Positions 1 through 64,000 of a stretch of 64,000 bases of DNA are shown one piece after another. The notes beneath the pieces are model-generated. The model ran no database searches. It worked only from the letters and a program-made list of their open reading frames with translations, and was not told the origin of the DNA. The translations under genes were made by a program, and so were the position numbers. This DNA is from a bacterium (lineage in GTDB: Bacteria; Bdellovibrionota_C; UBA2361; RFPC01): NCBI GenBank assembly GCA_030431715.1, contig JAUIIO010000022.1:1-64000 (forward strand), in the 5' to 3' direction. How positions within the stretch are numbered: position 1 is the stretch's first letter; every line of letters begins with the position of its first letter.

Positions 1-83
1 ATAGCCCTTCCTACAAAAAACGAATAAGAATTATTACAGGTCTTCTCTACGCGGCGCTGCGTAACTATGCTGTGCAATAAGGA

Positions 84-1340
84 CTAATAGCGCTCTGCGC
101 TTGTACCTTTTATAATAGCCCCAGCAACATCTGAGGCTCCACCTTTCTGCAGGTTCTTCATGCCCTCAGTAGCACCCTCATGTGTTGGATCTAATCTCAG
201 CGCCTCAGAGAACTCAAATCTAGCATCTTCAGCCCTTCCAAGAGTAAGGTAAAGTTTTCCCATCCCTGTATGATACGTTGGATTATCAGGACACAGTCTC
301 AATGCACGACGGTAATAAAAAAGCTTATCTGCGGTATCACTCGCACTCATCGCTTGTTCAATCTCAGACTTCGCATCCTGACATTCAGCAGACACCGGCA
401 TCACTTCTTTTACAGTACCCTTTGTAGCAACCTCCTCGGGCTTATCAAAGGTCTGACCATGCTCAATTTCTTCGAAAGCAGGTCTAGGTGCGCTCCCGTC
501 CTCAAGCCTGATATTACTCTCTTCAACCGTATTGTCTTGAGGTACAGAGTTGTCAACTGCTGCGCGGAGATCATTTGCATCTCGATCTTCACCATAAAAA
601 GCTGGCTCTACAGCTCCGATATTGTTCCCTGTATCTTGCGCGAAATCGACAGGGGCTTCTCTAACCGAACTTGGCTGGCCGCTATTTGAAGCTGGATTCA
701 CTTCTGGACTCTTAAAGGCCTTTAAGCGCTGCTCACGTGCTTCAAATGTATCTATAGTGCTCTCAGAGGGAGGATCAAACGCATGAAACGAGTTGTCATA
801 AGCCATGGTCCTTGACCGATCATCTGAGGAAGTGCCGCCCCACCCAGAAGAAGTAGAGGCCCGTTGCGAGGGAGATTCTCCCTGCGGACGCAAATGTGCG
901 GGAATCTTAAGGGGACCAGCCGGTACGCGCACCATACCAGGGCGGGAAGAGTGTCCAAACGGCTCCCCGTAGCGAGCCCGCGGAGAATTTTCACTGCTCG
1001 CATCAAAAGCAGGACTATCTTGGGAAAGATCTCTAAGATCACGAATTTCTTTTTGTTGCGCCCTCAGGAGCTGTTCTTGTCTCGCAATGGCTTCATCTTG
1101 ATTTCTTATGGCAGCATCCCTAGCATCGAACGCGTTTCCAATAGCGGCACCTGCACCAGCGCCTGCCAACGCACCAATGGCAACGCCAGCTCCCGGATCC
1201 CCAGTCTGGCTTCCAATAATAGCACCTAGCCCAGCTCCAACTGCGCCACCTCCTAGTGCTCCAGTTCGTGTGGCATCTCCCGGCTCAGCACAACCTGCAA
1301 GGACGACAAGAGTTACTACAAAAATTAGCAAACGGTTCAT
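84..1340 (-). CDS. Lipoprotein with glycine zipper and C-terminal TPR
   Basis: Predicted outer-membrane or periplasmic lipoprotein of about 418 residues. The start is placed at the methionine that opens a short hydrophobic signal (MNRLLIFVV) ending in a lipobox LAGC; the reading frame extends 7 codons further upstream, but that would bury the signal. After the cysteine comes a glycine/alanine-rich stretch with GxxxG periodicity (glycine zipper, as in YMGG/SlyB-type proteins), a short coiled coil rich in Q/E/R, a long low-complexity Ser/Pro/Asp linker, and near the C-terminus two TPR-like helical pairs containing ALRLCPDNPTYH and ALRLDPTHEG. It lies just downstream of a second small lipoprotein and of lspA, all leftward, and may be co-transcribed with them. 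Glycine-zipper lipoproteins often act in envelope integrity; the function here is not determined. Confidence 0.8.
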   Translation of the reverse strand: MNRLLIFVVTLVVLAGCAEPGDATRTGALGGGAVGAGLGAIIGSQTGDPGAGVAIGALAGAGAGAAIGNAFDARDAAIRNQDEAIARQEQLLRAQQKEIRDLRDLSQDSPAFDASSENSPRARYGEPFGHSSRPGMVRVPAGPLKIPAHLRPQGESPSQRASTSSGWGGTSSDDRSRTMAYDNSFHAFDPPSESTIDTFEAREQRLKAFKSPEVNPASNSGQPSSVREAPVDFAQDTGNNIGAVEPAFYGEDRDANDLRAAVDNSVPQDNTVEESNIRLEDGSAPRPAFEEIEHGQTFDKPEEVATKGTVKEVMPVSAECQDAKSEIEQAMSASDTADKLFYYRRALRLCPDNPTYHTGMGKLYLTLGRAEDARFEFSEALRLDPTHEGATEGMKNLQKGGASDVAGAIIKGTSAERY

Positions 1341-1369
1341 AAAAGCACCTCTTCTTATCAACGTAAACC

Positions 1370-1633
1370 TTATTGACTATCGTACGGCTCAATTGCCCTA
1401 TTATAGTACTTTTGTCGTTCCAGATCTTCGAGCTCACGCTGCTGACGCTCAAGCTCCAGCCGCTGATGTCTCATAATTTCATCCTGTCTTCTTAGTGTCT
1501 GATCACGGGTCTCTTCTTCGGTCGGTCCCTCTACATAAGACGAGGATGGTCCCGTTCTTTTCTGGCAGGCAGCGACTAAGAGCAAGACACTCAGCAGGGC
1601 TACGAAACGAATGGATTGCAATCTTATACGCAT
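1370..1633 (-). CDS. Small coiled-coil lipoprotein
   Basis: Predicted lipoprotein of about 87 residues. The start chosen is the methionine of MRIRLQSIRF, which gives a standard basic-hydrophobic signal followed by the lipobox LVAAC; the open frame continues 8 codons upstream. The mature part is almost entirely charged and helical (repeated E/R/Q with LERQQRELEDLERQ), so a short coiled coil is likely. It shares the coiled-coil style (RRQDEI, RQEQLL) with the larger lipoprotein immediately downstream, about 30 bp away, which suggests the two work together or arose from related sequence. I do not recognise a family. Confidence 0.7.
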   Translation of the reverse strand: MRIRLQSIRFVALLSVLLLVAACQKRTGPSSSYVEGPTEEETRDQTLRRQDEIMRHQRLELERQQRELEDLERQKYYNRAIEPYDSQ

Positions 1634-1684
1634 AGACACTTTTCCGGTAACGATCACTTAACGAGACAGATCATACACCATCAA

Positions 1685-2197
1685 CTACTGTTCTGTAACG
1701 GGTAAATCTTTTCTTTTTGCTGGGGAACGGAAAAGCAAAAAAACCACACCAATACAAATAGCGCTGTCGGCAACATTAAACGCCGGCCAGTGATAGTTAC
1801 GGTAGTACACATCCAAAAAGTCCACCACCTCTCCGATTCGGATCCTATCAAGAACGTTTCCTGCCGCACCACCAAGAATGAAGCCAAGAGCCATCTGAGC
1901 GAAACGATCGTGGTAATAATCATAAAAAAGAAAATACAGGACAACACACACGGCAAGGGCAGTTACGCCTCCGAGAAGTAACTGCCGCAGCCCGTCAGAT
2001 ACCCCCGAAAGCATCCCAAACGCCGCCCCTTTGTTGTAAGTCAACGTGAGGTTAAAAACCCCATCTATGACTGGCACCACTGTTCCCTGCCGTATCGTCT
2101 CTACGACAATATACTTGGTGTACTGATCAAGAAACACCACCAGCCCAACCGATAGCAGGAGTATTGCGCAGGTTTGCTTAAAAGGTATGCGAGTCAT
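1685..2197 (-). CDS. lspA: Lipoprotein signal peptidase II
   Basis: Inner-membrane aspartyl protease that cleaves the signal peptide of diacylglyceryl-modified prolipoproteins just before the lipobox cysteine. The length (170 residues) is typical. Four hydrophobic segments are visible. The conserved blocks FNLTLTYNKGAAFG (about 48-61), AAGNVLDRI (111-119) and FNVADS (140-145) are present, and the two catalytic aspartates are Asp117 and Asp144. Its start codon overlaps the stop of the upstream WD40 lipoprotein gene by four bases, which indicates translational coupling. Two small lipoprotein genes follow, so the enzyme is encoded among its probable substrates. Confidence 0.97.
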   Translation of the reverse strand: MTRIPFKQTCAILLLSVGLVVFLDQYTKYIVVETIRQGTVVPVIDGVFNLTLTYNKGAAFGMLSGVSDGLRQLLLGGVTALAVCVVLYFLFYDYYHDRFAQMALGFILGGAAGNVLDRIRIGEVVDFLDVYYRNYHWPAFNVADSAICIGVVFLLFRSPAKRKDLPVTEQ

Positions 2198-3423
2198 TTC
2201 TTTTTCGGCTCTTTCGGAACTACTTTCTGTAATTTTGATAGATCAACCTCAAGGATAGTACCCTCATCTGTGCCAGCAAGTATACGATCATTCCTCACAA
2301 ACACGACTTTTTGCGAATCAGGTATTTTAAACTCATATCGAAGCTCAAGCTCGGCTTTTTGCTGGTCAAGAAACTCATCGTGTTCAGACAGGACATCCCA
2401 AACCTTTACCGTATCATCACGACCATAAGTCAAAACGAGCTTACCGTTTGGGCTCACATCTAAAGCACGAATAAGTCCTTTGTGCGCGCGGGTAGATGTA
2501 AGAAGCTTGAAGCCTCGCACTTTCCACAATTCAATATCTCCACTCTCTCGAGCGGTCACTACAAAATTTCCGTCTGGCGATGCCCTAAGAGCGTCAAGCC
2601 TGACGCCTGTGCTATTACTAACGGGGGGAGATTTTACCTGCTGGCGAATTGCGAGATCGGAATAAAACTCCCCATCAAATATATTTTTGTCGTACTCGCC
2701 TTCATACACATCAGCATCATAGGGCAACCACGCAAAAAGCATTCCGGCCCAGTCCCCACTAAAAAAGACCCTGCCCTCTGGATGCACCGCTACCGAACTC
2801 ACTACGGTAGCGTGGCCGATATACCGCTGATATGCTCTATTTCTCTGATCTCCCACCTCAGAGTCCACCACCGTCTGATGTATAAGCCAGCGATAGACTC
2901 GCCCATCAACAGCCCCAATAAGCAAACTCTCCTCGTCTGGGAAGAATGCCAGTGAATGCACCCGGGATCTTACTCTGTCCATATGATAGAGCGTCTCCCC
3001 CGTCGGCACATCGATAACCTTTATCCCGTCCTTATTACCTATTGCGAGAAGACGCCCACTCCGGGAGAGAGCAACAGCCCTCAGGTGCTTCTCTTCCCCG
3101 GCGAATAAACGATATGCTTTTCCACTTCGCAGGTCCCACCTGAGCAGGGTACCGTTGTCTGAGACGGAAAAGAGAGCATCTGCCCTATCCCCCTGAAATG
3201 TAGGCTGTAAAAGGAGAACCGGGGCTAGATGCCCGCGAACTTGTGGGGCATCAGCCGGCAGCGGTAAGTTGCTGTTATCGTTAGTATCCTTATCCTTAAC
3301 CAGAATAGAGCTCTCTAAATCTTTACTTACTGTGGTATCGATACTAGAATTCGTATCTGCATACGGCGGCACACAGGCCGATAGCAAGAGGACAAGCAGC
3401 AGAACGAAGCTTTGTAAAACCAT
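2194..3423 (-). CDS. WD40-repeat lipoprotein
   Basis: Predicted lipoprotein of about 409 residues with a WD40-type beta-propeller. The start at 3423 is chosen because it begins a clean lipoprotein signal (MVLQSFVLLLVLLLSAC). The frame stays open to 3606, but the extra 61 residues are Cys/Pro/Gly-rich and would place the signal internally; the ribosome-binding site for either start is poor. After a Ser/Asp/Asn linker, repeats with the GH-to-WD pattern are visible, for example LFSVSDNGTLLRWDL, LLIGAVDGRVYRWL, VFFSGDWAGMLFAWL, VVTARESGDIELWKV, LVLTYGRDDTVKVWDV and ILAGTDEGTILEVDL, so a six- or seven-bladed propeller is likely. It overlaps lspA by four bases. A BamB-like scaffold role in the envelope is possible, but the repeats are WD40 rather than PQQ. 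Confidence 0.8.
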   Translation of the reverse strand: MVLQSFVLLLVLLLSACVPPYADTNSSIDTTVSKDLESSILVKDKDTNDNSNLPLPADAPQVRGHLAPVLLLQPTFQGDRADALFSVSDNGTLLRWDLRSGKAYRLFAGEEKHLRAVALSRSGRLLAIGNKDGIKVIDVPTGETLYHMDRVRSRVHSLAFFPDEESLLIGAVDGRVYRWLIHQTVVDSEVGDQRNRAYQRYIGHATVVSSVAVHPEGRVFFSGDWAGMLFAWLPYDADVYEGEYDKNIFDGEFYSDLAIRQQVKSPPVSNSTGVRLDALRASPDGNFVVTARESGDIELWKVRGFKLLTSTRAHKGLIRALDVSPNGKLVLTYGRDDTVKVWDVLSEHDEFLDQQKAELELRYEFKIPDSQKVVFVRNDRILAGTDEGTILEVDLSKLQKVVPKEPKKK

Positions 3424-4019
3424 ACCCTTACAAGAATTTCCAATGATGCATGAACCCGGGCCGCACAAACCCGGACGACATGAGCTTGGGCCACATGAGT
3501 CAACTCCCTGCCTTACCGCCGGGGGCCTCCCCGTCATGGCACAAGCAAAGGAAGGTCTTTCCCGGGGTGAAGTAATTATTAAAGCTTGCTCTTTTTTTTG
3601 CTTCATAGTGACTTTTGCATCATTGTGGTTGCTGGATTTGTAGTGGAATCAGACTCTCTCTCCTGAACACGTTTGAAAAACAACACGTTTGAGACCCCTA
3701 GTTTGATGCACTCTATCATTATGCACATTGGCATGATGCACAACGGCTGTTTGTACTGACAGAAACTCGCTATACTGATTGCAACTAGAACAGTAAAAAG
3801 CCAGCGCTGTCAAGAAACGTCAAAGGCGATACCATTACGGAGACGATGTCATTCTCGGACAACAAAAACCGTCTGAACTGGCATACGAGGACCGTATACG
3901 TGTAGTAACATTATTCATTCTCGCATTGAATTTTACTCACTACGCTACATGACCAGAGCTACATAGCTTATTTAATAAATGTATTAACTCAACCTTATGA
4001 AATAGGAACACCCCATAAG
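3424..4019. other. Divergent intergenic region
   Basis: Roughly 600 bases separate the leftward WD40 lipoprotein gene from the rightward pseudo-helicase gene. The first 180 bases can be read as an N-terminal extension of the WD40 frame. In the rest I see no convincing gene. There is an 11-base direct repeat AACACGTTTGA at 3666-3676 and 3682-3692 (16-base period), which could be an operator, and repeated ATGATGCA/TGCATCAT words near 3700-3740. Promoters for both genes should lie here, but I could not find a well-spaced -35/-10 pair. Confidence 0.5.
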
Positions 4020-5720
4020 ATGGACAAGGAAACAAACAAAGAAATAGCAACGCGCGTAAGCCCGGCGCTACTTGAAGGAAAAAACGTTTTTATCATATGC
4101 GAAAACCCCGTAGAACACACAAACACTCTACTAAACGCTTTCGCTGAGATGAAAAGTGACGGTGACAAGATGCTCATCATCATTCAAGACGAACAAAACG
4201 CATCAAGTATTCAAAAACTTGCCGAAGGATCAAAACTCTCAGTTTACGTTGAAACACCAACAGGAAAAGCAGGGGCGCTCGACGAGGCTGACATCATCCT
4301 CGGCACAACAGAAGAGCTTTTACTTACCATTCAAGAAAAGCCATTCACTGCTAAGCTCACAGCTTGCATCGGCTTTGTCGCCGGACGTGGCCTGCCCTCG
4401 GCAGAGCTTGAATCACTGCTCGAGAGCGCAGACTGTAAACAAGCCGCTTGGCTAAGCTCCGCTGCTCCACTTGCTCTCTCTTCACTCATTAACAAATATT
4501 TTAAAACCGACGGATGTGTAGAAATTAATATGGAACAGGAAAACGAATCAGGGCATGAAGCTAGCATAGAACACGTTTATTATGAGGTAAGCAGAGACTT
4601 GCTCTCCAAACCGAATGCACTTTGCGACCTCATTGATATTGCCGGTCGACCTCCAACACTCATCTATTGCAACCAACCATCTGACACTGATCTTATCGAG
4701 GTAATGCTTAAGAAAAGAGGCATTCTCGCTTCTAAAATGATCGGCCACGTCCCTGACAGGGCAGTACATGCGGCGGCACAGCAGATTCAAAACGGCGAGC
4801 TCCAAGTGCTCGTAGTCACTGATATCTCAGCTCAGAACATCCCAGTAGATGAGTTTGAAATGATTATTAACCACGCCACCCCCGAGGATCCAGAAGTCTA
4901 CCTTCACCGTCTGGGCACACCTTCGAGTGATGGGAAGCTGAAATCCATGATTAGCCTCGTTGGCGCAAACGATCTTGGAAACTTCCACTACTTAAAAAAG
5001 ATTGTAGAATTTGATTTCAAACAAAAGCAGCTTCCAACAGACGAAGAGAGAGCAAAAGCTCGGGTCCAGAACATTATCGACGCCGCGAAACAAAAAAGCG
5101 AGACGTTCGACAACGAAGTTCTCGCACTCACTAAGGAGCTCATGGCTTGTGACGCCACTGAGGAGGTACTCGCTCACCTTCTTCACAACACACTCAGAGT
5201 CATTCCAGAACTTGAGTCACAGCAGGGTAAAAAGTCTAGACGCTCAGACAGGAGACGTAACGATCGTTACGAATCTGACGACGATCGCTCACGCTCAGAT
5301 GATAATGACAGGTCATCAGGCAGAGACAGAAAGCGCGATCGCTCACGCGAGCGTGTTCAGCTTGAGCCTGCAAAAAAAGATGTACGCTTCTACCTTGGTA
5401 GCGGTTCTAGTGCTGGCATGACAGAAGAAGTATTAGAGAAGATTGTCTCTGAGCTTGACGTTGAAGGACTCAGCGAGTGGAAGCGTCACACTATCCGTGA
5501 GCTTTACTCCTTCGCTGACATTCCGGAAGAGAGCGCAGAAGAGGTTTTAGAAAAACTCAAAGGCTATAAGCTTAAGGACGGTAGCGAGCTTTACTGTTGC
5601 AAAGCCACTGAGATCCCTGAGCCAAGAAAGCCGATCGAGGAAAGCGAAGATAGTGAGGACAGCTCAAACAAAGAAGAGTCTGATGACGACTCAACTCTAG
5701 AGGCTTCAGCGTCAGCTTAA
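4020..5720 (+). CDS. Degenerate DEAD-box helicase-like protein with DbpA-type RNA-binding domain
   Basis: A 566-residue protein with the layout of a DEAD-box RNA helicase but without its catalytic motifs. Residues 1-180 resemble RecA domain 1: no Walker A GKT is present, the DEAD position reads FVAGRGLPSAELE (about 118-130), and the SAT position reads LSSAAPLA (about 149-156). Residues 210-310 resemble RecA domain 2 (TLIYCNQPSDTD, VLVVTDISAQNIPVDEF, YLHRLGTPSSDG), where the HRIGRTGR arginine motif is lost. A basic/acidic Arg-Ser-Asp linker follows (about 400-445), and then a domain matching the DbpA/CsdA C-terminal RRM-like fold (VRFYLGSGSSAGM ... SFADIPEESAEEVLEKLKG). The tail is acidic. The fold assignment is by motif order, and loss of ATPase activity is inferred. 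It probably binds rRNA or mRNA as a scaffold. It stands alone and ends at a bidirectional terminator. Confidence 0.75.
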   Translation: MDKETNKEIATRVSPALLEGKNVFIICENPVEHTNTLLNAFAEMKSDGDKMLIIIQDEQNASSIQKLAEGSKLSVYVETPTGKAGALDEADIILGTTEELLLTIQEKPFTAKLTACIGFVAGRGLPSAELESLLESADCKQAAWLSSAAPLALSSLINKYFKTDGCVEINMEQENESGHEASIEHVYYEVSRDLLSKPNALCDLIDIAGRPPTLIYCNQPSDTDLIEVMLKKRGILASKMIGHVPDRAVHAAAQQIQNGELQVLVVTDISAQNIPVDEFEMIINHATPEDPEVYLHRLGTPSSDGKLKSMISLVGANDLGNFHYLKKIVEFDFKQKQLPTDEERAKARVQNIIDAAKQKSETFDNEVLALTKELMACDATEEVLAHLLHNTLRVIPELESQQGKKSRRSDRRRNDRYESDDDRSRSDDNDRSSGRDRKRDRSRERVQLEPAKKDVRFYLGSGSSAGMTEEVLEKIVSELDVEGLSEWKRHTIRELYSFADIPEESAEEVLEKLKGYKLKDGSELYCCKATEIPEPRKPIEESEDSEDSSNKEESDDDSTLEASASA

Positions 5721-5763
5721 TCCGCTAGAACCCCTCGCATGTGAACTCTTCGCGTGCTCATAT

Positions 5764-5806
5764 AAAAAAGGGAGCCAACTACTTGTGTAGTGGCTCCCTT
5801 TTCTTT
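5764..5806. terminator. Bidirectional intrinsic terminator
   Basis: A long hairpin has arms AAAAGGGAGCCAACTAC and GTAGTGGCTCCCTTTT (one bulged base) and a TTGT loop. It is flanked by A-runs on the left and T-runs on the right, so it can stop transcripts from both sides. It sits between the convergent pseudo-helicase gene (+) and mltD (-). Confidence 0.85.
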
Positions 5807-5828
5807 TAGGAGTTGGAATTCTTCAAAG

Positions 5829-7553
5829 CTATTGCACTCGCAAGCGTTGTCCGATTTTAATCTTACTACTCTTCATTCCATTAAGTTTCTTTAGGGCACC
5901 GATCGTTATTCCGTGCTTCTTGCTAATCTCCCAGAGAGTATCACCGCTTCGCACCTTATAGTACTTCTTAGAGGAGGGTGAGGAAGAAGAAGAGGAGCTC
6001 GCCGGGGCCGTAGCTCCCTCGGCAAGGATGAGCACTTGACCAACATAGATCTTTGAAGAGCTTAGGCCATTAAGCTCACGTAACCGAGAAGCACTCATCC
6101 CGTATCTTTTTGCGATAGCATAAAGTGAATCCCCCTTTCTCACCCGGTAGCTTTTAGTTCCGGGTAATTTTTGAGGAGACTCAGAATACCTTGCTCGAGG
6201 CTTCACAATAAGAGATTGACCAACACGAAGATGATCGCCTTTTAAATTATTATAGGTGCGCAGCTTGGCAACGCTCGTCTTGTATTTTTTCGCAACACCA
6301 GACAACGTATCTCCACGACGCACCCTGTACACGATTCCTCCGTATACAGAACTGGCGGAGCTTTCAGCCTTTTGAGGCTTGATTCGCATCGAAGCTAATT
6401 CGTACTTATATTTCTGAGGCACTTTCAAGACATATCCGGCCGGAACATGATAGCGACCACTCCATACGCCACTTAAAAGTGCATAATTCACTTCTTTAAG
6501 ATCTTCTAGTGATACTCCAAGTTCTTTTTGAAGCGTACGTACAGATGTGGAGTGTTTGAGCTTCTTCCCAGCAATATAAACAGGTCTTGATGGTCGCACT
6601 TTTGGGAAATACCTAGGGATATCATCATAAATCTCAAGGGCTGCTAGAAATTCAGGGAAAAAGTTCTGTGAGGCAAATCCAAAGAGCTGCTTTCCACGAG
6701 TTTCGACAATTTTAGTAATATCACGAGTGCCGAGCTGCTTTACCTTCTTTGAAACGCCTCCCACGCCATGATTGTAAGAGGTTAAAGCCAATCCCCAGTT
6801 TCCAAGCCTTGAGTGTGCGCTCCTGAGATATTCAGCAGCACCTCGCGTTGCCGAGACTATATCTCTTCTCTCGTCGATAGCGCGGGTAATCTTCATACGG
6901 TGAGCACGCGCGGTGGCAGGCATAAACTGCCATATCCCGGCTGCCCCAACGGAGCTATACGCTTTATAATCAAACGACGATTCGACAAATGGCAGTCTTG
7001 TTAGCTCAACTGGCAAGCCAAACTCTTTGACAAAAATTTCTTCTAGCACATGCATATACCGGCCAGATCGCTCAATCGCCCCCTCATACCGCTCACGGAT
7101 ACCTCTCTGAGATCTTATAAGGTCCTCCTTTATCACCTCGCGGTATTTTGCAGTCCCACTCCCCAAAACGGACATTTCTTTCTCAATATGTCGTTCAAGG
7201 CTATTCTGAGGAGACTTCCCAGCTGCGAGATTCTTCAGAGCATGTACAATTGCGGCCTTACGTTTATTGTAAACACGGGCTCGATACTTATCGAGCGCCG
7301 CTTCGCTCATAGTATTTGCCTTATCTGAGAAATCGAGGGTCTCAAATTTGATATACGGAAAAGTTCTATGGTGTATAACTGCCTGAAACTTTCCATACTT
7401 AGAAAAAATCTCTTTCCAAAATTCCACCCGCGGCCGCATCTGCGGACTGACTTTAAAATCCGAATGCCTAGCCGGCGCAGCAAGAAGCGGATCTGCAAGC
7501 AGAACAAGAGCAAGAAAACTAAAATGGCAGAAAATTGTTAATACGCGCAGCAT
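5829..7553 (-). CDS. mltD: Membrane-bound lytic murein transglycosylase D with three LysM domains
   Basis: Cleaves the glycan strands of peptidoglycan to 1,6-anhydro muropeptides. The protein has 574 residues and begins with a signal peptide (to about residue 25, ending LLAAPA). The Slt/GEWL-type catalytic domain covers about 155-310; the catalytic glutamate lies in LPFVESSFDYKAYSS, followed by the family signatures GAAGIWQFMPATAR and ALTSYNHG. Three LysM peptidoglycan-binding repeats follow (YRVRRGDTLSGVAKKY, YRVRKGDSLYAIAKRY, YKVRSGDTLWEISKKH), with a Ser-rich linker before the last. No lipobox is visible, unlike E. coli MltD. It is the last gene of the leftward fdxA-dacB-mltD group, 40 bp after dacB, and ends at the terminator near 5785. 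Confidence 0.93.
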   Translation of the reverse strand: MLRVLTIFCHFSFLALVLLADPLLAAPARHSDFKVSPQMRPRVEFWKEIFSKYGKFQAVIHHRTFPYIKFETLDFSDKANTMSEAALDKYRARVYNKRKAAIVHALKNLAAGKSPQNSLERHIEKEMSVLGSGTAKYREVIKEDLIRSQRGIRERYEGAIERSGRYMHVLEEIFVKEFGLPVELTRLPFVESSFDYKAYSSVGAAGIWQFMPATARAHRMKITRAIDERRDIVSATRGAAEYLRSAHSRLGNWGLALTSYNHGVGGVSKKVKQLGTRDITKIVETRGKQLFGFASQNFFPEFLAALEIYDDIPRYFPKVRPSRPVYIAGKKLKHSTSVRTLQKELGVSLEDLKEVNYALLSGVWSGRYHVPAGYVLKVPQKYKYELASMRIKPQKAESSASSVYGGIVYRVRRGDTLSGVAKKYKTSVAKLRTYNNLKGDHLRVGQSLIVKPRARYSESPQKLPGTKSYRVRKGDSLYAIAKRYGMSASRLRELNGLSSSKIYVGQVLILAEGATAPASSSSSSSPSSKKYYKVRSGDTLWEISKKHGITIGALKKLNGMKSSKIKIGQRLRVQ

Positions 7554-7593
7554 GGAATCAGTGAGTAAGCGTTAAATGTTGCTCAGTACAGTA

Positions 7594-9030
7594 TTACGAG
7601 GAATGCAGGATGCGTACAAGCTTCTTTTCGACTGCACTCGCCTTAGCGCGGTATGGTATTTTATTCTGAAGGATTACAAAAGCATAATCTCGGCCAGAGC
7701 GCCCCTGAACAAGTCCCGCTAGGGTTCCAACGTTATTAATAGTCCCCGTCTTGGCCCTTACGGTTCCATCCATGTTTCTCTTACGGAGGGTTCCCCTCCG
7801 ACCATCCACAGAGAGGGAGTTTACAAACTCAGCGCCATAACTCTGGTTATTTCGCAACTCAAGGAGCACTTTCGACAAGGCCCTAGCCGTAATGCGGTTA
7901 TCATGACTAAGCCCCGAAGCATCGTGAATTGAGTAATCCGCCCTTGGCTCACCAAGCGAAGCAAGATGCGCTTCGAGCGCAGCGATGCCTTTTGCTCGCA
8001 CATACGTTGAGGAGGATTCCTTTCCTATAGAGACCAGAAGCTGCTCAGCTATAAAGTTACTACTAAAGTGATTTAAGTCTCTGATGATCTTAAAGAGCTC
8101 TTTGGATTGATGCGTGTATATTTTTCCGGCCCCACTAGGAACCTTCTTTTTTGTTGGGCCGCCAACAACATCAACTCCCAGTTTCTGCAGAATTCCTTTC
8201 AGCACGGCACCAGCATAAAGAGCAGGCGAAGCAACAGAACGATAAACCTCATCACACGCCTGACCACTCCTCATCGTACCCTGCAGGCGATAAACCATAT
8301 TCAATCCTTCACTACCTGGAAACTCATCAATGCCATACACATTTTTCCCACTAGAAACTGTCGTAATCTTACCCTTAGTTCCAACTATGTACTCAAAGGG
8401 ATCGTTAAAAACTCGCGCCGCCTTGCCAGGAGTTGTGGGACAAACTTCAAAGGTCAATGTATTAAAATTCAAAGAAAGAGCTGATGAAGCTGCTAGATAG
8501 GCTTTCTGCCCTCCACGTTCATGTGCACCGACAAAGGCGGTATCATCTACATAGATCTGGCCAACAGACCTCACACCGCGCATAAAAAGTTTGCGTGCCG
8601 CTAGCCACAGCTGCTCATGGGTAAAAAGTGGATCACCGTATCCCTTAATATAAAGTGCAGCTAACCGAGAGCCGGTAAACCCCTGTCCATAAAACTCTGT
8701 GGGAAATCGATGCTCAGGTCCTAATTTATCAAACGCAACCTTAGTTGTGAGGATTTTCAATACACTCGCTGGCTTAAGAGGCATCGCCTCTCGTTGTGCA
8801 TAGATTTTTTCGCCAGTCTTCGCATCGAGCACTACAAGGGAAGAAGAGTTGTTGAGTGGAACACCACGAGCAATCTGGCTATGAAGTGAAGACTTCTTGC
8901 TTTGGGCAGCGACGACGCCACAGGTGAACACACAAACGAATGACAGGAGGAATAAAAAACCGATTAGGCCATCTCTGCACACTGCACCAAATGAAAGATT
9001 TGTAGATTGCGCGCTTATTTTGCGGTGCAT
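7594..9030 (-). CDS. dacB: D-alanyl-D-alanine carboxypeptidase/endopeptidase (PBP4 family)
   Basis: Periplasmic class C penicillin-binding protein that trims or hydrolyses peptidoglycan cross-links. It has 478 residues with a signal peptide ending near residue 42. The three active-site motifs are visible: Ser89-x-x-Lys92 in PASVLK, SSN in [11 protein letters not shown], and KTG in [10 protein letters not shown]. The large insertion between the SxxK and SxN motifs is characteristic of the DacB/PBP4 family. The start codon lies inside the 3' end of the ferredoxin gene (16-base overlap), so translation of the two is probably linked. mltD follows, giving a small cell-wall remodelling group. Confidence 0.93.
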
Positions 9031-9356
9031 CTTAACTCGTCGAGTTGATCTTCGCCTAGCGCGGTTGTTTCTTCTTCATTAATGGCTACAAATTCTTGCT
9101 CATCATCAGGAACAGCAGAATCTTCGTAAATTGCCTCAACCGGGCACTCGGTTTCGCACGCGCCACAGTTGATACACTCATCAGGATGAATAACGAGAAG
9201 ACCGGCAGTTTCATCATCATCGTCACCATCAAAGGCAACGCCGTATTTCTCGTTATATTTCTTCTTTCGAATGTCGTAAAAACAATCAACCGGACACACC
9301 TCTACACAGGACCTGTCCTTTGTACCTATACATGGCTTGGTAACAACGTACGTCAT
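9015..9356 (-). CDS. fdxA: 7Fe-type ferredoxin with acidic insert
   Basis: Small electron carrier of about 113 residues. The start is set at [11 protein letters not shown] because that is the conserved N-terminus of the family; five extra in-frame codons lie upstream. The first cluster uses Cys9, Cys17, Cys21 and Cys25 (C-x7-C-x3-CP pattern), which is usual for the [3Fe-4S]/[4Fe-4S] group. The second is [12 protein letters not shown]. Between the clusters there is an acidic insertion containing GDDDDET, and the C-terminus is also highly acidic. The gene overlaps dacB by 16 bases, an odd functional pairing. The electron-transfer partners are not identifiable here. Confidence 0.9.
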
Positions 9357-9788
9357 GTAAACCTCATACAATCAATGGAAATCTCAACACTTTTGTTTGT
9401 CGATATTTGCACATAGTGAAGGATTTGGGGAGAGGCAGGCAAGGAATATTTTCATTAGTGGTTGCGGCAACCTGAAGAGGATTAACTACATACTTTCAGG
9501 TTGTTAGAGATAAAAAAAAAAGAGGCGACTCAATGAATTTTGAATCGCCCCCAACTCGCAGAAAGGATGGTGTCATGCCTACTATATAAAGAAATCGGCA
9601 CGATTTTCGTTTCTTTAATAAATGGGAGCACTTTTTCCTGCTCAAGAATTAAATTTTATTATCTAGTATTATCAGATGCTTATGATAGCGCCGCCCCCAA
9701 TATTTTCGCCTCAGAGCCTGAGTAAGTCCCCACATTGCATTTTTTAAGAGTCATATATAAGTTAAGTGTTCTCTAAACCCACTAACGT
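9357..9788. other. Intergenic region upstream of fdxA with two hairpins
   Basis: No protein gene is convincing in this 430-base stretch. It contains an inverted repeat CAACCTGAA/TTCAGGTTG (9468-9476 and 9495-9503) and a minus-strand terminator (listed separately). The bases from 9550 to 9788 have no gene on either strand that would use that terminator, so a short minus-strand RNA is possible. Confidence 0.4.
9512..9549 (-). terminator. Intrinsic terminator on the minus strand
   Basis: The arms GGCGACTCAA (9524-9533) and TTGAATCGCC (9540-9549) pair with one G-U. A run of ten A on the plus strand at 9512-9521 becomes a U tract for minus-strand transcription. There is no T-run on the plus-strand side. 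No minus-strand gene is seen to its right. Confidence 0.65.
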
Positions 9789-9862
9789 GGCCCGATCGCC
9801 AAGTTGGCTAAGGCAATGGTTTGCAAAACCATCATTCCCCGGTTCGAATCCGGGTCGGGCCT
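9789..9862 (+). tRNA. tRNA-Cys (GCA)
   Basis: A complete cloverleaf can be drawn. The acceptor stem is GGCCCGA with TCGGGCC, the D arm includes AAGTTGGCTAAGG, the anticodon arm is ATGGT-TTGCAAA-ACCAT with anticodon GCA (cysteine), and the T arm is CCCGG-TTCGAAT-CCGGG. The discriminator base is T and CCA is not encoded; the following bases are CTTTTTATT, so a short T-run may help end the transcript. The 3' end of this tRNA is repeated several times in the next 500 bases. Confidence 0.97.
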
Positions 9863-10400
9863 TTTTATTCGCTCGCCGCTCAGGCCAAGGAGAGGACTCC
9901 CTCTCCTCACTATGTTCGGTTCACCCTCCCGACACGGATTCGAACCACACAAGAACACAGTGAATCCGCTCAGCGCACCGCGCTGTGCTTCGGGTCGGGC
10001 CTTGTTTCCACCCCGTCGCTCGCTTTGCTCGACTCCTGCCCCTGAAATGGGCTAGCCCTAGAGCAAAGACACGGATTCGAACCATATAAAAACACAGTGA
10101 ATCCGCTCAGCGCACCGCGCTGTGCTTCGGGTCGGGCCTTGTTTTTCGCTCGCCGCTCAGGCCATGGGTCGTATTGCAGCGGCGCAAGCCGCAAAGTGCA
10201 ATACGAAGACTGCAAACGCGAGCTAGCGAGTGTTTGACTCCTTATACAACTCCCTCTCCTCACAGATGTTCGGTTCACCCTCCCGACACGGATTCGAACC
10301 TGTCGGGCGGAGCTCGACAAAACAACACTGTGAATCCGAAATTTCATGTAGTGAAATTTTTTAGGTCGGGCCTTGTTTCCACCCCGTCGCTCGCTTTGCT
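9863..10400 (+). repeat. Array of tRNA-end-derived hairpin repeats
   Basis: Downstream of tRNA-Cys the word GGTCGGGCCTT recurs near 9993, 10129 and 10364. Each copy is preceded by GAATCCG and a hairpin. The T-arm complement ACACGGATTCGAACC recurs at 9932-9946, 10069-10083 and 10286-10300. The hairpin between GAATCCG and GGTCGGG is CAGCGC/GCGCTG in two copies but AAATTTC/GAAATTT in the third, so the pairing is kept while the sequence differs. CGGATTC pairs with GAATCCG, and CCCGAC can pair with GTCGGG, giving a nested structure. Other shared blocks are CGCTCGCCGCTCAGGCCA (near 9870 and 10147) and CCCCGTCGCTCGCTTTGCTC (near 10011 and 10382). No protein gene is credible here. Confidence 0.8.
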
Positions 10401-10472
10401 CGACGCACAAGACCTCTAAGCAACTAAAATAGGAAAAACTACCAGACACCTCTGTCAAAATGCTCAGAAAAT

Positions 10473-10500
10473 TAATCCTTTTAACGTAACTTACCGATAT
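10473..10500 (+). promoter_or_regulatory. Possible sigma-28 (FliA) type promoter for flagellin
   Basis: TAATCCTT, 12 bases, then ACCGATAT resembles the flagellar sigma-28 consensus (TAAAGTTT, 11 bases, GCCGATAA). It lies about 175 bases upstream of the flagellin start, which would give a long leader. It is a motif match only. Confidence 0.35.
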
Positions 10501-10674
10501 ACCTACTGGGGTGTGCTGTTTACACCCGGGCTGATAGCACGAGTTCGTCAGGGATGGCGAATTGCACCTATTGTTTAAGGGGCAATGCTCAGCTCTATGA
10601 GAAGTATAAGGAAGTACTGTAGTGATAGTTGTTCATACACTACGAACATATTTGCGCATTGAGAAAGAGGGCCA

Positions 10675-12030
10675 ATGACAGTCACTCTCGGACTCAACAT
10701 ATCTGCCTTACGCGCACAAAACCAGCTGGCGAGATCGTCATCAGAGTTAAGCGATGTCTTTACTCGCCTAAGCTCAGGACAGCGAATTAATTCTGCCAGC
10801 GATGATGCCGCGGGCCTTGCAATATCTGAATCTCTCAACTCTGACTCTAGAGTTTTACAACAAGCAGTACGGAACACAAACGACGGTATTAGTTTACTAA
10901 ACATCGCAGAAAGCGCCCTTAGTGAAGCAAATAATATACTACAACGACTAGAAGAGCTTAGTATACAGGCCGCCAATGGCACCTATAGTGACGAGCAACG
11001 TAATGCGCTTGATGTAGAAGCTCAGGCGCTATCAGAAGAATTTTCTAGAATACTAAATAGTACCGAGTTTAATGGAAAATCATTGTTCTCAACTGAGCCC
11101 GGCGGAACGCATTTACAGATTGGACTAAGATCCTCTGACTCTTTAAATATTGAATTTCGCGACGAAACAGTCATAACCGAGGGAGATGGTACCTATAATG
11201 ACGAAACATTTGATGAATTTGGAAGTTCTCCTGTCTCCGGCCCAGCACTCGCTATCGCAGATTTTGACAGTGACGGACTAGACGACGTCGTTTATGCACA
11301 ACTCGGGAGCTCCGCCGGCTCCACAGACATATATGGGGGAGTGGTAATTGGCTCAGGCGGCTCTTCTTTTGCAGAGATTGATACCTTTAATGTCTCTACA
11401 ACAGCTGGCGTTTCACCGGGGAATCTCTACATTGGAATTACTGACTACGGAAATGATGGCGATCTTGATATCATCTTTCAATCTGACAGCGGAGCACCTG
11501 GATACACTATCGGTGAGAATGATGGTAGTGCCAACTTCACATTCACTTCATATACAGCCGGCACTCTCATCGGTAGCGGAGGAACGACAAGCGCAACTGC
11601 GAACTTTAACAATGATGGAGTAGACGACCTTGCAACTGTCTCCAGTAGTGGCAGTGTCGTCACTCTTACAATGTCTGTCCAAAACACACAGGACAGAGCA
11701 GGCTATGAATCACTCGAGCTAGATACATTTTCTCTACAGACCGCAAGCGAGGCACTAACAGCAAAGGGCATTTTTACTACAGCTCGCGACTCAATCCAGG
11801 AGCTCCTAGGGAATATAGGTGCAACCCAGAGTAGATTAGGATCTATTATTACTCTCAATGAAAGCACCTCTGAGCAATACTTAGCTGCCAGAAGTCGTAT
11901 TATCGACGCAGACATTGCTGCGGAATCTGCGCGCATGATTCGTTTCCAGATACTACAACAAGCAGGCGCCGCCATATTAGGTCAGGCCAACCTTCAACCA
12001 CAACTGGCGCTACAGCTACTAAGAGAGTAA
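10675..12030 (+). CDS. Flagellin with FG-GAP-like central domain
   Basis: Filament subunit of 451 residues. Residues 1-150 match the flagellin N-terminal D0/D1 helices (NISALRAQNQL, RLSSGQRINSASDDAAGLAI, LEELSIQAANGTYSDEQR). The last 100 match the C-terminal D1/D0 (GATQSRLGSIITLNE, RIIDADIAAESARM, ILQQAGAAILGQAN). The exposed middle (about 165-340) carries three calcium-loop motifs typical of FG-GAP/VCBS repeats: DFDSDGLDD near 196, DYGNDGDLD near 258 and NFNNDGVDD near 310. That suggests a small beta-propeller-like or Ca-binding surface domain. The start is supported by AGAGGG just upstream and by the usual flagellin N-terminus. No other flagellar gene is in the window. The D0/D1 assignment is firm; the surface-domain function is inferred. 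Confidence 0.92.
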   Translation: MTVTLGLNISALRAQNQLARSSSELSDVFTRLSSGQRINSASDDAAGLAISESLNSDSRVLQQAVRNTNDGISLLNIAESALSEANNILQRLEELSIQAANGTYSDEQRNALDVEAQALSEEFSRILNSTEFNGKSLFSTEPGGTHLQIGLRSSDSLNIEFRDETVITEGDGTYNDETFDEFGSSPVSGPALAIADFDSDGLDDVVYAQLGSSAGSTDIYGGVVIGSGGSSFAEIDTFNVSTTAGVSPGNLYIGITDYGNDGDLDIIFQSDSGAPGYTIGENDGSANFTFTSYTAGTLIGSGGTTSATANFNNDGVDDLATVSSSGSVVTLTMSVQNTQDRAGYESLELDTFSLQTASEALTAKGIFTTARDSIQELLGNIGATQSRLGSIITLNESTSEQYLAARSRIIDADIAAESARMIRFQILQQAGAAILGQANLQPQLALQLLRE

Positions 12031-12054
12031 CTACGCTAAAATTGCCCGGACCAC

Positions 12055-12312
12055 CTATTTCTTAGCCGCAGAAAGAGTTTCTAATTTCTTTTCAGCACCA
12101 CTGAGATCCGCCCGGAGCTTTTCTAATAGGAGAGAGCCTTTTTCATAAGATGCCAGTGCTCGATCCAGATCCAACGAACCGCCTTCAACTTGCTCAACGA
12201 GCTCTTCAAGCAACTCTAAACCATCTTCAAAAGAGAGGTCCTTTACAAGCTTAGACACATCTTTCCCTTCAAGAAGATCTTTTATCGTAAGTTTTTTCTT
12301 TTTCTCGGCCAT
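12055..12312 (-). CDS. xseB: Exodeoxyribonuclease VII small subunit
   Basis: Small helical subunit of the nuclease that degrades single-stranded DNA to oligonucleotides. It has 85 residues, with the family core LSFEDGLELLEELVEQVEGG followed by LDLDRALASYEKGSLL in the usual arrangement, after a lysine-rich start (MAEKKKKLTIKDLLEG). It lies four bases downstream of xseA and is convergent with the flagellin gene. Confidence 0.95.
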   Translation of the reverse strand: MAEKKKKLTIKDLLEGKDVSKLVKDLSFEDGLELLEELVEQVEGGSLDLDRALASYEKGSLLLEKLRADLSGAEKKLETLSAAKK

Positions 12313-12316
12313 ATCC

Positions 12317-13648
12317 TCACCCCGCTTTGTTGTCTTTCACATCTGCTCTGACACTACCATCAGCCAGAGACACTTCAATACTATCACCTATCTGAATCAG
12401 ATTGACACTTCGCACGATCGAGCCGTTGTGTCTGGCGATCGCATATCCTCGCTTTAATACTTGCTCGGGATGTATCATCTTAAGCCTACCGGCCAAGGAA
12501 TCAACACGCTGACGAAAAAATTTCACCTGCTGAGAAGGCGATGACTTTTCAATGCGATGCTCTAGCCTCTCTAAAGAAGAGCTCGCCTGTCGCACCACCC
12601 CCTGCGCTCCGGCTATGAGCTTTAACTCAACTCCGCTCAAACGCTCATACTGGTAAGCGATATACTTATGTGGCTTTAGTAGTGCAAGTCTTGCTTCGGC
12701 AGTCGATACCTTCACCTTATATTCGTCTATCCGAAAGCGCATGACTCGGTCTAATCGCATCGCAAGTTCATCAACCTGCTGCACAAAGGGAGAAAACCAA
12801 GTAGATATATCCTGTAACCGTTTTTCTAACTTCTGAAGCTCTTTGAGGAGATCCTCGCGTTTTGGCACAACCATTTCCGCAGCCGCTGTCGGCGTAGGCG
12901 CCCGCTCATCCGCCACCAAATCTGAAAGAGTCACATCCACTTCATGTCCAACAGCAGATACAACCGGGATGCGAGAAGCAAAGATCGCCCTTACCACTAC
13001 TTCCTCGTTAAAGGGCCACAGATCTTCAAGTGAACCTCCCCCTCGACCAACAATAAGCACATCAACTTCTGGAATCGTCTGGAAACGCTCTATTGCTCGA
13101 GCGATCTCGCCTGCCGCACCTTCTCCCTGCACACGAACATCGATGAGCTTGACGGGAATCTGGGGAAATCGCTCCGTGATCTTTGTCATAATATCATGAA
13201 TGACGGCGCCAGAAGCCGAGGTTACCACTCCAATACTGCGCGGTAAAAAAGGAATGCTGCGCTTCCTTTCTGGAGCAAATACACCTTCTGCTTCCAGCTT
13301 TTCCTTAAGCTCAAGAAACTTCTTTTGAAGCAGCCCTTCTCCAGCAGGCAACATTCGAGAAACAACCATCTGAAGCCGACCGCTGGCGTGGTAAATATTC
13401 GGTTTTGAATGGCAGAGTACCGACATCCCAGGCTCAGGCTCAAAGTCTAACCGTGCCCTATCCCCTCGCCACATCACAGCCGGCATCTGGCTCTTCTCAT
13501 CTTTAAGAGTAAAATACATATGACCACTTGCTGCTATTGTGAGCTGCGAAATTTCTCCCGAAAAATGCAGCAAAGGGAAACGCTCCACGAGCGTCTTATT
13601 GAGCAGCTGATTAAGCTCAGTTATGGTGATGTACTCGAACTCAGACAT
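12317..13648 (-). CDS. xseA: Exodeoxyribonuclease VII large subunit
   Basis: Catalytic subunit of exonuclease VII, 443 residues, the usual length. The N-terminal OB-fold is visible (HFSGEISQLTIAASGHMYFTLKDE). The catalytic domain contains VITSxSGA-like VVTSASGAVIHDI, VGRGGGSLEDLWPFNEE and SAVGHEVDVTLSDLVADERA, all conserved. A long coiled coil follows (about 270-390), and the C-terminal RGYAI segment is present (VLKRGYAIARHNGSIV). xseB follows immediately. The divergent neighbour at 13697 starts about 50 bases away, so a short shared promoter region separates them. Confidence 0.97.
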   Translation of the reverse strand: MSEFEYITITELNQLLNKTLVERFPLLHFSGEISQLTIAASGHMYFTLKDEKSQMPAVMWRGDRARLDFEPEPGMSVLCHSKPNIYHASGRLQMVVSRMLPAGEGLLQKKFLELKEKLEAEGVFAPERKRSIPFLPRSIGVVTSASGAVIHDIMTKITERFPQIPVKLIDVRVQGEGAAGEIARAIERFQTIPEVDVLIVGRGGGSLEDLWPFNEEVVVRAIFASRIPVVSAVGHEVDVTLSDLVADERAPTPTAAAEMVVPKREDLLKELQKLEKRLQDISTWFSPFVQQVDELAMRLDRVMRFRIDEYKVKVSTAEARLALLKPHKYIAYQYERLSGVELKLIAGAQGVVRQASSSLERLEHRIEKSSPSQQVKFFRQRVDSLAGRLKMIHPEQVLKRGYAIARHNGSIVRSVNLIQIGDSIEVSLADGSVRADVKDNKAG

Positions 13649-13696
13649 ATTGAAAAGGTGCGATAGACTTCCACCTGTGTTCTAATTCATGCAGCC

Positions 13697-14575
13697 ATGA
13701 AACGCAAAGCAATTCACAAAGCTCTAAAAAAACTCACCGCGAGACTTCCTCGCACGCCGAAGAAGGATCCGCCCACTTTCCAGCAGGCTCTTACACCAGA
13801 GATAACAGAGCAAGATCTTAAAGCCCTACCGCTTCTTTCATTTAACTACTACCAGAGCGTTCTTAAAGTATGGAATTTGGTCTTCTTGAGTCTCCCTCTC
13901 GATCTTGTCGTGCTTTTTCTTCTTCTTGATATGCGTGTCCCTGAACAAAGTACGGAGCTTGTACAGAGCTTCTTTTACCTCTTTCTTGCATTCTCGCTCC
14001 TCGCACTTTTTCGTGAACAGATCATATCCTGGCTTCTTCAAATTCAGGGGCTTAAAGAAACATTAAGGAAGAAGTCAGAAAACTACATGCAGTACATCGG
14101 ACTCCTCATTCCAGCCGTAATCTTGATTGATATCCTGATTAAGATTCAGCATCTGGGCCTTATCCCTATCCTTATCATTCTTTTTTTCTTTTTTATTAAA
14201 ATCCCCAAATGGCTTAAGGAATTTCAGACCAAACAGGAAAAGTGGCAATCTGAAGCCGGCGCCAAATACCACAAAGCGCTTATCCTTACCGAACAACTTC
14301 GTTCTGTTTTTTTCGCGCAGATAGCAATTATCCGCGGCATGTCACTGCTTGGTGCCGTAACGGTGGCCTGCCGACAGGACATTGAAAATCCGGCGGCACA
14401 TCTCTTCGTCATTCTCCTTACGGCAACCGTGCTCCTATCTATTTCTAAGCCCGACATCTCAGACTTCATAAGCAACTGCGCCCGCTGCGCCTCCAAAACA
14501 AGCCGTGCGTTTCGAAATACGTATTATTGTCCGGAGTGTTTAAGTAAGAATTATAAGGGGACGGTGAGGGAGTAA
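13697..14575 (+). CDS. Membrane protein with C-terminal zinc ribbon
   Basis: Unrecognised 292-residue protein. The N-terminus is basic (KALKKLTARLPRTPKK). Hydrophobic segments lie at about 53-78, 95-113, 133-152, 155-170 and 230-250, so it is probably a polytopic inner-membrane protein. The C-terminus carries a cytoplasmic four-cysteine element, CARC about 16 residues before CPEC, typical of a zinc ribbon. A charged helical stretch (KWLKEFQTKQEKWQSEAGAKYHKA) separates the two membrane halves. It diverges from xseA. No homologous family is obvious to me, and no function is proposed. Confidence 0.75.
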   Translation: MKRKAIHKALKKLTARLPRTPKKDPPTFQQALTPEITEQDLKALPLLSFNYYQSVLKVWNLVFLSLPLDLVVLFLLLDMRVPEQSTELVQSFFYLFLAFSLLALFREQIISWLLQIQGLKETLRKKSENYMQYIGLLIPAVILIDILIKIQHLGLIPILIILFFFFIKIPKWLKEFQTKQEKWQSEAGAKYHKALILTEQLRSVFFAQIAIIRGMSLLGAVTVACRQDIENPAAHLFVILLTATVLLSISKPDISDFISNCARCASKTSRAFRNTYYCPECLSKNYKGTVRE

Positions 14576-14576
14576 G

Positions 14577-14770
14577 TAATTCTATTCTCTCTTCCTCTTG
14601 CACTTGCACTTTCTCATCCTCTTAATCTTGCACTTGCACCTCCTCTTACGCCAACGCGTTCGCGCAGCGGCTCCCTCCCCGAGCCGGGGCTGGGATCGGG
14701 ACTTCACATCAGTGCAAGTGCAAGATAAAGAGGAAGAGGAAGAGGAAGAGGAAGAGGAAGAGGAAGAGAA
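14577..14770. repeat. Low-complexity and inverted-repeat spacer
   Basis: CTTAATCTTGCACTTGCAC (14621-14639) pairs with GTGCAAGTGCAAGATAAAG (14712-14730) with one mismatch. A second direct copy of CTTGCACTTGCAC begins at 14597. The right arm runs into five tandem AGGAAG hexamers (about 14731-14766), a microsatellite that could slip. Open frames here encode only Ser, Glu or Arg/Lys runs and are not genes. Confidence 0.7.
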
Positions 14771-14887
14771 TGATGCCTGGTGGGGCAGGACAAGGACAAG
14801 GAGCAGGACAAGGAATATGCGAGGGCAAAGCCGAGCCGTCCCTCTTCCTCCCCCCTCCTCTACGTGAGAAAGGACGCCAAACCACAA

Positions 14888-14959
14888 GCGAAGTGAAGGG
14901 AATACATTCCGGCTGGTTGCCCGCAGGGTTTAAGCCGGAATGTATTCCCTTCACTTCGC
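14888..14959. repeat. Perfect 27-bp inverted repeat
   Basis: The left arm 14888-14914 and right arm 14933-14959 are exact complements over 27 bases, enclosing an 18-base loop. The arms include GCGAAGTGAAGGGAATACAT and its complement. There is no T-run after it, so it is not a standard intrinsic terminator. It lies between the zinc-ribbon membrane protein gene and pdhC. Confidence 0.85.
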
Positions 14960-15036
14960 CTTCCGCCTAATCCAAACACTCTCCTACCCATCTAACTACC
15001 TGATAAAAATACCTTTCACCACGAATTGACCTCCTG

Positions 15037-15064
15037 TTTGCAATTTGTGAAATTGTGGTATGCT
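15037..15064 (+). promoter_or_regulatory. Possible sigma-70 promoter for pdhC
   Basis: TTTGCA and TATGCT are separated by 16 bases, 36 bases upstream of the pdhC start codon. A ribosome-binding site TAGGAA lies between. It is a motif match only. Confidence 0.35.
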
Positions 15065-15099
15065 AACCAATCTTTGTTGACTAATTTAGGAACAGTTTT

Positions 15100-16422
15100 A
15101 TGGCCACAGAAATAAAAATGCCGCAGCTCAGCGACACCATGGACAGCGGCAAGATCCTCAACTGGAGCAAAAAAGAGGGAGATAAGGTTCAGAGGGGAGA
15201 TATCCTAGCAGAGGTAGAAACCGACAAAGCAAACCTCGAGATCGAGTCCTTCCATGAAGGAGTACTCTTAAAAATCCTTACACCGGCAGACGAGAGCGCT
15301 GACGTTGGAGAGATCATCGCCTATATCGGAGAGCAAGGCGAGGAAGTCTCTGACGCTTCAAGCTCCTCAGCCTCAAAATCCTCAAATCAACAAGAGGCAG
15401 CTGACAATACCAATGCTCCTGCTCCGATAGAACAGAAGAACTCTGAACCAGTCACTATCGAAACACCGCAACACCAGAATGGGCATGCCGCTCCTCAAGT
15501 AAGCGGTGACGCTGGAGGACGAATTAAAGCTTCTCCACTGGCAAAGAAACTGGCCGAGCAAAAAAATATCGATCTGAGCTCCTTGAGTGGATCTGGTCCC
15601 GATGGTCGAATTATTAAACGAGACTTGGAATCCGCCGCACCTGCGCAAGCTGCCACTTCTCAACCTGCGCCAGTAGCTGCTGCTGCGGCGACACCGGCGA
15701 AAGCACCAACATCTCCTACAGCGATGAATTTCTCTGGCGAAGGCAGCATTACTCCGATGTCTAAGATGAGAGCGACAATTGGTAAGAGAATGCAACAAAG
15801 TGTCGTTGAAGCGCCTCACTTTTACGTTACAACTTCTGTCTGTATGGATGAAGCTATCAAGCTCAGAACACTCTTAAAGGAAAAGGGTGGCTATGAGGGT
15901 GTGAGCTTTAACCATTTCATTATGAAAGCTGTCGCCTACGGCCTCGCGCATGAGCCGCGTGTTAACTGTTCTGTAAAAGAAGATAACTCTATATACGATG
16001 CCGGTCAGGTGAATATTGGAATTATAACTGCCCTACCTGATGGCCTTATCATACCAGTTCTTCACAATGTGACAGCACTTACCCTTAAGGATGTCGTCTT
16101 TGAGTCAAGAGCGCTTATCGATCGCGCTCGCGCTGGTAGACCAACCTCTCAAGACCTTTCCGGTGGCACTTTTAGCATCTCCAACTTGGGAATGTTCGAC
16201 GTTGAAAGCTTCACTGCCATCATCAACCCCGGACAGGGTGCGATACTCGCTGTGAGCTCTATTCTTGAACAGCCAGTAGTCAAAGACGGTGCGGTTGTTC
16301 CAGGAAATGTAATGAAAGCGACAGTCTCTGTAGACCACAGAATTATTGATGGTGTTATGGCTGGAACTTTCTTAAAATACTTTAAAGAAGGTCTTGAAAA
16401 CCCGGCACTCTTAATGATCTGA
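15100..16422 (+). CDS. pdhC: Dihydrolipoamide acetyltransferase (pyruvate dehydrogenase E2)
   Basis: Core of a 2-oxo acid dehydrogenase complex that passes the acetyl group from lipoate to CoA. It has 440 residues. One lipoyl domain lies at 1-80, with the lipoylated lysine in VETDKANLEIES. A Ser/Ala/Pro linker follows, then the peripheral E1/E3-binding domain at about 145-180 (ASPLAKKLAEQKNIDLSSL, GPDGRIIKRDLE). The catalytic domain covers about 215-440 and ends in the active-site motif DHRIIDG. The start MATEIKMPQLSDTM is standard for acetyltransferases, which favours pyruvate over 2-oxoglutarate as substrate. The E1 and E3 genes are not in the window. lipA follows, consistent with a shared need for lipoate. 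Confidence 0.95.
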   Translation: MATEIKMPQLSDTMDSGKILNWSKKEGDKVQRGDILAEVETDKANLEIESFHEGVLLKILTPADESADVGEIIAYIGEQGEEVSDASSSSASKSSNQQEAADNTNAPAPIEQKNSEPVTIETPQHQNGHAAPQVSGDAGGRIKASPLAKKLAEQKNIDLSSLSGSGPDGRIIKRDLESAAPAQAATSQPAPVAAAAATPAKAPTSPTAMNFSGEGSITPMSKMRATIGKRMQQSVVEAPHFYVTTSVCMDEAIKLRTLLKEKGGYEGVSFNHFIMKAVAYGLAHEPRVNCSVKEDNSIYDAGQVNIGIITALPDGLIIPVLHNVTALTLKDVVFESRALIDRARAGRPTSQDLSGGTFSISNLGMFDVESFTAIINPGQGAILAVSSILEQPVVKDGAVVPGNVMKATVSVDHRIIDGVMAGTFLKYFKEGLENPALLMI

Positions 16423-16517
16423 CACGCTAATACCCGCCAGATTGAGCTGAGCTCACCGGCGTGACGTATATAGCATGCGCAAAGAGAGAAAATTTCGCTA
16501 GAGGAAGCTCGACTTAT

Positions 16518-17447
16518 ATGCCAATACCAGTTCCAAGAAAACAACAAGTCATGAAGGAGCGACTCGTAAAGCCGTCATGGCTAAAGGTTAAGGCTCCAGG
16601 CTCTCCTGAATATTTAGAAACCAAGAAGATTGTAAACGATCACCGGCTCCACACTGTATGTGAAGAGGCTCATTGCCCCAATATCGGAGAGTGCTGGTCA
16701 CACCACACGGCAACCTTTATGATCATGGGCGAGCTCTGTACGAGAAGATGCCATTTTTGTTCCGTAAAGGACGGGACAGAAGACAACCTCGAGCCTCTCG
16801 ATCCCCTTGAACCTCATCGAGTAGGAGTCGCGGTAAAAAAGCTTGGGCTACGACATGTAGTTATAACATCAGTGGACAGGGATGATGTGAGCGACTTTGG
16901 AGCGAATCATTTCGCAAAAACCGTAGAGTCTATCCATCGACACGCCCCTGATTGTAAAGTAGAGCTCCTTATTCCTGATATGCAGGGTTCGCAGAAAGAC
17001 CTGAAAACGATCATGGATGCGCAAGTAGACGTCCTAAACCACAATGTGGAGACGGTCCCTCGTCTCTATAAGAAGGTACGCCCTTTTTCCGGTTACATTC
17101 GTTCTCTGAGCATACTCAAGGGAGCTAAAGATTTTGATCCTGCTACGAAGACTAAATCCGGGATAATGGTTGGTCTCGGAGAGACTTTCGATGAGGTACT
17201 CCACCTGATGGACGATCTGCGGGCGAATGACGTAGATATCATGACCATTGGACAGTACTTGCGGCCTACCGCCAAACAACTCCCTGTGAGAGAATTCATC
17301 ACACCTGAAGAGTTTTTAAAGTATAAGGAAGAAGGACTTGCCAGAGGCTTTCGGTTCGTTGAGTCGGGAGCATTGGTACGAAGCTCTTACCACGCCTGGC
17401 AACATACATCTCCGGAGCCGACCTCTCGTGATGTCGAAGTTGCCTGA
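16518..17447 (+). CDS. lipA: Lipoyl synthase
   Basis: Radical-SAM enzyme that inserts two sulphurs into protein-bound octanoyl groups. The start at 16518 (MPIPVPRKQQ) is chosen because AGAGGA lies upstream; the frame is open to a GTG at 16461, and another ATG is at 16551. Both iron-sulphur sites are present: the auxiliary cluster in CEEAHCPNIGEC and the radical-SAM CTRRCHFC. Further conserved blocks are TATFMIMGELC, VVITSVDRDDVSDFGA, DVLNHNVETVPRLY, KSGIMVGLGETFDEV and SGALVRSSYHA. It lies between pdhC (its probable substrate protein) and the TamB-Omp85 gene, whose start is only 11 bases after the lipA stop. Confidence 0.96.
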   Translation: MPIPVPRKQQVMKERLVKPSWLKVKAPGSPEYLETKKIVNDHRLHTVCEEAHCPNIGECWSHHTATFMIMGELCTRRCHFCSVKDGTEDNLEPLDPLEPHRVGVAVKKLGLRHVVITSVDRDDVSDFGANHFAKTVESIHRHAPDCKVELLIPDMQGSQKDLKTIMDAQVDVLNHNVETVPRLYKKVRPFSGYIRSLSILKGAKDFDPATKTKSGIMVGLGETFDEVLHLMDDLRANDVDIMTIGQYLRPTAKQLPVREFITPEEFLKYKEEGLARGFRFVESGALVRSSYHAWQHTSPEPTSRDVEVA

Positions 17448-17458
17448 CCTTTACCTCA

Positions 17459-20400
17459 ATGAAGAAACATGGCCTGCGCACCGCATTAATCTTTCTCATC
17501 CTTGGGCTATCGCTCGGATTCGGACTCAAAGTATTTGAAAATTACCTCGAGCAAGAACTTACCGAAGTTCTGAGAGACGAAGTACTCAAGGCCTGCCCAG
17601 ATTGCTCCTTTGAAGTAGAGGAACTTCACCTTTCACTTGTAAGTCTGAGCGGACGTGCCTATCGGGCTAGAGTGATCAAAGGCGGAAAGGACCAACTCAT
17701 GGTAGAGGAAATGAGGGCCACCTTTGGCCTGAGCCAAATCCTTAAGAGAACCATTGATCTCAAGACTCTAGAATTTCATAACGCTTTCTCTGAGCAGGTG
17801 GATCCACGAAGCACGACGTTTCAAGTGATTGATGGATTCGCCTCCTCGGATCCAAATAAAAAAGAAGAGCCAAAACTCAAAGTAAACCTTCTCAATCTCA
17901 CCGTACATAACGGAAAGTTTAAGCAGAAGCTCGGAAGCGGCACTCTGCTTGGACGAAACGTATCGCTTGATATAACCAGAAAGGATCCGAGCACACTCAT
18001 CATAAAACCGCATGTTGAGCGGATCATCTACAAAGGACGAGGCACCCGAGAATCTTACGATGTAGGTCCCGCGGATGCTGAACTGTCTGTGACTGAACAA
18101 TCTCTGCGGGTTCTAAAACTCCACATTGGCGAAGGAAGATCCTTTGCAAATAGCACAGACTTCGTTTACTTCGACAAAGACGACACGATTCAAGGTAATG
18201 TTCGCTTGCGACTTGAGAAAGGTTTGAGAGTATTTGCTCCGCTCATCAATGAACCAATTACTGGGGAGATAGCACTATCAGGTACGATTCAGAACCCGAC
18301 TGCTAAAATGCAGGTTCGCTCTAAGGAATCAGATCAGGTTACTACAGCATCTCCCATTACTCTCCTCGACAATAATCTAACCGGCAAAATACAGGTACAT
18401 GCGAAGCACGTTACACTTGAAGGGCTACACGCTCTTGAGAGCAACGCAACGGTTTCCATCGGGGGCACATCAGGTTCTCCTACATTCAGCATACACGGAT
18501 CCACCCAAAACGCTCTTTACGAAGATCTCTCCTTTGGCGCCCCCCTTACATACGACCTGAGCATTGGTGAGAAGATAGATTTCACTATTCTCCAATCGGA
18601 ATACGGGATTGAGCGCCTCTCCGCGCAAGGCACGCTCAAAGACAATGGCAAAAATCTCTCCATTGTAAAAACGAATTTCTCCCTCCATAACTTCATCCTC
18701 AGCACAGATGCTACACGCAAAGGAAAAGGTCGGGAATGGGCTAGAGTCTCGGGGAGTGGCACATTTTCTGGTGAGCTTCTTTTTCAAAACATAAAGGGAG
18801 ATGCCACTCTTAGCGTAAGTTCTCCCGACTTCGCTGGCGATGCTGCGGTAACAGGAAGTACAACGCTAAGACAGGGCATTATAACCAGCTCTTTGAGTAA
18901 CACCTCGCAAAGTCTTCTGAGCGATCTCTACCTCGACCTGAGTAGCAAAACAAAGAGCAAATTTAAAGTCGTCCTTAACGATTTCCAACCTGCCGATTAC
19001 GACGATAGGCTGAAATGCTTTACTGCTACCGCCTCTGGCGAATACACTTTTCATATAGATCAATTCACCTCTGGTAATGGAAAGATAGAGCTTGAAAAGC
19101 TTATTGGCGGATGCCCTCCTGAGCAAACTCGCCTCCTTAAAAAGACACAACTCCCAATACGTTCTGGAATACTCACCCTCCCTTCCGTCAAACTTCAGGG
19201 AACGAATACAGAGGTCACAGCACAGGGAAGCGTTTCCTTTGCTGACGGCTATGATTTATCGGTAAATGGCTCCGTATATTTGGCCTCACTCCTGCCACTG
19301 GTGCCAGGCGTTGATGACCTGAGCGGCAAAATTAATACAAGAGTGCTGCTCCAGGGAGATCTGGCATCTCCTCAGCTCGAGGGAACAGCAACACTTGAAA
19401 ATGGACGCGCCTCTATTGAATCAGCAGGCATAAATGCCGAAAAAATAGCCGCTCGAGTCGATCTTAAGAACGGCCAAATCGTTGTTCAGGAAAGCAGTGG
19501 AGAAATCAACGGCGGAACTTTCCAACTCACCGGGAACATCAATCCGACGCAAGAAAAACTCTCAACTCTAAGCATGGTGTTTCAAGATGTCGTTTACGAT
19601 CCACTTCGAGATGCTGTGCTTACGCTTTCAGGCGATCTCAACTTTGAGTTCAGAAGCCAGCAAGAGCCACGAATTTACGGAGAGGTAGAGGTAGACGGGG
19701 CGCAGATCGAAAAGAACTTCGATCTCTTAACCTTCATTGAGGATATCCCCTCTCTCATTCTCGGCTCCAGCCAAAAAAACAATCCTGACACCCAGCGTAC
19801 AGATAGAAAATCTAGGCCAATACTTCTCGATATCTCTGTATTTGCTAGTAGAAACGTTTTTATTCTAACCAATCTTCTGAGCGCTGAACTTAAGGGGGAC
19901 TTTCGAATTACAGGTAGTGTGCGACGACCTATCATTAATGGCACTCTCTCAACGCTGGGCGGTTGGTTTGGTCTTAAAGAAAGGAGATTTGATATCACCT
20001 CAGGGCAAATTTCATTTTCTCCCGTCATCCCACAGCCCAATCTTGAGCTCCTCGGAGAAACATATGTGAGATCGAGAGCAGGTGATAACGTCCTCATTCT
20101 CCTTGAGGCTACAGGTCCAATAACCACACCTACTATCACTCTGAGTTCTGACAGAGGCCTGAGCCAGAGAGAACTCTTAACCCTCCTTAGCTCAGGAGCA
20201 GATCTCACGACAGGAAGCGTACATTCGAGAGCAGAAGATCTTGAGCTGGAAGAACGACTCAGGGAAGGAGGAAGCTTCCTAGAAAGGTCTATGCGATTCC
20301 TACGTACGATTACTCGTATAGATCTACTTACCCTAGAACCTCAATTCAACACAAGACGGGGTCAACTTGAGCCTACTCTCATCGCTGAGAAGAAAATCAT

Positions 20401-23008
20401 GGAGTACCTAAGCCTCATTGGTCAAAGTTTCATTAGTAGTGGCGGTGACCAGTCCGTAGTAACACTCCAATACGATCTCACTGAAAAGCTACAACTCGCC
20501 GGGAGTGTTAGCACGATTACTTCTGAAAACACCAACGCCGTAGGAATCGATCTGAAATATACCGTAATTGCACGTGAAGATCCTTATATAGAGTACACCA
20601 TACTCGGGAATAATTTTGTGAGTAGAAGAGAGCTGCTAAAAAATCTCAAACTTACCTCGGCCACCCAGCTTCGCGAGTCAGAAGTAGATAAAGTACAGAA
20701 ATCGATACGAGCCTTTTACAAGCGAAATGGCTTTTTTCAGGCTGAAAACAAAACTACCTGCCTTGAGGTAGATAACAATTGTCGACACCTTCAGATTACC
20801 ATTAATGAAGGGCCACGCTCCAAGATAAAGAAAATCAATTTTAGCGGTGACCCTTTACCGAAGGAATTTGAAAAGAAACTTATTGAACTTTTTGATGAGC
20901 GCTATGCTACCACGCTCTCACTACAAGATGGAAATTCCGAGCTCACCCGGTGGCTGCGTTCAGAAGGATACATCGGCGCACGAGTGCAAATGAACTACGT
21001 AGAGCGTAGTGATGAGGATAAAGACCTATCAGTAGAAGTCACTGCGGGACAGCCGGTATCCTTTGAGTTTGTTGGAAATACACTATTTAGCGCAGAGGAA
21101 TTTCTTAAAACGATAAACCTCTTTCAAAGAAAACAGCCTTTTGGGAACAACACGATCCGCATTCTTGTCGAGAATATGGAGCGAATGTACAGGGAAGCCG
21201 GGTATCTTTTTGTTACTATTGACTATTCCTCGCTTGAAGACTTTATCAATGAGCGTATCTACTACCGAATCAATATCGACGAGCAACATCAAGTTAAAAT
21301 ACGAGATGTCGTATTCCACTCAGAACGATATACAGAGGAAGAACTCAGAAACCTTCTCGCAGAAAGCGCTTACTCAAGCTACATAGAACAAGTCTTTACG
21401 CCAAGCGCCATAGTAGAGGAAGTACTCGACCGGAATGCTAGACTCCTCAGAAACCTTCTAAGACACGAGGGATACAATAACGCCACGGTTCAGGCGTCTT
21501 TTACACTACAACAAGGGGATAAAGAAGCAATCATTGAGTACACTATATTAGAGCAAAACCTTCAGGCAGCACGACATATAATTGTACATAACTTTCCCCC
21601 CGATCTTCCCCTTCCTGAAATTCCGAGTGCTCCCCTCTCAGCGCCTAAGATCAATAGCTACATAAATAAGCTCATGAACCTACTTACTGAGAACGGATAT
21701 ACTGGTCAATCTCTCTGGACAGAAATCGAAGGTGATTTCGATACGTTTCATATTAATCTCGACACACCACAACAGGTGATGGTCCAAGATATATTTATCG
21801 TAGGTAATAACTCTATCCCTGAGGAGGTTATTCGCTCTCACCTCGCCCTACAAGAAGGCGATCCCTTACGGACACAGTCAATACAAAGCTCTACTCGTGC
21901 CCTTTTAAAGCTTGGACTCTTCTCCAGAGTTGAAGTTGAAAAACTTAGCTCAAGCCAAAACCAAAACTCTCTCCTCGTTCGCGTGGTAGAGCGCCCTCTA
22001 ACAACTCTTGAGGTTGGTACAGGGATTAATTCAGAATTTGGCTATCATATCTTTGGTGAAACTATCGATAAGTCACTCTTTAAGGATGGACGTAGACTTT
22101 CCTTACGTATGGACGCTTACTACGAAGAAACGGAGGCTCAGATCTCAAGAGGAATAGCCAGTCTTGGATACTTCGATCCCGAATTTACCTCACAGTATTC
22201 TTTTGCACAGGATTTACGATATCAAAAGCTAGAGCTCACTACATTTGAATACGATCTCGACAGGTACTCACTTTCAACATCTCTGAATCAATCCTCTGAT
22301 GAAGCCTTCTCCCACAACTTTATCCATACGATCCTGAGAGATGATTTGAGCAATGTGAGCCCTGGGGCGGTAATCGGTTCCTATGACACCGGCATTGTAG
22401 ACCTGAGCTTCCTCACCTTCGCGCTTTCTTACGACAAGCGAGATCAGGTACTCAATCCAAGAAGAGGTTACTTCGCAAGACTCGAGTCTCTCATAGCTTC
22501 AGATCTCATAGGCTCAGAAGCAAATTATACTTCTCTTCAAGGGCAGTTTTCATACGTCGTACCATTTACCATTGAATCAAGAGCATTTGCTTTCGCACAT
22601 AATCTACGCTCGGGCATAAGCTGGGCGCTCGATGACACAGACCAAATACCAATAACGCAGCGTTACTATCTTGGTGGTCGTACTACTATCCGCGGCTTCC
22701 GAGAAAACTCGCTCGGGCCACGAGGAGACGATGGGGCAGTTATCGGTGGTGACATACTGATGCAAAACAATACTGAATTTCGGTACTACCCAAGCGACGT
22801 ACTCTCCGTACACCTCTTTTTCGATGCCGGGAATGTCTTCTTACAAGATCAGTCCGTAGAGCTTGATGAACTTCGTACCAGCGCCGGACTTGGGCTACGC
22901 TACCTCTCGCCAATCGGACCTATCGGCTTTGATCTCGGAAAGCCACTTGAGGAACGACAAGGCGAACCATCAATCCGCTTCCACTTTCAAGTCGGAACTA
23001 CCTTTTAG
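17459..23008 (+). CDS. TamB-Omp85 (TamA/BamA-type) fusion protein
   Basis: One uninterrupted 1849-residue protein joins the two halves of a translocation and assembly module. It starts with an N-terminal membrane anchor (RTALIFLILGLSLGFGLKVF), followed by about 1000 residues of beta-rich AsmA/TamB-like sequence ending in the TamB family C-terminal domain (about 780-1000; STLGGWFGLKERRFDITSGQ, LSQRELLTLLSSGADL). About six POTRA-like repeats follow (about 1040-1500; IEYTILGNNFVSRREL, FEFVGNTLFSAEEFL, VQDIFIVGNNSIPEEVI). It ends as an Omp85 barrel with the lid-loop motif TTIRGFREN (about 1740) and terminal SPIGPIGFDLGKPL and FQVGTTF. TamB normally bridges the membranes and TamA is a separate barrel. 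Here the inner-membrane anchor, periplasmic conduit and barrel are one chain. It probably moves lipids or proteins to the outer membrane. It follows lipA by 11 bases, and its ribosome-binding site is weak. Confidence 0.93.
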   Translation: MKKHGLRTALIFLILGLSLGFGLKVFENYLEQELTEVLRDEVLKACPDCSFEVEELHLSLVSLSGRAYRARVIKGGKDQLMVEEMRATFGLSQILKRTIDLKTLEFHNAFSEQVDPRSTTFQVIDGFASSDPNKKEEPKLKVNLLNLTVHNGKFKQKLGSGTLLGRNVSLDITRKDPSTLIIKPHVERIIYKGRGTRESYDVGPADAELSVTEQSLRVLKLHIGEGRSFANSTDFVYFDKDDTIQGNVRLRLEKGLRVFAPLINEPITGEIALSGTIQNPTAKMQVRSKESDQVTTASPITLLDNNLTGKIQVHAKHVTLEGLHALESNATVSIGGTSGSPTFSIHGSTQNALYEDLSFGAPLTYDLSIGEKIDFTILQSEYGIERLSAQGTLKDNGKNLSIVKTNFSLHNFILSTDATRKGKGREWARVSGSGTFSGELLFQNIKGDATLSVSSPDFAGDAAVTGSTTLRQGIITSSLSNTSQSLLSDLYLDLSSKTKSKFKVVLNDFQPADYDDRLKCFTATASGEYTFHIDQFTSGNGKIELEKLIGGCPPEQTRLLKKTQLPIRSGILTLPSVKLQGTNTEVTAQGSVSFADGYDLSVNGSVYLASLLPLVPGVDDLSGKINTRVLLQGDLASPQLEGTATLENGRASIESAGINAEKIAARVDLKNGQIVVQESSGEINGGTFQLTGNINPTQEKLSTLSMVFQDVVYDPLRDAVLTLSGDLNFEFRSQQEPRIYGEVEVDGAQIEKNFDLLTFIEDIPSLILGSSQKNNPDTQRTDRKSRPILLDISVFASRNVFILTNLLSAELKGDFRITGSVRRPIINGTLSTLGGWFGLKERRFDITSGQISFSPVIPQPNLELLGETYVRSRAGDNVLILLEATGPITTPTITLSSDRGLSQRELLTLLSSGADLTTGSVHSRAEDLELEERLREGGSFLERSMRFLRTITRIDLLTLEPQFNTRRGQLEPTLIAEKKIMEYLSLIGQSFISSGGDQSVVTLQYDLTEKLQLAGSVSTITSENTNAVGIDLKYTVIAREDPYIEYTILGNNFVSRRELLKNLKLTSATQLRESEVDKVQKSIRAFYKRNGFFQAENKTTCLEVDNNCRHLQITINEGPRSKIKKINFSGDPLPKEFEKKLIELFDERYATTLSLQDGNSELTRWLRSEGYIGARVQMNYVERSDEDKDLSVEVTAGQPVSFEFVGNTLFSAEEFLKTINLFQRKQPFGNNTIRILVENMERMYREAGYLFVTIDYSSLEDFINERIYYRINIDEQHQVKIRDVVFHSERYTEEELRNLLAESAYSSYIEQVFTPSAIVEEVLDRNARLLRNLLRHEGYNNATVQASFTLQQGDKEAIIEYTILEQNLQAARHIIVHNFPPDLPLPEIPSAPLSAPKINSYINKLMNLLTENGYTGQSLWTEIEGDFDTFHINLDTPQQVMVQDIFIVGNNSIPEEVIRSHLALQEGDPLRTQSIQSSTRALLKLGLFSRVEVEKLSSSQNQNSLLVRVVERPLTTLEVGTGINSEFGYHIFGETIDKSLFKDGRRLSLRMDAYYEETEAQISRGIASLGYFDPEFTSQYSFAQDLRYQKLELTTFEYDLDRYSLSTSLNQSSDEAFSHNFIHTILRDDLSNVSPGAVIGSYDTGIVDLSFLTFALSYDKRDQVLNPRRGYFARLESLIASDLIGSEANYTSLQGQFSYVVPFTIESRAFAFAHNLRSGISWALDDTDQIPITQRYYLGGRTTIRGFRENSLGPRGDDGAVIGGDILMQNNTEFRYYPSDVLSVHLFFDAGNVFLQDQSVELDELRTSAGLGLRYLSPIGPIGFDLGKPLEERQGEPSIRFHFQVGTTF

Positions 23009-23124
23009 TTCCGCATCAATCGACTCAAGTAAAAAAGACGCGGCACTATCCCGCCGTAGCTTCCTACGTCGACCATAGCTTACCATCGACGGTCGAAGCG
23101 AAGGAGGATCCTCATGAAGATGTT

Positions 23125-23278
23125 GTCATTGCGAGGAGCTGAGGCGTTAGCCGAACGACGAAGCAATCTCCTCACCCCGGCTATGGTCTGGTTGAGCAAT
23201 GAGATTGCTTCCACCCTTCGCTAAAGCTACGGACGACAGGCCGTCACTCAGCCTACGGCTTCGGCTCCTCGCAATGAC
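23125..23278. repeat. Compound palindromic repeat (ATTGCGAGGAGC family)
   Basis: GTCATTGCGAGGAGC (23125-23139) is an exact inverted match to 23264-23278, and AAGCAATCTC (23161-23170) is an exact inverted match to 23201-23210. The left half has the unit form CATTGCGAGGAGCTGAG, a small hairpin (GGC-GTTA-GCC), then GAACGACGAAGCAATCTC. The right half is an inverted, diverged copy. Related units occur at 53148 and 53302. It lies between two convergent genes. Confidence 0.85.
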
Positions 23279-23306
23279 GGATAGGGGGAGGGGCAGAAAA
23301 CGATCC

Positions 23307-24998
23307 CTACCCTTCAGACTCCTCTGCCTGCTGCAACTCAAGAAGTTTGGCGTACTTCAAAAAGGTGGAGAATGCCTCAGCAAAGGCAACTTGCATCCCC
23401 GCAATCCCTTCAATAAATCCAAGACGGAAAAAATAGAACTTTATAAATCGCATAGGAGGATGAAATACGAGCTTCTTCATGTTTGCACGGACCCCTCGCT
23501 CATAGAGAGCATTGGCAGAGAGTGTTGAGAATCGATTTAAGGTCTGAATAAGATCGCGGTACGAGTCATAGGTGTAATGGTATAGATATCCTTTGAGTTT
23601 CCTCGTAGCCCCATCTACAAAAGCCTTCTCATGGGGGTTCACACCGCCCCAAGTAGCACTCTCTCTCCAGAGGAAGCGAAGACGATATTCTGGATGCCAG
23701 CCACCCCTGTCCCACCAACGATCAAGAAAGTAGACAAGGCGACAGAGATAGTATCCCTTCACAACGGGTGTGGAGGCGTAGCTGTCCCTGAGTATCTTCA
23801 TGATTTCAGCCTTTAACTCCGAGGAGAGCTCCTCATCAGCATCAAGATTGAGTACCCATGGATATTTACACTGAGAGAGTGCAAATTGCTTTTGCTCGCG
23901 ATGTCCGGGCCATTCTCTTTCAATAACACGTACACGAGAAAAAGAACGGCATATTTCAAGTGTTCGGTCAGTAGAACCACTATCCACGACAAGAATTTCG
24001 TCACACCAAGAGATCGAATCAATACAACGAGCAATCTTCTCTTCTTCATTTTTACAGATAATAAATGCTGACACACGCTCCCTATCTCCGGGCTTCTGAG
24101 CTTCACACTGATCGAGTGCGAGCTCCACATCTCTGGCAGAAACCTGACTTGCCGGATAAAGGGTTCGAAGAGAAGACTGAAAAGGCGCCCAGCGGTCAGG
24201 GTGCATTGAGCGCTGTACTGGATAGAGCGCTACGCCAGAAACCCGCGCGACTGAGGCTAGATGCGTGATCCCCGTAGAAGGCCCAACGTAAAACCTCGCG
24301 TTCTTAAGAATTCCGAGCACAACACTAAGACTCGTAACAAGACGGGTCCTAACAGTAGGATAATCTTCGGAAAGCTTATCGTACATTTCGCGCATTTTTT
24401 CTTCAGCCGGACCGAGCAAAATCAAGACCCGCTGCCCCCTCTCACTGAGAGAACGTGCGAGCTCCTGCCAACGCTCATGTGGCCATGCTTCAGCCGAAAC
24501 ACTTGCTCCCGGCATTAAGATTGTTGCGCCTTGAACATCCTCAACCTCAGGAATATCCTTGAAATCATCGATCGTAAGGGCTGAGCGCAAACGGGTATGT
24601 CTCAGCCTATCATCAAGAAGTGAGAGCAGCTGCCAGTTATACTCGGCCTCATTGAGAAAAGCTCTCGAACGCCTGACAGTTCGAAATCTATTGTAATAAA
24701 AGCTATGCCACCGTGCGAGATTGCCTATCCTCAAGGGAATGCCGGCCTTGGCATACATTCTTGCGACATGGCTCTTCGCCATAAGGTCAACTGAAGCATC
24801 AAACTTATAGGGCTTAAGATCCTCACCTATTGTCACCACACCATCAAGAAAGGCGATATTATCAACGAGCCCTCTCGTGTATTCAGCAACGTGAATATAA
24901 ACCTGACATTCAGGGATAAGGGCCTTTAGCTGCTTAACTCCGTGCAATGCCAGAACAACATCACCCACTTTGTCAGGTCTGGAAATGAGTACCTTCAT
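23307..24998 (-). CDS. GT9-GT2 fusion glycosyltransferase (LPS core type)
   Basis: A 563-residue protein made of two glycosyltransferases. Residues 1-300 resemble family GT9 heptosyltransferases (MKVLISRPDKVGDVVLALHGV, ILMPGASVSAEAWPHERW, FYVGPSTGITHLASV). Residues 306-545 resemble family GT2 WaaE/KdtX-type enzymes: SAFIICKNEEEKIARCIDS, EILVVDSGSTDRT, a DxD-type LNLDADEEL, and HPEYRLRFL. Both probably act at the cytoplasmic face on lipopolysaccharide core, adding a heptose-like sugar and a second hexose. In other bacteria these are usually separate genes of a core locus. The gene stands apart from any LPS cluster visible here and is convergent with the TamB-Omp85 gene. Confidence 0.88.
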   Translation of the reverse strand: MKVLISRPDKVGDVVLALHGVKQLKALIPECQVYIHVAEYTRGLVDNIAFLDGVVTIGEDLKPYKFDASVDLMAKSHVARMYAKAGIPLRIGNLARWHSFYYNRFRTVRRSRAFLNEAEYNWQLLSLLDDRLRHTRLRSALTIDDFKDIPEVEDVQGATILMPGASVSAEAWPHERWQELARSLSERGQRVLILLGPAEEKMREMYDKLSEDYPTVRTRLVTSLSVVLGILKNARFYVGPSTGITHLASVARVSGVALYPVQRSMHPDRWAPFQSSLRTLYPASQVSARDVELALDQCEAQKPGDRERVSAFIICKNEEEKIARCIDSISWCDEILVVDSGSTDRTLEICRSFSRVRVIEREWPGHREQKQFALSQCKYPWVLNLDADEELSSELKAEIMKILRDSYASTPVVKGYYLCRLVYFLDRWWDRGGWHPEYRLRFLWRESATWGGVNPHEKAFVDGATRKLKGYLYHYTYDSYRDLIQTLNRFSTLSANALYERGVRANMKKLVFHPPMRFIKFYFFRLGFIEGIAGMQVAFAEAFSTFLKYAKLLELQQAEESEG

Positions 24999-25082
24999 AG
25001 TTGGGAGAGTATACTCAAACGAGGCAACCTTGTCGAAAGACTTATCAAAGGAACAATAGTAAAGAGGAAATGACTAGAGGGG

Positions 25083-25658
25083 CTAAGCAACCTTATTGAG
25101 AGCCGCTGCTAAGGCATTTGAGCTGGCGTTCATAGAACCGTTACTCCCAGTTCTAAGCCCCACTTCATCTACACCTTGCCCATCAGAAACTAGAATACGA
25201 ATAAGGGACTGCGGCGTCACAATAGATCTAGGGCACCCCGCACTATCAACAATAATGGTGCAAGGGCAAGCCCCCATCGTAATACGGTCCATGACTTCCA
25301 GCAAAGTTGCCGTATCAGGCTCTATGCAGATATTCCTTCCCATAACTGCCGAAACGGCTAGCTCTGAACTCTTCCCACTGGCACTCTCAAGCAGAGCTTC
25401 AAGCTCTCCGCGGTCTAATACCCCCAAAAGAGTGTCTTGAGATTCCTGAATAAGAGAGAAATTGACGCCATACTCATACATTTGGTGATAGGCGCTGGCA
25501 ACGGTGACATCCGGATTAAACACGAGTAAAGGTTCATGGGGAAGGTGCCTGATGAGGCTGTGAAGCATCTGATATTCGGCCGAAGGCTCCTCAACTCCGC
25601 TTACAAGACTATCATGAATCTCAAGTAGCTGTTCTCGCCAGTGGTGTCCGTTCTGCAT
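25083..25658 (-). CDS. CBS-domain protein
   Basis: A 191-residue soluble protein with a tandem CBS pair, expected to bind an adenine nucleotide and act as a sensor. The first CBS covers about 50-105 (VFNPDVTVASAYHQMYEYGVNF, LLGVLDRGEL). The second covers about 110-165 (VMGRNICIEPDTATLLEVMD, CTIIVDSAGCPRSIVTPQSL). The N-terminal 45 residues are helical and resemble no domain I know. A good ribosome-binding site (GAGGGAAG) precedes the ATG. The partner enzyme or transporter is not obvious in the neighbourhood. Confidence 0.75.
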   Translation of the reverse strand: MQNGHHWREQLLEIHDSLVSGVEEPSAEYQMLHSLIRHLPHEPLLVFNPDVTVASAYHQMYEYGVNFSLIQESQDTLLGVLDRGELEALLESASGKSSELAVSAVMGRNICIEPDTATLLEVMDRITMGACPCTIIVDSAGCPRSIVTPQSLIRILVSDGQGVDEVGLRTGSNGSMNASSNALAAALNKVA

Positions 25659-26077
25659 ATCTTCCCTCTTCTCCCAGAGCCATATTTCAAAAAGAACATT
25701 AATAAAACGAGCCTGGGAGACTTAAAAATGAGAGACGACCTCATCCGGGCCACACCAAATAACCGACATCCCTTTATAGCAGCCGCAAATTGAAATGTTG
25801 ACAAAAAAGGGATTCTACCATCCCAATTCGCTTCACACGGCGCTAATAGCCTGATATTACAGAGCATTTAGCCAGAATAACTATTCTAGTGCGATCTGTC
25901 TCCAATCCCGCATCTATTATTTTTAATACTTTGATTTCAGTGGCTTATAAAAAAAATCATCTTTTTTGTAGCCGATTCAGAAAATGCCTGCATCTTAAAA
26001 TCTTAGAAAGGTTAGAAACCGTTTTTTGTGTGCCGGGGTAAGAGGTACGTAGCCCCCTGAAGATGGTAGAGGCAAAA
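25659..26077. other. Divergent intergenic region
   Basis: About 420 bases between the leftward CBS gene and the rightward gene at 26078. I see no gene, repeat or strong promoter in it. It is A/T-richer than the flanks between 25860 and 26020. Confidence 0.4.
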
Positions 26078-27139
26078 ATGAAGACTATTGTAATACTAGA
26101 AAATAATCAGAACGAACTCCAGAAGGACGTTCACATTGCGAACGCTAAAGAACTTGGGGCGAGAGTCGTACTTCTTTCACAAGCTCAAAGGCCTACTGAA
26201 CCCGGAGTTGAACTGATACATGTCACCAACGGCGAGCTCAACAGGTCACTAGACGAAGCTGCAAAGATAACCGAAGGAGAAACTGTAATCGTTCTCGATG
26301 CAGCTCTTAAAATTTCGAAAGAAGATCTCTCTAAGGCGCTTGAAGCATGCTCAGGAACGCACGCGAAGCTCTTTTCATTAGTTGATGAGACTGGACAGTC
26401 TTACTGCTCACATGATTTTACAAGCGAACAACTGCCTGCTCAGATCGGATACCAGCACTTCCTACCGATGGGAATAGTGAGTGTGCCAGCTGTAGCAATG
26501 AGTAATCTCGATGAAACAACGAGTGCGGCTGAAGCCATTTGCAAGGTTTTAATCAATGCAATATCTGAAGCCGGACCAGTTGAAACTCAGACCGCTGAGA
26601 TTCAAATAGATAAAGAGAACGCTGAAGCTACAGTCTCAATGAATAATGCGGCGCGTGCTAGCGCTCTTCGCTTCCTCATACACTCAATTAATATTGAGGA
26701 GCTCTTTCCAAATCACTCATGGGAAAAGCATCAGGAAGAATGTGCGGCTGCCTGTTATCACACCCTTGCGGCTACATTTATCAAATTAGAAGACTACAAC
26801 TCTGCAATTGAGTGTCTCGCACTTAGTGACAGACTCGAAGACAGCCCACGCTCACTCGCTCTTAAGGGACTCATTGCCCTGCAAAAGGGTGAAACGCTTA
26901 CCGCTGTAGCCAATATGGTTTCGAGCCTTCAAGAGTATGAAAGACGAAAGAAAGAGACAGAAGGTCACTACTTAAGCTTCATTCCAAAGGATCTTGAGAA
27001 AATTAACACGAATCTTCAGTCTGGGCTCTCAGCTCTGAACAAGAGAGAGAATGACACAGCTGCTAACTGTTTTCGTGAGGCAGTATTCCACTTTGATTCT
27101 TTCTATGAAGACTGCGGCCTACAAAGCGTAAAACAATAG
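26078..27139 (+). CDS. Unknown protein with TPR-like C-terminal half
   Basis: A 353-residue protein with no membrane segment or signal. The start at 26078 is preferred over the ATG 15 bases upstream because AGAGG sits five bases before it. The N-terminal half (MKTIVILENNQNELQKDVHIANAKE, ETVIVLDAALKISKEDLSKAL) has the alternating strand-helix pattern of a Rossmann or GT-A-like fold, but no DxD or nucleotide-binding motif is visible. The C-terminal half is helical with TPR-like repeats (ACYHTLAATFIKLEDYNSAIE, SLALKGLIALQKGETLTAV, LQSGLSALNKRENDTAANCF). It is convergent with the methyltransferase gene, one base apart. The function is unknown. Confidence 0.7.
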   Translation: MKTIVILENNQNELQKDVHIANAKELGARVVLLSQAQRPTEPGVELIHVTNGELNRSLDEAAKITEGETVIVLDAALKISKEDLSKALEACSGTHAKLFSLVDETGQSYCSHDFTSEQLPAQIGYQHFLPMGIVSVPAVAMSNLDETTSAAEAICKVLINAISEAGPVETQTAEIQIDKENAEATVSMNNAARASALRFLIHSINIEELFPNHSWEKHQEECAAACYHTLAATFIKLEDYNSAIECLALSDRLEDSPRSLALKGLIALQKGETLTAVANMVSSLQEYERRKKETEGHYLSFIPKDLEKINTNLQSGLSALNKRENDTAANCFREAVFHFDSFYEDCGLQSVKQ

Positions 27140-27140
27140 G

Positions 27141-27977
27141 TCACTTGATACCAACGGCGTAACAGATCCACGTATAGTCATCTCCGTCCGTTTTCTGCAC
27201 CCATTCGTAGGAATCCTCTCCCTTACTGTTTTTACGCTCCCAGTATATTCGTACTTCTCGAAAACCAGCTTCTTGCATACAGTCTCGAACTTCAGGGATG
27301 GTATACACCCTCCAGTCATATACAAAGGCATCATTATATGTGCCCTCGCCCGGAACCTTGAAGGTAATACTGTACACACCGTTACGTGTAAGAGGCTCAA
27401 AACTTTTATGATTCCAAAAATAATAGAACCAAGGTTTTCCCTTCTTTGGACCTGTTTCGTGTTCAACTACTCGCTCCTCTGAGTACGGAGTCTCAATAAA
27501 TCCCTGACCTCCTGCCATCTCCAAAATAAACACGCCGTCACGCTTAAGAGCTCGTCGAGAGCGCTTAAAATATTCAAGGAGCACTTTACGCTCGTGAAAA
27601 ACAAAGAAGGAAAAATTACAAGCTGCGATGACATCAAAATTCCTTTCGGGCTTGTGCAGCACATCATCTCTTTTAACAAAAAGCCTCTTTTTTTGATCGG
27701 GAGTGAGCCTCGACCTGTGCACTTTGCGCCCGTAGGTGAGCGGCTCCGCACAGTTGTCAATGGCGGTAGCCGTGCGCTTTTCACCACGCTGGATCCACTC
27801 AGTTGAGATCATAAATGTGCCACTAAAGTCCTCGCAAAGGTGTAGGGGAGCTTTTCCACTCACTTCCTTATATATCCGCTCAAAGAGCGATACCTGATCA
27901 GGGGCATCCTGAACGGAAGCTTCATAGAGTTCATGCTTCCGCTCCGGGGTCAGCTCTCTTTTTCCACGCTTTGTCAT
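27141..27977 (-). CDS. Class I SAM-dependent methyltransferase
   Basis: A 278-residue protein with a methyltransferase core. Motif I is atypical (LHLCEDFSGTFMIST), motif II has the acidic residue in TATAIDNCAEPL, and motif IV is FDVIAACNFSFFVF; then comes the helix and strand RRALKRDGVFILEMAGG. A substrate-binding part follows (WNHKSFEPLTRNGVYSITF). The substrate cannot be predicted. It is transcribed alone, leftward, with 90 bases separating it from the divergent membrane gene at 28069. Confidence 0.8.
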   Translation of the reverse strand: MTKRGKRELTPERKHELYEASVQDAPDQVSLFERIYKEVSGKAPLHLCEDFSGTFMISTEWIQRGEKRTATAIDNCAEPLTYGRKVHRSRLTPDQKKRLFVKRDDVLHKPERNFDVIAACNFSFFVFHERKVLLEYFKRSRRALKRDGVFILEMAGGQGFIETPYSEERVVEHETGPKKGKPWFYYFWNHKSFEPLTRNGVYSITFKVPGEGTYNDAFVYDWRVYTIPEVRDCMQEAGFREVRIYWERKNSKGEDSYEWVQKTDGDDYTWICYAVGIK

Positions 27978-28068
27978 CTTGAAATTCCTTAGAACTGCAT
28001 AAATTCATCAGTAGGGCGGATTAAATTCAGCCCGCAGCTTGATACAGATGGCAATTTAAGTACAAAAT

Positions 28069-30330
28069 ATGGTGATGATACAAGACGTAAAGAGCACGAA
28101 TTCCAGCGAAGATGCTTCCCCCTCTCAGGCGGAGCCACCGGAGGCTCAGGCAGGAGCTCACTTCTACACCGTATCACTCCAAGTCCTCTTTTTTATCTTC
28201 GCACTCTCTGCACTACTAAACGGCATATGCTTCTGGCAGGAAGGACATACCCTCTTCCCTACTCTCTCTGCGCGCTCACTCTCTGTAATCTTTGCATCTC
28301 TATTCATTGTAGCCGCATACCAGTGGCACACCAAAGTACTCACCCCTTCAACAACCGCTGCTGGAATTGGTCTATTAGTACTGTTTGCCAGTCAATGGCT
28401 CCAGCTCCGCTATGGGCTCTTTCAGTCTCCCGTTATAAGAGGAGAGATCTTACTTTTTTCTCTTCTTAGCCTTGGATGGCTCATAAGAAAGAAGCCGCTG
28501 CCTCTTACAGCTCTACTCTTTCTAGCAAGCACCTCCTTGATTTACATGCTAGCTACAACAGCAGACGGTCGATTGATATTCTCTGATGATAATCCCACTT
28601 TTCTTTATCGATTGATGCTTCTTAAGGAGAATTTTCCTGACATTCCCTTCTACAATCCCCTCTGGAATACTGGAATCGATCAAAGAGATTTTTTTGCTAC
28701 TGGTACGCTAAACTTCTTTCTCCTCTTCTCTCCTCTGTTGTACATATTTCCTGTTCCACAGCTGTACAACTGGCTAGTATCAGGACTCCTTTTCATTTTG
28801 ACTCCCGCACTTATTGCTTTTGCATGTTCACTAGCAGGATTTAAGAGGAGAGCCTGTCTCATAGCCGCGCTTCTCGCTCTTGCGCCAAGTCTACTCTGGT
28901 TTCGCTGGGCTCTTCAGTACGGAACCCTTGGCTTTATTACCGCCACAGCACTTATTCCACTTAATCTCGTGCTCGCTTCTCGTGCAATCGGTAGAGAATC
29001 AAAGTTCTCTCTTGCGCACTCACTTCTCCTTGTAATGAGCACAACTCTCATGCTCTTCTGGTCACCTTCTGGCCTTGTATTTATCCCGGCAATCGTTCTC
29101 ACACTCCTCCTCATAAAAAGAGTATACAAGAGAAAGCTTCTCTTACTCACGGCGATCCTACTTCTTTGCATAAATCTCCCTTGGATCGGGTTATTCTGGA
29201 AGGTCTCGAAAGTATCTTCTTTTCTTGATTCAGAAAAACAAGCCGTAGTTGAGAGCGAGACTCAGCAAGTGACCAAAGCTCCCCGGAAGAAAGACTTCAA
29301 GGAAAAGACCCAATCTTTTTCGCTCGAACGAACGCTTGAAAAATACAGAGAGATTGCCACTTCAGCAAACCCTCTTATATTACTCTTCTTTATTCCCGGC
29401 ATTTTTTTACTTGGACGTGATTACAGACTGGTGTTTGGAGCAACTACCATATGGCTTCTCTTCCTCGGAGGGGCAGCATCTGCTATTAAGCCACAACTTG
29501 AGCTTGATCGAATGCTAGTCATTTTACTGATGGTACTGACGATCCCTGTTGCCGCAGCGATCGATCATCTCCTTACACGCTCAGAGGCAAAAAGCCGCTG
29601 GAGACCAGTGCGTATTCTCACTTCTGCTATCGTCCTAGGATTTCTTTGTTCCGGAGTCTATGCAACCGGCTCTATCCTAAGAGGTCGCTCTATCATTCCA
29701 CTCGCTTTCTCCAGCAGGCTTGTCCCTGAACTCACAAACGCTGTGCAAACACATGCAGGCAATGGAAGAATCCTTTTTTCGGGATTTGTCTTGCATGATT
29801 TTAGCGGGGGACATATCGCACCACTGGCCCTCTTAAGCAACCGCCCACTCATAGCCTCAAGCCCAGTGCACAACCTCTGGAGCTATCAACAGGTGTTTCC
29901 GGAAGATTTCATTCAGCGCAAAGATAAAGGAATTCAAGAGTACCTAAACCTCCATAACGTAAGCACCGTAGTCGCTCACGAGAAGTTCTGGAGAGAGTAT
30001 TTTGAGACTCGAACAGATCGATTTCACAAGGTATGGTCATATGAAAATTTCACTATGTTCGAGCGTTTGAATGCACCAGACTCTTACTTCTTAGAGGGAG
30101 ACGGCGCTCTCTTAGAGCAAACGAGTCATTCAATTAGACTCTCCTTGAAGAGCGATGAGGCAATCATCTCATTTAACTATTTCCCATTCTTATCCTCTGA
30201 GCACTGCAAATTGTCCCCACATAGAATTACAAATGATATTCATTTCATTAAAGTGTCAGAATGCACGCAAAAGCAAGCAATCGTCATCCACTCAGTTAAC
30301 CCAATAAAACGGTATATGCTTACACCATGA
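28069..30330 (+). CDS. Polytopic membrane protein, GT-C glycosyltransferase-like
   Basis: A 753-residue protein with about 12-13 hydrophobic segments and a C-terminal periplasmic domain of about 200 residues. The segment FSDDNPTFLYRLMLLKENF followed by IPFYNPLWNTGIDQRDFFATG matches the first-loop pattern of GT-C type transferases and of the PTPS-related/YfhO-like families: an acidic pair, then P..NP.W..G. These enzymes transfer sugars from polyprenyl-phosphate donors in the periplasm; that role is inferred. The stop overlaps the next gene by four bases (ATGA), so the two form a coupled pair. The exact start is uncertain between 28069 and 28075. Confidence 0.7.
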   Translation: MVMIQDVKSTNSSEDASPSQAEPPEAQAGAHFYTVSLQVLFFIFALSALLNGICFWQEGHTLFPTLSARSLSVIFASLFIVAAYQWHTKVLTPSTTAAGIGLLVLFASQWLQLRYGLFQSPVIRGEILLFSLLSLGWLIRKKPLPLTALLFLASTSLIYMLATTADGRLIFSDDNPTFLYRLMLLKENFPDIPFYNPLWNTGIDQRDFFATGTLNFFLLFSPLLYIFPVPQLYNWLVSGLLFILTPALIAFACSLAGFKRRACLIAALLALAPSLLWFRWALQYGTLGFITATALIPLNLVLASRAIGRESKFSLAHSLLLVMSTTLMLFWSPSGLVFIPAIVLTLLLIKRVYKRKLLLLTAILLLCINLPWIGLFWKVSKVSSFLDSEKQAVVESETQQVTKAPRKKDFKEKTQSFSLERTLEKYREIATSANPLILLFFIPGIFLLGRDYRLVFGATTIWLLFLGGAASAIKPQLELDRMLVILLMVLTIPVAAAIDHLLTRSEAKSRWRPVRILTSAIVLGFLCSGVYATGSILRGRSIIPLAFSSRLVPELTNAVQTHAGNGRILFSGFVLHDFSGGHIAPLALLSNRPLIASSPVHNLWSYQQVFPEDFIQRKDKGIQEYLNLHNVSTVVAHEKFWREYFETRTDRFHKVWSYENFTMFERLNAPDSYFLEGDGALLEQTSHSIRLSLKSDEAIISFNYFPFLSSEHCKLSPHRITNDIHFIKVSECTQKQAIVIHSVNPIKRYMLTP

Positions 30331-32000
30331 TGCAAACGCTCGCTCTGATCATTATCGTTTTCATTTCACTGTTCGCTATACAAACTGGCGTTCCAGCAGA
30401 CGCCATCTTCAAAACAAACGGGAGTTTCGATCACCTTATTCATTTTCAATCTAATGCTTACCTTACGTGGCACACCTTTGGAGACAATGAAGTTTTTCTC
30501 CCTCTTCTCTTCGTTCTCTTTATCTCCGGCACATTTCTCTATTTGCGACATCGCACAGAGGCGACTCTCACAGCTGCAATATTAACTTCTGTACTTCTGG
30601 CAGTGGCCATCCCTCTTCTCTTTGGCCGTGACACCGTGCTCATCTACACACTATGCCCTCTCCCCTATATTCTCTCAGCCATTCGCATAAAAAGCCCCCC
30701 ATCACTCTCTTTCTTACTCTACTTTTTGTCTGCGCTCCTTCTCGTGGCTACCTCTCAACACCTTGCCCCGGTTACCGCGCTTGTCATTTTCCTTCTCTCC
30801 TGCCGTGAAGATTTACTTTCTCGCCGATTTCTTTTCTTCTTTGGACTATGCTACCTCGGAGCATTCTTGCTCCCTGAAGTCGTTCTCCCCCACTACCCAC
30901 TAGGCGCTTCTGTCGTTGCAGATGATGGCCTTCCTGGAATTATTACACCCTATACACATGCTGCCGCTCCATTTCAGATACGCGACACTGCATATATGAG
31001 GCATACATCTGAGCGACTTTTTTACCTCCTAACTGCACTTTTTATTGTGCTACTCGCTCTCTTGCGAGAACGCCGGCTGCTCTTGCCGATCGCTCTCCTT
31101 CTGAGCCTTATCGGTCTCGATATCTTTCTCCCTGAAGCTTCTCGTATTATTGCGCCACTAGATACCATTCACAGAGTAATTCCAGGACTACACTTTTACA
31201 CACTCTTGCCAATAACACTGGCCGTAGCACTTTTTGCCACCTCACTAAGCCTAGCTCGTGCTGCAGACCGTGACGTCATCACTCTCTCTTCCTCTCTGCT
31301 TATTTTTATTTTTATAGGCGGGCAGAAGGTAACTATCGCCGCTCCGAAACATTTTACACGTTACGCCGAACTCGTTTCTGAAGGGATCCCCGAGAAACTT
31401 CTCGTGTCACCCTCCTTCGCTGTATTTCGCGATTACCCTTACATCCCAAATCAAGAGGTCGTTCGCAAAACAAAATTTGTTTCAAGCAGAGCCATATATG
31501 ATTCATTCTCTGAGGACACGATGCCGCCAGAGAAACGCTTTCACCGTTTAGAAGACAGGAATCCTCACACCCGCTGGACGCCTCGCAAGGGCGGACAAAA
31601 TGGTGATGAGGCACTCCTTATACATTTTAAAGCACCCTTAGTACTGCACGCTCTGAGACTCGACACTGGCGATTTCCACTCGGACTTTCCACGTGGCCTT
31701 CGCATACTCTCTATGAGTAAGTGCGATGTTACTCACTCGGGCTTACCTTCTAGCGGTGAACCTCTTAAAGAACTCCTTGAAATCCCACACTGGAAAGGAA
31801 GTTTACGCTACACTGAGAATGGGCTCCCTTACTACGGACCACAGAGCGACGTTACTCTTTACTTTGAACCTGCGCAGGTCCAGTGCCTAAGAATTGAGCA
31901 GACTGGTAAAGCAATATACGATTGGTCTATTGCTGAGATCTCATACGCCGGCGAATTCCCAAGGAGCGTAATGAAACACAAACAAAAAAAGAAACAGTAA
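30327..32000 (+). CDS. Membrane protein with C-terminal discoidin-like domain
   Basis: A 557-residue protein coupled to the preceding gene by a four-base overlap. It starts with a transmembrane segment and a short periplasmic loop (GSFDHLIHFQSNAYLTWHTFGDNEVFL), then about nine further hydrophobic segments to about residue 330. The last 180 residues are soluble, with a pattern like F5/8 type C (galactose-binding) modules: FHRLEDRNPHTRWTP, LVLHALRLDTGDFHSDFPR, QCLRIEQTGKAIYDWSIAEI. It may work with the GT-C-like partner in modifying or recognising cell-surface glycan. No family name can be assigned with confidence. Confidence 0.65.
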   Translation: MMQTLALIIIVFISLFAIQTGVPADAIFKTNGSFDHLIHFQSNAYLTWHTFGDNEVFLPLLFVLFISGTFLYLRHRTEATLTAAILTSVLLAVAIPLLFGRDTVLIYTLCPLPYILSAIRIKSPPSLSFLLYFLSALLLVATSQHLAPVTALVIFLLSCREDLLSRRFLFFFGLCYLGAFLLPEVVLPHYPLGASVVADDGLPGIITPYTHAAAPFQIRDTAYMRHTSERLFYLLTALFIVLLALLRERRLLLPIALLLSLIGLDIFLPEASRIIAPLDTIHRVIPGLHFYTLLPITLAVALFATSLSLARAADRDVITLSSSLLIFIFIGGQKVTIAAPKHFTRYAELVSEGIPEKLLVSPSFAVFRDYPYIPNQEVVRKTKFVSSRAIYDSFSEDTMPPEKRFHRLEDRNPHTRWTPRKGGQNGDEALLIHFKAPLVLHALRLDTGDFHSDFPRGLRILSMSKCDVTHSGLPSSGEPLKELLEIPHWKGSLRYTENGLPYYGPQSDVTLYFEPAQVQCLRIEQTGKAIYDWSIAEISYAGEFPRSVMKHKQKKKQ

Positions 32001-32033
32001 ACGTTAACCTTTGCTCTTGTAGCTTTTCTTACA

Positions 32034-32071
32034 GAACAGCTACACAGAAGGCTAGCTGTTCATTATTTTCT
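32034..32071 (+). terminator. Possible terminator after the membrane-protein pair
   Basis: GAACAGCTA (32034-32042) pairs with TAGCTGTTC (32053-32061), followed by ATTATTTTCTTT. It overlaps the last codons of the convergent nusB gene. The U tract is imperfect. Confidence 0.45.
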
Positions 32072-32576
32072 TTATTCGTGGTGTACGGCGAGAAGGGACA
32101 TGCACACCCGAGGCGTGAGCTATGTGATCTAGAATACCGTTAATAAAGGTTGGTGACTCATCTGAACCAAATCTTTTTGAAACTTCAATAGCCTCGTTTA
32201 AACTCACGTTAACTGGGACATCATCAGAGAGAAACAGAATCTCGTATGCACCGAGGCGGAGAATATTTCTATCTACACGAGACATCCTCTCAAGGCTCCA
32301 ATGGGCAGAAGCTTCACTAATATGCTCATCAAGGGTGACCATATTCTGAGCCACTCCTTCAACGAGCTTTCTTGCAAATTGGAGGTTTGTTTTTATTGCC
32401 TGCTTTTGTAAATCTGAGACTTTAGGAGATTGTTCCTCTACAGAGCTCTCCTCGCTACTCGGAGTTTTGAAATACGAAAAGAAAAAATTGATATTCTCTG
32501 TTGTCCAGTCCTCTTGGACCTCACACTGGTACAAAGCTTGAAGTGCAGACTCTCTGGCTTTTCTTCGGTTTTTCAT
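32052..32576 (-). CDS. nusB: Transcription antitermination factor NusB
   Basis: RNA-binding component of the antitermination complex on rRNA operons. It has 174 residues. The N-terminus KNRRKARESALQALYQCEVQ is the family signature, and the C-terminal blocks ILRLGAYEILFLSDDVPVNVSLNEAIEVSKRFG and PTFINGILDHIA are conserved. A Ser/Glu-rich insertion (about 38-50) is slightly longer than usual. It is the last gene of the leftward glyA-nrdR-ribBA-nusB group. In many bacteria ribH lies between ribBA and nusB; here about 195 bases without a gene occupy that place. Confidence 0.96.
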   Translation of the reverse strand: MKNRRKARESALQALYQCEVQEDWTTENINFFFSYFKTPSSEESSVEEQSPKVSDLQKQAIKTNLQFARKLVEGVAQNMVTLDEHISEASAHWSLERMSRVDRNILRLGAYEILFLSDDVPVNVSLNEAIEVSKRFGSDESPTFINGILDHIAHASGVHVPSRRTPRIKKIMNS

Positions 32577-32772
32577 CTTTGCTTCTCTTTGTTGCCTCTT
32601 ACACTCAAAGCGCGAGACTTAACGCGCGTTGCGGGCTACATTGTTATGCTCACCCACAATAAATTGTTAAATAACTCCACCCCTTCAAACGCGAGGGGAC
32701 AGACTTTATAACACTCCCATGGGCTTTAGGCGAGTAAAAAAATGGAGTTTTTTATTAGCTAAACTACTGAAA

Positions 32773-33978
32773 TTACATTAAATGACCTAGGCGTGTTCGC
32801 TTGGTATCAAGATACCCCTCAGAGTACTTATCAGGGTCTACAAATGCTGATACACGTTCTGAGACGACAAGCCCTCCGTTCTCTAACCCCTTGATTTTTC
32901 TTGGGTTGTTTGTGATAAGCCTGAGCCTTTGAATACCCAGTCCAGAGAGTATATTTGACGCTGCCGCGTAGTCTCGTTCATCCGCCTCAAAGCCAAGTTT
33001 CAGATTCGCATCAACCGTATCGGCGCCCTGATCTTGGAGCTCATACGCGCGGATCTTGTTCATGAGCCCTATGCCGCGCCCTTCCTGACGCATATACAAC
33101 ATGACTCCACACCCTTCATTGGCCATCGCTTCAAGGGCCTTATTAAGCTGTGCACCACAATCACACCGTCTGCTACCAAGTACATCACCAGTCAAACACT
33201 CAGAATGAATTCGAACCAGAGGCGCCTGCGCACCTCGCACATCACCAAATACAATGGCCAGATGCTCCTTGCTCGCTACTTCATCAGAGAAAACGAACAC
33301 TCGCGCATGGCCCCACCGAGTCTGAACCTCATGTGACGCAACTTCACGCACAAAGACCTCTTGCTCCTGCCGGTAACGCACTATAGCTTCAACACTTGTG
33401 ACGCTCAGATTGTAGCGCTTCGCATAATCCGCCACCTGCCCACCACGCGCCATCGTACCATCGGGATTTAAAATTTCACATATTACCCCTGAGGCTTTAA
33501 GGCCAGCTATGCGAGCCAGATCAGAGCTCGCTTCCGTCTGTCCTCGTCTTCCAACAACACCATTGGCGTTGCTTATAAGCGGATAAATATGTCCGGGGAT
33601 AGTAAAATCAGCTGGCGTGGCGTCGTCCTTTAACATTTTTGCAATCGTCTTTGCTCTTCCTTCAGCAGTTACCGCATTCTCCCCGCAGGCAACGCTATCA
33701 ACGCTCACTGTAAAAGCCGTTTGGTAAGGTGAATTATTATTTAGCACCTGCAAGGGCAGTTTAAGATTGCGAGCTGTTTCCGAAGAGATACTGACACAGA
33801 TGAGCCCCCGAGCCTTATCCATCATAAATGCGATATGTTCAGGGGTGACAAGCTCTGACGCAAACGCGAGATCCCCTTCATTCTCCCGATCTGGATCATC
33901 GACAATGATGACCATTTTGCCATTTCTATAGTCCTCTATAACTTTATGGAACGGAGTGAGAGTAAGAGATGAGGACAT
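32773..33978 (-). CDS. ribBA: RibBA: GTP cyclohydrolase II with altered DHBP synthase domain
   Basis: A 401-residue riboflavin-pathway protein. The C-terminal GTP cyclohydrolase II domain (about 205-401) looks fully active: HSECLTGDVLGSRRCDCG holds the zinc cysteines, and RQEGRGIGLMNKI and RLITNNPRKIKGL are intact. The N-terminal 3,4-dihydroxy-2-butanone-4-phosphate synthase domain keeps DDPDRENEGDL, but the usual RxGHTE motif reads RRGQTEASSDL, replacing the metal-binding histidine with glutamine. The usual TTGISAxDR segment reads ACGENAVTAEGR. The RibB half may therefore be inactive or changed. It sits 15 bases after nrdR. No ribH, ribD or separate ribB is in the window. Confidence 0.92.
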   Translation of the reverse strand: MSSSLTLTPFHKVIEDYRNGKMVIIVDDPDRENEGDLAFASELVTPEHIAFMMDKARGLICVSISSETARNLKLPLQVLNNNSPYQTAFTVSVDSVACGENAVTAEGRAKTIAKMLKDDATPADFTIPGHIYPLISNANGVVGRRGQTEASSDLARIAGLKASGVICEILNPDGTMARGGQVADYAKRYNLSVTSVEAIVRYRQEQEVFVREVASHEVQTRWGHARVFVFSDEVASKEHLAIVFGDVRGAQAPLVRIHSECLTGDVLGSRRCDCGAQLNKALEAMANEGCGVMLYMRQEGRGIGLMNKIRAYELQDQGADTVDANLKLGFEADERDYAAASNILSGLGIQRLRLITNNPRKIKGLENGGLVVSERVSAFVDPDKYSEGYLDTKRTRLGHLM

Positions 33979-33993
33979 GACGACGTCGGTGTA

Positions 33994-34527
33994 TCAGTTA
34001 GGTCTCGTACGAGAAGTTTCTGATGGAGTCTTAACGGTAGCCGGACGAGCAGGCGCAACTGAAGCCATCCCTGCCCCCTGCTTTTGATCCTTAAGCGTTT
34101 GGAGAGTTTCTACGAACTGACTAATATCTGAAAACTCTCGGTAAACTGAGGCAAACCGCACGTAGGCGATCTTATCAAGCCCTTTGAGTTCTGCCATAAT
34201 CATTTCACCAATCGTCCTACCAGACAGCTCCTTTTCACAAAGCTCTGATATCTTCTTTTCAATATTGGCGATCGTTTCATCAATAGCTTCGATACTAATG
34301 GGCCGCTTCTCGCATGCTCGGAGGAGTCCTGCTCGAATCTTCTTCACATCGAAAGGTTCTCGTCGACCGTCCTTTTTAATAATGAGTGGCATGGCAAGTT
34401 CTATACGTTCAAAGGTTGTGAATCTAAACTCACAATCCTGACACTCTCGCCGACGACGAATAGCCATCTTATCCCCACGGGAGTCAACAACAGAAAGTTT
34501 TTCTGAATTACATCGCGGACACTGCAT
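33994..34527 (-). CDS. nrdR: Transcriptional repressor NrdR
   Basis: Zinc-ribbon/ATP-cone repressor of ribonucleotide reductase genes, about 177 residues. The start is the ATG of MQCPRCNSEKLSVVDSR, the invariant N-terminus of the family; the open frame extends 42 codons upstream inside glyA and is not used. Zinc ligands are CPRC and CQDC. The ATP-cone lies at about 49-139 (PLIIKKDGRREPFDVKKIRAGL). The C-terminal tail is Ala/Pro/Thr-rich and longer than usual. The start codon overlaps the 3' end of glyA by 20 bases. I saw no obvious NrdR box nearby. Confidence 0.95.
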   Translation of the reverse strand: MQCPRCNSEKLSVVDSRGDKMAIRRRRECQDCEFRFTTFERIELAMPLIIKKDGRREPFDVKKIRAGLLRACEKRPISIEAIDETIANIEKKISELCEKELSGRTIGEMIMAELKGLDKIAYVRFASVYREFSDISQFVETLQTLKDQKQGAGMASVAPARPATVKTPSETSRTRPN

Positions 34528-35812
34528 AGCCGTTACTCTCCTTATCCACGCTACTCTTCTCAAGACGGTGCCTGTAGAGTGGGAAGCTCTTGCAAAGCTC
34601 AATAGACTCTTCTTTGAGCTTCTTAAGAGCATCGTCATCGTTATGATTTTCAAGAGCAGATACGATAATCTTAGCCACCGTCTTCATCTCCTCAGCCCCC
34701 ATGCCTCTCGTTGTAAGCGCAGGAGTCCCTAGCCTTACCCCACTACAAACCATTGGAGGCTCTGGATCAAATGGAATAGTATTCATGTTCCCCGTGATGT
34801 TAACCTTCTCCAGACACGCAGAGGCCACTTTTCCGGTAAGCTTTGCTGGACGAACATCGATAACCAGCAAGTGTGAATCAGTTCCATTAGAGACTATATT
34901 AAGCCCCTTATCCATGAGCTCTTTCGCTAACACTCTGGCATTAGCGATGACATTCTTCGCATAAGTCTTAAACTCAGGGGCAAGAGCCTCCTTAAACGCA
35001 ACAGCCTTAGCCGCAATGGTGTGCATATGAGGGCCACCCTGCAAACCAGGAAATACTGACTTGTGGATCCCTTTTGCATGCTCAGCCTTACCCATAATGA
35101 GCCCCGAGCGTGGACCACGCAGAGTTTTATGTGTCGTTGTCGTAACGATATCTGCATGTGGGACAGGAGATGGATATTCTCCCGCTGCAACAAGACCCGC
35201 ATAGTGCGCTATATCACAGAGGAGCACAGCGCCAACCTCATCGGCAGCTCTTTTAAACATTTCGAAATCAATTCTACGCGAATAAGCAGATGCCCCGGCA
35301 ATAATCATGCGTGGCTGATGCTCTTTCGCAAGGCTCATAACCTCATCTTCTGAGATTAAGTGATCAGAATCATTTACTCCGTATGCTACAACGTTGTAAT
35401 GCTTTCCAGAGAAATTTACTTTGTGTCCGTGTGTGAGATGGCCACCGTGATCGAGCTTCATTCCCATGACCGTATCGCCCGGAGAAAGAAACGTTTCAAA
35501 TACTGCCTGATTTGCTGTTGCGCCTGAATGGGCCTGAGCATTTACAAATTCTGCGCCGAACAGTTCCTTAGCTCGCTTCTCAGCCAATTCTTCAACGTCA
35601 TCACAAAATTCACATCCACCGTAGTAACGCTTACGTGGCCGCCCTTCAGCATACTTATTCGTAAGTACAGAACCACAAGCTTCAAGCACCGCTTCGCTAA
35701 CGAAATTCTCACTTGGGATCATCTCTAACTCATGTTCCTGCCGCGAGGTCTCAGATTGGATGAGGGCATAGAGATCTGGATCGAAATCTTTAAGCGAGTC
35801 GGTAGCTACCAT
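34508..35812 (-). CDS. glyA: Serine hydroxymethyltransferase
   Basis: PLP enzyme converting serine and tetrahydrofolate to glycine and methylene-tetrahydrofolate. It has 434 residues. Conserved blocks are EMIPSENFVSEAV, NKYAEGRPRKRYYGGCEFCD, QAHSGATANQAVF, the PLP lysine in TTTTHKTLRGPRSGL, and FPGLQGGPHMHTIAAKAVAF. A clear ribosome-binding site (CAGGAG) lies eight bases before the ATG. It heads the leftward group glyA-nrdR-ribBA-nusB and overlaps nrdR by 20 bases. Confidence 0.97.
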   Translation of the reverse strand: MVATDSLKDFDPDLYALIQSETSRQEHELEMIPSENFVSEAVLEACGSVLTNKYAEGRPRKRYYGGCEFCDDVEELAEKRAKELFGAEFVNAQAHSGATANQAVFETFLSPGDTVMGMKLDHGGHLTHGHKVNFSGKHYNVVAYGVNDSDHLISEDEVMSLAKEHQPRMIIAGASAYSRRIDFEMFKRAADEVGAVLLCDIAHYAGLVAAGEYPSPVPHADIVTTTTHKTLRGPRSGLIMGKAEHAKGIHKSVFPGLQGGPHMHTIAAKAVAFKEALAPEFKTYAKNVIANARVLAKELMDKGLNIVSNGTDSHLLVIDVRPAKLTGKVASACLEKVNITGNMNTIPFDPEPPMVCSGVRLGTPALTTRGMGAEEMKTVAKIIVSALENHNDDDALKKLKEESIELCKSFPLYRHRLEKSSVDKESNGYAVSAM

Positions 35813-35924
35813 AGTCTTAACTCCTGAAATTAGCTGTCATACTTCAGGAATTAATATAGTACCTTTCCGGAGGAAATACCAGAAATCGTGGTGAATTTAG
35901 GAATGTTCGTGGGGGAGTGATGAG

Positions 35925-36011
35925 GTCATAGTCGCAAAGCTAAAGTGTCTCTGTACTTCGGCTTTCCTGCGAGATACCTCTTAAAGAGGTACCTCCACTT
36001 ACGACTATGAC
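35925..36011 (-). ncRNA. Candidate structured RNA between acpP and glyA
   Basis: The outer arms GTCATAGTCG (35925-35934) and CGACTATGAC (36002-36011) are exact complements. Within them, TACCTCTT/AAGAGGTA and AAAGC/GCTTT each form a further hairpin, so a three-way junction can be drawn. It lies 112 bases upstream of glyA and 26 bases downstream of acpP. It could be a leader element, a terminator of acpP or a mobile hairpin. It does not match any riboswitch consensus I know. Confidence 0.4.
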
Positions 36012-36037
36012 AGTCTCAGGATAAAGGGGAGAGAAAA

Positions 36038-36283
36038 CTAAGACTGAGTGTTTTCGACGTAAGAAATAACGTCTTTAACAGTCTGAATTTTTTCTGCGTC
36101 CTCATCTGGGATTTCAATGTCGTACTCTTCTTCAAGAGCCATGATAAGCTCTACGATATCAAGAGAATCTGCACCAAGATCTTCAATAAAAGAAGCTTCA
36201 GGAGTTACCTCCTCAAGCCCAACACCGAGCTGCTCTACGATAATGCTTTTAATACGTTGCTGTATCTCTTCTGAACTAGCCAT
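36038..36283 (-). CDS. acpP: Acyl carrier protein
   Basis: Carries growing acyl chains on a phosphopantetheine arm. It has 81 residues and is acidic. The attachment serine is in [18 protein letters not shown], and the remainder ([21 protein letters not shown]) is standard. It lies 180 bases downstream of fabG with its own ribosome-binding region (AATGGAGAAAAC), in a partial fatty-acid cluster. Confidence 0.97.
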
Positions 36284-36464
36284 TTATGTTTTCTCCATTA
36301 AGTAAGACCATAATAATTAATAATATAGTCAGGCTCGTAAAGTGTAAGGTCTTCATTTATATTGTAAGCAACAAAATAGTCAACCATCAGAATGAACTTT
36401 ACTGCGCCACCCAAGGAATATCAACCCTCTGGGAGAACAAAAGCCTGAATATATTAGCTTTTTA

Positions 36465-37202
36465 CTACATATACATACCGCCGTTAATACCGACGACCTG
36501 ACCCGTAATATACTTTGACTGCGGCGAAGCCAGAAAAGCCACAAGTGCTGCAACTTCCTCAGCCTTACCGTAACGCCCAAGAGGTATAGCCTTAAGATGC
36601 TCTTCTTTAAGCTTCTCATCAAGGGCGGCCGTCATCTCCGTATCGATAAAACCAGGAGTAATTGCATTAACGGTAACTCCGCGAGACGCAAGCTCGCGAG
36701 CCATCGCCTTAGTAAGCCCGATGAGACCTGCCTTGGAAGTTACGTACGGCGCCTGACCAACGTTTCCCATCTCCCCAACGACAGAGCTAATATTTACAAT
36801 AGAACCCGTACGAGCCTTCATCATAAGCTTACTTACGGCACGAGCAACATAGAAAGCGCCGTGGAGATTCGTAGAGAGAGTAGTGTGCCAGTCTTCATCC
36901 TTCATGCGTATGAAAAGTCCATCCTTTGACATGCCTGCGTTATTGACTAACACGTCTATCTTTCCACTCTTTTCTTTGATCGTCTGAATTGCGCCATCAA
37001 CGGACTCGCTATCAGCAACATCAAACCCAATTATATCCGCACTACCACCTGCCTGTTCGCATAAGGCCACGGTTTCTTTTGCAGCGGCCTCACCAGAGCG
37101 GTAATTCACATATACATGGGAACCTTGTTCAGCAAGAGCAACACTAATTGCTCTCCCAATCCCACGCGATCCTCCGGTAACAAGTGAAACAGTATCTTTC
37201 AT
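36465..37202 (-). CDS. fabG: 3-oxoacyl-[acyl-carrier-protein] reductase
   Basis: NADPH-dependent reductase of the fatty-acid elongation cycle, a short-chain dehydrogenase of 245 residues. It has the nucleotide motif VTGGSRGIGRAI, the NNAGMSKDGLF motif, catalytic Ser in NISSVVGEMGNVGQ and the YVTSK catalytic Tyr/Lys pair. The C-terminus KYITGQVVGINGGMYM is typical for FabG. It follows plsX by 44 bases. fabH and fabD, which usually lie between plsX and fabG, are absent here. Confidence 0.96.
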   Translation of the reverse strand: MKDTVSLVTGGSRGIGRAISVALAEQGSHVYVNYRSGEAAAKETVALCEQAGGSADIIGFDVADSESVDGAIQTIKEKSGKIDVLVNNAGMSKDGLFIRMKDEDWHTTLSTNLHGAFYVARAVSKLMMKARTGSIVNISSVVGEMGNVGQAPYVTSKAGLIGLTKAMARELASRGVTVNAITPGFIDTEMTAALDEKLKEEHLKAIPLGRYGKAEEVAALVAFLASPQSKYITGQVVGINGGMYM

Positions 37203-37246
37203 AACAACCTCATTTAAAGTGTAAGTTTGACATCATCGTATTGTGA

Positions 37247-38428
37247 CTATTGCTCATCAGGGATTACAGCAGCAGGAGTAGGCTCGAAAGAGGTCGCATC
37301 TCCCTGCTCTGTATTGTCGCTTTTCGCAGCTTTTTCCTTGCGTTTGTTTCGCTTCTTTTCAAAACGCTGCCCCATTCTATCCCAGAGACCATCTTCATAC
37401 GCACCATCTTGAACATCAAGAGTCTCGAGAGCGTCTGCCATCTTCTCGACAAGCCCCTCGTCAGCAAACTTCCTTGCCACCCGAATCGCATTCGTGATGG
37501 CTCTCCCCTTGGAAGAACCGTGACAAACAATGGCCACATCATTTAAGCCGAGAAGCGGTGCACCACCATAAGCTGATGGGTCAAGCTTTTCACGGAACAA
37601 CGACTTGAAAATCGGTTTCGCCAACCACATACCAAGCTTCCCTCGGTAGCTGCGCTCTACGTAATCACGTATCGAGTCAAAGACGAGCTCAACGCTCCCT
37701 TCCATGGTCTTAAGCACCACGTTACCTACAAACCCATCACAGACAACAACGTCAGCAGCATCTGAAGCAAGGTGCCTTCCTTCAACATACCCGACATAAT
37801 TCAAGTCTTGCATCTCTGAGAGCATGTAAGCAGCAGAACGCGTTACATCATTACCCTTTGATGACTCTGTTCCGTTAGAGAGAAGAGCTACGCGTGGTGA
37901 AGGGAGATCTGCAGCAGCAGAGGCGTAGTAACGCCCCATAAGAGCAAACTGAACAAGCTGCGCTGCATGGCAATCCACATTAGCACCACTGTCTAGTAAG
38001 ACCACAGGCGGCAGCCCACCTATGCGTGGAATAAGAGTTGCGATGGCCGGACGACCAATTGCTGGCAGAGTTCCTGAGACTGCACGTCCAGCAGCCATCA
38101 CAGCGCCAGTATTGCCGGGGCTCACAACAGCAGCGGCACGGTCATCCTTCACTAGCCCAAAAGCGATACTAATGGAGCTCTCTCTCTTTTTACGTAACAC
38201 CGCTGTGGCACTATCTTCCATAGTGACCTCTTGCGATGCGTGGCAAATACTTAAGAGTGGGCCCGTTGAGGCACCATGCTCTTCAAGGGAGCTCTTAATA
38301 AGAGCCTCGTCTCCTACAAGTATAGATTTAATTCCAAGATCTCTCGCAGCATGTACGGCCCCTTTAACCACGACACCCGGGCCGTGATCTCCGCCCATAA
38401 CATCGACCGCGATAGGTAGGTCTTGCAT
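37247..38428 (-). CDS. plsX: Phosphate acyltransferase PlsX
   Basis: Makes acyl-phosphate from acyl-ACP for phospholipid synthesis; a peripheral inner-membrane enzyme. It has 393 residues. Recognised blocks are IAVDVMGGDHGPGVVVKGA, VVSPGNTGAVMAAG, LLDSGANVDC, VVCDGFVGNVVLKTMEG and YGGAPLLGLNDVAIVCHGSS. The C-terminal 40 residues are a charged, low-complexity extension (KKRNKRKEKAAKSD and an acidic tail) beyond the usual end. It lies about 70 bases after rpmF, the common rpmF-plsX arrangement. Confidence 0.96.
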   Translation of the reverse strand: MQDLPIAVDVMGGDHGPGVVVKGAVHAARDLGIKSILVGDEALIKSSLEEHGASTGPLLSICHASQEVTMEDSATAVLRKKRESSISIAFGLVKDDRAAAVVSPGNTGAVMAAGRAVSGTLPAIGRPAIATLIPRIGGLPPVVLLDSGANVDCHAAQLVQFALMGRYYASAAADLPSPRVALLSNGTESSKGNDVTRSAAYMLSEMQDLNYVGYVEGRHLASDAADVVVCDGFVGNVVLKTMEGSVELVFDSIRDYVERSYRGKLGMWLAKPIFKSLFREKLDPSAYGGAPLLGLNDVAIVCHGSSKGRAITNAIRVARKFADEGLVEKMADALETLDVQDGAYEDGLWDRMGQRFEKKRNKRKEKAAKSDNTEQGDATSFEPTPAAVIPDEQ

Positions 38429-38497
38429 ATTAACGCCCTGCTCTACAGGATATTCAGTCTGAATCTAAAGAAATTGTGGTGCGAGAATGTTACGATT

Positions 38498-38683
38498 CTA
38501 AAGCTCGTCGTTCACATCGAGTACTTTACGTCCTCGATACTCACCACATCCCGGACAAGCACGATGTCGTAACATGGCATCGCCACAGCTAGGACAAACT
38601 ATAGAGTAAGTACGCTCTTTCTTGTCGTGTGACCGGCGCATGTTTCTCTTAGATTTTGAAGTGCGCTTCTTTGGTACTGGCAT
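38498..38683 (-). CDS. rpmF: Ribosomal protein L32
   Basis: A 61-residue large-subunit ribosomal protein. It starts MPVPKKRTSKSKRNMRRSHD, the family N-terminus, and has a zinc ribbon CPSC and CPGCG. The order rpmF-plsX-fab is conserved in many bacteria. Confidence 0.97.
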   Translation of the reverse strand: MPVPKKRTSKSKRNMRRSHDKKERTYSIVCPSCGDAMLRHRACPGCGEYRGRKVLDVNDEL

Positions 38684-39169
38684 AGCTCCCTCAAGATGAT
38701 TCTAAAAATGATACTAAAAATCAGTCAGTTATAAGACAGTGAACATATCACATACGAGAGTAGAATGTAAATTCTACCGAGGAAATTTTCATATGTAGAT
38801 ATTACTATAAAAATCAGCATCTTATGCAACACAAGCAGTCCTTGCGTAAACATTCACCCTCTGGCCGCATTCGCGGTATGCAATGCATACCGGGTGTTAT
38901 TAGCTTGAATAATCACACAGGAGCCCACGGAGAACGCGGAGCGAGCTTTCTCTACTTCTCCGTGTTCTCCGTGGGCTCCTGTGTTTAATCCTCTATTGTT
39001 TATATAAAAAATCAAGCATTTATCCAGATAGATGAACGCTTACGTCCTTGCACATGCGCCTGCAAAATGGAGAAGGTCCAAGATGAAGATAAAGAGGAGG
39101 ATTAAGTGTCAGATAAGACTTACTCTAATAGCTAAAGATATCGCCAACAGTGTATTTGGATAAAATACC
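38684..39169. other. Intergenic region between rpmF and actF with long hairpin
   Basis: No gene is visible in about 490 bases. The notable content is the hairpin at 38915-38984 (listed separately). The promoter for the rpmF-plsX group should lie in the first 100 bases. Only tiny incidental frames occur. Confidence 0.5.
38915..38984. repeat. Long near-perfect inverted repeat
   Basis: The arms 38915-38935 and 38964-38984 (ACACAGGAGCCCACGGAGAAC and its complement) match exactly over 21 bases, and the stem continues to 27 pairs with a single G-T. The loop is about 16 bases. After the right arm there is only a short TTTAAT, so it is a poor intrinsic terminator. Confidence 0.85.
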
Positions 39170-40453
39170 CTACCAAGAAGTCGTATCGTTCTTCGCCTGT
39201 GGGTGTGAAACAGTAATAATAGGAAAGCGCCTGAGAAATCCCTGAATAGAGAGCCCATAAATACCCATCATCCCCAAAAAGATTCCTACATCTACGATAC
39301 TAAAAGGAACAAGACTCGGGCTAAGCTCTGGCATAATCAAGACGTATTTCTCTAGCCATAACCCCGTAAAGATGACTCCAGCAACGCCCATGAACGTCTT
39401 AGGGTTTTTCTTCACGTCTTCACTGAGAAGAAGAATAAACGGAATAATAAAAGCCGTAGCAAGGGTAAGATAACTAAATGGCTTCCAAGGAAATTCCTTG
39501 GTTCTAAGAATAAGCCACTGTGTTTCCTCAGGCATATTACCGTACCACTGCGGTAGGTACTGAGAGAAAAAAGTGTATCCCCAGAGCATGCAAAACCCAA
39601 AACAAAGCATGCCAAGATCCCACAATTGTCTTCTTCGTAGAATCTTACTAAAAACTTCATTCTTGGCCGCTAAGTGAATTGCGATAACACCCGTGGCAGC
39701 CCATCCCATGTAAATATTTCCAAGAAACTCAAAACCACCAAACATGTTTGAGAACCAGATAGTGTTCATCCCAGCAAGCATCTCTGTGGCAAAAAGAGTC
39801 CAGACAACCACATAGGCAACGACGACCGCAGGAGCCATAATAGACATCCTTCTCTGCAACGCCGGCACCTCTTCTTTCTCTCCGCGCCACGACTCAGTTA
39901 AGTTCGCGTAGATACCGCCCTTCCAGCTGTCACTATTTGCGGCTTTCTCTTGAGCCACTCCCACATCACTTCGCAGTGAGTTCTTTGTGTACTGATAGAG
40001 TAGGTAAAAGAAAAGAAGAAACAGAAGGCCAAAGCGCATATATACAAAGCCCGGCTGCATCCACCACTCACGTCCTGGCATAGGCGTTACAGCCCACGGG
40101 AAGAGGTGCTCCTTACCGAGATAAGTTATGAGAAAGAGTACGAACGCCCACGGAAGAAAAGCGATATTCGCCTCGGCTATTCTCCGAACCGGCACAACCC
40201 AAGTCGCTCTCACAATTTGAACAATAACGGTTGTCATAACCGAACCAACACTCAGGCCCATCCAGAAAAGAAAACTTGTATAGTAAGTTCCCCAGACATA
40301 CGCGTCGGGATACTCAGTGACGAGACCACCAACGAGAGCAATAACGCCAAACACGACACACAACCAACAAAGAGTTGTTACCCGCTTTTCCGGCGCAAAT
40401 GGTCCGGCATCAATAGCCTGCTGTAGGTCAATGTGTAACGGTTCTGCGTGCAT
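39170..40453 (-). CDS. actF: Alternative complex III subunit ActF (NrfD-like)
   Basis: Second quinol-interacting membrane subunit of alternative complex III. It has 427 residues and about ten hydrophobic segments of the NrfD/PsrC type. The family-typical order is SFLFWMGLSVGSVMTTVIVQI early, then a charged cytoplasmic loop and GGFEFLGNIYMGWAATGVIAI. The ribosome-binding site GGAGAG precedes the start. It is the last gene of the leftward actABCDEF operon, 24 bases after actE. The cytochrome oxidase genes that often follow in other bacteria are absent. Confidence 0.93.
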   Translation of the reverse strand: MHAEPLHIDLQQAIDAGPFAPEKRVTTLCWLCVVFGVIALVGGLVTEYPDAYVWGTYYTSFLFWMGLSVGSVMTTVIVQIVRATWVVPVRRIAEANIAFLPWAFVLFLITYLGKEHLFPWAVTPMPGREWWMQPGFVYMRFGLLFLLFFYLLYQYTKNSLRSDVGVAQEKAANSDSWKGGIYANLTESWRGEKEEVPALQRRMSIMAPAVVVAYVVVWTLFATEMLAGMNTIWFSNMFGGFEFLGNIYMGWAATGVIAIHLAAKNEVFSKILRRRQLWDLGMLCFGFCMLWGYTFFSQYLPQWYGNMPEETQWLILRTKEFPWKPFSYLTLATAFIIPFILLLSEDVKKNPKTFMGVAGVIFTGLWLEKYVLIMPELSPSLVPFSIVDVGIFLGMMGIYGLSIQGFLRRFPIITVSHPQAKNDTTSW

Positions 40454-40476
40454 CTCTCTTTACTCTCCGCTGTGAT

Positions 40477-41070
40477 TTATTCTGAAGTCTCTTGCGTACG
40501 CTCTCTTTGCGTCATCCTTATATAGTTTACAAGATCCCAATGTTCAGTAATTGAAAGTTTGTATCCATATCGAGGCATCAAAGCCAACCCACCAAAATGG
40601 ATCGTGCCAAAAAGATACCCATCTGAACGCTCTTTATAGGCAGCAACACTCACATCTGGGCCAAGTGGCAGTCCGGTAGTAAGAGGTATGACGCGTTCAA
40701 AACCATCGCCCTTAAAAGCCCCGTGACAAGGCGTACAGTTGGTTTCCCAAAGCCGCTGCCCCCGAACTTCCGAAACCTTGCTACCCTTCAAAGGATTAAC
40801 GAGAGTTTCTGCTTCTTCTTTAGATCCTATCACTCGGCCTTTCGCTCCAACGGGAATACTCCCCTCGGGATTCGACCGCATAACTTCCCCAGTCTTGTAC
40901 TGATCATGAAACATATCATCGTTAAAAGGGAGGGCGAGCAGTTGTGAGGCGCCAAGAAATAACGCGAAACAAATAGGCGCCAAGAGCTTTAGCCTATTAA
41001 TTTTCATCTCTAAACGATTTTCGTTAGGTAGCATCTGCATAGTATCTACGTTTCTTTCTCTCCGAACCAT
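40477..41070 (-). CDS. actE: Alternative complex III subunit ActE (monohaem cytochrome c)
   Basis: Periplasmic, membrane-anchored cytochrome c subunit of alternative complex III, up to 197 residues. A single haem site CTPCHG is followed by a likely axial-ligand methionine in LALMPRYGYKL. The hydrophobic anchor (LKLLAPICFALFLGASQLLAL) begins about 27 residues into the frame. The true start could be the ATG at 41070, two bases after the actD stop, or a later methionine. It sits in the operon between actD and actF. Confidence 0.92.
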   Translation of the reverse strand: MVRRERNVDTMQMLPNENRLEMKINRLKLLAPICFALFLGASQLLALPFNDDMFHDQYKTGEVMRSNPEGSIPVGAKGRVIGSKEEAETLVNPLKGSKVSEVRGQRLWETNCTPCHGAFKGDGFERVIPLTTGLPLGPDVSVAAYKERSDGYLFGTIHFGGLALMPRYGYKLSITEHWDLVNYIRMTQRERTQETSE

Positions 41071-41072
41071 CT

Positions 41073-41585
41073 CTAAAGCCCGTCCTTTACACTCACTTCC
41101 TCAGCTCCGGCATCTTTAAGCTTCTGAGACACCTCATCGATCTGTCCGGACTCACACCCGATTACGACTCCAAATTTATCATCAGAGAATCGAGGATCGT
41201 AACCAACCTTACGAAAGATGTCAGGCAGGCGGCAGAAGTGGAAAAGCGCTGTAAGCGTCGCGATAGCCCCAAGTAAAATAGTACACTCATACCCAATAAC
41301 AACAAACGCTGGCACTGAAGCAATCGCCTTAGCGCTTACTCGGAGCGGGTAATCAAGTGAACACAATATCGCAAGTGCAAAGCCTCCAGTTAACCCCGTT
41401 ACCGCACCGAGTGAGGTAAAGAAACGCACCGGGCTACGCGTATCACTCGTAGCATGCTCAAGATAGTGGTTTGGGACAGGTGAATAAACCTGATAATCCA
41501 GCTTCGCTTCCTTAGCAGACTCTACGGCCTTTATCGTATCATCAAGATACGAGAAAACACCTACGATTGCTTTGCTTCCCTTCAT
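41073..41585 (-). CDS. actD: Alternative complex III subunit ActD
   Basis: Membrane subunit of alternative complex III (DUF3341 family), 170 residues. The N-terminal soluble part begins VGVFSYLDDTIKAVESAKEA. Two transmembrane segments are visible (FFTSLGAVTGLTGGFALAIL; FVVIGYECTILLGAIATLTA). The C-terminal domain contains KVGYDPRFSDDKFGVVIGCE. A good ribosome-binding site (AGGAAG) lies upstream. It is ten bases from actC. Confidence 0.93.
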   Translation of the reverse strand: MKGSKAIVGVFSYLDDTIKAVESAKEAKLDYQVYSPVPNHYLEHATSDTRSPVRFFTSLGAVTGLTGGFALAILCSLDYPLRVSAKAIASVPAFVVIGYECTILLGAIATLTALFHFCRLPDIFRKVGYDPRFSDDKFGVVIGCESGQIDEVSQKLKDAGAEEVSVKDGL

Positions 41586-41594
41586 ACTCGCTTC

Positions 41595-42959
41595 CTAATG
41601 ATGATCCAATGCATTTTCATCTCTTACCGGTGGAGGCATGATCATCTTAATCTCCGTGATTGCCACAGCCGGAAAGAATTTAATAAAGAGCGTCATCCAC
41701 ATTCCAAACCACCCAAACGCTCCAATAGTAATACCGAACTCAACCCACGAGAAGTTGTACCCACCCCATACAGCAGGCAGGAACTCACGCGAAAGTGAGG
41801 TAAAGATGATATTAAAGCGCTCAAGCCACATCCCGATATTAATAACGATCGAGAGGATAAAGAGGAACGTAATATTTGTTCGAAGTGGTTTGTACCAAAG
41901 CGAAAGCGGGGCGATACAGTTACAAAACGTCATCCCCCAGAATGCGAGCTTAAACTCACCAAAAGGCCGAAACCAGAACTGATAGCGCTCGTACGGGTTA
42001 TTACTCCACCAAGCAGTATAGAACTCAGTAACATATGCATACGTTACAATCCCACTGGTCAACATAATGAGCTTGGCCATCGCCTCAAAATGTTCAAGTC
42101 GGACAAGAGGCTCAAGATGAAAGATCTTACGAATGGGGATCATCAAGGTAATAACCATGGCTACCCCGGAAAAGATCGCGCCTGCCACAAAGTACGGAGG
42201 AAAGATCGTTGCATGCCACCCTGGCACATTCCCCATTGCGAAGTCCCAAGAGACCACGCTGTGTACTGAGACAACGAGCGGCGTAGCGAACGCAGCAAAA
42301 AGAAGATAAGCCGCTTCGTAGTGTTTCCAGTTACGGTGCTTCCCCGTCCATCCAAGAGAAGTAAGGGTGTAAACAAATTTTCGAATCTTACATGTGGCTC
42401 TGTCTCTTGCTGCCGCGATGTCAGGGATAAGGCCAACAACAAAGAACACGGCAGAAACAGTAAAGTACGTTGATACCGCAAATACATCCCAGAGTAGTGG
42501 CGAGCGAAAGTTTGGCCAGAGCGCTCGCTCATTCGGATATGGCATCAACCAGTATGCAAACCATGGGCGACCGATGTGAATGATAGGAAAAAGACCAGCT
42601 GTCATAACAGCAAATACCGTCATCGCCTCAGCAAGACGGTAGATAGGCATACGAAATTTGGCACGGAAAAGATAAAGTACGGCCGAAATAAGTGTCCCTG
42701 AGTGCGCGATACCAACCCAGAATACAAAGTTGGTGATATACACTCCCCACATGATCGGATGAGCAATACCTGCCACACCCATACCGTTCATGACTTGCGT
42801 TAACCAGCAAAGCCCTCCAATAGCCGCCGTTCCCACACAAAGAAGAAGGAGCAAGAACCAGCCCATTCCTGGGGGTTCAAGCATACGGAGAACGATATCG
42901 TTTACCGCCTTATAATCTACCTTTGTTTCTTCAGCATCAGCTGCTGCTGCCGTTGTCAT
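41595..42959 (-). CDS. actC: Alternative complex III subunit ActC (NrfD-like)
   Basis: Quinol-binding membrane subunit of alternative complex III, 454 residues, with about ten transmembrane segments of the NrfD type. Conserved features include VYITNFVFWVGIAHSGTLIS, FRMPIYRLAEAMTVFAV, LFPIIHIGRPW, SVVSWDFAMGNVPGWHATIF and YVTEFYTAWWS. The start has a strong ribosome-binding site (GAGGAG). The gene is 13 bases after actB and 9 bases before actD, so it is tightly operonic. Confidence 0.95.
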   Translation of the reverse strand: MTTAAAADAEETKVDYKAVNDIVLRMLEPPGMGWFLLLLLCVGTAAIGGLCWLTQVMNGMGVAGIAHPIMWGVYITNFVFWVGIAHSGTLISAVLYLFRAKFRMPIYRLAEAMTVFAVMTAGLFPIIHIGRPWFAYWLMPYPNERALWPNFRSPLLWDVFAVSTYFTVSAVFFVVGLIPDIAAARDRATCKIRKFVYTLTSLGWTGKHRNWKHYEAAYLLFAAFATPLVVSVHSVVSWDFAMGNVPGWHATIFPPYFVAGAIFSGVAMVITLMIPIRKIFHLEPLVRLEHFEAMAKLIMLTSGIVTYAYVTEFYTAWWSNNPYERYQFWFRPFGEFKLAFWGMTFCNCIAPLSLWYKPLRTNITFLFILSIVINIGMWLERFNIIFTSLSREFLPAVWGGYNFSWVEFGITIGAFGWFGMWMTLFIKFFPAVAITEIKMIMPPPVRDENALDHH

Positions 42960-42972
42960 ATCGCTCCTCGCG

Positions 42973-45900
42973 TTACACCTTAAATCTCAAATCTTCCATA
43001 TACACTACCGATGGCTGTGTATTGATGTGGTGATCCAGTACCTTATAAGCACGCTCACTGTGCTCGCCTTTACTCACGGCGCTCTTCTTATCGTTACGGT
43101 TTCCAAAAGAAAGCGCCTCTGTAGGACAGCTCTGCACGCACGCCGGCTGGATGTCACCATCTTGAACAACACGCCCTTCGTTCTTAGCTGTATTCTTACC
43201 TTCTTGGATACGCTGAATACAGAACGTACACTTCTCCATCACTCCTGCCATACGCTTGGTAACGTCAGGGTTGAGTTGAAGTTGCATCGGCTCAGGGAAC
43301 TCATAATCGTACCAGTTAAATCTACGAACCTTGTAGGTACAGTTGTTTGAACAGTACCGCGTTCCTACACAACGGTTATAAACCATTGAGTTAAGACCTT
43401 CTTCGTTGTGGTACGTTGCATACACTGGGCAGACTGGCTCACACGGCGCGTTATTACACTGCTGACACATCATTGGGAGAAAGCTCACTTTGAGCTCCTC
43501 GGCTGGTTGATCAAAGTATCTCTCAATGCGAAGCCATGACATCTCACGCCCCTGATACACAACCTCTTTTCCAACGGTAGGAATATTGTTTTCGGCGTAA
43601 CAAGCAACAACACACGAACCACACCCAGTACACGCTGCGAGATCCACATTAAGTCCCCATTCATAGAGAGGATGCTCTCGCTGCTCATACATCTGCTTCA
43701 CTTCGTGATGTCCGCCCTCATGGTGACCATTTGAACCGTGATGGCCGTGATCTCCGTGAGACTTTGCTTCAACATACTTCGTTCGTGCGAGATGTCGGTC
43801 ATGTTGCGAATTCTCCGTCTGAGTTCTAACAAGAATTGAAGGGGTCCGGCTTTTTACCGGCTTCGCCGTCACGCCACTAAGAGCCAAAGCACCAGCGCTG
43901 GTAGCACTCTTAGGGAAAAGACTGAGTATGTTCCCTACCCCGGCTACCTCTTTCGCGAACCGCCCATAACTTGAATGCCCTTGACCAAGTGGGACCGCTA
44001 CAACATCAGGATGAACGTGCTCAGTAACATAAACTGGAACATTAACCTCACCATAATAGTTCCTGAGAATCACTCCATCACCCTGACTGAGTCCATACTT
44101 CTTAGCCGTCTCAGGATGTATCTCTGCCCAAGAGTCCCACACTGCTTTGGTAACTGGATCCGGAAGCTCTTGAAGCCAAGGTCTGTTGGCAGCTCGACCA
44201 TCGAAAGTTTTTACAGAAGGATACGTAAGAACATGCAGGGCTTCAGACTTAGCACCCTTAGTCATCTTCACTTTTTTAGCAGGCTTAACATTGTAGGCAT
44301 CTTTGCTTACTGTAACTTTTACAGGCTTAGATGCAGCCTTAAAGTAGCCGCCTCGCTCAAGACATTCAGCCCACCACTTCGAAAACGTAAGACTACTACC
44401 GACAATTCCGTGAAGCTCTTCCCACTGTTTTTGGACAAAAGACTTATAGTCTTTAGCTTCTGAAACTCCTTTCCCTGCTAACGTAAGAAGAGAATCCCCA
44501 AACGAACGGGTATTAAACACCGGGGTCATTACTGGCTGCACCAAACTGTTGATACCGGCTAGTGGGTTCGCATCACCCCAATCTTCAAGAAAATGATGAG
44601 CTGGTAAAATAATATCAGCTTGTTCAGCTGTCTCGTCGAGCTCTGAGGCAAAACTCACTAGGAGAGGAAGATCTCCTCTCTCTGCAGCCACTTTCTTTGT
44701 GCGCGCAGAAGAAAGCGCATAAGAGAAACCGAAATCAGAAGGGAGCGTAAAGGCTGGATTCGTTCCGTGAACAAAGAGCAGCTCTACGTCACCAGAATCA
44801 AGCGACTGAAGCACCTTTTCAACATCACCAATTAAACTCTTCGGCTTACGCATGCGGCTGATATCAACAGTACTTCCAACGTTCGCAAGTACGAGATTAA
44901 GAAGCGCTGTAACCGTGGCAAGACCAAGGGCGTCTCCACCACGCCCCGCAGCTCCGCCACTCAGTACGAGTGAATGCTTTGACTCTTTAAGGTGCTTTGA
45001 AACCAAGAGAATCTTCTCTTCACTTACACCTGAGGATTTTGCAACATCCGAGATCTTAACATCCTGCACGAGCTTTGCGATGCGTCCATTCACATCTTCT
45101 GAGAGATTCTTTCCGAGCCCCCACCCGTGGAGAGTTTTCAAGACAGCCAGTGCAATTTCAAGCTCAGAACCGGGCTTATTGCATAGCCATTTATCAGCAT
45201 TTGCCCCAGTAAGGGAGAGACGTGGCTCAACATGGAAAACTTTTGAGAGGTGATCAGCCTTTCTGCCTTTGGCCCACCCGCGAGCGTTTCCTACTGGACT
45301 AACCCAAGTTTCTAGGAAGTCCGCACCAAAGTTAAGAACAACCTCTGCCTTTTCAAAGTCGTAGTATGGAACACCATAGGTTCCATATACACGCTCAGAG
45401 GCTTTCGCCTCCGCCACTGGCTGAAGCACATCATAAACAGCGCGAGTTCCATTAAGACTTTTCGTAAAGTCTGTTACGAGAGTATCGAGGGAGCCTGTCG
45501 TCTCACCGGTAAGAAACGCAAATTTTCCGTCTGCTTTCTTAAGAGCCGCTTGCACCTTCTTATAGGCAGCCTTCCACGTAATCGGCTTAAAGGTAGCCTT
45601 CTCACCATCAACCACTTTCTCCAGTGGCTCACGAATTCGGTCTGGATTGTAAAGCGCCTGCAACGATGCCTGCCCCAAGCCACACAGCCCACCTTCAGCA
45701 ACAGGGTTTTCACGATTTCCTTCAACTTTCACAGCTCGTCCTTCCCTGTTCCTCACGGTAATTCCGCAATTCGCAGAACACTCAAGGCAGGTTGAACGAA
45801 ACCATGTGGCCACACCAGGAACTTGGTAGTTATCACCCTTTACATTTGGGAAAATGTTTTGCTTCGAACTGTCTGCGCAAGCCGTAGCTCCAGCCGCGCC

Positions 45901-46005
45901 AGCGGCACCAAGAACTTTTAGGAATGTGCGACGACTCATGTCACCGGCTTTCTTCTCGCCGGTTTTTTTCATCGAACTAATTTGTACCAAACCGTTATCG
46001 CTCAT
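42973..46005 (-). CDS. actB: Alternative complex III subunit ActB (molybdopterin-like/iron-sulphur)
   Basis: Large periplasmic electron-transfer subunit of alternative complex III, about 1010 residues. The start at 46005 has TTGAGGAAAAG as ribosome-binding site; the frame extends seven codons further. A twin-arginine-like signal (SRRTFLKVLGAAGAAGATAC) is near the N-terminus. Residues about 50-750 resemble the molybdopterin oxidoreductase fold, with a 4Fe-4S site CLECSANCGITVRN; in this family no molybdenum cofactor is bound. A His-rich linker follows. From about 780 a ferredoxin part (NrfC-like) has CTGCGSCVVAC, CQQCNNAPCEPVCP, CVGTRYCSNNC and CTFC with CVQSCP. It lies 24 bases after actA. 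Confidence 0.95.
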   Translation of the reverse strand: MSDNGLVQISSMKKTGEKKAGDMSRRTFLKVLGAAGAAGATACADSSKQNIFPNVKGDNYQVPGVATWFRSTCLECSANCGITVRNREGRAVKVEGNRENPVAEGGLCGLGQASLQALYNPDRIREPLEKVVDGEKATFKPITWKAAYKKVQAALKKADGKFAFLTGETTGSLDTLVTDFTKSLNGTRAVYDVLQPVAEAKASERVYGTYGVPYYDFEKAEVVLNFGADFLETWVSPVGNARGWAKGRKADHLSKVFHVEPRLSLTGANADKWLCNKPGSELEIALAVLKTLHGWGLGKNLSEDVNGRIAKLVQDVKISDVAKSSGVSEEKILLVSKHLKESKHSLVLSGGAAGRGGDALGLATVTALLNLVLANVGSTVDISRMRKPKSLIGDVEKVLQSLDSGDVELLFVHGTNPAFTLPSDFGFSYALSSARTKKVAAERGDLPLLVSFASELDETAEQADIILPAHHFLEDWGDANPLAGINSLVQPVMTPVFNTRSFGDSLLTLAGKGVSEAKDYKSFVQKQWEELHGIVGSSLTFSKWWAECLERGGYFKAASKPVKVTVSKDAYNVKPAKKVKMTKGAKSEALHVLTYPSVKTFDGRAANRPWLQELPDPVTKAVWDSWAEIHPETAKKYGLSQGDGVILRNYYGEVNVPVYVTEHVHPDVVAVPLGQGHSSYGRFAKEVAGVGNILSLFPKSATSAGALALSGVTAKPVKSRTPSILVRTQTENSQHDRHLARTKYVEAKSHGDHGHHGSNGHHEGGHHEVKQMYEQREHPLYEWGLNVDLAACTGCGSCVVACYAENNIPTVGKEVVYQGREMSWLRIERYFDQPAEELKVSFLPMMCQQCNNAPCEPVCPVYATYHNEEGLNSMVYNRCVGTRYCSNNCTYKVRRFNWYDYEFPEPMQLQLNPDVTKRMAGVMEKCTFCIQRIQEGKNTAKNEGRVVQDGDIQPACVQSCPTEALSFGNRNDKKSAVSKGEHSERAYKVLDHHINTQPSVVYMEDLRFKV

Positions 46006-46029
46006 CTTTTCCTCAATAGTATCCAATCA

Positions 46030-46698
46030 CTAGTAATGACACGTGTAACAATCAATGCTTGTGCCTTGATCTCTGTGACAGGAGATACACCAGCCCATCT
46101 TCATTGAAGATACTCGCTCTACTGTGCTCATTTCCGGGATCTGTCCGTGACACGTATGACACGCGGTACCAGCCTTAACGTGTCGTTCGTGGTTAAACTT
46201 CACGTAGTTCGGCATAACGGTAACTTTTGACCACGGTATCGGCTCGCCGCTATCCCAGTACTCTTTAATCTTTGCGATCTCTTTCTTTTGGACATCTGTT
46301 TGCCCAAGAACGTAGCTATGACATCCCATGCAAGTCTCAACTTCAGGAATAGCTGCGTATGATGACTTCGTTACTGACCAGTGACAGTACTGACACTCCA
46401 TCTTGTTTTTCTGAACGTGTGTAATGTGACTAAAACGAATAGGTTGAGCAGGCTTATATCCACGGGCACGTTCAGCTGGACCAAAGTAGTGGTAGTGATC
46501 GATGATATTGAGATCCCAAAGCGCAGCTTGGCCATCGTTCCAAACCCCTTCATCGATGCCGATCTCAGGATAGGCTTCTTCTTTAGCTTCTTCTTCTGCT
46601 TGGATTTCAGAATGTGATGTTAAAAAACTCAGGGCAAAGATGAGGAGAATAAAGAATAAAGGAATTAAACCTTTGTATTTCTCAATAAAAGTGAGCAT
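46030..46698 (-). CDS. actA: Alternative complex III subunit ActA (pentahaem cytochrome c)
   Basis: Membrane-anchored multihaem cytochrome subunit, about 222 residues. An N-terminal transmembrane helix (GLIPLFFILLIFALSFLTS) is followed by five CxxCH haem sites: CQYCH, CMGCH, CHTCH, CISCH and CYTCH, the last at the C-terminus. The start is the ATG at 46698 with GGAAAA upstream. It heads the operon, and its promoter should lie in the 200-base divergent region shared with the acetoacetyl-CoA synthetase gene. Confidence 0.95.
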   Translation of the reverse strand: MLTFIEKYKGLIPLFFILLIFALSFLTSHSEIQAEEEAKEEAYPEIGIDEGVWNDGQAALWDLNIIDHYHYFGPAERARGYKPAQPIRFSHITHVQKNKMECQYCHWSVTKSSYAAIPEVETCMGCHSYVLGQTDVQKKEIAKIKEYWDSGEPIPWSKVTVMPNYVKFNHERHVKAGTACHTCHGQIPEMSTVERVSSMKMGWCISCHRDQGTSIDCYTCHY

Positions 46699-46812
46699 GA
46701 ACAAATTTTCCGACTATCATCGTATGCCCTGAAAAAACTGTATATCTCTGCGCCCATTCTTGATTAGAATGAGTCCGTGAGAACAATAAGATCAGAGCGT
46801 AACGGAGACGTT

Positions 46813-46841
46813 TTGAAACAAACCGATTACTTGCAAATACT
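46813..46841 (+). promoter_or_regulatory. Possible sigma-70 promoter for acetoacetyl-CoA synthetase
   Basis: TTGAAA and AATACT are separated by 17 bases, about 75 bases upstream of the start codon. It is a motif match only, with the -10 at four of six consensus positions. Confidence 0.35.
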
Positions 46842-46915
46842 TAATACAAAAAACAGTCTTTCATCAAGTATGAGGTTTACATTAAACAAAGAAAACGGTG
46901 TTTGAGGAGTGGGTA

Positions 46916-48871
46916 ATGACAAATGAACAAGTGATGTGGCAACCCCCAGAGCAAAACCTCACTACTACCTCGATCGCTCAATTTTGCGAACGGCTAAAGA
47001 GCTCGGTAGCTCAAACTTTTACATCATATAACGAACTCTACTCATGGTCCGTGGCAGAACCACAAAAATTTTGGTCTGAATTCTGGGAATTCGCTGAAAT
47101 CATTGGATCTAAAGGAAACCGAGTGTTTAAAAAGCAAGAGCAGTTCAGTGATTGCCGCTGGTTTCCTGACGCCTCCTTAAATTTCGCGGAGAATCTCTTA
47201 CGCACCTCAAGCGAAGACGAAGCGATAGTTTTCTGGGGAGAAGACAAGATCCGAAAGCGCCTGTCTTATGCTGAGCTACAAAAGGAAGTGGCAAAAATGT
47301 CACGCTGCCTAAAAGACCTCGGAGTTAATAAAGGTGATCGTGTGGCAGCCTACCTGCCTAACCTTCCTGAAACGATCATCTGCATGCTTGCAACGACATC
47401 TCTTGGCGCGCTCTGGAGCTCCTGCTCTCCAGACTTTGGTGTAAGCGGTGTTGTTGATCGCTTCGGACAGATCGAACCCGTTATACTCCTCACCGCTGAC
47501 GGATACTGGCATAAGGGGCGATCTCTCGACACTTTAGAAAAAGCAAAAGAGATTCGTGCAAAGATTCCTTCGATTCAGCACACAATCGTTGTCCCCTATG
47601 TCAACGCGTCGCCTACTCACAACATCTCTGGGAACGTACATCTGTATAATGAGATTAAGGAAAAGTTTAGCGATAAACCAATAGACTTTGAGCAGTTTCC
47701 TTTTAACCATCCGCTCTACATTATGTTCAGCTCTGGTACGACTGGAAAGCCAAAATGCATTGTACACGGTGCAGGTGGCACACTTATCGAACACCTTAAA
47801 GAGCTCAAACTCCATACGAACGTTTGTAGAGACGATCGATTTTTTTATCAGACAACATGTGGTTGGATGATGTGGAACTGGCTCGTAAGTGGGCTGGCCT
47901 GCGGTGCCACACTTATGCTTTATGATGGTGCGCCATTTCATAACGACGGGAAGATACTTTTAGACTTTGCGGAACAAGAAAAATTTACGGTCTTTGGAAC
48001 AAACGCAAAATATATTTCAGCACTTGAGAATCAAGGGCTCACCCCCTCACAGTCTCACGACCTCTCATCGCTTCGTGCGATTCTCTCAACGGGATCGCCT
48101 CTTATTCCCGAGAACTATGATTATGTTTATAAGAGCATAAAAGAAGAGGTCCTTTTATCTTCCATATCAGGAGGGACGGATATCATCGGCTGTTTTGTGC
48201 TCGGTTGCCCCACCCTCCCTGTATATCGAGGAGAGATTCAATGCCGCTCTCTTGGATACGATGTTCAAATATATAACGAAAAGGGAGAACCTGTAACAAA
48301 TGAAATGGGCGAGCTCGTCTGTACCGCTCCCTTTCCTTCACAACCCGTAATGTTTTGGAACGATCCTGATGGCAGCAAGATGCACAAAGCCTACTTCTCA
48401 CACTTCGATAACGTCTGGCGACACGGAGACTGGGCGATGCTTACTGAAAGAGGAACGCTCATCATCTCTGGGAGATCTGATACCGTCCTTAATCCAGGTG
48501 GTGTTCGAATTGGAACAGCTGAAATTTATCGCCAAGTTGAGACCATCTCAGAGATTGAAGAAGCTATTGTAGTGGGTCAAAAATGGGAAGACGATGTACG
48601 GGTCATTCTCTTTGTGAAACTGCAATCCGGATCTCTTCTGACAGACGATCTCTGCAAAGCCATCTCAGCAAAGATACGCAAAGAAGCAAGTCCCTTTCAC
48701 GTTCCTAAAAAAATTCTTGCTGTGAAAGATATTCCAAGGACGAGAAGTGGCAAAATTTCAGAAGTAGCCGTTCGAAAAACTATCAACGGGGAAGAAGTCA
48801 CAAATACAGAGGCTCTAGCAAATCCCGAATCGCTGCAAGAATATAGGGACATCGCAAAGACAATAAGTTAA
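46916..48871 (+). CDS. aacS: Acetoacetyl-CoA synthetase
   Basis: ATP-dependent ligase that activates acetoacetate to acetoacetyl-CoA (ANL superfamily), about 651 residues. The start at 46916 follows GAGGAG with six-base spacing; an upstream frame extension is not needed. The adenylate-binding motif is MFSSGTTGKPKCIVHGAGG. The motif SISGGTDIIGCFVLG is characteristic of acetoacetyl-CoA synthetases and separates them from acetyl-CoA synthetases. The C-terminal catalytic lysine is in PRTRSGKISEVAVRK. The N-terminal FWSEFWEFAEIIGSKG block also fits. It diverges from the act operon and is convergent with the sigma-like gene, sharing four bases at the stops. It may link ketone-body or polyhydroxybutyrate use to respiration. 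Confidence 0.95.
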   Translation: MTNEQVMWQPPEQNLTTTSIAQFCERLKSSVAQTFTSYNELYSWSVAEPQKFWSEFWEFAEIIGSKGNRVFKKQEQFSDCRWFPDASLNFAENLLRTSSEDEAIVFWGEDKIRKRLSYAELQKEVAKMSRCLKDLGVNKGDRVAAYLPNLPETIICMLATTSLGALWSSCSPDFGVSGVVDRFGQIEPVILLTADGYWHKGRSLDTLEKAKEIRAKIPSIQHTIVVPYVNASPTHNISGNVHLYNEIKEKFSDKPIDFEQFPFNHPLYIMFSSGTTGKPKCIVHGAGGTLIEHLKELKLHTNVCRDDRFFYQTTCGWMMWNWLVSGLACGATLMLYDGAPFHNDGKILLDFAEQEKFTVFGTNAKYISALENQGLTPSQSHDLSSLRAILSTGSPLIPENYDYVYKSIKEEVLLSSISGGTDIIGCFVLGCPTLPVYRGEIQCRSLGYDVQIYNEKGEPVTNEMGELVCTAPFPSQPVMFWNDPDGSKMHKAYFSHFDNVWRHGDWAMLTERGTLIISGRSDTVLNPGGVRIGTAEIYRQVETISEIEEAIVVGQKWEDDVRVILFVKLQSGSLLTDDLCKAISAKIRKEASPFHVPKKILAVKDIPRTRSGKISEVAVRKTINGEEVTNTEALANPESLQEYRDIAKTIS

Positions 48872-51309
48872 TCGCTATCTGTACCCTGCTCAACAACCGG
48901 TAATTCTTCACCCTTTATAACGGCGATATTATATCTGCGAGCATCTTCACTTTGAACAACCGCAATGTCGCACGCCATAGACTTAAGCCCTTTCACTTGA
49001 GGGTTATAGCGATCAAGAAATGGGCTGGTCCACCCTCTCTTGACCAACTCTGCCCCAACTTGAGCAGGAGACGAAAGCTCACCGGAGGTGTGTCGCCCAA
49101 TGTAATCAGTACTTTCAAGCAATGTTCTGAGAACCCGAAAATCCGTTTTTTTGTATGCACCAATATGAGGGATATTTCTTTTTACCCAATTTTTTGCGTT
49201 CGCATATGCCATAGCCTCGCCAACAACCTCACGACGGAAGTAAAAAGAAAGTTTTTTTGCTCGTAGTGGCTTTGCTCCTTCAGGCATCACCTGAGAGAGC
49301 GGCCCCCCTTCTCTAGCCGCAAAGGCCGCAAGCTTTTCCATCTCCCACGGCTTACATCCCACATGCTCTGCTAGAAGCTTCACTGACGGACCGTCTTTTT
49401 GAAACGAATCGAGATCAGGATAATTGGCCTGTATAAAAGCATCTATATTTTTATTTTTCTGCTCAAGAGAGACATCTCTAACGTATGCCTCCTTTAAAGA
49501 TCTTTCTGAGCCATGCTTCTTTTGCGGCGTGACATCCCCTTTTAGCCAACCACGTTTCACAAGTTCCCGCCGTATTGCAGAGACTTCCCGCGGTACCCCT
49601 AAGAGAGTAGAAAGCATTCGGTCCTTTCCCACTGATTCGAGATTAGGAAATCTCTGGCGGAAAAACGCTAGGAATATCTCCCTTCTCTCTGGCGAAAGCC
49701 TCTCAAGGTCAAACCCTCGCTTGCCAAGCTTGTGCCTAAAAAGAGGAACTCGCCCTCTGCTCGTATCAAAGAAATTTCTCCAGAATTCAGTATCCCCGGC
49801 GTACTTCTCAATCATCTTTGTACCATCACAACCACCGGATGACGCCTCTAACTCTCCAATGAAAAAATCAAATAAGTATGACTTATCTTGGAACCAGCTT
49901 TTACTTTCAAACTCAAACCGATCTCGCATTCTCGTAAGTTCATATCTTACAGCTTCAAGACAACGATCGAGCATTTGGTTAACTGCTTGCTTCGAAGTCC
50001 CATAACTCCTTGCAATCTTATTTTGCGTCTCGCCAAAAATATAATGGCGCTCCACCATTTCGAACTTCCGCCGGGATAAAATTTTAGCCGCTACGAGTAA
50101 ACAATCTTCAAGACTATAACCATCAACAATCAACCGATTTTGAGCTCTGCGATCAGTACTGAGCTGAGATTCTGTTTCACTGGTAAGGTACGTATCTTTC
50201 TGACGATCAATGAGCAATCTTAACTTTGGGATTTCTGTTTTTTTAACACCGAGAAGCTTCGCTAACTCTCTATCATCAAGCTCATAGCCCTCCTCTCTTC
50301 GCACCTTCTCAATTATCCGAAGCGCATCTTTCGCCTGACGATGTGCAGCGCTTGCTACCGTACCACCTAAGTACTGCTTTGAAAGATCTCGTTGTAGGTT
50401 GGTAGTAATGCTGACACGTGCATAGTGCGCAAATGAAACACCAAGCTCTGGATCAAAATTATCAATAATCTTGTCAAGGTACACAGCACTGAGCTGAAAC
50501 ACATCATCTGTTTCAAAGCCCGGATAATCAGTCTTTAAAGCTATTAACCTCAGATACCGCAGGTTATGAAATACAATTTCTTTCTTGAGTGCTTTGGCAG
50601 CTGCGAGAATGCTTCCAAGTTCATCCTTCCTTTCTTTGGGTGCTTGCTCAGCAAGATATTGCAGAAACTCTTTTTTAAACGGCAGGATATTAAAAAAGCG
50701 ACCAAGCCTGAGATACACCGCATCATGTCGCTCTTTTACCTCAAGAGGAACCTCTCCCCGCGCCTCCCACGCTACGACCTCAGCGCGCATAGATTCAATC
50801 CTTGCTCCGTACATGTTGAGGCTCTGGGAAAGTCTTCCCTTAAATCTCACCTGCTCTTTAGGTGCAAGCTTAAAGACCTGCCTTAATTCAGCTGTACGCT
50901 TACAGGCAATCTTACTGAGCGAAAAACAAGCGGAGATAACCTCCGGTTTGCTAAAGAGATTTTGCCTGAGGAGTGCATATAACTGGTTGTAGGTTTCAAG
51001 TTTTTCCTTAGCCTGCTCTTTGCTATACGCTGGCAACTTATCCTTGAGGCAGGCGGGAGACTGAGGCATCTTAAAATGCTCAAGTTCAATCTCATCAAAT
51101 GAAGTGGGCTTATGTTCTCTCTCGGGCCGGGGTGAAGACTCGACTTCAAGACCATCACCACGAGCAGGATAAGCCTCAGAAACGTTTTGGCTATCAGAGG
51201 ATATGTCCTCAATAGTTACCCCATCAGCTGCGTATTCGATGAAAGCCAGATCTTGGCCACCGTCAGCAAAATACTCTGCTAGCTGTTCTTGGGTAATAAG
51301 TGATGACAT
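48868..51309 (-). CDS. Large sigma-70-like protein with C-terminal repeats
   Basis: An 813-residue protein (from the ATG at 51309; an upstream in-frame TTG at 51339 is less likely). Its centre matches sigma-70 factors. Region 2 lies at about 250-310 (NLRYLRLIALKTDYPGFE, SAVYLDKIIDNFDPELGVSF and HYARVSITTNLQRDL). Region 3 lies at about 325-360 (IIEKVRREEGYELDDRELAK). Region 4 lies at about 400-460, with a helix-turn-helix in YGTSKQAVNQMLDRCLEAVR. The N-terminal 240 residues are acidic then helical. The last 300 residues contain about three related units built around FP-x-L-x-S, LLG and LVKRGW, of unknown function. Expected to recruit RNA polymerase to a special promoter set, or to be a sigma-derived regulator. 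It follows nadB; no anti-sigma gene is adjacent. Confidence 0.78.
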   Translation of the reverse strand: MSSLITQEQLAEYFADGGQDLAFIEYAADGVTIEDISSDSQNVSEAYPARGDGLEVESSPRPEREHKPTSFDEIELEHFKMPQSPACLKDKLPAYSKEQAKEKLETYNQLYALLRQNLFSKPEVISACFSLSKIACKRTAELRQVFKLAPKEQVRFKGRLSQSLNMYGARIESMRAEVVAWEARGEVPLEVKERHDAVYLRLGRFFNILPFKKEFLQYLAEQAPKERKDELGSILAAAKALKKEIVFHNLRYLRLIALKTDYPGFETDDVFQLSAVYLDKIIDNFDPELGVSFAHYARVSITTNLQRDLSKQYLGGTVASAAHRQAKDALRIIEKVRREEGYELDDRELAKLLGVKKTEIPKLRLLIDRQKDTYLTSETESQLSTDRRAQNRLIVDGYSLEDCLLVAAKILSRRKFEMVERHYIFGETQNKIARSYGTSKQAVNQMLDRCLEAVRYELTRMRDRFEFESKSWFQDKSYLFDFFIGELEASSGGCDGTKMIEKYAGDTEFWRNFFDTSRGRVPLFRHKLGKRGFDLERLSPERREIFLAFFRQRFPNLESVGKDRMLSTLLGVPREVSAIRRELVKRGWLKGDVTPQKKHGSERSLKEAYVRDVSLEQKNKNIDAFIQANYPDLDSFQKDGPSVKLLAEHVGCKPWEMEKLAAFAAREGGPLSQVMPEGAKPLRAKKLSFYFRREVVGEAMAYANAKNWVKRNIPHIGAYKKTDFRVLRTLLESTDYIGRHTSGELSSPAQVGAELVKRGWTSPFLDRYNPQVKGLKSMACDIAVVQSEDARRYNIAVIKGEELPVVEQGTDSD

Positions 51310-51487
51310 GTACTGCTTTACTTCGATACCACCCGCCAATGAAACTGTTTCGTGTTGACATTGACGATTCTTTACAGTGAAAACTGTAGACTCCTCATGC
51401 AGAGCTTAGAGTTAAAATTATCTTGATTACCTTATCTATTCAAGGAAGTAGCATAATTTAGGTATATTAGAGTTTGAATAGTTGATC

Positions 51488-53068
51488 TTAAGGGCTAACA
51501 AGAGTGTCTTGAGGAGATTGTGAACATTCTGGGTAGTCAATCGTATAATGCAGCCCACGACTCTCCTTTCGAGCCATCGCACATCGCACAGTTAGCTCAG
51601 CCACAAGGCAAAGATTTCGAAGCTCAAGAAGATCGGGGGTAATCTTAAAGTCCCAATAATACTCATCAATTTCCTGCTTAATCAGCTGAATTCTGCTAAG
51701 AGCACGTTGCAGACGGTTATTACTCCGAACTATACCCACATAGTTCCACATCAGCCGCCTGATCTCCTCCCAATTCTGAGTGATTACCACCTGCTCATCG
51801 CTATCAACGGCACTACCTGGATCCCATGGAGGAGGCTCCTGAGATAGCGCCTCTCGTGAAGGCCGAGTCCTAGCGTCTGACGCTGCGCGTGTAGCAAAGA
51901 CCATACCTTCAAGTAGAGAATTCGAAGCAAGCCTATTTGCGCCGTGGAGTCCGGTGTGAGCACTCTCTCCAGCAACATAGAGTCCTTCAATAGTGGTACG
52001 CCCCATCTCATCAGTCACCACTCCACCGCAGCAATAGTGAGCAGCTGGCACCACTGGAATACCTTCCTTGGTCATGTCATACCCGAACTCACTACACTTG
52101 CTTAGAAGTGTTGGAAAATGCTCCTTAAGAAAATCACTCTCACGGTGAGAGATATCAAGAAGCGCATAATCATCACCGTGCTTTTTAATTTCAAAATCTA
52201 TTGCGCGAGCTACAACATCACGCGGCGCAAGCTCAGCATCCTTATGATAATCAGGCATAAAGCGGTGACCATCAACACGTAAGAGTTTTGCGCCTTCTCC
52301 CCTTAAGGCTTCAGTAAGAAGAAAGTTTTTAGCTTTTGGATGATACAAGCAGGTAGGATGAAACTGCATAAATTCCATATTTGCTACCGAAACACCTGCA
52401 CGGTAACACATTGCAATACCATCACCGGAAGCAACATCAGGATTTGATGTATAGAGATAAATTTTACCCACCCCACCAGTAGCAATAAGTACTGTTTGAG
52501 CAAGTATTGGATTTACAAAGCCTTCCCGATTTAGCACATAGACACCGAGAACTCGATTTGGCTCATCCGTCGAAATTCCATATTTGTGTGACGTGATAAG
52601 ATCAACAGCATGCGAGTAAGGTTGAAAAGTAATATTTGGATGACTTTTTGCAGCTCCTAACAGCGCTCGTTGGATCTCCCATCCGGTAGAATCAGCGGCA
52701 TGAAAAATGCGGCGCTGTGAATGTCCACCCTCACGGTGCAGATGATAACGCCCCCCCTCAGGATCAAGATCGAACGCGGCTCCTCTTTCAATAAGTCGCT
52801 CAACGCACTCTGGACCCTCTCTTACCACTATCTCAACGATCTTTTCATCACACAGTCCGGCGCCCGCAACGAGGGTATCCTGAATATGACTCTCAAAAGA
52901 ATCATCATCTTCTGTTACTGCGGCTATACCACCTTGAGCCCACGCAGTTGATGATTCAGAAAGTCCTTTTTTAAAAAGCACGGTAACAGGCCCGCTCTCA
53001 GCAACTTCAAGAGCAAAAGTAAGTCCAGCGATACCGCCACCGATAACAAGGTACTGTGTTTCTTGCAT
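51488..53068 (-). CDS. nadB: L-aspartate oxidase
   Basis: First enzyme of NAD synthesis from aspartate; an FAD flavoprotein of about 526 residues. The start at 53068 (MQETQYLVIGGG) is preferred over an upstream frame extension of ten codons. It has the FAD motif VIGGGIAGLTFALEVA, the signature SSTAWAQGGIAAV, HREGGHSQRRIFHA, and the second FAD block GESAHTGLHGANRLASNSLL. The helical C-terminal domain is complete. nadA and nadC are not in the window. It lies between aroC and the sigma-like gene on the same strand. Confidence 0.96.
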   Translation of the reverse strand: MQETQYLVIGGGIAGLTFALEVAESGPVTVLFKKGLSESSTAWAQGGIAAVTEDDDSFESHIQDTLVAGAGLCDEKIVEIVVREGPECVERLIERGAAFDLDPEGGRYHLHREGGHSQRRIFHAADSTGWEIQRALLGAAKSHPNITFQPYSHAVDLITSHKYGISTDEPNRVLGVYVLNREGFVNPILAQTVLIATGGVGKIYLYTSNPDVASGDGIAMCYRAGVSVANMEFMQFHPTCLYHPKAKNFLLTEALRGEGAKLLRVDGHRFMPDYHKDAELAPRDVVARAIDFEIKKHGDDYALLDISHRESDFLKEHFPTLLSKCSEFGYDMTKEGIPVVPAAHYCCGGVVTDEMGRTTIEGLYVAGESAHTGLHGANRLASNSLLEGMVFATRAASDARTRPSREALSQEPPPWDPGSAVDSDEQVVITQNWEEIRRLMWNYVGIVRSNNRLQRALSRIQLIKQEIDEYYWDFKITPDLLELRNLCLVAELTVRCAMARKESRGLHYTIDYPECSQSPQDTLVSP

Positions 53069-53147
53069 AAGGTGGCGAAAATAGCACACCAACCACAAAA
53101 AGTCATCAAAGCACGAGTTCTACCTGCCCCTATACCAATCCTCCCCC

Positions 53148-53195
53148 GTCATTGCGAGGAGCTGAGACCGAAAGGTCGAACGACGCGGCAATCTC
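53148..53195 (+). repeat. ATTGCGAGGAGC repeat unit
   Basis: A unit of the same family as 23125: GTCATTGCGAGGAGCTGA, then the hairpin GACC-GAAA-GGTC, then GAACGACG and GGCAATCTC. ATTGC and GCAAT can pair to close the unit. It lies between nadB and aroC. Confidence 0.8.
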
Positions 53196-53254
53196 ATGAA
53201 TTTACCACTAAGCAATCTCTCATTTGTTAGTTATTTGGACAAGGAACAGGACTA

Positions 53255-53268
53255 GGAGCAGGACAAGG
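53255..53268 (+). repeat. Short dispersed motif GGAGCAGGACAAGG
   Basis: The same 14 bases occur at 14800-14813. Both copies sit in a purine-rich context with further GGACAAGG words just upstream, both in gene-free DNA. The motif is too short to classify. Confidence 0.5.
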
Positions 53269-53301
53269 TGAGGGATGGGGGAATCCTTACAGTACAGCCG
53301 A

Positions 53302-53349
53302 CATTGCGAGGAGCTGAGGCATGTATATGCCGAACGACGAAGCAATGAC
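53302..53349 (+). repeat. ATTGCGAGGAGC repeat unit
   Basis: Third unit of the family: CATTGCGAGGAGCTGA, then the hairpin GGCAT-GTAT-ATGCC, then GAACGACGAAGCAATGAC. CATTGC and GCAATG can pair. It ends 14 bases before the aroC stop codon. Confidence 0.8.
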
Positions 53350-53362
53350 TGCAGATGCAGGA

Positions 53363-54451
53363 TTAGGAATAGATCCCACGATGCCTTAAGTAGTGGTCCA
53401 TCACTACAAGCGCTGCCATCGATTCTACAATTGGAACAGCTCGCGGGACTACGCAAGGATCATGACGGCCTGAGGCTTTGAGTTTTTTACCTTCACCATC
53501 TATAGATACGGTATCCTGCTCTTTTAAGATCGTAGCAACTGGTTTAAAAGCAACACGGAAATAGATATCTTCTCCTGTGGAGATTCCTCCCAGTACACCA
53601 CCAGCATGATTCGAAGTCGTTGATACTTCACCTGAATCTTTGTCTATACAGAATGGATCGTTATGCTCACTTCCTCGAAGCTCTACTCCGGAGAAGCCAG
53701 AACCGATCTCAAATCCCTTTACGGCATTGATGCTGGTCATAGCTTTTGCGAGATCCGCATGGAGTTTGTCAAACACTGGCTCCCCTAGTCCGGCGGGGCA
53801 CCCCCGGATAACGCCCTTAACTATTCCACCAATTGAATCACCATCATCTCTAATCTCTTCAACCAGTGCGATCATCTTTTCACTCACTGAAGTATCAGGG
53901 CATCTTATAATATTTGCTTCGATCTGCTCAGAGGTAACCGTACGAACATCAACCTCTGCACGGATACTTCCTACCTGTTCTACAAATGCCAGAAATTCGA
54001 TTCCAAGAGTTTCTTTCAGATATTTTTTAGCTATTGCTCCAGCAGCAACTCTGGCGAGCGTTTCTCTCGCCGAGGCTCGTCCACTTCCGCGCCAATCTCT
54101 TAGCCCATACTTCTTGTGATAGGTGTAATCAGCGTGTGATGGACGGTAGAGATCTTTTAGGTGGTTATAATCTTCTGATTTAGCATCTTTATTATGAGCA
54201 AGAATAAGGATCGGGGTCCCTGTTGTTTTCCCTTCAAATACACCTGAGAGAAGCGTAATAATATCTTGCTCCTTTCTCGGCGTAGTAATCTTACTCTGTC
54301 CGGGCTTTCTTCGATCGAGTTCTGGCTGAATATCCGCCTCTGACACCTCTAACCCAGCAGGACAACCATCAATAACAACACCAACCGCACCACCGTGTGA
54401 TTCGCCAAAAGTTGAAATTTTAAAAAGTTCTCCGAAGCTATTTCCTGCCAT
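53363..54451 (-). CDS. aroC: Chorismate synthase
   Basis: Last step of the shikimate pathway: converts EPSP to chorismate using reduced FMN. It has 362 residues. Conserved blocks are [75 protein letters not shown] and [13 protein letters not shown]. It is separated from the other aro genes by the giant AAA+ gene (64 bases upstream), all on the same strand. Confidence 0.97.
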
Positions 54452-54515
54452 GGACGTAATTAAATACTAAAAGGAAACGAGCATCAATAGCAGATGACAG
54501 GAAAGCCGTAAGCCA

Positions 54516-57500
54516 TCAGGCAGCTGTTGCTACTTTGATCTGACCATTCTCAGCATAGAGTCGAATATTGCGCTTATGCTCACGTGGATTAAAGTTTACA
54601 ATATCATACTGAGCCTCTACAGCCTCTCGAATGGATTCACCTGCGAGCTGATCAAGCGCGCGACTGAGGTGTCTCAGGTCAAAGAAATAATCGTCGTTAA
54701 ACGATCCCTTACCATTATGACCGAAGCCAGTAACGGTTTTTCTGTTACCGATCCCTTTCAGAGCACCCTCGTTATATCTACAAACTTCCTTTGAGCTTTC
54801 ATAAAGAAGGTCAGAGGCTAAAGGATCTATATCTACCACTCGAAGGCCAGCACCAATAACCCCGTATCGATCACGGAGCCCATTCACCGTAAGATCGGTG
54901 GCTTTCATAAACTCATCCTTCTCAATGGCATGCATAACAATTGGATCAAACCTTCGAACAAGCTCTGGACGAGGATTTCCTGAGCGATCAACAAACGCTT
55001 CCGAGAGCACGTCTCTCACTTCTCGCATACTCATACCTCTGTGAAGCTTATCAGCAGCAGCATTTGAGGCGCCTGCTATAATAGCTCCTGGACGTTTTAT
55101 CGTCTTCCCTCCTCCAGATGTCAGAGTGGCTGTATCAAAGAAGTTCATCAGCGCCGTATAGACATCTGGATGCATCTTTTCGATCTCGTCGATAAATATA
55201 AATGACAAAATATTCTCATCTAAAAAATTAAAGAATCTTCCTTCATCACTGCCTTTATAACCAGGAGGGGAGCCAATCAGCTTCGAATACGATTGCGGTT
55301 CTGAAAATTCTGCTCCTTCGATACCAAAGAATGGGATACCCAATGCAAGCGAAAGTTTATACATATACTCGGTCTTACCAACACCTGTAGGTCCAGGCAG
55401 AAGAAGCGTGAGCGGACGTCTCTGATCACGCAGGCGTAAAAGATGTGAAATGATAGCATTCCCTATTTGCTCAATCGCATCTTTCTGGCCGAGAATCTGA
55501 GTCGGTGCATATTCATTAAAACGTTTAATAATACCTTTCTTTTCCCGAATCTGTGCTACATCTGGAATACGGAAAATAGGCGACATCGCCTCAATCACAT
55601 CTGCATCTTCAATGGTGCTGTATCCCCTAAGTCTCGCGCTTTCAGCTGCAGCATGAAGAAGAGCCAAGTTAAGGTGAAGCGGATCGTCACCGCTCGAGCG
55701 GAACCCCTCAACTTGTCTTGAACAGAATCCAAACAGGTCCTTACTAACAGGACTTTCAAGCTCAAGTTTTGTCTGTATCGCTTCGCTATCTGCGAAAAGC
55801 TTTTCAGGAACATCAAAGTCAAGAAAAGGTTGTACCTGAATATTTGGCACTCCGGGCAACGGCTCTTTTAGATTTGTTATGATTACTTTCACACGATGCT
55901 TTCGGAGCTCATTTACAAACAAGCTATATCCACGAAGATCTTTAACATTGTCCGCATCTAAAATAAGTATAACGTTCTCATCGTAGACGGTGAGCTCCAT
56001 CAAGAAATCATTAATTCTGCCCATATCGGGAGTACTCTTGAGGTCTATTCCATAAAATCTTTGAACGAGCTTTTCAAAGGTTTTTTCTAACGCGCTTGGA
56101 TTTTTCACACTTACTATAGAGTGATGAAGAAGGCCTTCATGAGCCTCTCCCTCAATGACTCGAGAACAAAGGTTCTGAAGGAGCCGCCGCGGTGGCCGTG
56201 TATAGTTCCCCCAAAACTCTTCTGACTTTTCTACATCTTCCTTAAATTTCTCTCCCTCTATCTCTTTTGTAAGATCCGGGTAATAAGACGTCCCATCTAC
56301 AATCCCTACAATCCCGTCGCCTTCGGCAAGATGCTGTTCAAGAAGACGCACCTCAAGGCTCATGCCTACCGTATCAAGATGCATGTCTTTATAGTCAGAG
56401 AGCGTTGCTCGGTCTTCAAAAATTGCAGGAAGCTCACCTAGCTTATGTGGTCGATAGCTTTCGAGGTAGCGGTCGTAAAGATCGAATAAAGACTTGGGGA
56501 TATTATGCTTTGCTATTAGTACTCGCTGTGATTCAGCAGGGAAGTGCCCGGCAGAGAGACGACTATAAGTCTCTAACAGAGCTCGTAATGCTCTCTCCTC
56601 TACAGGTTTGGTCGTATGGTGAAAGGTATAGTCAAGGCAATCCGCAAGCGTTGCTTTTTTCTTTCCTGCCCACTGCATCGCAGCATATTTGAGCTCAGAC
56701 GGAGTTCTCACCGTAGATACTGGAAAAGCCTTCACAAGATTCTTTAGTATCTCACCGGTCTCTGGATCACTGGACTGAGGCAACAGATCTGAAACAACAA
56801 ATTTCGCACTAAGATTTACATCTCTATCTGGAAGTATAAAGTGCCGCAACTGACTGGACCGTATGCCTCTTCCGTACGTATCCTTTCTCGCGTTTTGAAG
56901 GACTTTCATGGCGTTCTGATCTAAAAGAAAAGAGGCATCTTTAAGAGTTCTTACCGACGAAAGGTCCGCCGCTGCGTTTGAATCCCAGAGCTTATCAAGA
57001 CAGGTGAGAAGAGGAGTAGCATTGCTGTTACGTCCAGCAACAAAGACAATCTGCTTTCCAGCTTCCTGTGCCTCACGTACTTTGTTGCGAAACGCAGTAA
57101 GGCTCTGCTGCTTTGCAGATGAAAGAGCAAGGTGTTTTATTACTGGTTTTACATATCTCTTTGTATCCTCATACATTTCAACATCGGATCGTAGCTCATA
57201 CACCTTATCTTCAATTGCAGATAATCGTTTCTCCCACAGCACATGTTCCTTCTTGGTGTCATTTTTCGGGCCAGCTTCTCTAATTTCTCTTCGTCTCTTC
57301 TTGGCTGTCTCAAGAGAACTCACCTTCTGTCTGTAGTTATACTCCTCCTTCGCAGAAAGCTGCTGCCTCTTTATAAGCGGGCGCGACTGATTACTCTCCT
57401 CCTCAAGACGGGAAAGCTTCTCTCTCATGACATCGATCACTTCTTGCCGCTGCAACTTCTCGCTCAAATAAACATCCTTCGCTTCTGCATAAGCACTCTT

Positions 57501-58610
57501 TGCACCCTTGCCTGTAAATTGTCGTAAGGATGGTCGCTTCTCATTAAAAGCTGAAAGCTCCGCGCGCTTTTCTTCTATCTCGCCGGAGAGCTTATCGATC
57601 TTCCGCTTTAAGTCCTCTCGCTTTTCAGCTTTAAACAGAGGAGAAGACTTTTCACCAACCATAATGTACTCAACGATCTCCATAGCCAACTGGGTACGAA
57701 GTTTTGGTGAAACACTTTTTAGCACATTAATATCAGATGACATTCGAAAATCTGGAAGCTCAATACAGACGCAATCTCTCTTTACTCCATTCGCATTGCT
57801 ATGTCCTAAATCCACACTTCTATTTAAGCATGTTGTCACTAACTTGAGCGTTTCAGGCGTAAAATCGAAACACTCCTTCTTCCAAGTAGGCACACCTTCT
57901 GAATTTTCTTTCAGTACCATTCGCTCAGATTGAGCATACATCAGCCGTTTACTGGGCCCGTGAACGGCCTCCATCAGATTGGCCATCTGCTGAAAAAATG
58001 GTGCTGCACAGAGCAGATGTCGCCCGGCCATGCCCCGATTCTCGCAACCACTCGCTAAAAACCTTCCGAAATAATTCATCCGAGTAATTGGAAGAGGGAA
58101 ACGCTCTGTAATCTCTCTGAGATCAAAGGTATCAAGATGCTGCTGCTGGAGAATCATTGACTGTAGTGTGCGAAGTACCGGTGTCTCTACTTCAACATTC
58201 CTTACAACTTTCTGAAATTGCCTCTTCGTGTTGGCATCAAGAAATTGTGTCACCTTCTCAGGCGAGTTTATAAAGACTTCTATAAGTTGAGCTGAGGTAT
58301 TACGTATCTGCTCAGCGTGACCATTAACCTCTGCCGCACTTTGCGGTAGGTACTTCTTAAACTTTCCAGGAACATATCCCATCGTTATGAGCATGTTTCG
58401 AAGATCAGGCGCCTCCAAAAAAGACTCACCTGACTCGTCAGGAGCCATAGCTGCTTGCCAGAGTCCAGTGGCGCGGACAGCGGCGAGCTGTTGCTCAGAG
58501 ATATTCTTCAGAATTCCGTCACGAGCTTCGGTATACTCACTCTTTCCGCCTGCCGAAACGAGCAATCTTGAATGGCTCTTTGGAAGTTCTACTTTAGACT
58601 GATCCGGCAT
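54516..58610 (-). CDS. Giant AAA+ protein, ClpB-like C-terminal ATPase
   Basis: A 1364-residue protein. The C-terminal third is an intact AAA+ module of the ClpA/ClpB second-domain type: Walker A GPTGVGKTEY (about 1073-1082), pore-loop-like GSPPGYKGSDEG, Walker B FIFIDEIEKMHPD (about 1137-1149), sensor-1 AGASNAA and arginine finger RPELVRRFD (about 1214-1222). Upstream, residues about 830-1030 look like a first ATPase module with a Walker B-like strand (ENVILILDADNV) but no Walker A. A long coiled coil spans about 325-485. The N-terminal 300 residues are helical and unrecognised. It lies among aro genes but has no evident metabolic role. A disaggregase- or remodelling-type activity is inferred. 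No signal peptide is present. Confidence 0.8.
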   Translation of the reverse strand: MPDQSKVELPKSHSRLLVSAGGKSEYTEARDGILKNISEQQLAAVRATGLWQAAMAPDESGESFLEAPDLRNMLITMGYVPGKFKKYLPQSAAEVNGHAEQIRNTSAQLIEVFINSPEKVTQFLDANTKRQFQKVVRNVEVETPVLRTLQSMILQQQHLDTFDLREITERFPLPITRMNYFGRFLASGCENRGMAGRHLLCAAPFFQQMANLMEAVHGPSKRLMYAQSERMVLKENSEGVPTWKKECFDFTPETLKLVTTCLNRSVDLGHSNANGVKRDCVCIELPDFRMSSDINVLKSVSPKLRTQLAMEIVEYIMVGEKSSPLFKAEKREDLKRKIDKLSGEIEEKRAELSAFNEKRPSLRQFTGKGAKSAYAEAKDVYLSEKLQRQEVIDVMREKLSRLEEESNQSRPLIKRQQLSAKEEYNYRQKVSSLETAKKRRREIREAGPKNDTKKEHVLWEKRLSAIEDKVYELRSDVEMYEDTKRYVKPVIKHLALSSAKQQSLTAFRNKVREAQEAGKQIVFVAGRNSNATPLLTCLDKLWDSNAAADLSSVRTLKDASFLLDQNAMKVLQNARKDTYGRGIRSSQLRHFILPDRDVNLSAKFVVSDLLPQSSDPETGEILKNLVKAFPVSTVRTPSELKYAAMQWAGKKKATLADCLDYTFHHTTKPVEERALRALLETYSRLSAGHFPAESQRVLIAKHNIPKSLFDLYDRYLESYRPHKLGELPAIFEDRATLSDYKDMHLDTVGMSLEVRLLEQHLAEGDGIVGIVDGTSYYPDLTKEIEGEKFKEDVEKSEEFWGNYTRPPRRLLQNLCSRVIEGEAHEGLLHHSIVSVKNPSALEKTFEKLVQRFYGIDLKSTPDMGRINDFLMELTVYDENVILILDADNVKDLRGYSLFVNELRKHRVKVIITNLKEPLPGVPNIQVQPFLDFDVPEKLFADSEAIQTKLELESPVSKDLFGFCSRQVEGFRSSGDDPLHLNLALLHAAAESARLRGYSTIEDADVIEAMSPIFRIPDVAQIREKKGIIKRFNEYAPTQILGQKDAIEQIGNAIISHLLRLRDQRRPLTLLLPGPTGVGKTEYMYKLSLALGIPFFGIEGAEFSEPQSYSKLIGSPPGYKGSDEGRFFNFLDENILSFIFIDEIEKMHPDVYTALMNFFDTATLTSGGGKTIKRPGAIIAGASNAAADKLHRGMSMREVRDVLSEAFVDRSGNPRPELVRRFDPIVMHAIEKDEFMKATDLTVNGLRDRYGVIGAGLRVVDIDPLASDLLYESSKEVCRYNEGALKGIGNRKTVTGFGHNGKGSFNDDYFFDLRHLSRALDQLAGESIREAVEAQYDIVNFNPREHKRNIRLYAENGQIKVATAA

Positions 58611-58732
58611 ACCGCACCTTACCTCAGGGAAAGATTGTAAAGCCGGAAGGATAAAACACGGTTATTTAAATATCAAGTTCAATTTGACACGAAATATCAA
58701 ATAGTTATAGGGCGATGACGACAAATCCGTTC

Positions 58733-59416
58733 TTATAGCAGCTCAGTAATCTTCTTGAGTTCGTGGTACGTATACTGCCCGGGGGCAGTTGCGGCGTCGG
58801 GGGATATCGGGGTGAAATTAATGTAATTTCCCCACAGTTTTCCAAAAATACGGGTAATCGCCCCGTGCTCACCCATGCCGAGCACAACTGCTTTTTGCTG
58901 TTCTTCACGTAGGTGCAGTAAGAGCGACAGGAGACGAAGAGCGTCCTGCTCCTTTGTGCAGAACGTTGCAAACTTTACCACTTCTGGCATGAATTCCATC
59001 ATGCGATCTTTTAACTTCATAAGGTCTGCATCATCAGGCGTACGTTGATAGTTGTGATAAGAGAGAAGGAGCTTTAAGCCACGCTTCTTCTCTTTGTAAA
59101 TTTCGATATCCTCTTCCTGCGTAACGAGATCCAGATCGAGATAGAGGTTGCTCTCAGAAAGAAGTTCAATAATCTCTCGTCGCCTATCAAGTTCCATCTT
59201 AATCGGCTCTAGCTCATGTCGTCTAAATAGGAAGATAAGATTTGTTGGGTAAAGCGATATGAGCGAAGTCAGATCTGAATCGAGAACGCCATCAAGGTAA
59301 TCAAGCCAGAGTTCAAAGTAGGCATACTTATCCACATTCGCAGAGATAGTACGCTTCGCTTCCTCAAGTGAAGCAGCCCTGATGGGGAGACAAAAATTGT
59401 TTGTTACCTGTTCCAC
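58733..59416 (-). CDS. aroD: Type I 3-dehydroquinate dehydratase
   Basis: Third step of the shikimate pathway, using a Schiff-base lysine. It has 227 residues. It matches the type I family by FELWLDYLDG near the start, LLLSYHNYQRTP (the catalytic His region), VVKFATFC (the Schiff-base lysine) and LGMGEHGAITRIFGKLWGNY near the end. Sequence similarity is moderate, so the call rests on motif order and context. The start is GTG and overlaps the aroKE stop by one base (TAGTG). It is the last gene of the trpB-trpA-aroA-aroKE-aroD run. Confidence 0.88.
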   Translation of the reverse strand: MEQVTNNFCLPIRAASLEEAKRTISANVDKYAYFELWLDYLDGVLDSDLTSLISLYPTNLIFLFRRHELEPIKMELDRRREIIELLSESNLYLDLDLVTQEEDIEIYKEKKRGLKLLLSYHNYQRTPDDADLMKLKDRMMEFMPEVVKFATFCTKEQDALRLLSLLLHLREEQQKAVVLGMGEHGAITRIFGKLWGNYINFTPISPDAATAPGQYTYHELKKITELL

Positions 59417-60753
59417 TAAATACTTTCTCTCTCAAATTCCTGTGCAATTACTCCAGCCATAACATCACGGGGAGCCTGGCCTCCTGTCCAAATTTCGAAC
59501 TGAGCACACGCCTGCTCAAGAAACATTCGAGCGCCCGGAATTACGCGCGCCCCACCTTGCTCAGCCATCTGAAGCATCAGGGTATAATATGGCTTATAGA
59601 TGGCATCCATGACAATCATCTCTGTCGAGAAAATTTCTGCAGGTACTGGTGAGCGCTCTAACTGACCACTCATCCCTACTGAGGTGGTATTTAAAACGAT
59701 TTCAAGACCTTTCACACTCTGAATCTCACTGAGCGGGTAAAAGTCCACCTCAAACTCCTTACTGAGTTCTTCACCTTTCTCTCTTGAACGATTAAAAAGT
59801 GTAATCTCTGCCCCTTCCTTCTTAAGACCATAAAGCGCTGCGCGCGCCGTACCGCCGGCACCGAGTATAGCGACTTTCTTACCTGAGAGATCTGCTGCCT
59901 GCTTAAGTGGCGCTACCACGCCAACCCAATCAGTATTCTCAGCGAAGATCTTCCCGTCGCGTAGCGTAAGGGTATTCGCCGCTCCGATTGCTTTCACTGC
60001 CGGGGAACGTTCATCAACGTACGGCAAGATTTCAAGCTTATGTGGCATCGTACAAGACGCTCCACTTACCGCACCGCTACGCATCAGATCACAAAAGGCT
60101 TTTAGCTCGCTCGTTTGAATTCGCATCGCTCCGTATAATCTATCACTGTCTGTTCCAGAATCTTTAAATGCCGCATTATGCACGCGCGGTGATAGTGAGA
60201 GCGCAACAGGATCACCAATGACTGCATACATCTCACCACTGGATGCAGGCGCACCCTTAGAAAGAAGCCTAAGAATAAGCGAACGAAGCTCAGAGATAGA
60301 ACGATTATCTGTAGGAACAATAATATCAGCATGAGCCCGGTAAAGCGGCGCTCTCCTAAGGTAACGCTCTCTAGCAGCTTCTTTATCCTGAAAAAGAGGT
60401 CTTCCTTCATCTACTGAAAGCCTTTCACATATAGTCTCAAAGGAAGTATCTAGGTAAATAACTTTCGCCCCGGAGCTGGCTACAAGCTCTCTATTGGCCA
60501 CATCCTCGATAAACCCCGCTCCGGGAGATAATACAAAAGCCTCCCTCTTTAGCCCTTCTGCTAAAAGTTCAGTCTCTAGTTTTCGAAAAACAGGCTCACC
60601 ATCTTGTTCAAAGATCTGCGGGATAGATGCTCTCCCTGAACGCTTCACAATCTCATCATCGTTCTCATAGAGCGGCACTCCCAGCTTCTCCGATAGCGCT
60701 TTAGCAACAGAGCTTTTCCCGGCTCCCATAAATCCAGCAAGAACGATCTTCAT
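59416..60753 (-). CDS. aroKE: Shikimate kinase-shikimate dehydrogenase fusion
   Basis: A 445-residue bifunctional protein. Residues 1-165 are shikimate kinase (P-loop GFMGAGKS at 7-14, then EQDGEPVFRKLETELL, LSPGAGFIE and RLSVDEGRPLF). Residues about 175-445 are NADP-dependent shikimate dehydrogenase (VIGDPVALSLSPRVHNAAF, catalytic lysine in ASCTMPHK, ENTDWVG, nucleotide motif ILGAGGTARAALYGL, NTTSVGMSG). The enzymes act at consecutive steps, dehydrogenase then kinase. In most bacteria they are separate genes; in fungi both belong to the pentafunctional AROM protein. It overlaps aroA by four bases (ATGA) and aroD by one. Confidence 0.95.
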   Translation of the reverse strand: MKIVLAGFMGAGKSSVAKALSEKLGVPLYENDDEIVKRSGRASIPQIFEQDGEPVFRKLETELLAEGLKREAFVLSPGAGFIEDVANRELVASSGAKVIYLDTSFETICERLSVDEGRPLFQDKEAARERYLRRAPLYRAHADIIVPTDNRSISELRSLILRLLSKGAPASSGEMYAVIGDPVALSLSPRVHNAAFKDSGTDSDRLYGAMRIQTSELKAFCDLMRSGAVSGASCTMPHKLEILPYVDERSPAVKAIGAANTLTLRDGKIFAENTDWVGVVAPLKQAADLSGKKVAILGAGGTARAALYGLKKEGAEITLFNRSREKGEELSKEFEVDFYPLSEIQSVKGLEIVLNTTSVGMSGQLERSPVPAEIFSTEMIVMDAIYKPYYTLMLQMAEQGGARVIPGARMFLEQACAQFEIWTGGQAPRDVMAGVIAQEFERESI

Positions 60754-62039
60754 CTAACTCCAACTCCTAGCGAAGAGAGTTTTTCCCAATACGTTGGAAA
60801 AGATTTCCTGACCACATCCGGCTCTTCAATAACAACACCTGACAACTTCGCTCCAAGAAGCGCAAAAGACATCGCCATACGGTGATCTTCATACGTCTTA
60901 ATCCGGGCATCTCCGTGCAGTGTGCCTCCGTGAATAGTAATACTATCTGATGTTATTTCAGTAACGACGCCAAGTTTTGCCAGCTCATTGTGTAACGCTT
61001 GAAGTCTATCCGTTTCTTTTACCTTAAGGGTAGAAAGCCCGGTAATCGTACTCGTACCCTCAGCAAACGCACACACCATAGCAAGTGTCTGCGCTGTATC
61101 AGGCATCTGTTCCATATCAGTTACAATAGGTTGTAACTTATCTGTTCCAGTTACTGTTATCTGATTTGGAACGGAGACATCAATCTGGCATCCCATCTTT
61201 TGAAGCTCATACGCAAAGCGGGCATCTCCCTGAACAGAATCAATACTGATATTTTTTACTGTAATACTCCCTCCAGTAATTGCTGCGAGCGCCCAGAAAT
61301 AAGACCCTCCAGAAGCATCGCCCTCTACCTGATAATCAGTTGCCTGATACGTTTCGTCGGAATGAACCGTAAGGCTTGTGGGAGAAAATGTTGCTTTAAC
61401 ACCAAAATCCTCTAGCAGCTTAAGAGTCATCTCTATATAAGACTTCGATACAAGCTCTCCGCTCCACGAAAGCGTAAGCCCGCCTTCAAGTAGCGGCCCG
61501 ACCAGAAGAAGTGAGGTTAAATACTGGCTGCTAATAGAGGCATCGATATGAACCTCACCTCCCTTAAGCCCACCGACACCTTTGACGTTAAGTGGAGGAC
61601 ACCCCTCTTTTCCACGGTAAGTGATATCAGCGCCAAGTGTTCTTAAGGCATCAACCAATACACCAATCGGTCGCTCGTGCATACGCTTAGACCCACAGAG
61701 CACGACCTCCCCTTGCGGTAAGCAACTTACAAGTGAGAGTAAAAAACGCATCGTGGTTCCGGCTGGTCCTACATCAAGCTCTCCTGAATAGGGATGTAAT
61801 TTCCCACCAACTCCCTCAACAGAGAGCGAACCATCAACTACAGTAATAGAAACTCCAAGCTTTCTTAAAGCCTGAATAAGAAGATCGGTATCATCACTAT
61901 CTGAATAGTTACTAAGGATACTCTTCCCTTCCGCAAGCGCCGAAGCTACAAGAGCACGGTTCGTAAAACTCTTAGAACCAGCAAGCGCTACCTCTCCGCT
62001 TACCGCTCCCTCTACTGGAATAATTGATACTGCACTCAT
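60750..62039 (-). CDS. aroA: 3-phosphoshikimate 1-carboxyvinyltransferase (EPSP synthase)
   Basis: Sixth step of the shikimate pathway. About 429 residues from the start at 62039 (MSAVSIIPVEGAVSGEV); the open frame runs 22 codons further into trpA but lacks conservation. Motifs are LAGSKSFTNRALV, VGPAGTTMRFLLSL, MHERPIGVLVDALR, LSTLKVKETDRLQAL and the C-terminal YEDHRMAMSFALLG. It follows trpA by 16 bases and overlaps aroKE by four. Confidence 0.97.
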   Translation of the reverse strand: MSAVSIIPVEGAVSGEVALAGSKSFTNRALVASALAEGKSILSNYSDSDDTDLLIQALRKLGVSITVVDGSLSVEGVGGKLHPYSGELDVGPAGTTMRFLLSLVSCLPQGEVVLCGSKRMHERPIGVLVDALRTLGADITYRGKEGCPPLNVKGVGGLKGGEVHIDASISSQYLTSLLLVGPLLEGGLTLSWSGELVSKSYIEMTLKLLEDFGVKATFSPTSLTVHSDETYQATDYQVEGDASGGSYFWALAAITGGSITVKNISIDSVQGDARFAYELQKMGCQIDVSVPNQITVTGTDKLQPIVTDMEQMPDTAQTLAMVCAFAEGTSTITGLSTLKVKETDRLQALHNELAKLGVVTEITSDSITIHGGTLHGDARIKTYEDHRMAMSFALLGAKLSGVVIEEPDVVRKSFPTYWEKLSSLGVGVR

Positions 62040-62055
62040 AATGTATAGTATGATT

Positions 62056-62835
62056 TTATGATCTGATGCTCTTAATGAATGCCTGTATGTCACCAGAGAG
62101 ATCATTACTCTCTCTAATACAACGGATAAATGCTGAGCCGATTATAGCACCATCCATATGTTCGCACACCCTCTCGTAACTCTCTTTATCTGAGATACCA
62201 AAGCCTACCAAAAGTGGATTCTTAAGTTCCATTGCGCGCAGTCTTGAAAAATATTCCTGCTGCTCAGCAACAACTTCTAGCTTTGACCCAGTTGTTGAAG
62301 GAGTAGAAACAACATAGAGAAACCCTGAGCTCTCACTATCAAGCTCCCGAATGCGATCTTCAGGTGTATGTGGTGTAACTAAAAATACCGCTGAGAGATT
62401 ATTATTCGCAAAGAGATCCTTACACTGCTGCCGGTACTCAGGCAGTGGCAGATCAGGAAGAATCACCCCGTCCACCCCAACTGAGGTAGCACTCGTTACA
62501 AAACGCTCAAGCCCGTACTGAAGCACCGGGTTGATATATCCCATAAGTAAAATAGGAACGCTTACCCGCTCACGAAGACTTTCTAGCTGACGAAACAATA
62601 CTTCAAGTGTCATCCCATTTTTAAGAGCAACATCACTTGCTTCCTGAATAACTGGCCCATCAGCCACCGGATCAGAGAACGGCATTCCGATCTCAATAAG
62701 ATCCACCCCGTTTTCTTCAAGACTCTCACAAATTGGCACTATGGAATTAAGCTCAGGAAACCCTGCAGTACAAAAGATAGAGAGTACCTTTTTTGAAGGC
62801 TCCTTCTTAAAGAGCTCCGTCAATCTATTTTTCAC
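62056..62835 (-). CDS. trpA: Tryptophan synthase alpha subunit
   Basis: Cleaves indole-3-glycerol phosphate to indole, which is channelled to TrpB. About 259 residues. The start is taken as the GTG at 62835 because GAGGAG lies seven bases before it; this overlaps the trpB stop by 11 bases. The catalytic Glu and Asp are in [17 protein letters not shown]. Further conserved blocks are [28 protein letters not shown] and [12 protein letters not shown]. Coupled expression with trpB fits the alpha2-beta2 complex. Confidence 0.96.
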
Positions 62836-64000
62836 GGCGGCTCTCCTCAAAGGAGAAATAGCTCTCCATATCCTTATCCCCTCGCCCTGAGAGATTTACA
62901 ACAACGGTATCGTTTTCACTGAGTGATAGTTTTTTAAGGTAAGCAACCGCATGCGCTGATTCAAGCGCCGGAATAATCCCCTCGAGTCGTGAAAGCTCTC
63001 TTGCAGCGATAAAAGCCTCTTCATCAGTTGCTGAAACATACTCTGCTCGCTTGCTCTGATGAAGATGTGCGTGCTGTGGCCCAATTCCCGGATAATCAAG
63101 CCCGGCGCTCGCAGAATGTACTTCAACCACCTGACCATCCTCAGTTTGAACAAGAACTGTTCGGCACCCGTGAAGCACTCCGTCTTTTCCAAGAGCGAGC
63201 GTTGCAGCCGATCTATCAGTATCCACTCCTTCGCCTGCCGCTTCAACTGCAACTAAACGAACGCTCTCTTCTTCTAAGTAGTTGTAAAACGCCCCAATAG
63301 CGTTACTCCCACCCCCAACACAAGCAACCACAATATCCGGACACTCATTTCCCGTTTCACTCTTTAACTGAGCACGCATCTCTTCACTTATAACTGACTG
63401 AAAACGAGCCACCATATCAGGAAAAGGATGAGGCCCCACAACTGAACCAATAATATAGTGAGTCGTGATAGGATGAGCTATCCAATCTCTCATCGCTTCG
63501 TTTGTTGCGTCCTTTAAAGTTTTACTCCCGGAAGTTACCGGAACGACTTCGGCTCCCAGATATTTCATACGAGCAACATTTGGCGCTTGCCGCTCAGTAT
63601 CAACCTGCCCCATGTACACCACACACTCTATGCCAAGGAGAGCACAAGCCGTTGCAGTCGCTACTCCGTGCTGCCCGGCACCGGTCTCAGCGATAATACG
63701 TTTTTTCCCGAGCCTCTTAGCGAGAAGCGCCTGTCCAAGCGCGTTATTAAGCTTATGCGATCCGGTATGACAGAGGTCTTCACGCTTTAGATAAATTTTC
63801 CCACCACAAGCCTTTGAAAGAGACGGCGCAAAGTAAAGTGGCGTTGGTCTTCCTACGTAGTCTCTAAGAAGTTTCTTAAACTCACTCTTAAAATCATCAC
63901 TATCAACTATTTCTCTATAGCTCGTTCGAAGCTCCTCAATATTTGGATAGAGAAATTCCGGAATATACGCGCCTCCGTAATTTCCAAAGTACCCTTCTTT
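62825..64000 (-). CDS. trpB: Tryptophan synthase beta subunit (5' end beyond window)
   Basis: PLP enzyme joining indole and serine. The open frame reaches the right edge of the window, so the first few residues are missing; 391 residues are visible. It begins within [13 protein letters not shown], the usual N-terminal motif. The PLP lysine is in [14 protein letters not shown], the catalytic Glu in [13 protein letters not shown], and the phosphate loop is GGGSNAIG. Reading only from an internal methionine near 63622 would wrongly remove a third of the protein. trpA follows with an overlap. Confidence 0.96.

Follow-up and report, generated by a model that had tools for sequence, protein, structure and literature searches.

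The accepted picture of DEAD-box proteins is that of RNA clamps gated by ATP, and a gene that keeps the outline of such a protein without its ATPase motifs raises the question of how it arose and what its product could still do. The gene considered here lies in a bacterial window (the whole stretch of DNA analysed, 64,000 nucleotides), where the frame at positions 4020-5720 of the plus strand begins with ATG and runs uninterrupted for 566 aa. The first-pass annotation had described the product, hereafter P0001, as a helicase-shaped protein with two traceable RecA-like domains, a charged Arg/Ser/Asp linker and a C-terminal DbpA-type RNA-binding domain, and we recovered each of these parts. The gene, its domains and motif positions, and its conserved surroundings are as follows.

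1685-2197, minus strand: lspA (signal peptidase II), which belongs to the conserved neighbourhood (synteny)
2194-3606, minus strand: WD40-repeat gene, a divergent neighbour kept across the phylum (synteny)
4020-5720, plus strand: pseudohelicase gene encoding P0001 (566 aa); supported by its open frame, by the conservation of orthologues and by purifying selection on them
4020-4553, plus strand: degenerate RecA1 domain, residues 1-178; matched to active RecA1 by profile comparison
4098-4121, plus strand: Walker A position, now CENPVEHT, residues 27-34; aligned with AxTGSGKT of active orthologues
4371-4388, plus strand: position of the motif II LDEADE, now GFVAGR, residues 118-123; residue-by-residue alignment
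4554-5054, plus strand: RecA2 domain, residues 179-345; Pfam Helicase_C (2.3e-10), PDB matches, conservation
4899-4928, plus strand: motif VI position, now YLHRLGTPSS, residues 294-303, with the second and third Arg lost; residue-by-residue alignment
5055-5225, plus strand: helical region after RecA2, residues 346-402; alignment, and helices in a low-confidence model
5226-5369, plus strand: Arg/Asp/Ser-rich linker, residues 403-450, with 18 K+R and 13 D+E; sequence
5370-5627, plus strand: DbpA/CsdA-type RRM-like RNA-binding domain, residues 451-536; PF03880 matches in the family, profile matches to RRM structures
5628-5717, plus strand: acidic tail, residues 537-566, with 12 D+E and 2 K+R; sequence
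5766-5802: strong stem-loop terminator between the P0001 gene and the convergent MltD-like gene; RNA fold
5829-7553, minus strand: LysM/MltD-like gene, the convergent neighbour in the window's family (f1) and some other families (synteny)

The RecA2 domain is recognisable directly from sequence. A Pfam scan of P0001 placed Helicase_C at residues 197-299 (E 2e-10) and did not find the DEAD domain. The NCBIfam DEAD-box RNA helicase models CshA, SrmB and DbpA were matched through RecA2, as were many DEAD-box structures in the PDB (eIF4A-III best, at 1.5e-13; also CshA and DbpA). In P0001 itself the Pfam DbpA domain appears at residues 491-519 with an E value of 1e-3, under the curated cut-off; 14 of 15 family members match PF03880 at E<=0.01, and the family RRM profile matches the YxiN/DbpA RNA-binding domains 2g0c/3moj and other RRMs. 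In most genomes of the order PF03880 occurs once, in the pseudohelicase gene. A single-sequence AlphaFold model of P0001 had low confidence (pLDDT 39), showed helices in residues 346-402 and was left out of any fold search. The terminator, a stem-loop followed by a T-run (dG -25.4 kcal/mol, z -5.7), was unlisted by a simple scanner.

The N-terminal domain required profile-profile comparison. The f1 N-domains alone matched active RecA1 with 95% probability, co-linear over 170 columns; adding further pseudohelicase members, with two transitional ones left out, gave 97.8%, and the full range was 95-99%. Control comparisons of the same profile with RecA2 and RRM gave 1%. On this profile evidence the N-terminal domain of P0001 is RecA1-derived, and across residues 1-330 we find RecA1 and RecA2 homology rather than a different fold.

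Alignment with active orthologues indicates how much of the motor has gone. In addition to the changes at Walker A and motif II, the Gln of motif Q is replaced by A, motif III reads SSA in place of SAT, the Arg of QxxR (IVa) is Val, and HRTGRTGR of motif VI has become HRLGTPSS. P0001 has therefore lost motifs Q, I, Ia and II, the IVa Arg and the arginine fingers of motif VI, and with them three hallmarks of an active DEAD-box protein: Walker A with the motif Q Gln, DEAD with SAT, and the HRxGRxGR fingers. The earlier claim that all motifs are replaced holds for the ATPase motifs and fails for motif IV Asn218, motif V Thr267-Asp268 and the first motif VI Arg (Arg297), which are retained. A literal DEAD at residues 88-91 (4281-4292, plus strand) was considered as motif II and rejected, as it directly precedes the motif-Ib strand (DIILGTTEEL, compare RVVVGTPGRL). 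By its motif content, without P-loop, DEAD or arginine fingers, P0001 is excluded as a DEAD-box ATPase, and we infer from these losses that it has no ATPase activity.

We then examined relatives in the window genome and its kin, with the order represented by 28 genomes and the phylum sample by one class of 45 draft genomes. An orthologue of P0001 is present in 25 of the 28 order genomes, and for the window's own family (f1) the nearest relative is 44% identical. Scanning genome contigs with P0001 alone returned only a 23% match from Tissierellia, and no relative was found in viral contigs. The losses are common to the order: in none of the 25 orthologues is Walker A, DEAD, QxxR or HRxGRxGR complete. 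The QxxR Arg is kept in 0/25, the second motif VI Arg in 2/25 and the third in 0/25, and the sites that persist in P0001 are nearly universal (motif IV Asn 25/25, motif V Asp 25/25, motif V Thr 24/25, first motif VI Arg 25/25). Some members are transitional. L014 (f2) has APAGSGKR, one letter off a P-loop, with LDNLSL replacing LDEADE; L037 (f7) keeps LTEFQ of motif Q; motif VI of L015 is still HRMGRTGN; and Pfam DEAD still matches 2 of 15 pseudohelicase family members scanned.

Loss has gone further in many of these genomes. RecA1 is decayed but present in 11 of the 25 orthologues. In the other 14 it is deleted, and the protein begins directly with RecA2 (as in MEHIYFEVGTSLLAKPQALCDL), often downstream of a plausible ribosome-binding site. 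A tblastn search of DNA upstream of these short forms found no RecA1 relic. On the RecA2+RRM tree the presence or absence of RecA1 requires at least seven state changes, and we read the deletions as several independent events, a reading tempered by the poor support of several deep forks. Within genus g14, decayed RecA1 occurs in L019 and L020 and is absent from their sister L027 and the remaining members. Since RecA1 is deleted in 14/25 orthologues, sequence comparison identifies this lobe as dispensable and repeatedly removed.

The pseudohelicases of the order form one clade, with support of 99/94 in the RecA2 tree and 100/100 in the RecA2+RRM tree, and this clade includes a long-branch member of the class (L071). 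Its neighbours on the trees are active helicases that carry the same RRM and belong to other families of the phylum (L030-L032, L034, L035, L065-L070), and a single step accounts for the switch between active and inactive states. Gene order agrees. A conserved block of lspA, in some genomes a gene of ~1100 aa, and the WD40 gene lies divergent from the helicase gene, and the lspA-WD40 block accompanies active forms (L103, L105, L106, L108, L110, L111, L117; some contigs carry part only), decayed forms (the window, L085-L089 and others) and forms without RecA1, among them the outlying L115 and L116. The active f18 genes L104 and L112 have different neighbours. The orthologues that retain a working P-loop, at the lspA-WD40 slot, all come from other families of the phylum and represent the ancestral state. 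Because pseudohelicases and active forms share both a tree neighbourhood and the WD40-lspA slot, an active RRM-bearing DEAD-box helicase was most likely dismantled in place. The neighbours serve as a signal of orthology and give no functional hint.

Several other observations were made along the way. At the WD40 locus of G031 (L074, L116), RecA2 is almost unrecognisable and the RRM resembles that of active forms. Elsewhere in the window, a tRNA gene at 9789-9862 (plus strand, Rfam 61 bits) is the sole Rfam match within positions 1-12000. A flagellin-like ORF at 10675-12030 (plus strand) has, by eye, conserved flagellin ends that flank an FG-GAP/VCBS-like stretch (SPVSGPALAIADFDSDGLDDVVY...), and an ORF of 1849 aa occupies 17459-23008 (plus strand).

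Whether the remaining protein is maintained was assessed from conservation and dN/dS. Mean between-family identity of RecA1 is 14% among pseudohelicases versus 58% among active forms, compared with 43% versus 71% for RecA2 and nearly equal values, 36% versus 39%, for the RRM. We used the simple Nei-Gojobori method and did not rely on the many saturated pairs (dS infinite or > ~1.5); because dS is saturated within f1, the selection estimates come from orthologues and not from the window gene itself. In the closest unsaturated pair (L023/L025, dS 0.7-0.9), dN/dS is 0.03 for RecA2, 0.19 for the helical region, 0.08 for the linker and 0.06 for the RRM. The pair L022/L026, near saturation with dS > 1.3, gives 0.01 for RecA2 and 0.03 for the RRM. 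As estimated from these codon comparisons, RecA2, the Arg-rich linker and the RRM are under purifying selection in the orthologues. Arg456, Tyr458, Gly460, Gly462, Arg493, Phe498 and Asp500 are invariant among them. The RecA2 of the clade also has residues of its own: Pro220 in 24/25 (Lys in 20/21 active forms), Lys239 in 25/25 (Arg in 19/21), Gly242 in 24/25 (Ser in 21/21), Asp290 in 24/25 and Asn321 in 24/25. Such a signature suggests a new use of this lobe rather than mere relaxation.

These data bear on the view that the gene is a functionless, decaying pseudogene. The low identity of RecA1 between pseudohelicases, down to 14%, would fit such decay, but the view is refuted for ORF 4020-5720 by the open frames of 25 orthologues within a single order, by low dN/dS and invariant residues, and by the gene's own terminator, and we regard it as extremely improbable. 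The first-pass annotation had likewise set a decaying pseudogene aside, and its view of P0001 as a pseudo-enzyme gains support from losses common to the order and from selection on the orthologues.

What P0001 does can be approached through its parts. In the open state of the DEAD-box protein Mss116, it is RecA2 that recognises RNA duplex (PMC4383044). The pseudohelicase RecA2 may no longer bind RNA, because the Arg of the RNA-contacting QxxR is lost in 25/25 orthologues. The reported binding site of DbpA is hairpin 92 of 23S rRNA, and domain resemblance to DbpA/CsdA points to a putative rRNA target for P0001 as well; DEAD-box proteins of bacteria that carry the DbpA domain have been grouped in this way (PMC8190605). 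Both roles put forward earlier, a ribosome assembly scaffold or a partner of an active helicase, are putative. We lean towards the reading that an active RRM helicase decayed in place to give P0001, which would now bind RNA independently of ATP as an assembly factor or adaptor, a function that we infer. The RRM would anchor the protein on structured, probably ribosomal, RNA, and the basic linker would contribute non-specific RNA contact. RecA2, no longer half of a motor, would serve as a fixed docking module, its partner being either an RNA duplex or a protein that belongs to the ribosome under assembly or to the machinery that processes RNA. P0001 would work as an assembly factor, a chaperone or an adaptor and would exchange without ATP.

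The chief rival holds that P0001 is a putative regulatory partner, which in the manner of a cofactor lends its RNA-targeting RRM in trans to an active helicase core, either recruiting that core or stimulating it. An active paralogue, which the first-pass annotation had advised looking for, exists: the window genome encodes the active DEAD-box helicases L001 (CsdA-type, with a canonical RRM), L002 and L003, and L001 is a conceivable partner. As a second RRM helicase in this genome, L001 also makes redundancy possible there, a point against the assembly-factor reading. Many order genomes also carry X-core (L040-L054), an active close paralogue with the full motif set and without an RRM, which beside the RRM-bearing pseudohelicase would make a complementary pair; Utp25, moreover, has been proposed as a helicase cofactor (PMC9539457). 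X-core is present in families f2, f4, f6, f7, f8, f10, f11 and f13, but is absent from f1 (all five genomes), f3, f5 and f9, where the pseudohelicase persists, and the pseudohelicase gene is not linked to any helicase gene. We therefore consider a partner role rather unlikely. More intimate cooperation, in which RecA2 and the RecA1 of another protein rebuild an ATPase in trans, could account for the RecA1-less forms. It was rejected for P0001 on the loss of motif VI, and with the second and third Arg of that motif and the QxxR Arg so rarely or never kept among the 25 orthologues, and a Gly and an Asp of motif V mostly changed, its probability is very slight. A sensor, with the cleft between the lobes remodelled to take another nucleotide or ligand, would explain why 11/25 members retain a decayed RecA1, and why that lobe is constrained in L019/L020 (dN/dS 0.18, at dS 1.67). 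RecA1 has, however, no conserved motif between families and is deleted in more than half of the orthologues, so that no shared ligand site lies there, and we find this quite improbable.

Returning to the assembly factor or adaptor, its closest known counterparts belong to the DbpA/CsdA (DeaD)/YxiN subgroup, which shares the RecA1-RecA2-linker-RRM order and of which the same-locus orthologues in the phylum are complete members. Unlike these, the P0001 family has no ATPase motifs and a degenerate or deleted RecA1, and would not act as an ATP-driven helicase. The X-core paralogues belong to the same subfamily by tree and differ in their full motif set and absent RRM. Utp25/Def of the yeast SSU processome is, like P0001, DEAD-box-derived, with non-working motifs and both lobes recognisable in many members (PMC9539457). 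It differs in being eukaryotic and of separate origin, in having an N-terminal accessory region instead of a C-terminal RRM and in keeping both lobes, whereas the P0001 family has often lost RecA1 and has active orthologues that persist at the same locus. PriA of Deinococcus radiodurans is likewise a bacterial helicase conserved despite lost ATPase and helicase activity, but it is a DNA replication-restart helicase and not a DEAD-box RNA helicase (PMC4504706). In the literature searched, which covered few subscription journals, the published cases are Utp25 and PriA, with one further paper using the word pseudohelicase a single time, and we found no bacterial DEAD-box pseudohelicase.

As far as that literature goes, this would be the first DEAD-box pseudohelicase family from bacteria. 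We put at about even the chance that the whole order swapped an ATP-driven RRM helicase, in place, for an ATP-independent RecA2-linker-RRM RNA assembly factor, with RecA1 later discarded several times independently. A single chromosomal slot holds the complete enzyme in some genomes, a version whose motor has decayed in others and a version lacking half the motor in others still, and the RNA-binding end is common to all. If our reading is true, this natural deletion series would indicate which of its parts a DEAD-box protein still needs once catalysis is gone, and the role of a RecA2 lobe and RRM without ATP becomes directly testable.

Follow-up and report, generated by a model that had tools for sequence, protein, structure and literature searches.

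In Escherichia coli, TamB is held in the inner membrane by a signal anchor (PMC11014939), binds phospholipid and shares with TamA a groove that carries phospholipid (PMC12800296). TamB docks on POTRAs 1-3 of TamA, and its last strand pairs with strand 1 of the TamA barrel in a hybrid barrel that alternates with a free state (PMC12800296); binding of TamB needs TamA POTRA1 (PMC4525385). A 2026 TamAB structure shows a gap of about 23 angstrom from groove to membrane. The C-terminal domain of E. coli TamB, composed of two helices and six strands, has been described as a pseudosubstrate domain (PMC12800296), and TAM purified from E. coli is reported to assemble outer-membrane proteins in vitro (PMC11341756). 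In Borrelia, DUF490 binds POTRA2 and POTRA3 (PMC11361582), and a prediction has the end of TamB completing the barrel of BamA through strand augmentation (PMC13382580).

TamB and Omp85 are elsewhere two separate proteins. No published description of a TamB-Omp85 fusion as one chain was found in a literature search that left preprints and most subscription journals outside its scope; the words "fusion" and "fused" are absent from the text of the Heinz 2015 survey (PMC4494059), and PMC4104836 describes TamB as part of none of its ten Omp85 architectures. Here we analyze such a gene from an order of uncultured bacteria with two membranes; it lies in a 64,000-nucleotide stretch of DNA (hereafter, the window).

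Architecture of the single frame

The fusion gene occupies positions 17459..23008 (+), 11 bases downstream of a lipoyl synthase gene (LipA; 16461..17447, +). Its 1849-residue open reading frame contains no internal stops, as expected from the original prediction, which had been made from the sequence alone. From N- to C-terminus, the product comprises a membrane anchor, a TamB beta-taco, the TamB terminal domain, a linker of about seven residues, six POTRA domains, and a 16-strand Omp85 barrel; all features described below lie on the same (+) strand. Pfam matches exceed their cut-offs for all three families: TamB (DUF490; PF04357) at residues 684-1035 (19508..20563; E 1.1e-36, 127.3 bits against a cut-off of 22.4), POTRA (PF07244) in five stretches (2e-35), and Omp85 (PF01103) at residues 1566-1849 (4.1e-50). 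The protein was also modeled with AlphaFold as two overlapping parts, using alignments of its own relatives. The models reach a pLDDT of about 79, with modest pTM values (0.65 and 0.48), and do not place the domains relative to each other. Downstream of the fusion gene, a separate 563-aa frame (window positions 23307-24998, -) carries heptosyltransferase-type GT9 and family 2 glycosyltransferase together.

The predicted inner-membrane anchor is recovered at residues 8-26 (17480..17536), on the evidence of hydropathy, conservation, and a modeled helix at residues 2-45. Residues 5-28 form the only strongly hydrophobic stretch of the protein, marking its hydropathy maximum, and a hydropathy scan of the junction region finds no hydrophobic stretch there. 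Such an anchor is kept in all fused relatives whose N-terminus is intact. The moderate hydropathy value of the helix (2.08) would be compatible with a cleaved signal peptide, in which case the mature form would reside in the outer membrane alone and extend a long arm into the periplasm; but the helix has no Ala-X-Ala-like end, its hydrophobic stretch continues into the predicted helix to residue 45, the same uninterrupted helix occurs in the relatives examined, and the TamB of E. coli itself has an inner-membrane signal anchor (PMC11014939). We consider cleavage at this end quite improbable, and retain the reading of the helix as an anchor.

The remainder of the first half is TamB in both sequence and modeled fold. 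The N-part model (residues 1-1075; pLDDT 79.1) continues from the anchor helix into the beta-taco, which is essentially all beta strands (residues 49-897; 17603..20149; Foldseek matches to 9xdc_B, 9xdd_B, and 5vtg), and then into the C-terminal domain, with helices at 903-912 and 940-952 and six strands at 956-1034; as delimited here, the domain has its strands at 956-1037 (20165..20569). This half finds its best PDB matches in the E. coli TamB chains of the hybrid and the non-hybrid TamAB cryo-EM structures (E 9e-11 and 4e-9), and the beta-taco structure 5vtg is also matched. The predicted TamB-like region, with the family's C-terminal domain, is thus borne out by Pfam, model, and Foldseek together, and this half shows the full set of structural features that defines TamB: a signal anchor at the N-terminus, then a beta-taco, and at the end a pair of helices with six strands.

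The joint between the halves falls at residues 1038-1044 (20570..20590), where model and alignment place a linker from the last TamB strand to POTRA 1, and inside the range at which it had been anticipated (about 20450-20620). The C-part model then gives six POTRA domains across residues 1045-1511, where about six had been predicted: POTRA 1 (1045-1116; 20591..20806), which aligns with POTRA 2 of unfused, seven-POTRA partners; POTRA 2 (1122-1195; 20822..21043); POTRA 3 (1200-1274; 21056..21280); POTRA 4 (1280-1364; 21296..21550); POTRA 5 (1373-1435; 21575..21763); and POTRA 6 (1441-1511; 21779..21991), the last also delimited by Pfam. The complete barrel that had been predicted is likewise present, with 16 modeled strands at residues 1515-1849 (22001..23005; also supported by Pfam and Foldseek) and with both the IRGF loop and SPIGPIGFDLGKPL. 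This half therefore shows the combination that defines the Omp85 superfamily, namely POTRA domain(s) with a 16-strand barrel and RGF loop.

An internal translation start that yielded two proteins from the gene is very improbable. In-frame ATG or GTG codons do occur near the joint, at residues 945, 981, 1054, 1176, and 1178. However, in a scan of residues 930-1200, none of these has a Shine-Dalgarno sequence in the upstream bases scanned, and no signal peptide of the kind carried by the separate partners in sister orders follows any of them, so that a product begun there could not be exported. We therefore reject this explanation.

Identity of the Omp85 half

The barrel had been predicted to be that of TamA (Omp85). 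The superfamily assignment holds, whereas the assignment to TamA proper does not: the protein falls well short of the TamA equivalog cut-off (NF047950; 137.5 against 625 bits), has six POTRA domains where TamA is defined by three, and groups in trees with the Omp85s of tamB operons from other phyla. The cut-off for E. coli-type TamB is also missed (NF047952; 56.6 against 825 bits). By contrast, the BamA equivalog cut-off is passed (TIGR03303; 322 against 297 bits), the same model is matched in 29/29 aligned rows, and the best PDB matches of the second half are BamA structures. Automatic annotation may well label these proteins BamA, masking the fusion, since the Omp85 half passes that model in the window protein and matches it in the aligned rows. 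The canonical BamAs of the class nevertheless form a clade of their own (support 100) apart from the fused half, and the window's genome keeps a separate canonical BamA of 781 aa, as well as two weaker Omp85s, LptD, and AsmA-like proteins. On these sequence comparisons, the second half is best called a TamB-partner (TamB-operon) Omp85 paralogue, neither TamA nor the genome's BamA. The same genome (G000, contig 24) also encodes a patatin-POTRA-Omp85 protein resembling PlpD (L096:649-2907, -).

It is possible, if rather doubtful, that the main role of this second half is that of an insertase of BamA type whose chaperone arm is built in, lipid transport being a minor role. The TIGR03303 score would fit such a function, as would the reported in vitro assembly of outer-membrane proteins by purified E. 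coli TAM (PMC11341756); against it stand the canonical BamA already present in the genome and the phospholipid bound by the groove of E. coli TamB (PMC12800296). We continue to regard the second half as a TamB-partner Omp85.

Distribution and origin of the fusion

A profile of the fused protein was run over 383 genomes (332 genera). TamB and the POTRA domains share one frame in all 29 genomes of the window's order, which span 13 families. The frame extends into a complete or nearly complete barrel in 25 of the 29; in the other four, a contig end cuts the frame, and TamB and the first parts of the POTRA region are still joined. Three more genomes of the class, outside the order, carry a fusion: G038 and two members of a single family, G029 and G031. 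In 13 others of the class, tamB is directly followed by omp85 as a separate gene. A TamB search finds a single TamB locus in every genome of the class except G036 (family f20; 92% complete), which has no TamB match, and a second locus in none. By its BamA, G036 groups with G038, the carrier of the separately placed fusion. Outside the class, no continuous TamB-Omp85 frame was recovered among the surveyed genomes: where long TamB frames occur (about 1500-2576 aa), Omp85 lies in a different frame in 23/23 checked, and at the loci examined from Polyangia, Sandaracinaceae, and others outside the lineage (L073-L079), Omp85 has a gene of its own, separate from that of TamB wherever TamB occurs.

Nearly all named relatives are metagenome assemblies, with labels that disagree among Deltaproteobacteria, Bdellovibrionales, Oligoflexia, and Dadabacteria, and a fused frame could in principle reflect an assembly or binning artifact. 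But the same frame recurs in dozens of separate assemblies across the 13 families of the order, with consistent neighbors. Because a continuous frame is found in so many independently assembled genomes, a chance or chimeric contig is excluded, no frameshift or assembly join needs to be invoked at the junction, and we give the artifact explanation almost no weight. Within this diversity, the fusions of family f14 (L048:3963-8987 and L049:3924-9044) are shorter (1675 and 1707 aa), have a shorter POTRA region, and lie in a different neighborhood, without the lip genes seen elsewhere.

In the sister orders, tamB and then omp85 stand behind a lipoyl synthase gene (a LipB-LipA kind of neighbor), and the tamB stop and omp85 start often overlap by one base or stand a few bases apart. 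When unfused, TamB finishes with a short tail and Omp85 starts with a signal peptide; most unfused partners, together with the tamB-operon partners of other phyla, have one additional N-terminal domain. Profile comparison pairs this domain with POTRA 6 of the window protein at a probability of 97.7%, and these partners are accordingly counted as having seven POTRAs. The fused proteins lack the stop, the Omp85 signal peptide, the first POTRA, and the TamB tail, with G038 as an exception for the tail. The source of the fusion was a pair of neighboring genes, tamB and omp85, which gave up the stop codon between them and the signal peptide of Omp85, as well as the first POTRA that most unfused partners have. 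We do not treat this last loss as unique to fusion, since the unfused partners of G032 and G039 likewise lack the seventh POTRA. Upstream, the gene preceding tamB in sister orders has a LipB-type ligase domain (L046:571-2181, +; L047:9987-11801, -); in L046 this domain shares one protein with a radical-SAM lipoyl synthase, and the window has lipoyl synthase only (16461-17447).

In a tree of both parts joined, the fusions of the order cluster with those of G029 and G031 (support 99), and the G038 fusion falls within the unfused clade (support 100). The canonical BamA of G038 also clusters with unfused genomes, and the joint of the G038 fusion still has a stretch of about 26 residues similar to the tail of unfused TamBs. 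Given this placement and this different, tail-like joint, the G038 family likely represents a second, independent fusion. A single origin for all fusions is disfavored on the same grounds, although an AU test leaves a single clade of all fusions admissible (p 0.138).

Proposed function and comparison with known systems

The gene probably encodes a single-chain TAM, in which TamB and its partner Omp85 form one membrane-to-membrane chain. In the mechanism we propose, the N-terminal helix would remain in the inner membrane; the beta-taco would provide a hydrophobic groove across the periplasm along which the acyl chains of phospholipids, and perhaps hydrophobic strands as well, move outward; and the TamB terminal domain would connect, through about seven residues, to POTRA 1 of a six-POTRA barrel in the outer membrane. 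This covalent link probably substitutes for the docking that TamA POTRA1 gives in E. coli; with TamB joined to POTRA 1 by seven residues, its docking partner would therefore always be present. The chain would thus be a permanent conduit, and by analogy with E. coli TamAB its cargo may be lipid, outer-membrane proteins, or both.

The whole TamB terminal domain is retained, and its last strand is well conserved (mean majority-residue frequency 0.62, against 0.42 in the linker). The linker, modeled at low confidence in the N-half model (residues 1036-1044), has a constant length of 7-8 residues across the order. We calculate that it can span about 25 angstrom at most, allowing about 3.4 angstrom for each of seven to eight residues. 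A protease could reach such a segment, given its poor conservation and low model confidence, and the chain might then be severed close to the junction once its two ends had inserted, leaving a two-protein TAM for which fusion ensured only 1:1 supply and co-localization. This seems unlikely: the linker shows no conserved cleavage motif when the order's fusions are aligned, linker length is held constant, and the Omp85 partner has lost its signal-peptidase site instead of retaining it. An uncleaved chain inserted in both membranes is what the sequence features suggest. The predicted covalent bridge is supported, in that the coupling is encoded by the frame; both the bridge and its fixed 1:1 stoichiometry depend on the absence of proteolytic cleavage.

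A fuller reading, to which we give slightly better than even odds, is that the uncleaved polypeptide is integral to both membranes, with the TamB strand internal and within about 25 angstrom of POTRA 1; that TamB and Omp85 never separate; that a hybrid barrel would arise either in cis, the POTRA arm folding back, or in trans, with a neighboring molecule, or would be absent; and that the arrangement arose at least twice. Since the last TamB strand is tethered to POTRA 1, the fusion directly tests the hybrid-barrel model. A TamB end welded to POTRA 1 across a whole order sets a hard geometric limit on two-state models of TamAB, and bears on whether the cycle of TamB includes an obligatory exit from the barrel and on how lipid-bridge proteins pass cargo to the outer membrane. 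It also poses a puzzle of biogenesis, namely how an inner-membrane-anchored chain can have a far end that must fold into the outer membrane.

Each of the closest known systems shares part of this design. E. coli TamAB has the TamB anchor, the beta-taco, the two-helix and six-strand domain, an Omp85 barrel with POTRA domains, and a groove between the membranes, but it consists of two proteins joined by POTRA docking and the hybrid barrel; its TamA has three POTRAs and the last strand of its TamB is a free C-terminus (PMC12800296), whereas the fusion has six POTRAs and an internal strand. The Borrelia pair (BB0794-BB0795) resembles the fusion in that TamB partners a BamA-type Omp85, and differs in that the proteins are separate and the partner is the organism's own BamA, with five POTRAs. 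The multi-POTRA BamA duplicates found in operons with TamB (Heinz 2015, PMC4494059) belong to the same evolutionary group, with a duplicated Omp85 beside tamB. The tamAB-like operon bd2494-bd2495 of Bdellovibrio, a DUF490 protein followed by a multi-POTRA Omp85, has the layout of the unfused sister orders; it differs from the fusion in having two genes, and an Omp85 with seven POTRAs (PMC3983030) in place of six.

Follow-up and report, generated by a model that had tools for sequence, protein, structure and literature searches.

A divergent sigma-70-like protein with a C-terminal repeat module found in a small family of one bacterial order

Introduction

The SnoaL-like tail of ECF41 sigma factors has been proposed to switch its sigma factor on and off. 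At least 26 ECF sigma groups carry N- or C-terminal extensions, some of them tails built from TPR or WD40-like repeats, and the C-terminal TPR tail of ECF42 has been proposed to act as a protein-binding switch (PMC8999054). Given these extended groups, a premise of the first-pass annotation of the locus described here, that sigma-70 proteins end soon after region 4, was too strong.

We have analyzed a 64,000-nucleotide stretch of bacterial DNA (the window), taken from contig 31 of an assembly that totals 4.0 Mb in 56 contigs, and focus on one large sigma-70-like protein encoded there, P0001. We show that this protein is a member of a small, fast-evolving sigma-70 family with a new C-terminal repeat module. 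The profiles closest to its core are those of the group 3 sigma factors (FliA/WhiG and SigB/F/G), with which it shares regions 2, 3 and 4 in the same order. Unlike them, P0001 has a 240-residue N-terminal extension and a repeated tail of ~300 residues; it also falls far below the group 3 family cut-offs, and its host has a separate, normal FliA. ECF42 and ECF57 resemble P0001 in joining a sigma factor to a repeated C-terminal tail, but their repeats are TPR or WD40-like (PMC8999054), whereas the P0001 repeat is neither by Pfam. ECF (group 4) factors moreover lack region 3, whereas P0001 has a region 3-like stretch that aligns to RpoD and SigB/F/G. The built-in C-terminal regulatory domain of ECF41, ECF56 and SigJ can be counted as a further likeness, but that domain is a single SnoaL-like one, whereas P0001 has repeats and no SnoaL-like Pfam match. 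MzaA of the MZA defence system and the PHROG 351 phage sigma factors are, like P0001, large proteins with an internal sigma core; they differ in context, and no common tail was detected.

The gene and its genomic setting

The open reading frame of 813 residues is genuine; its strand, left unstated in the first-pass annotation, is the minus strand (Table 1); an in-frame TTG at 51339 would give an alternative product of 823 residues. The gene is downstream of nadB, aroC and the gene for a 1364-residue AAA+ protein, all on the same strand, and its stop codon overlaps that of a convergent acetoacetyl-CoA synthetase gene (window 48868-48871). Base composition by codon position is similar to that of the neighbouring genes. 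No conserved gene neighbourhood was found around the family members.

Table 1. Positions of the P0001 gene and its parts in the window
Feature	Window positions	Strand	Evidence or remark
Sigma-70-like protein with C-terminal repeats (P0001)	48868..51309	-	813 aa from ATG 51309
N-terminal extension, residues 1-238	50596..51309	-	no family match; relatives without counterpart
Sigma core, residues 239-458	49936..50595	-	TIGR02980 E=2.6e-13; PDB sigma factors
Sigma region 2, ~residues 241-312	50374..50589	-	alignment to RpoD and sigmaF; Pfam Sigma70_r2 at 248-311, E=0.13
Sigma region 3-like stretch, ~residues 318-372	50194..50358	-	RpoD alignment; full-length TIGR02980 match
Sigma region 4, residues 404-460	49930..50100	-	Pfam Sigma70_r4_2 E=0.001
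C-terminal unit 1, long form, residues 498-596	49522..49818	-	profile of four G001 units, 29.8 bits
C-terminal unit 2, short form, residues 608-678	49276..49488	-	leave-one-out, 23.1 bits
C-terminal unit 3, short form, residues 688-767	49009..49248	-	leave-one-out, 19.9 bits
Insertion GRHTSGELSSPAQ, residues 738-750, between the HTH-like helices of unit 3	49060..49098	-	unit alignments

The 1364-residue protein (window 54516-58610, minus strand) carries a ClpA/B-type AAA_2 domain at its C-terminal end, preceded by ~1000 residues without a Pfam match, and has relatives at the 39-41% level only in four genomes of another family. Since these close relatives sit in genomes without the sigma repeats, we rejected a functional link between it and P0001.

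The window also encodes other proteins of unusual layout. In one 1849-residue open reading frame (17459-23008, plus strand), TamB (residues 684-1035) and TamA share a polypeptide, TamA being represented by four POTRA repeats and the Omp85 barrel at residues 1566-1849. The variable central part of a flagellin (10675-12030, plus strand) contains an insertion of FG-GAP-like repeats, and a family 9 glycosyltransferase of the heptosyltransferase type is fused with a family 2 glycosyltransferase in one chain (23307-24998, minus strand).

A genuine but very divergent sigma core

The first-pass annotation had placed regions 2, 3 and 4 of sigma-70 in order in the middle of the protein, behind a 240-residue N-terminal extension, and both statements are borne out (Table 1). 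The match to NCBIfam TIGR02980 (SigB/F/G) covers profile positions 2-226 of 227, and solved sigma factors align over the core in the order region 2, 3, 4 (1l0o_C, E=2.1e-5; RpoD chains, E ~1e-3). The core is also matched by PHROG 351, a large phage sigma family (E=6e-14), by PRK08215 SigG (E=1e-12) and by the general sigma-70/ECF model TIGR02937 (E=2.1e-10). With the individual Sigma70 models of Pfam, region 4 is matched at E=0.001, region 2 is at best marginal and region 3 has no separate match. Region 4 scores 74.7 bits with a profile made from the family, P0001 included.

None of these sigma matches reaches a curated cut-off. The Pfam scores are 12.5 bits against a gathering score of 24 for region 2 and 18-19 against 24-26 for region 4, the gathering score being a curation threshold and not a defining biological feature; for the FliA/SigF-type group 3 subfamily the score is 50.2 bits against a cut-off of 234. 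P0001 ranks 16th among the sigma matches of a whole-genome scan (40.6 bits, cut-off 42.9), and the host also has an ordinary RpoD, an ordinary FliA and over a dozen further sigma factors. Because the profile matches are significant, yet none is at a curated cut-off and Pfam region 2 is so weak, the core is, as judged from sequence, genuine but very divergent.

The C-terminal repeats

The ~300 residues after the sigma core consist of three related units, as the first-pass annotation had proposed, and they are detected by profiles that contain no P0001 sequence. Three such profiles gave 45.7, 33.1 and 88.6 bits for residues 460-813, and the best of 2000 shuffled sequences reached 6.8, 13.0 and 5.9 bits, respectively; in a leave-one-out comparison the whole protein scored 92.6 bits, and no shuffle exceeded 5.8. 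Scores this far above shuffled sequence place the repeats well outside chance. Indeed, a profile that holds only the five units of the G005 protein finds the tail, and one that holds only the four G001 units finds the first unit. Self-alignment of P0001, by itself, is only moderately convincing: unit 1 aligns with unit 2 (p=0.001) and with unit 3 (p=0.0005), but there is no significant alignment between units 2 and 3 (p=0.12). In the phylum scan described below unit 1 was recovered at 49522-49827 with E=1.9e-34, by a profile that includes unit 1 itself.

Two details of the tail had been noted earlier. The interruption of the last unit by GRHTSGELSSPAQ is real, and several relatives have insertions at the same place. 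Residues ~498-545, by contrast, are not the decayed fourth copy that had been suspected; they make up the N-terminal half of unit 1, which is of the long form. The module occurs in two forms, a long one of ~100-120 residues and a short one of ~70-75 residues, and the first unit is long in each of the sigma-bearing members. In the front half of this first unit there is a Y-x-x-x-P-[DE]-F-F-like motif, which is most evident in G001 and P0001. The short form starts with S-[YF]-[YF]-F-x-x-x-V-V-G-x-x-x-A-x-x-N and ends with L-A-x-x-L-G ... L-x-x-x-L-V-x-x-G-x-L-S-x-x-x-P.

Members and distribution of the repeat family

Seven proteins make up the family; they come from five genomes, all in the same order (Table 2). 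Homologues that share both the sigma core and the repeats do exist: four of the six relatives of P0001, which come from four genomes, have a sigma part and repeats (one of them ends at a contig end), and the remaining two have repeats only. With leave-one-out profiles the seven members score 53-213 bits against no more than 10.6 for shuffles, and by this sequence measure the repeat family is real in all of them.

Table 2. Proteins of the repeat family
Protein	Genome	Layout
P0001	window's genome	sigma + three units
L021	G002	sigma + one long unit + four short units
L003	G002	region 4 + units; cut off by contig end
L019	G002	repeats only
L044	G001	sigma + four long units, ~120 residues each
L043	G017	diverged sigma part + units
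L004	G005	repeats only

The sigma parts of the relatives vary in quality. L021 matches FliA/WhiG over nearly the whole length (E=2.8e-17) and L044 gives E=1.7e-12 and exceeds the Pfam gathering score for region 4; region 2 is visibly poorer in L044 and L043. Profile searches detected no sigma part in L004 or L019, and a candidate region 4 remnant in L004 was rejected because it scored no better than shuffles.

The distribution is narrow. A search of 57 genomes with whole P0001 gave matches in G002 and G005, wholly or mainly in the tail. Among the 45 genomes of a phylum-wide scan the repeats occur only in the five family genomes and are absent from the other 40; weak matches in G030 and G035 were inspected and rejected. 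The repeat was not found in 331 genomes of two other phyla, nor in the IMG/VR, phage and plasmid records searched. A scan of a public genome collection found no relatives with P0001 as query and only three, already known, with five close units.

The unit gave no convincing match in Pfam, NCBIfam, PHROGs or the PDB, and none of 21 units matched a Pfam repeat family of the TPR or WD40 kind. DUF2087 was rejected as the identity of unit 1 (E=0.018, in one unit only), as was the idea that the units are copies of sigma region 4 (hhalign profile comparison, probability 10%). A literature search found no relevant report of fused or repeated sigma tails like these. The unit family thus appears to be undescribed in the libraries searched.

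Divergence within the family is high. Members are only ~18-25% identical to P0001 over the alignment, whereas the NadB encoded next to P0001 is 66-67% identical to that of G001 or G005. This difference points either to old paralogues lost from most genomes or to very fast evolution. A tree of sigma cores joins L021, L043 and L044 to a tailless sigma factor of 250 residues from G004 (support 95/88), and P0001 stands apart on a very long branch (3.5 changes per column) with unstable placement; the search profile used for this tree had a few wrong letters at the start of its L021 row. With branches of this length, the tree fits one fusion or several. The G004 protein (L050, 1483-2235), whose core groups with those three repeat-bearing sigma factors, is possibly the form without a tail.

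Predicted structure of the unit

A model of the unit predicted with 14 aligned units (mean pLDDT 81) has four helices, at positions 6-9, 11-25, 36-42 and 48-58. The last two lie on the conserved L-A-x-x-L-G ... L-x-x-x-L-V-x-x-G motif and, together with the intervening turn, resemble a helix-turn-helix in the model, with weak structural support. Foldseek found no match with E<1; a second structural comparison, by VIA, gave no Z above 3, its weak matches being to the helix-turn-helix proteins GerE (Z 3.0; 47 residues, 2.6 A) and VqmA (Z 2.4). A profile of the units gave marginal matches on the HTH-like stretch to an iron-dependent repressor (E=0.012) and, less strongly, to a MarR-type regulator (E=0.28). 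Most of these few weak matches are to helix-turn-helix proteins aligned on the conserved motif. The weak structural resemblance to LuxR/GerE-type domains is accompanied by differences: the units have no sequence match to these domains, a longer turn with insertions and a tandem arrangement.

In several units the turn between the HTH-like helices contains insertions of 10-20 residues, which a functional helix-turn-helix would not usually have. Four of the seven proteins have a basic repeat region (pI 9.2-10.1; net charge +13 in P0001); in L021 and L003 it is neutral or acidic. A full-length model of P0001 with four aligned sequences (pLDDT 47) is too poor for the main claims.

Possible functions of the tail

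The sigma core of P0001 probably still binds the RNA polymerase core and recognizes a promoter, as its profile matches suggest, although Pfam region 2 at only E=0.13 leaves polymerase binding less than assured. Region 4 of sigma factors sits on the -35 element, so a tail that follows it would be well placed to reach upstream DNA, the C-terminal domains of polymerase alpha or an activator. We tentatively favor the first of these, with P0001 as an alternative sigma factor that gains further DNA contacts upstream of -35 through its tail, while rating this reading somewhat short of an even chance. DNA contact is favored by the HTH-like motif, the tandem array of variable length, the basic character of most arrays and the retention of the array without a sigma part in two relatives. 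In such a mechanism, regions 2, 3 and 4 would hold the polymerase core and find the promoter, and the array of three HTH-like units would continue from region 4 at -35 and contact the DNA upstream. P0001 would thus read a longer, composite promoter and do alone the work that is normally shared between a sigma factor and an activator. Array length might be adjustable, as relatives with 3 to 6 units suggest, and the repeat-only relatives, which indicate that the array can stand alone, would be plain DNA-binding regulators. The weak fold matches, the turn insertions and the non-basic arrays of L021 and L003 count against DNA contact, and the modeled unit points to a helix-turn-helix without amounting to proof. 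Of the earlier suggestion that the tail provides extra DNA- or protein-binding helices, repeated HTH-like units are the best-supported part, and the fold assignment (GerE, Z 3.0) is weak.

The main rival, which by analogy with described systems we regard as plausible but on balance unlikely, is that the tail is a regulatory platform that binds a protein or ligand and thereby switches the sigma factor on or off. Studied C-terminal extensions of sigma factors mainly act in this way (PMC8999054), and a tail predicted to be wholly helical, with repeats, is in keeping with it; insertions in the turn and the neutral or acidic character of the L021 and L003 arrays would also suit protein binding better than DNA binding. 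The conserved unit motif, however, reads like a helix-turn-helix and not like TPR or WD40, with no Pfam repeat match, and since the array persists in two relatives with no sigma part detected, control of its own sigma core cannot be the array's only role. These same sigma-less members, together with the very long branches of the sigma-core tree, of which that of P0001 is an example, make it a serious option, though a distinctly less probable one, that the core has lost transcription initiation and that the proteins are regulators that bind DNA or polymerase and use a degenerate sigma core as their framework. The sigma matches below curated cut-offs and the poorer region 2 of L044 and L043 would fit such decay, but the P0001 match spans the whole of region 2 to region 4 in order, and L021 still aligns with FliA/WhiG nearly end to end. 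Finally, the PHROG 351 match, a weak match to MzaA and a divergence far above that of the housekeeping neighbour NadB could suggest a selfish or defence gene, such as a phage-derived giant sigma factor or an MZA-like component. We disfavor this explanation as very improbable: the phage and MzaA matches are limited to the sigma core, the repeats are absent from the viral and plasmid records searched, the neighbours are housekeeping genes (nadB, aroC and acetoacetyl-CoA synthetase), and no MZA partner genes were recognized beside P0001.

To return to DNA contact by the tail, a broader and more doubtful form of this reading would have the family carry a modular DNA-reading array of variable length after region 4, in which added or changed units extend promoter specificity upstream and which has also been released as stand-alone regulators. 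Known sigma tails are mostly regulatory switches on short ECF factors, and a larger sigma factor (regions 2-4) with a tandem array of a new module would differ from them in layout. Should the units read DNA, a single polypeptide would combine the work of a sigma factor with that of an activator and would provide a possibly programmable means of setting promoter specificity.
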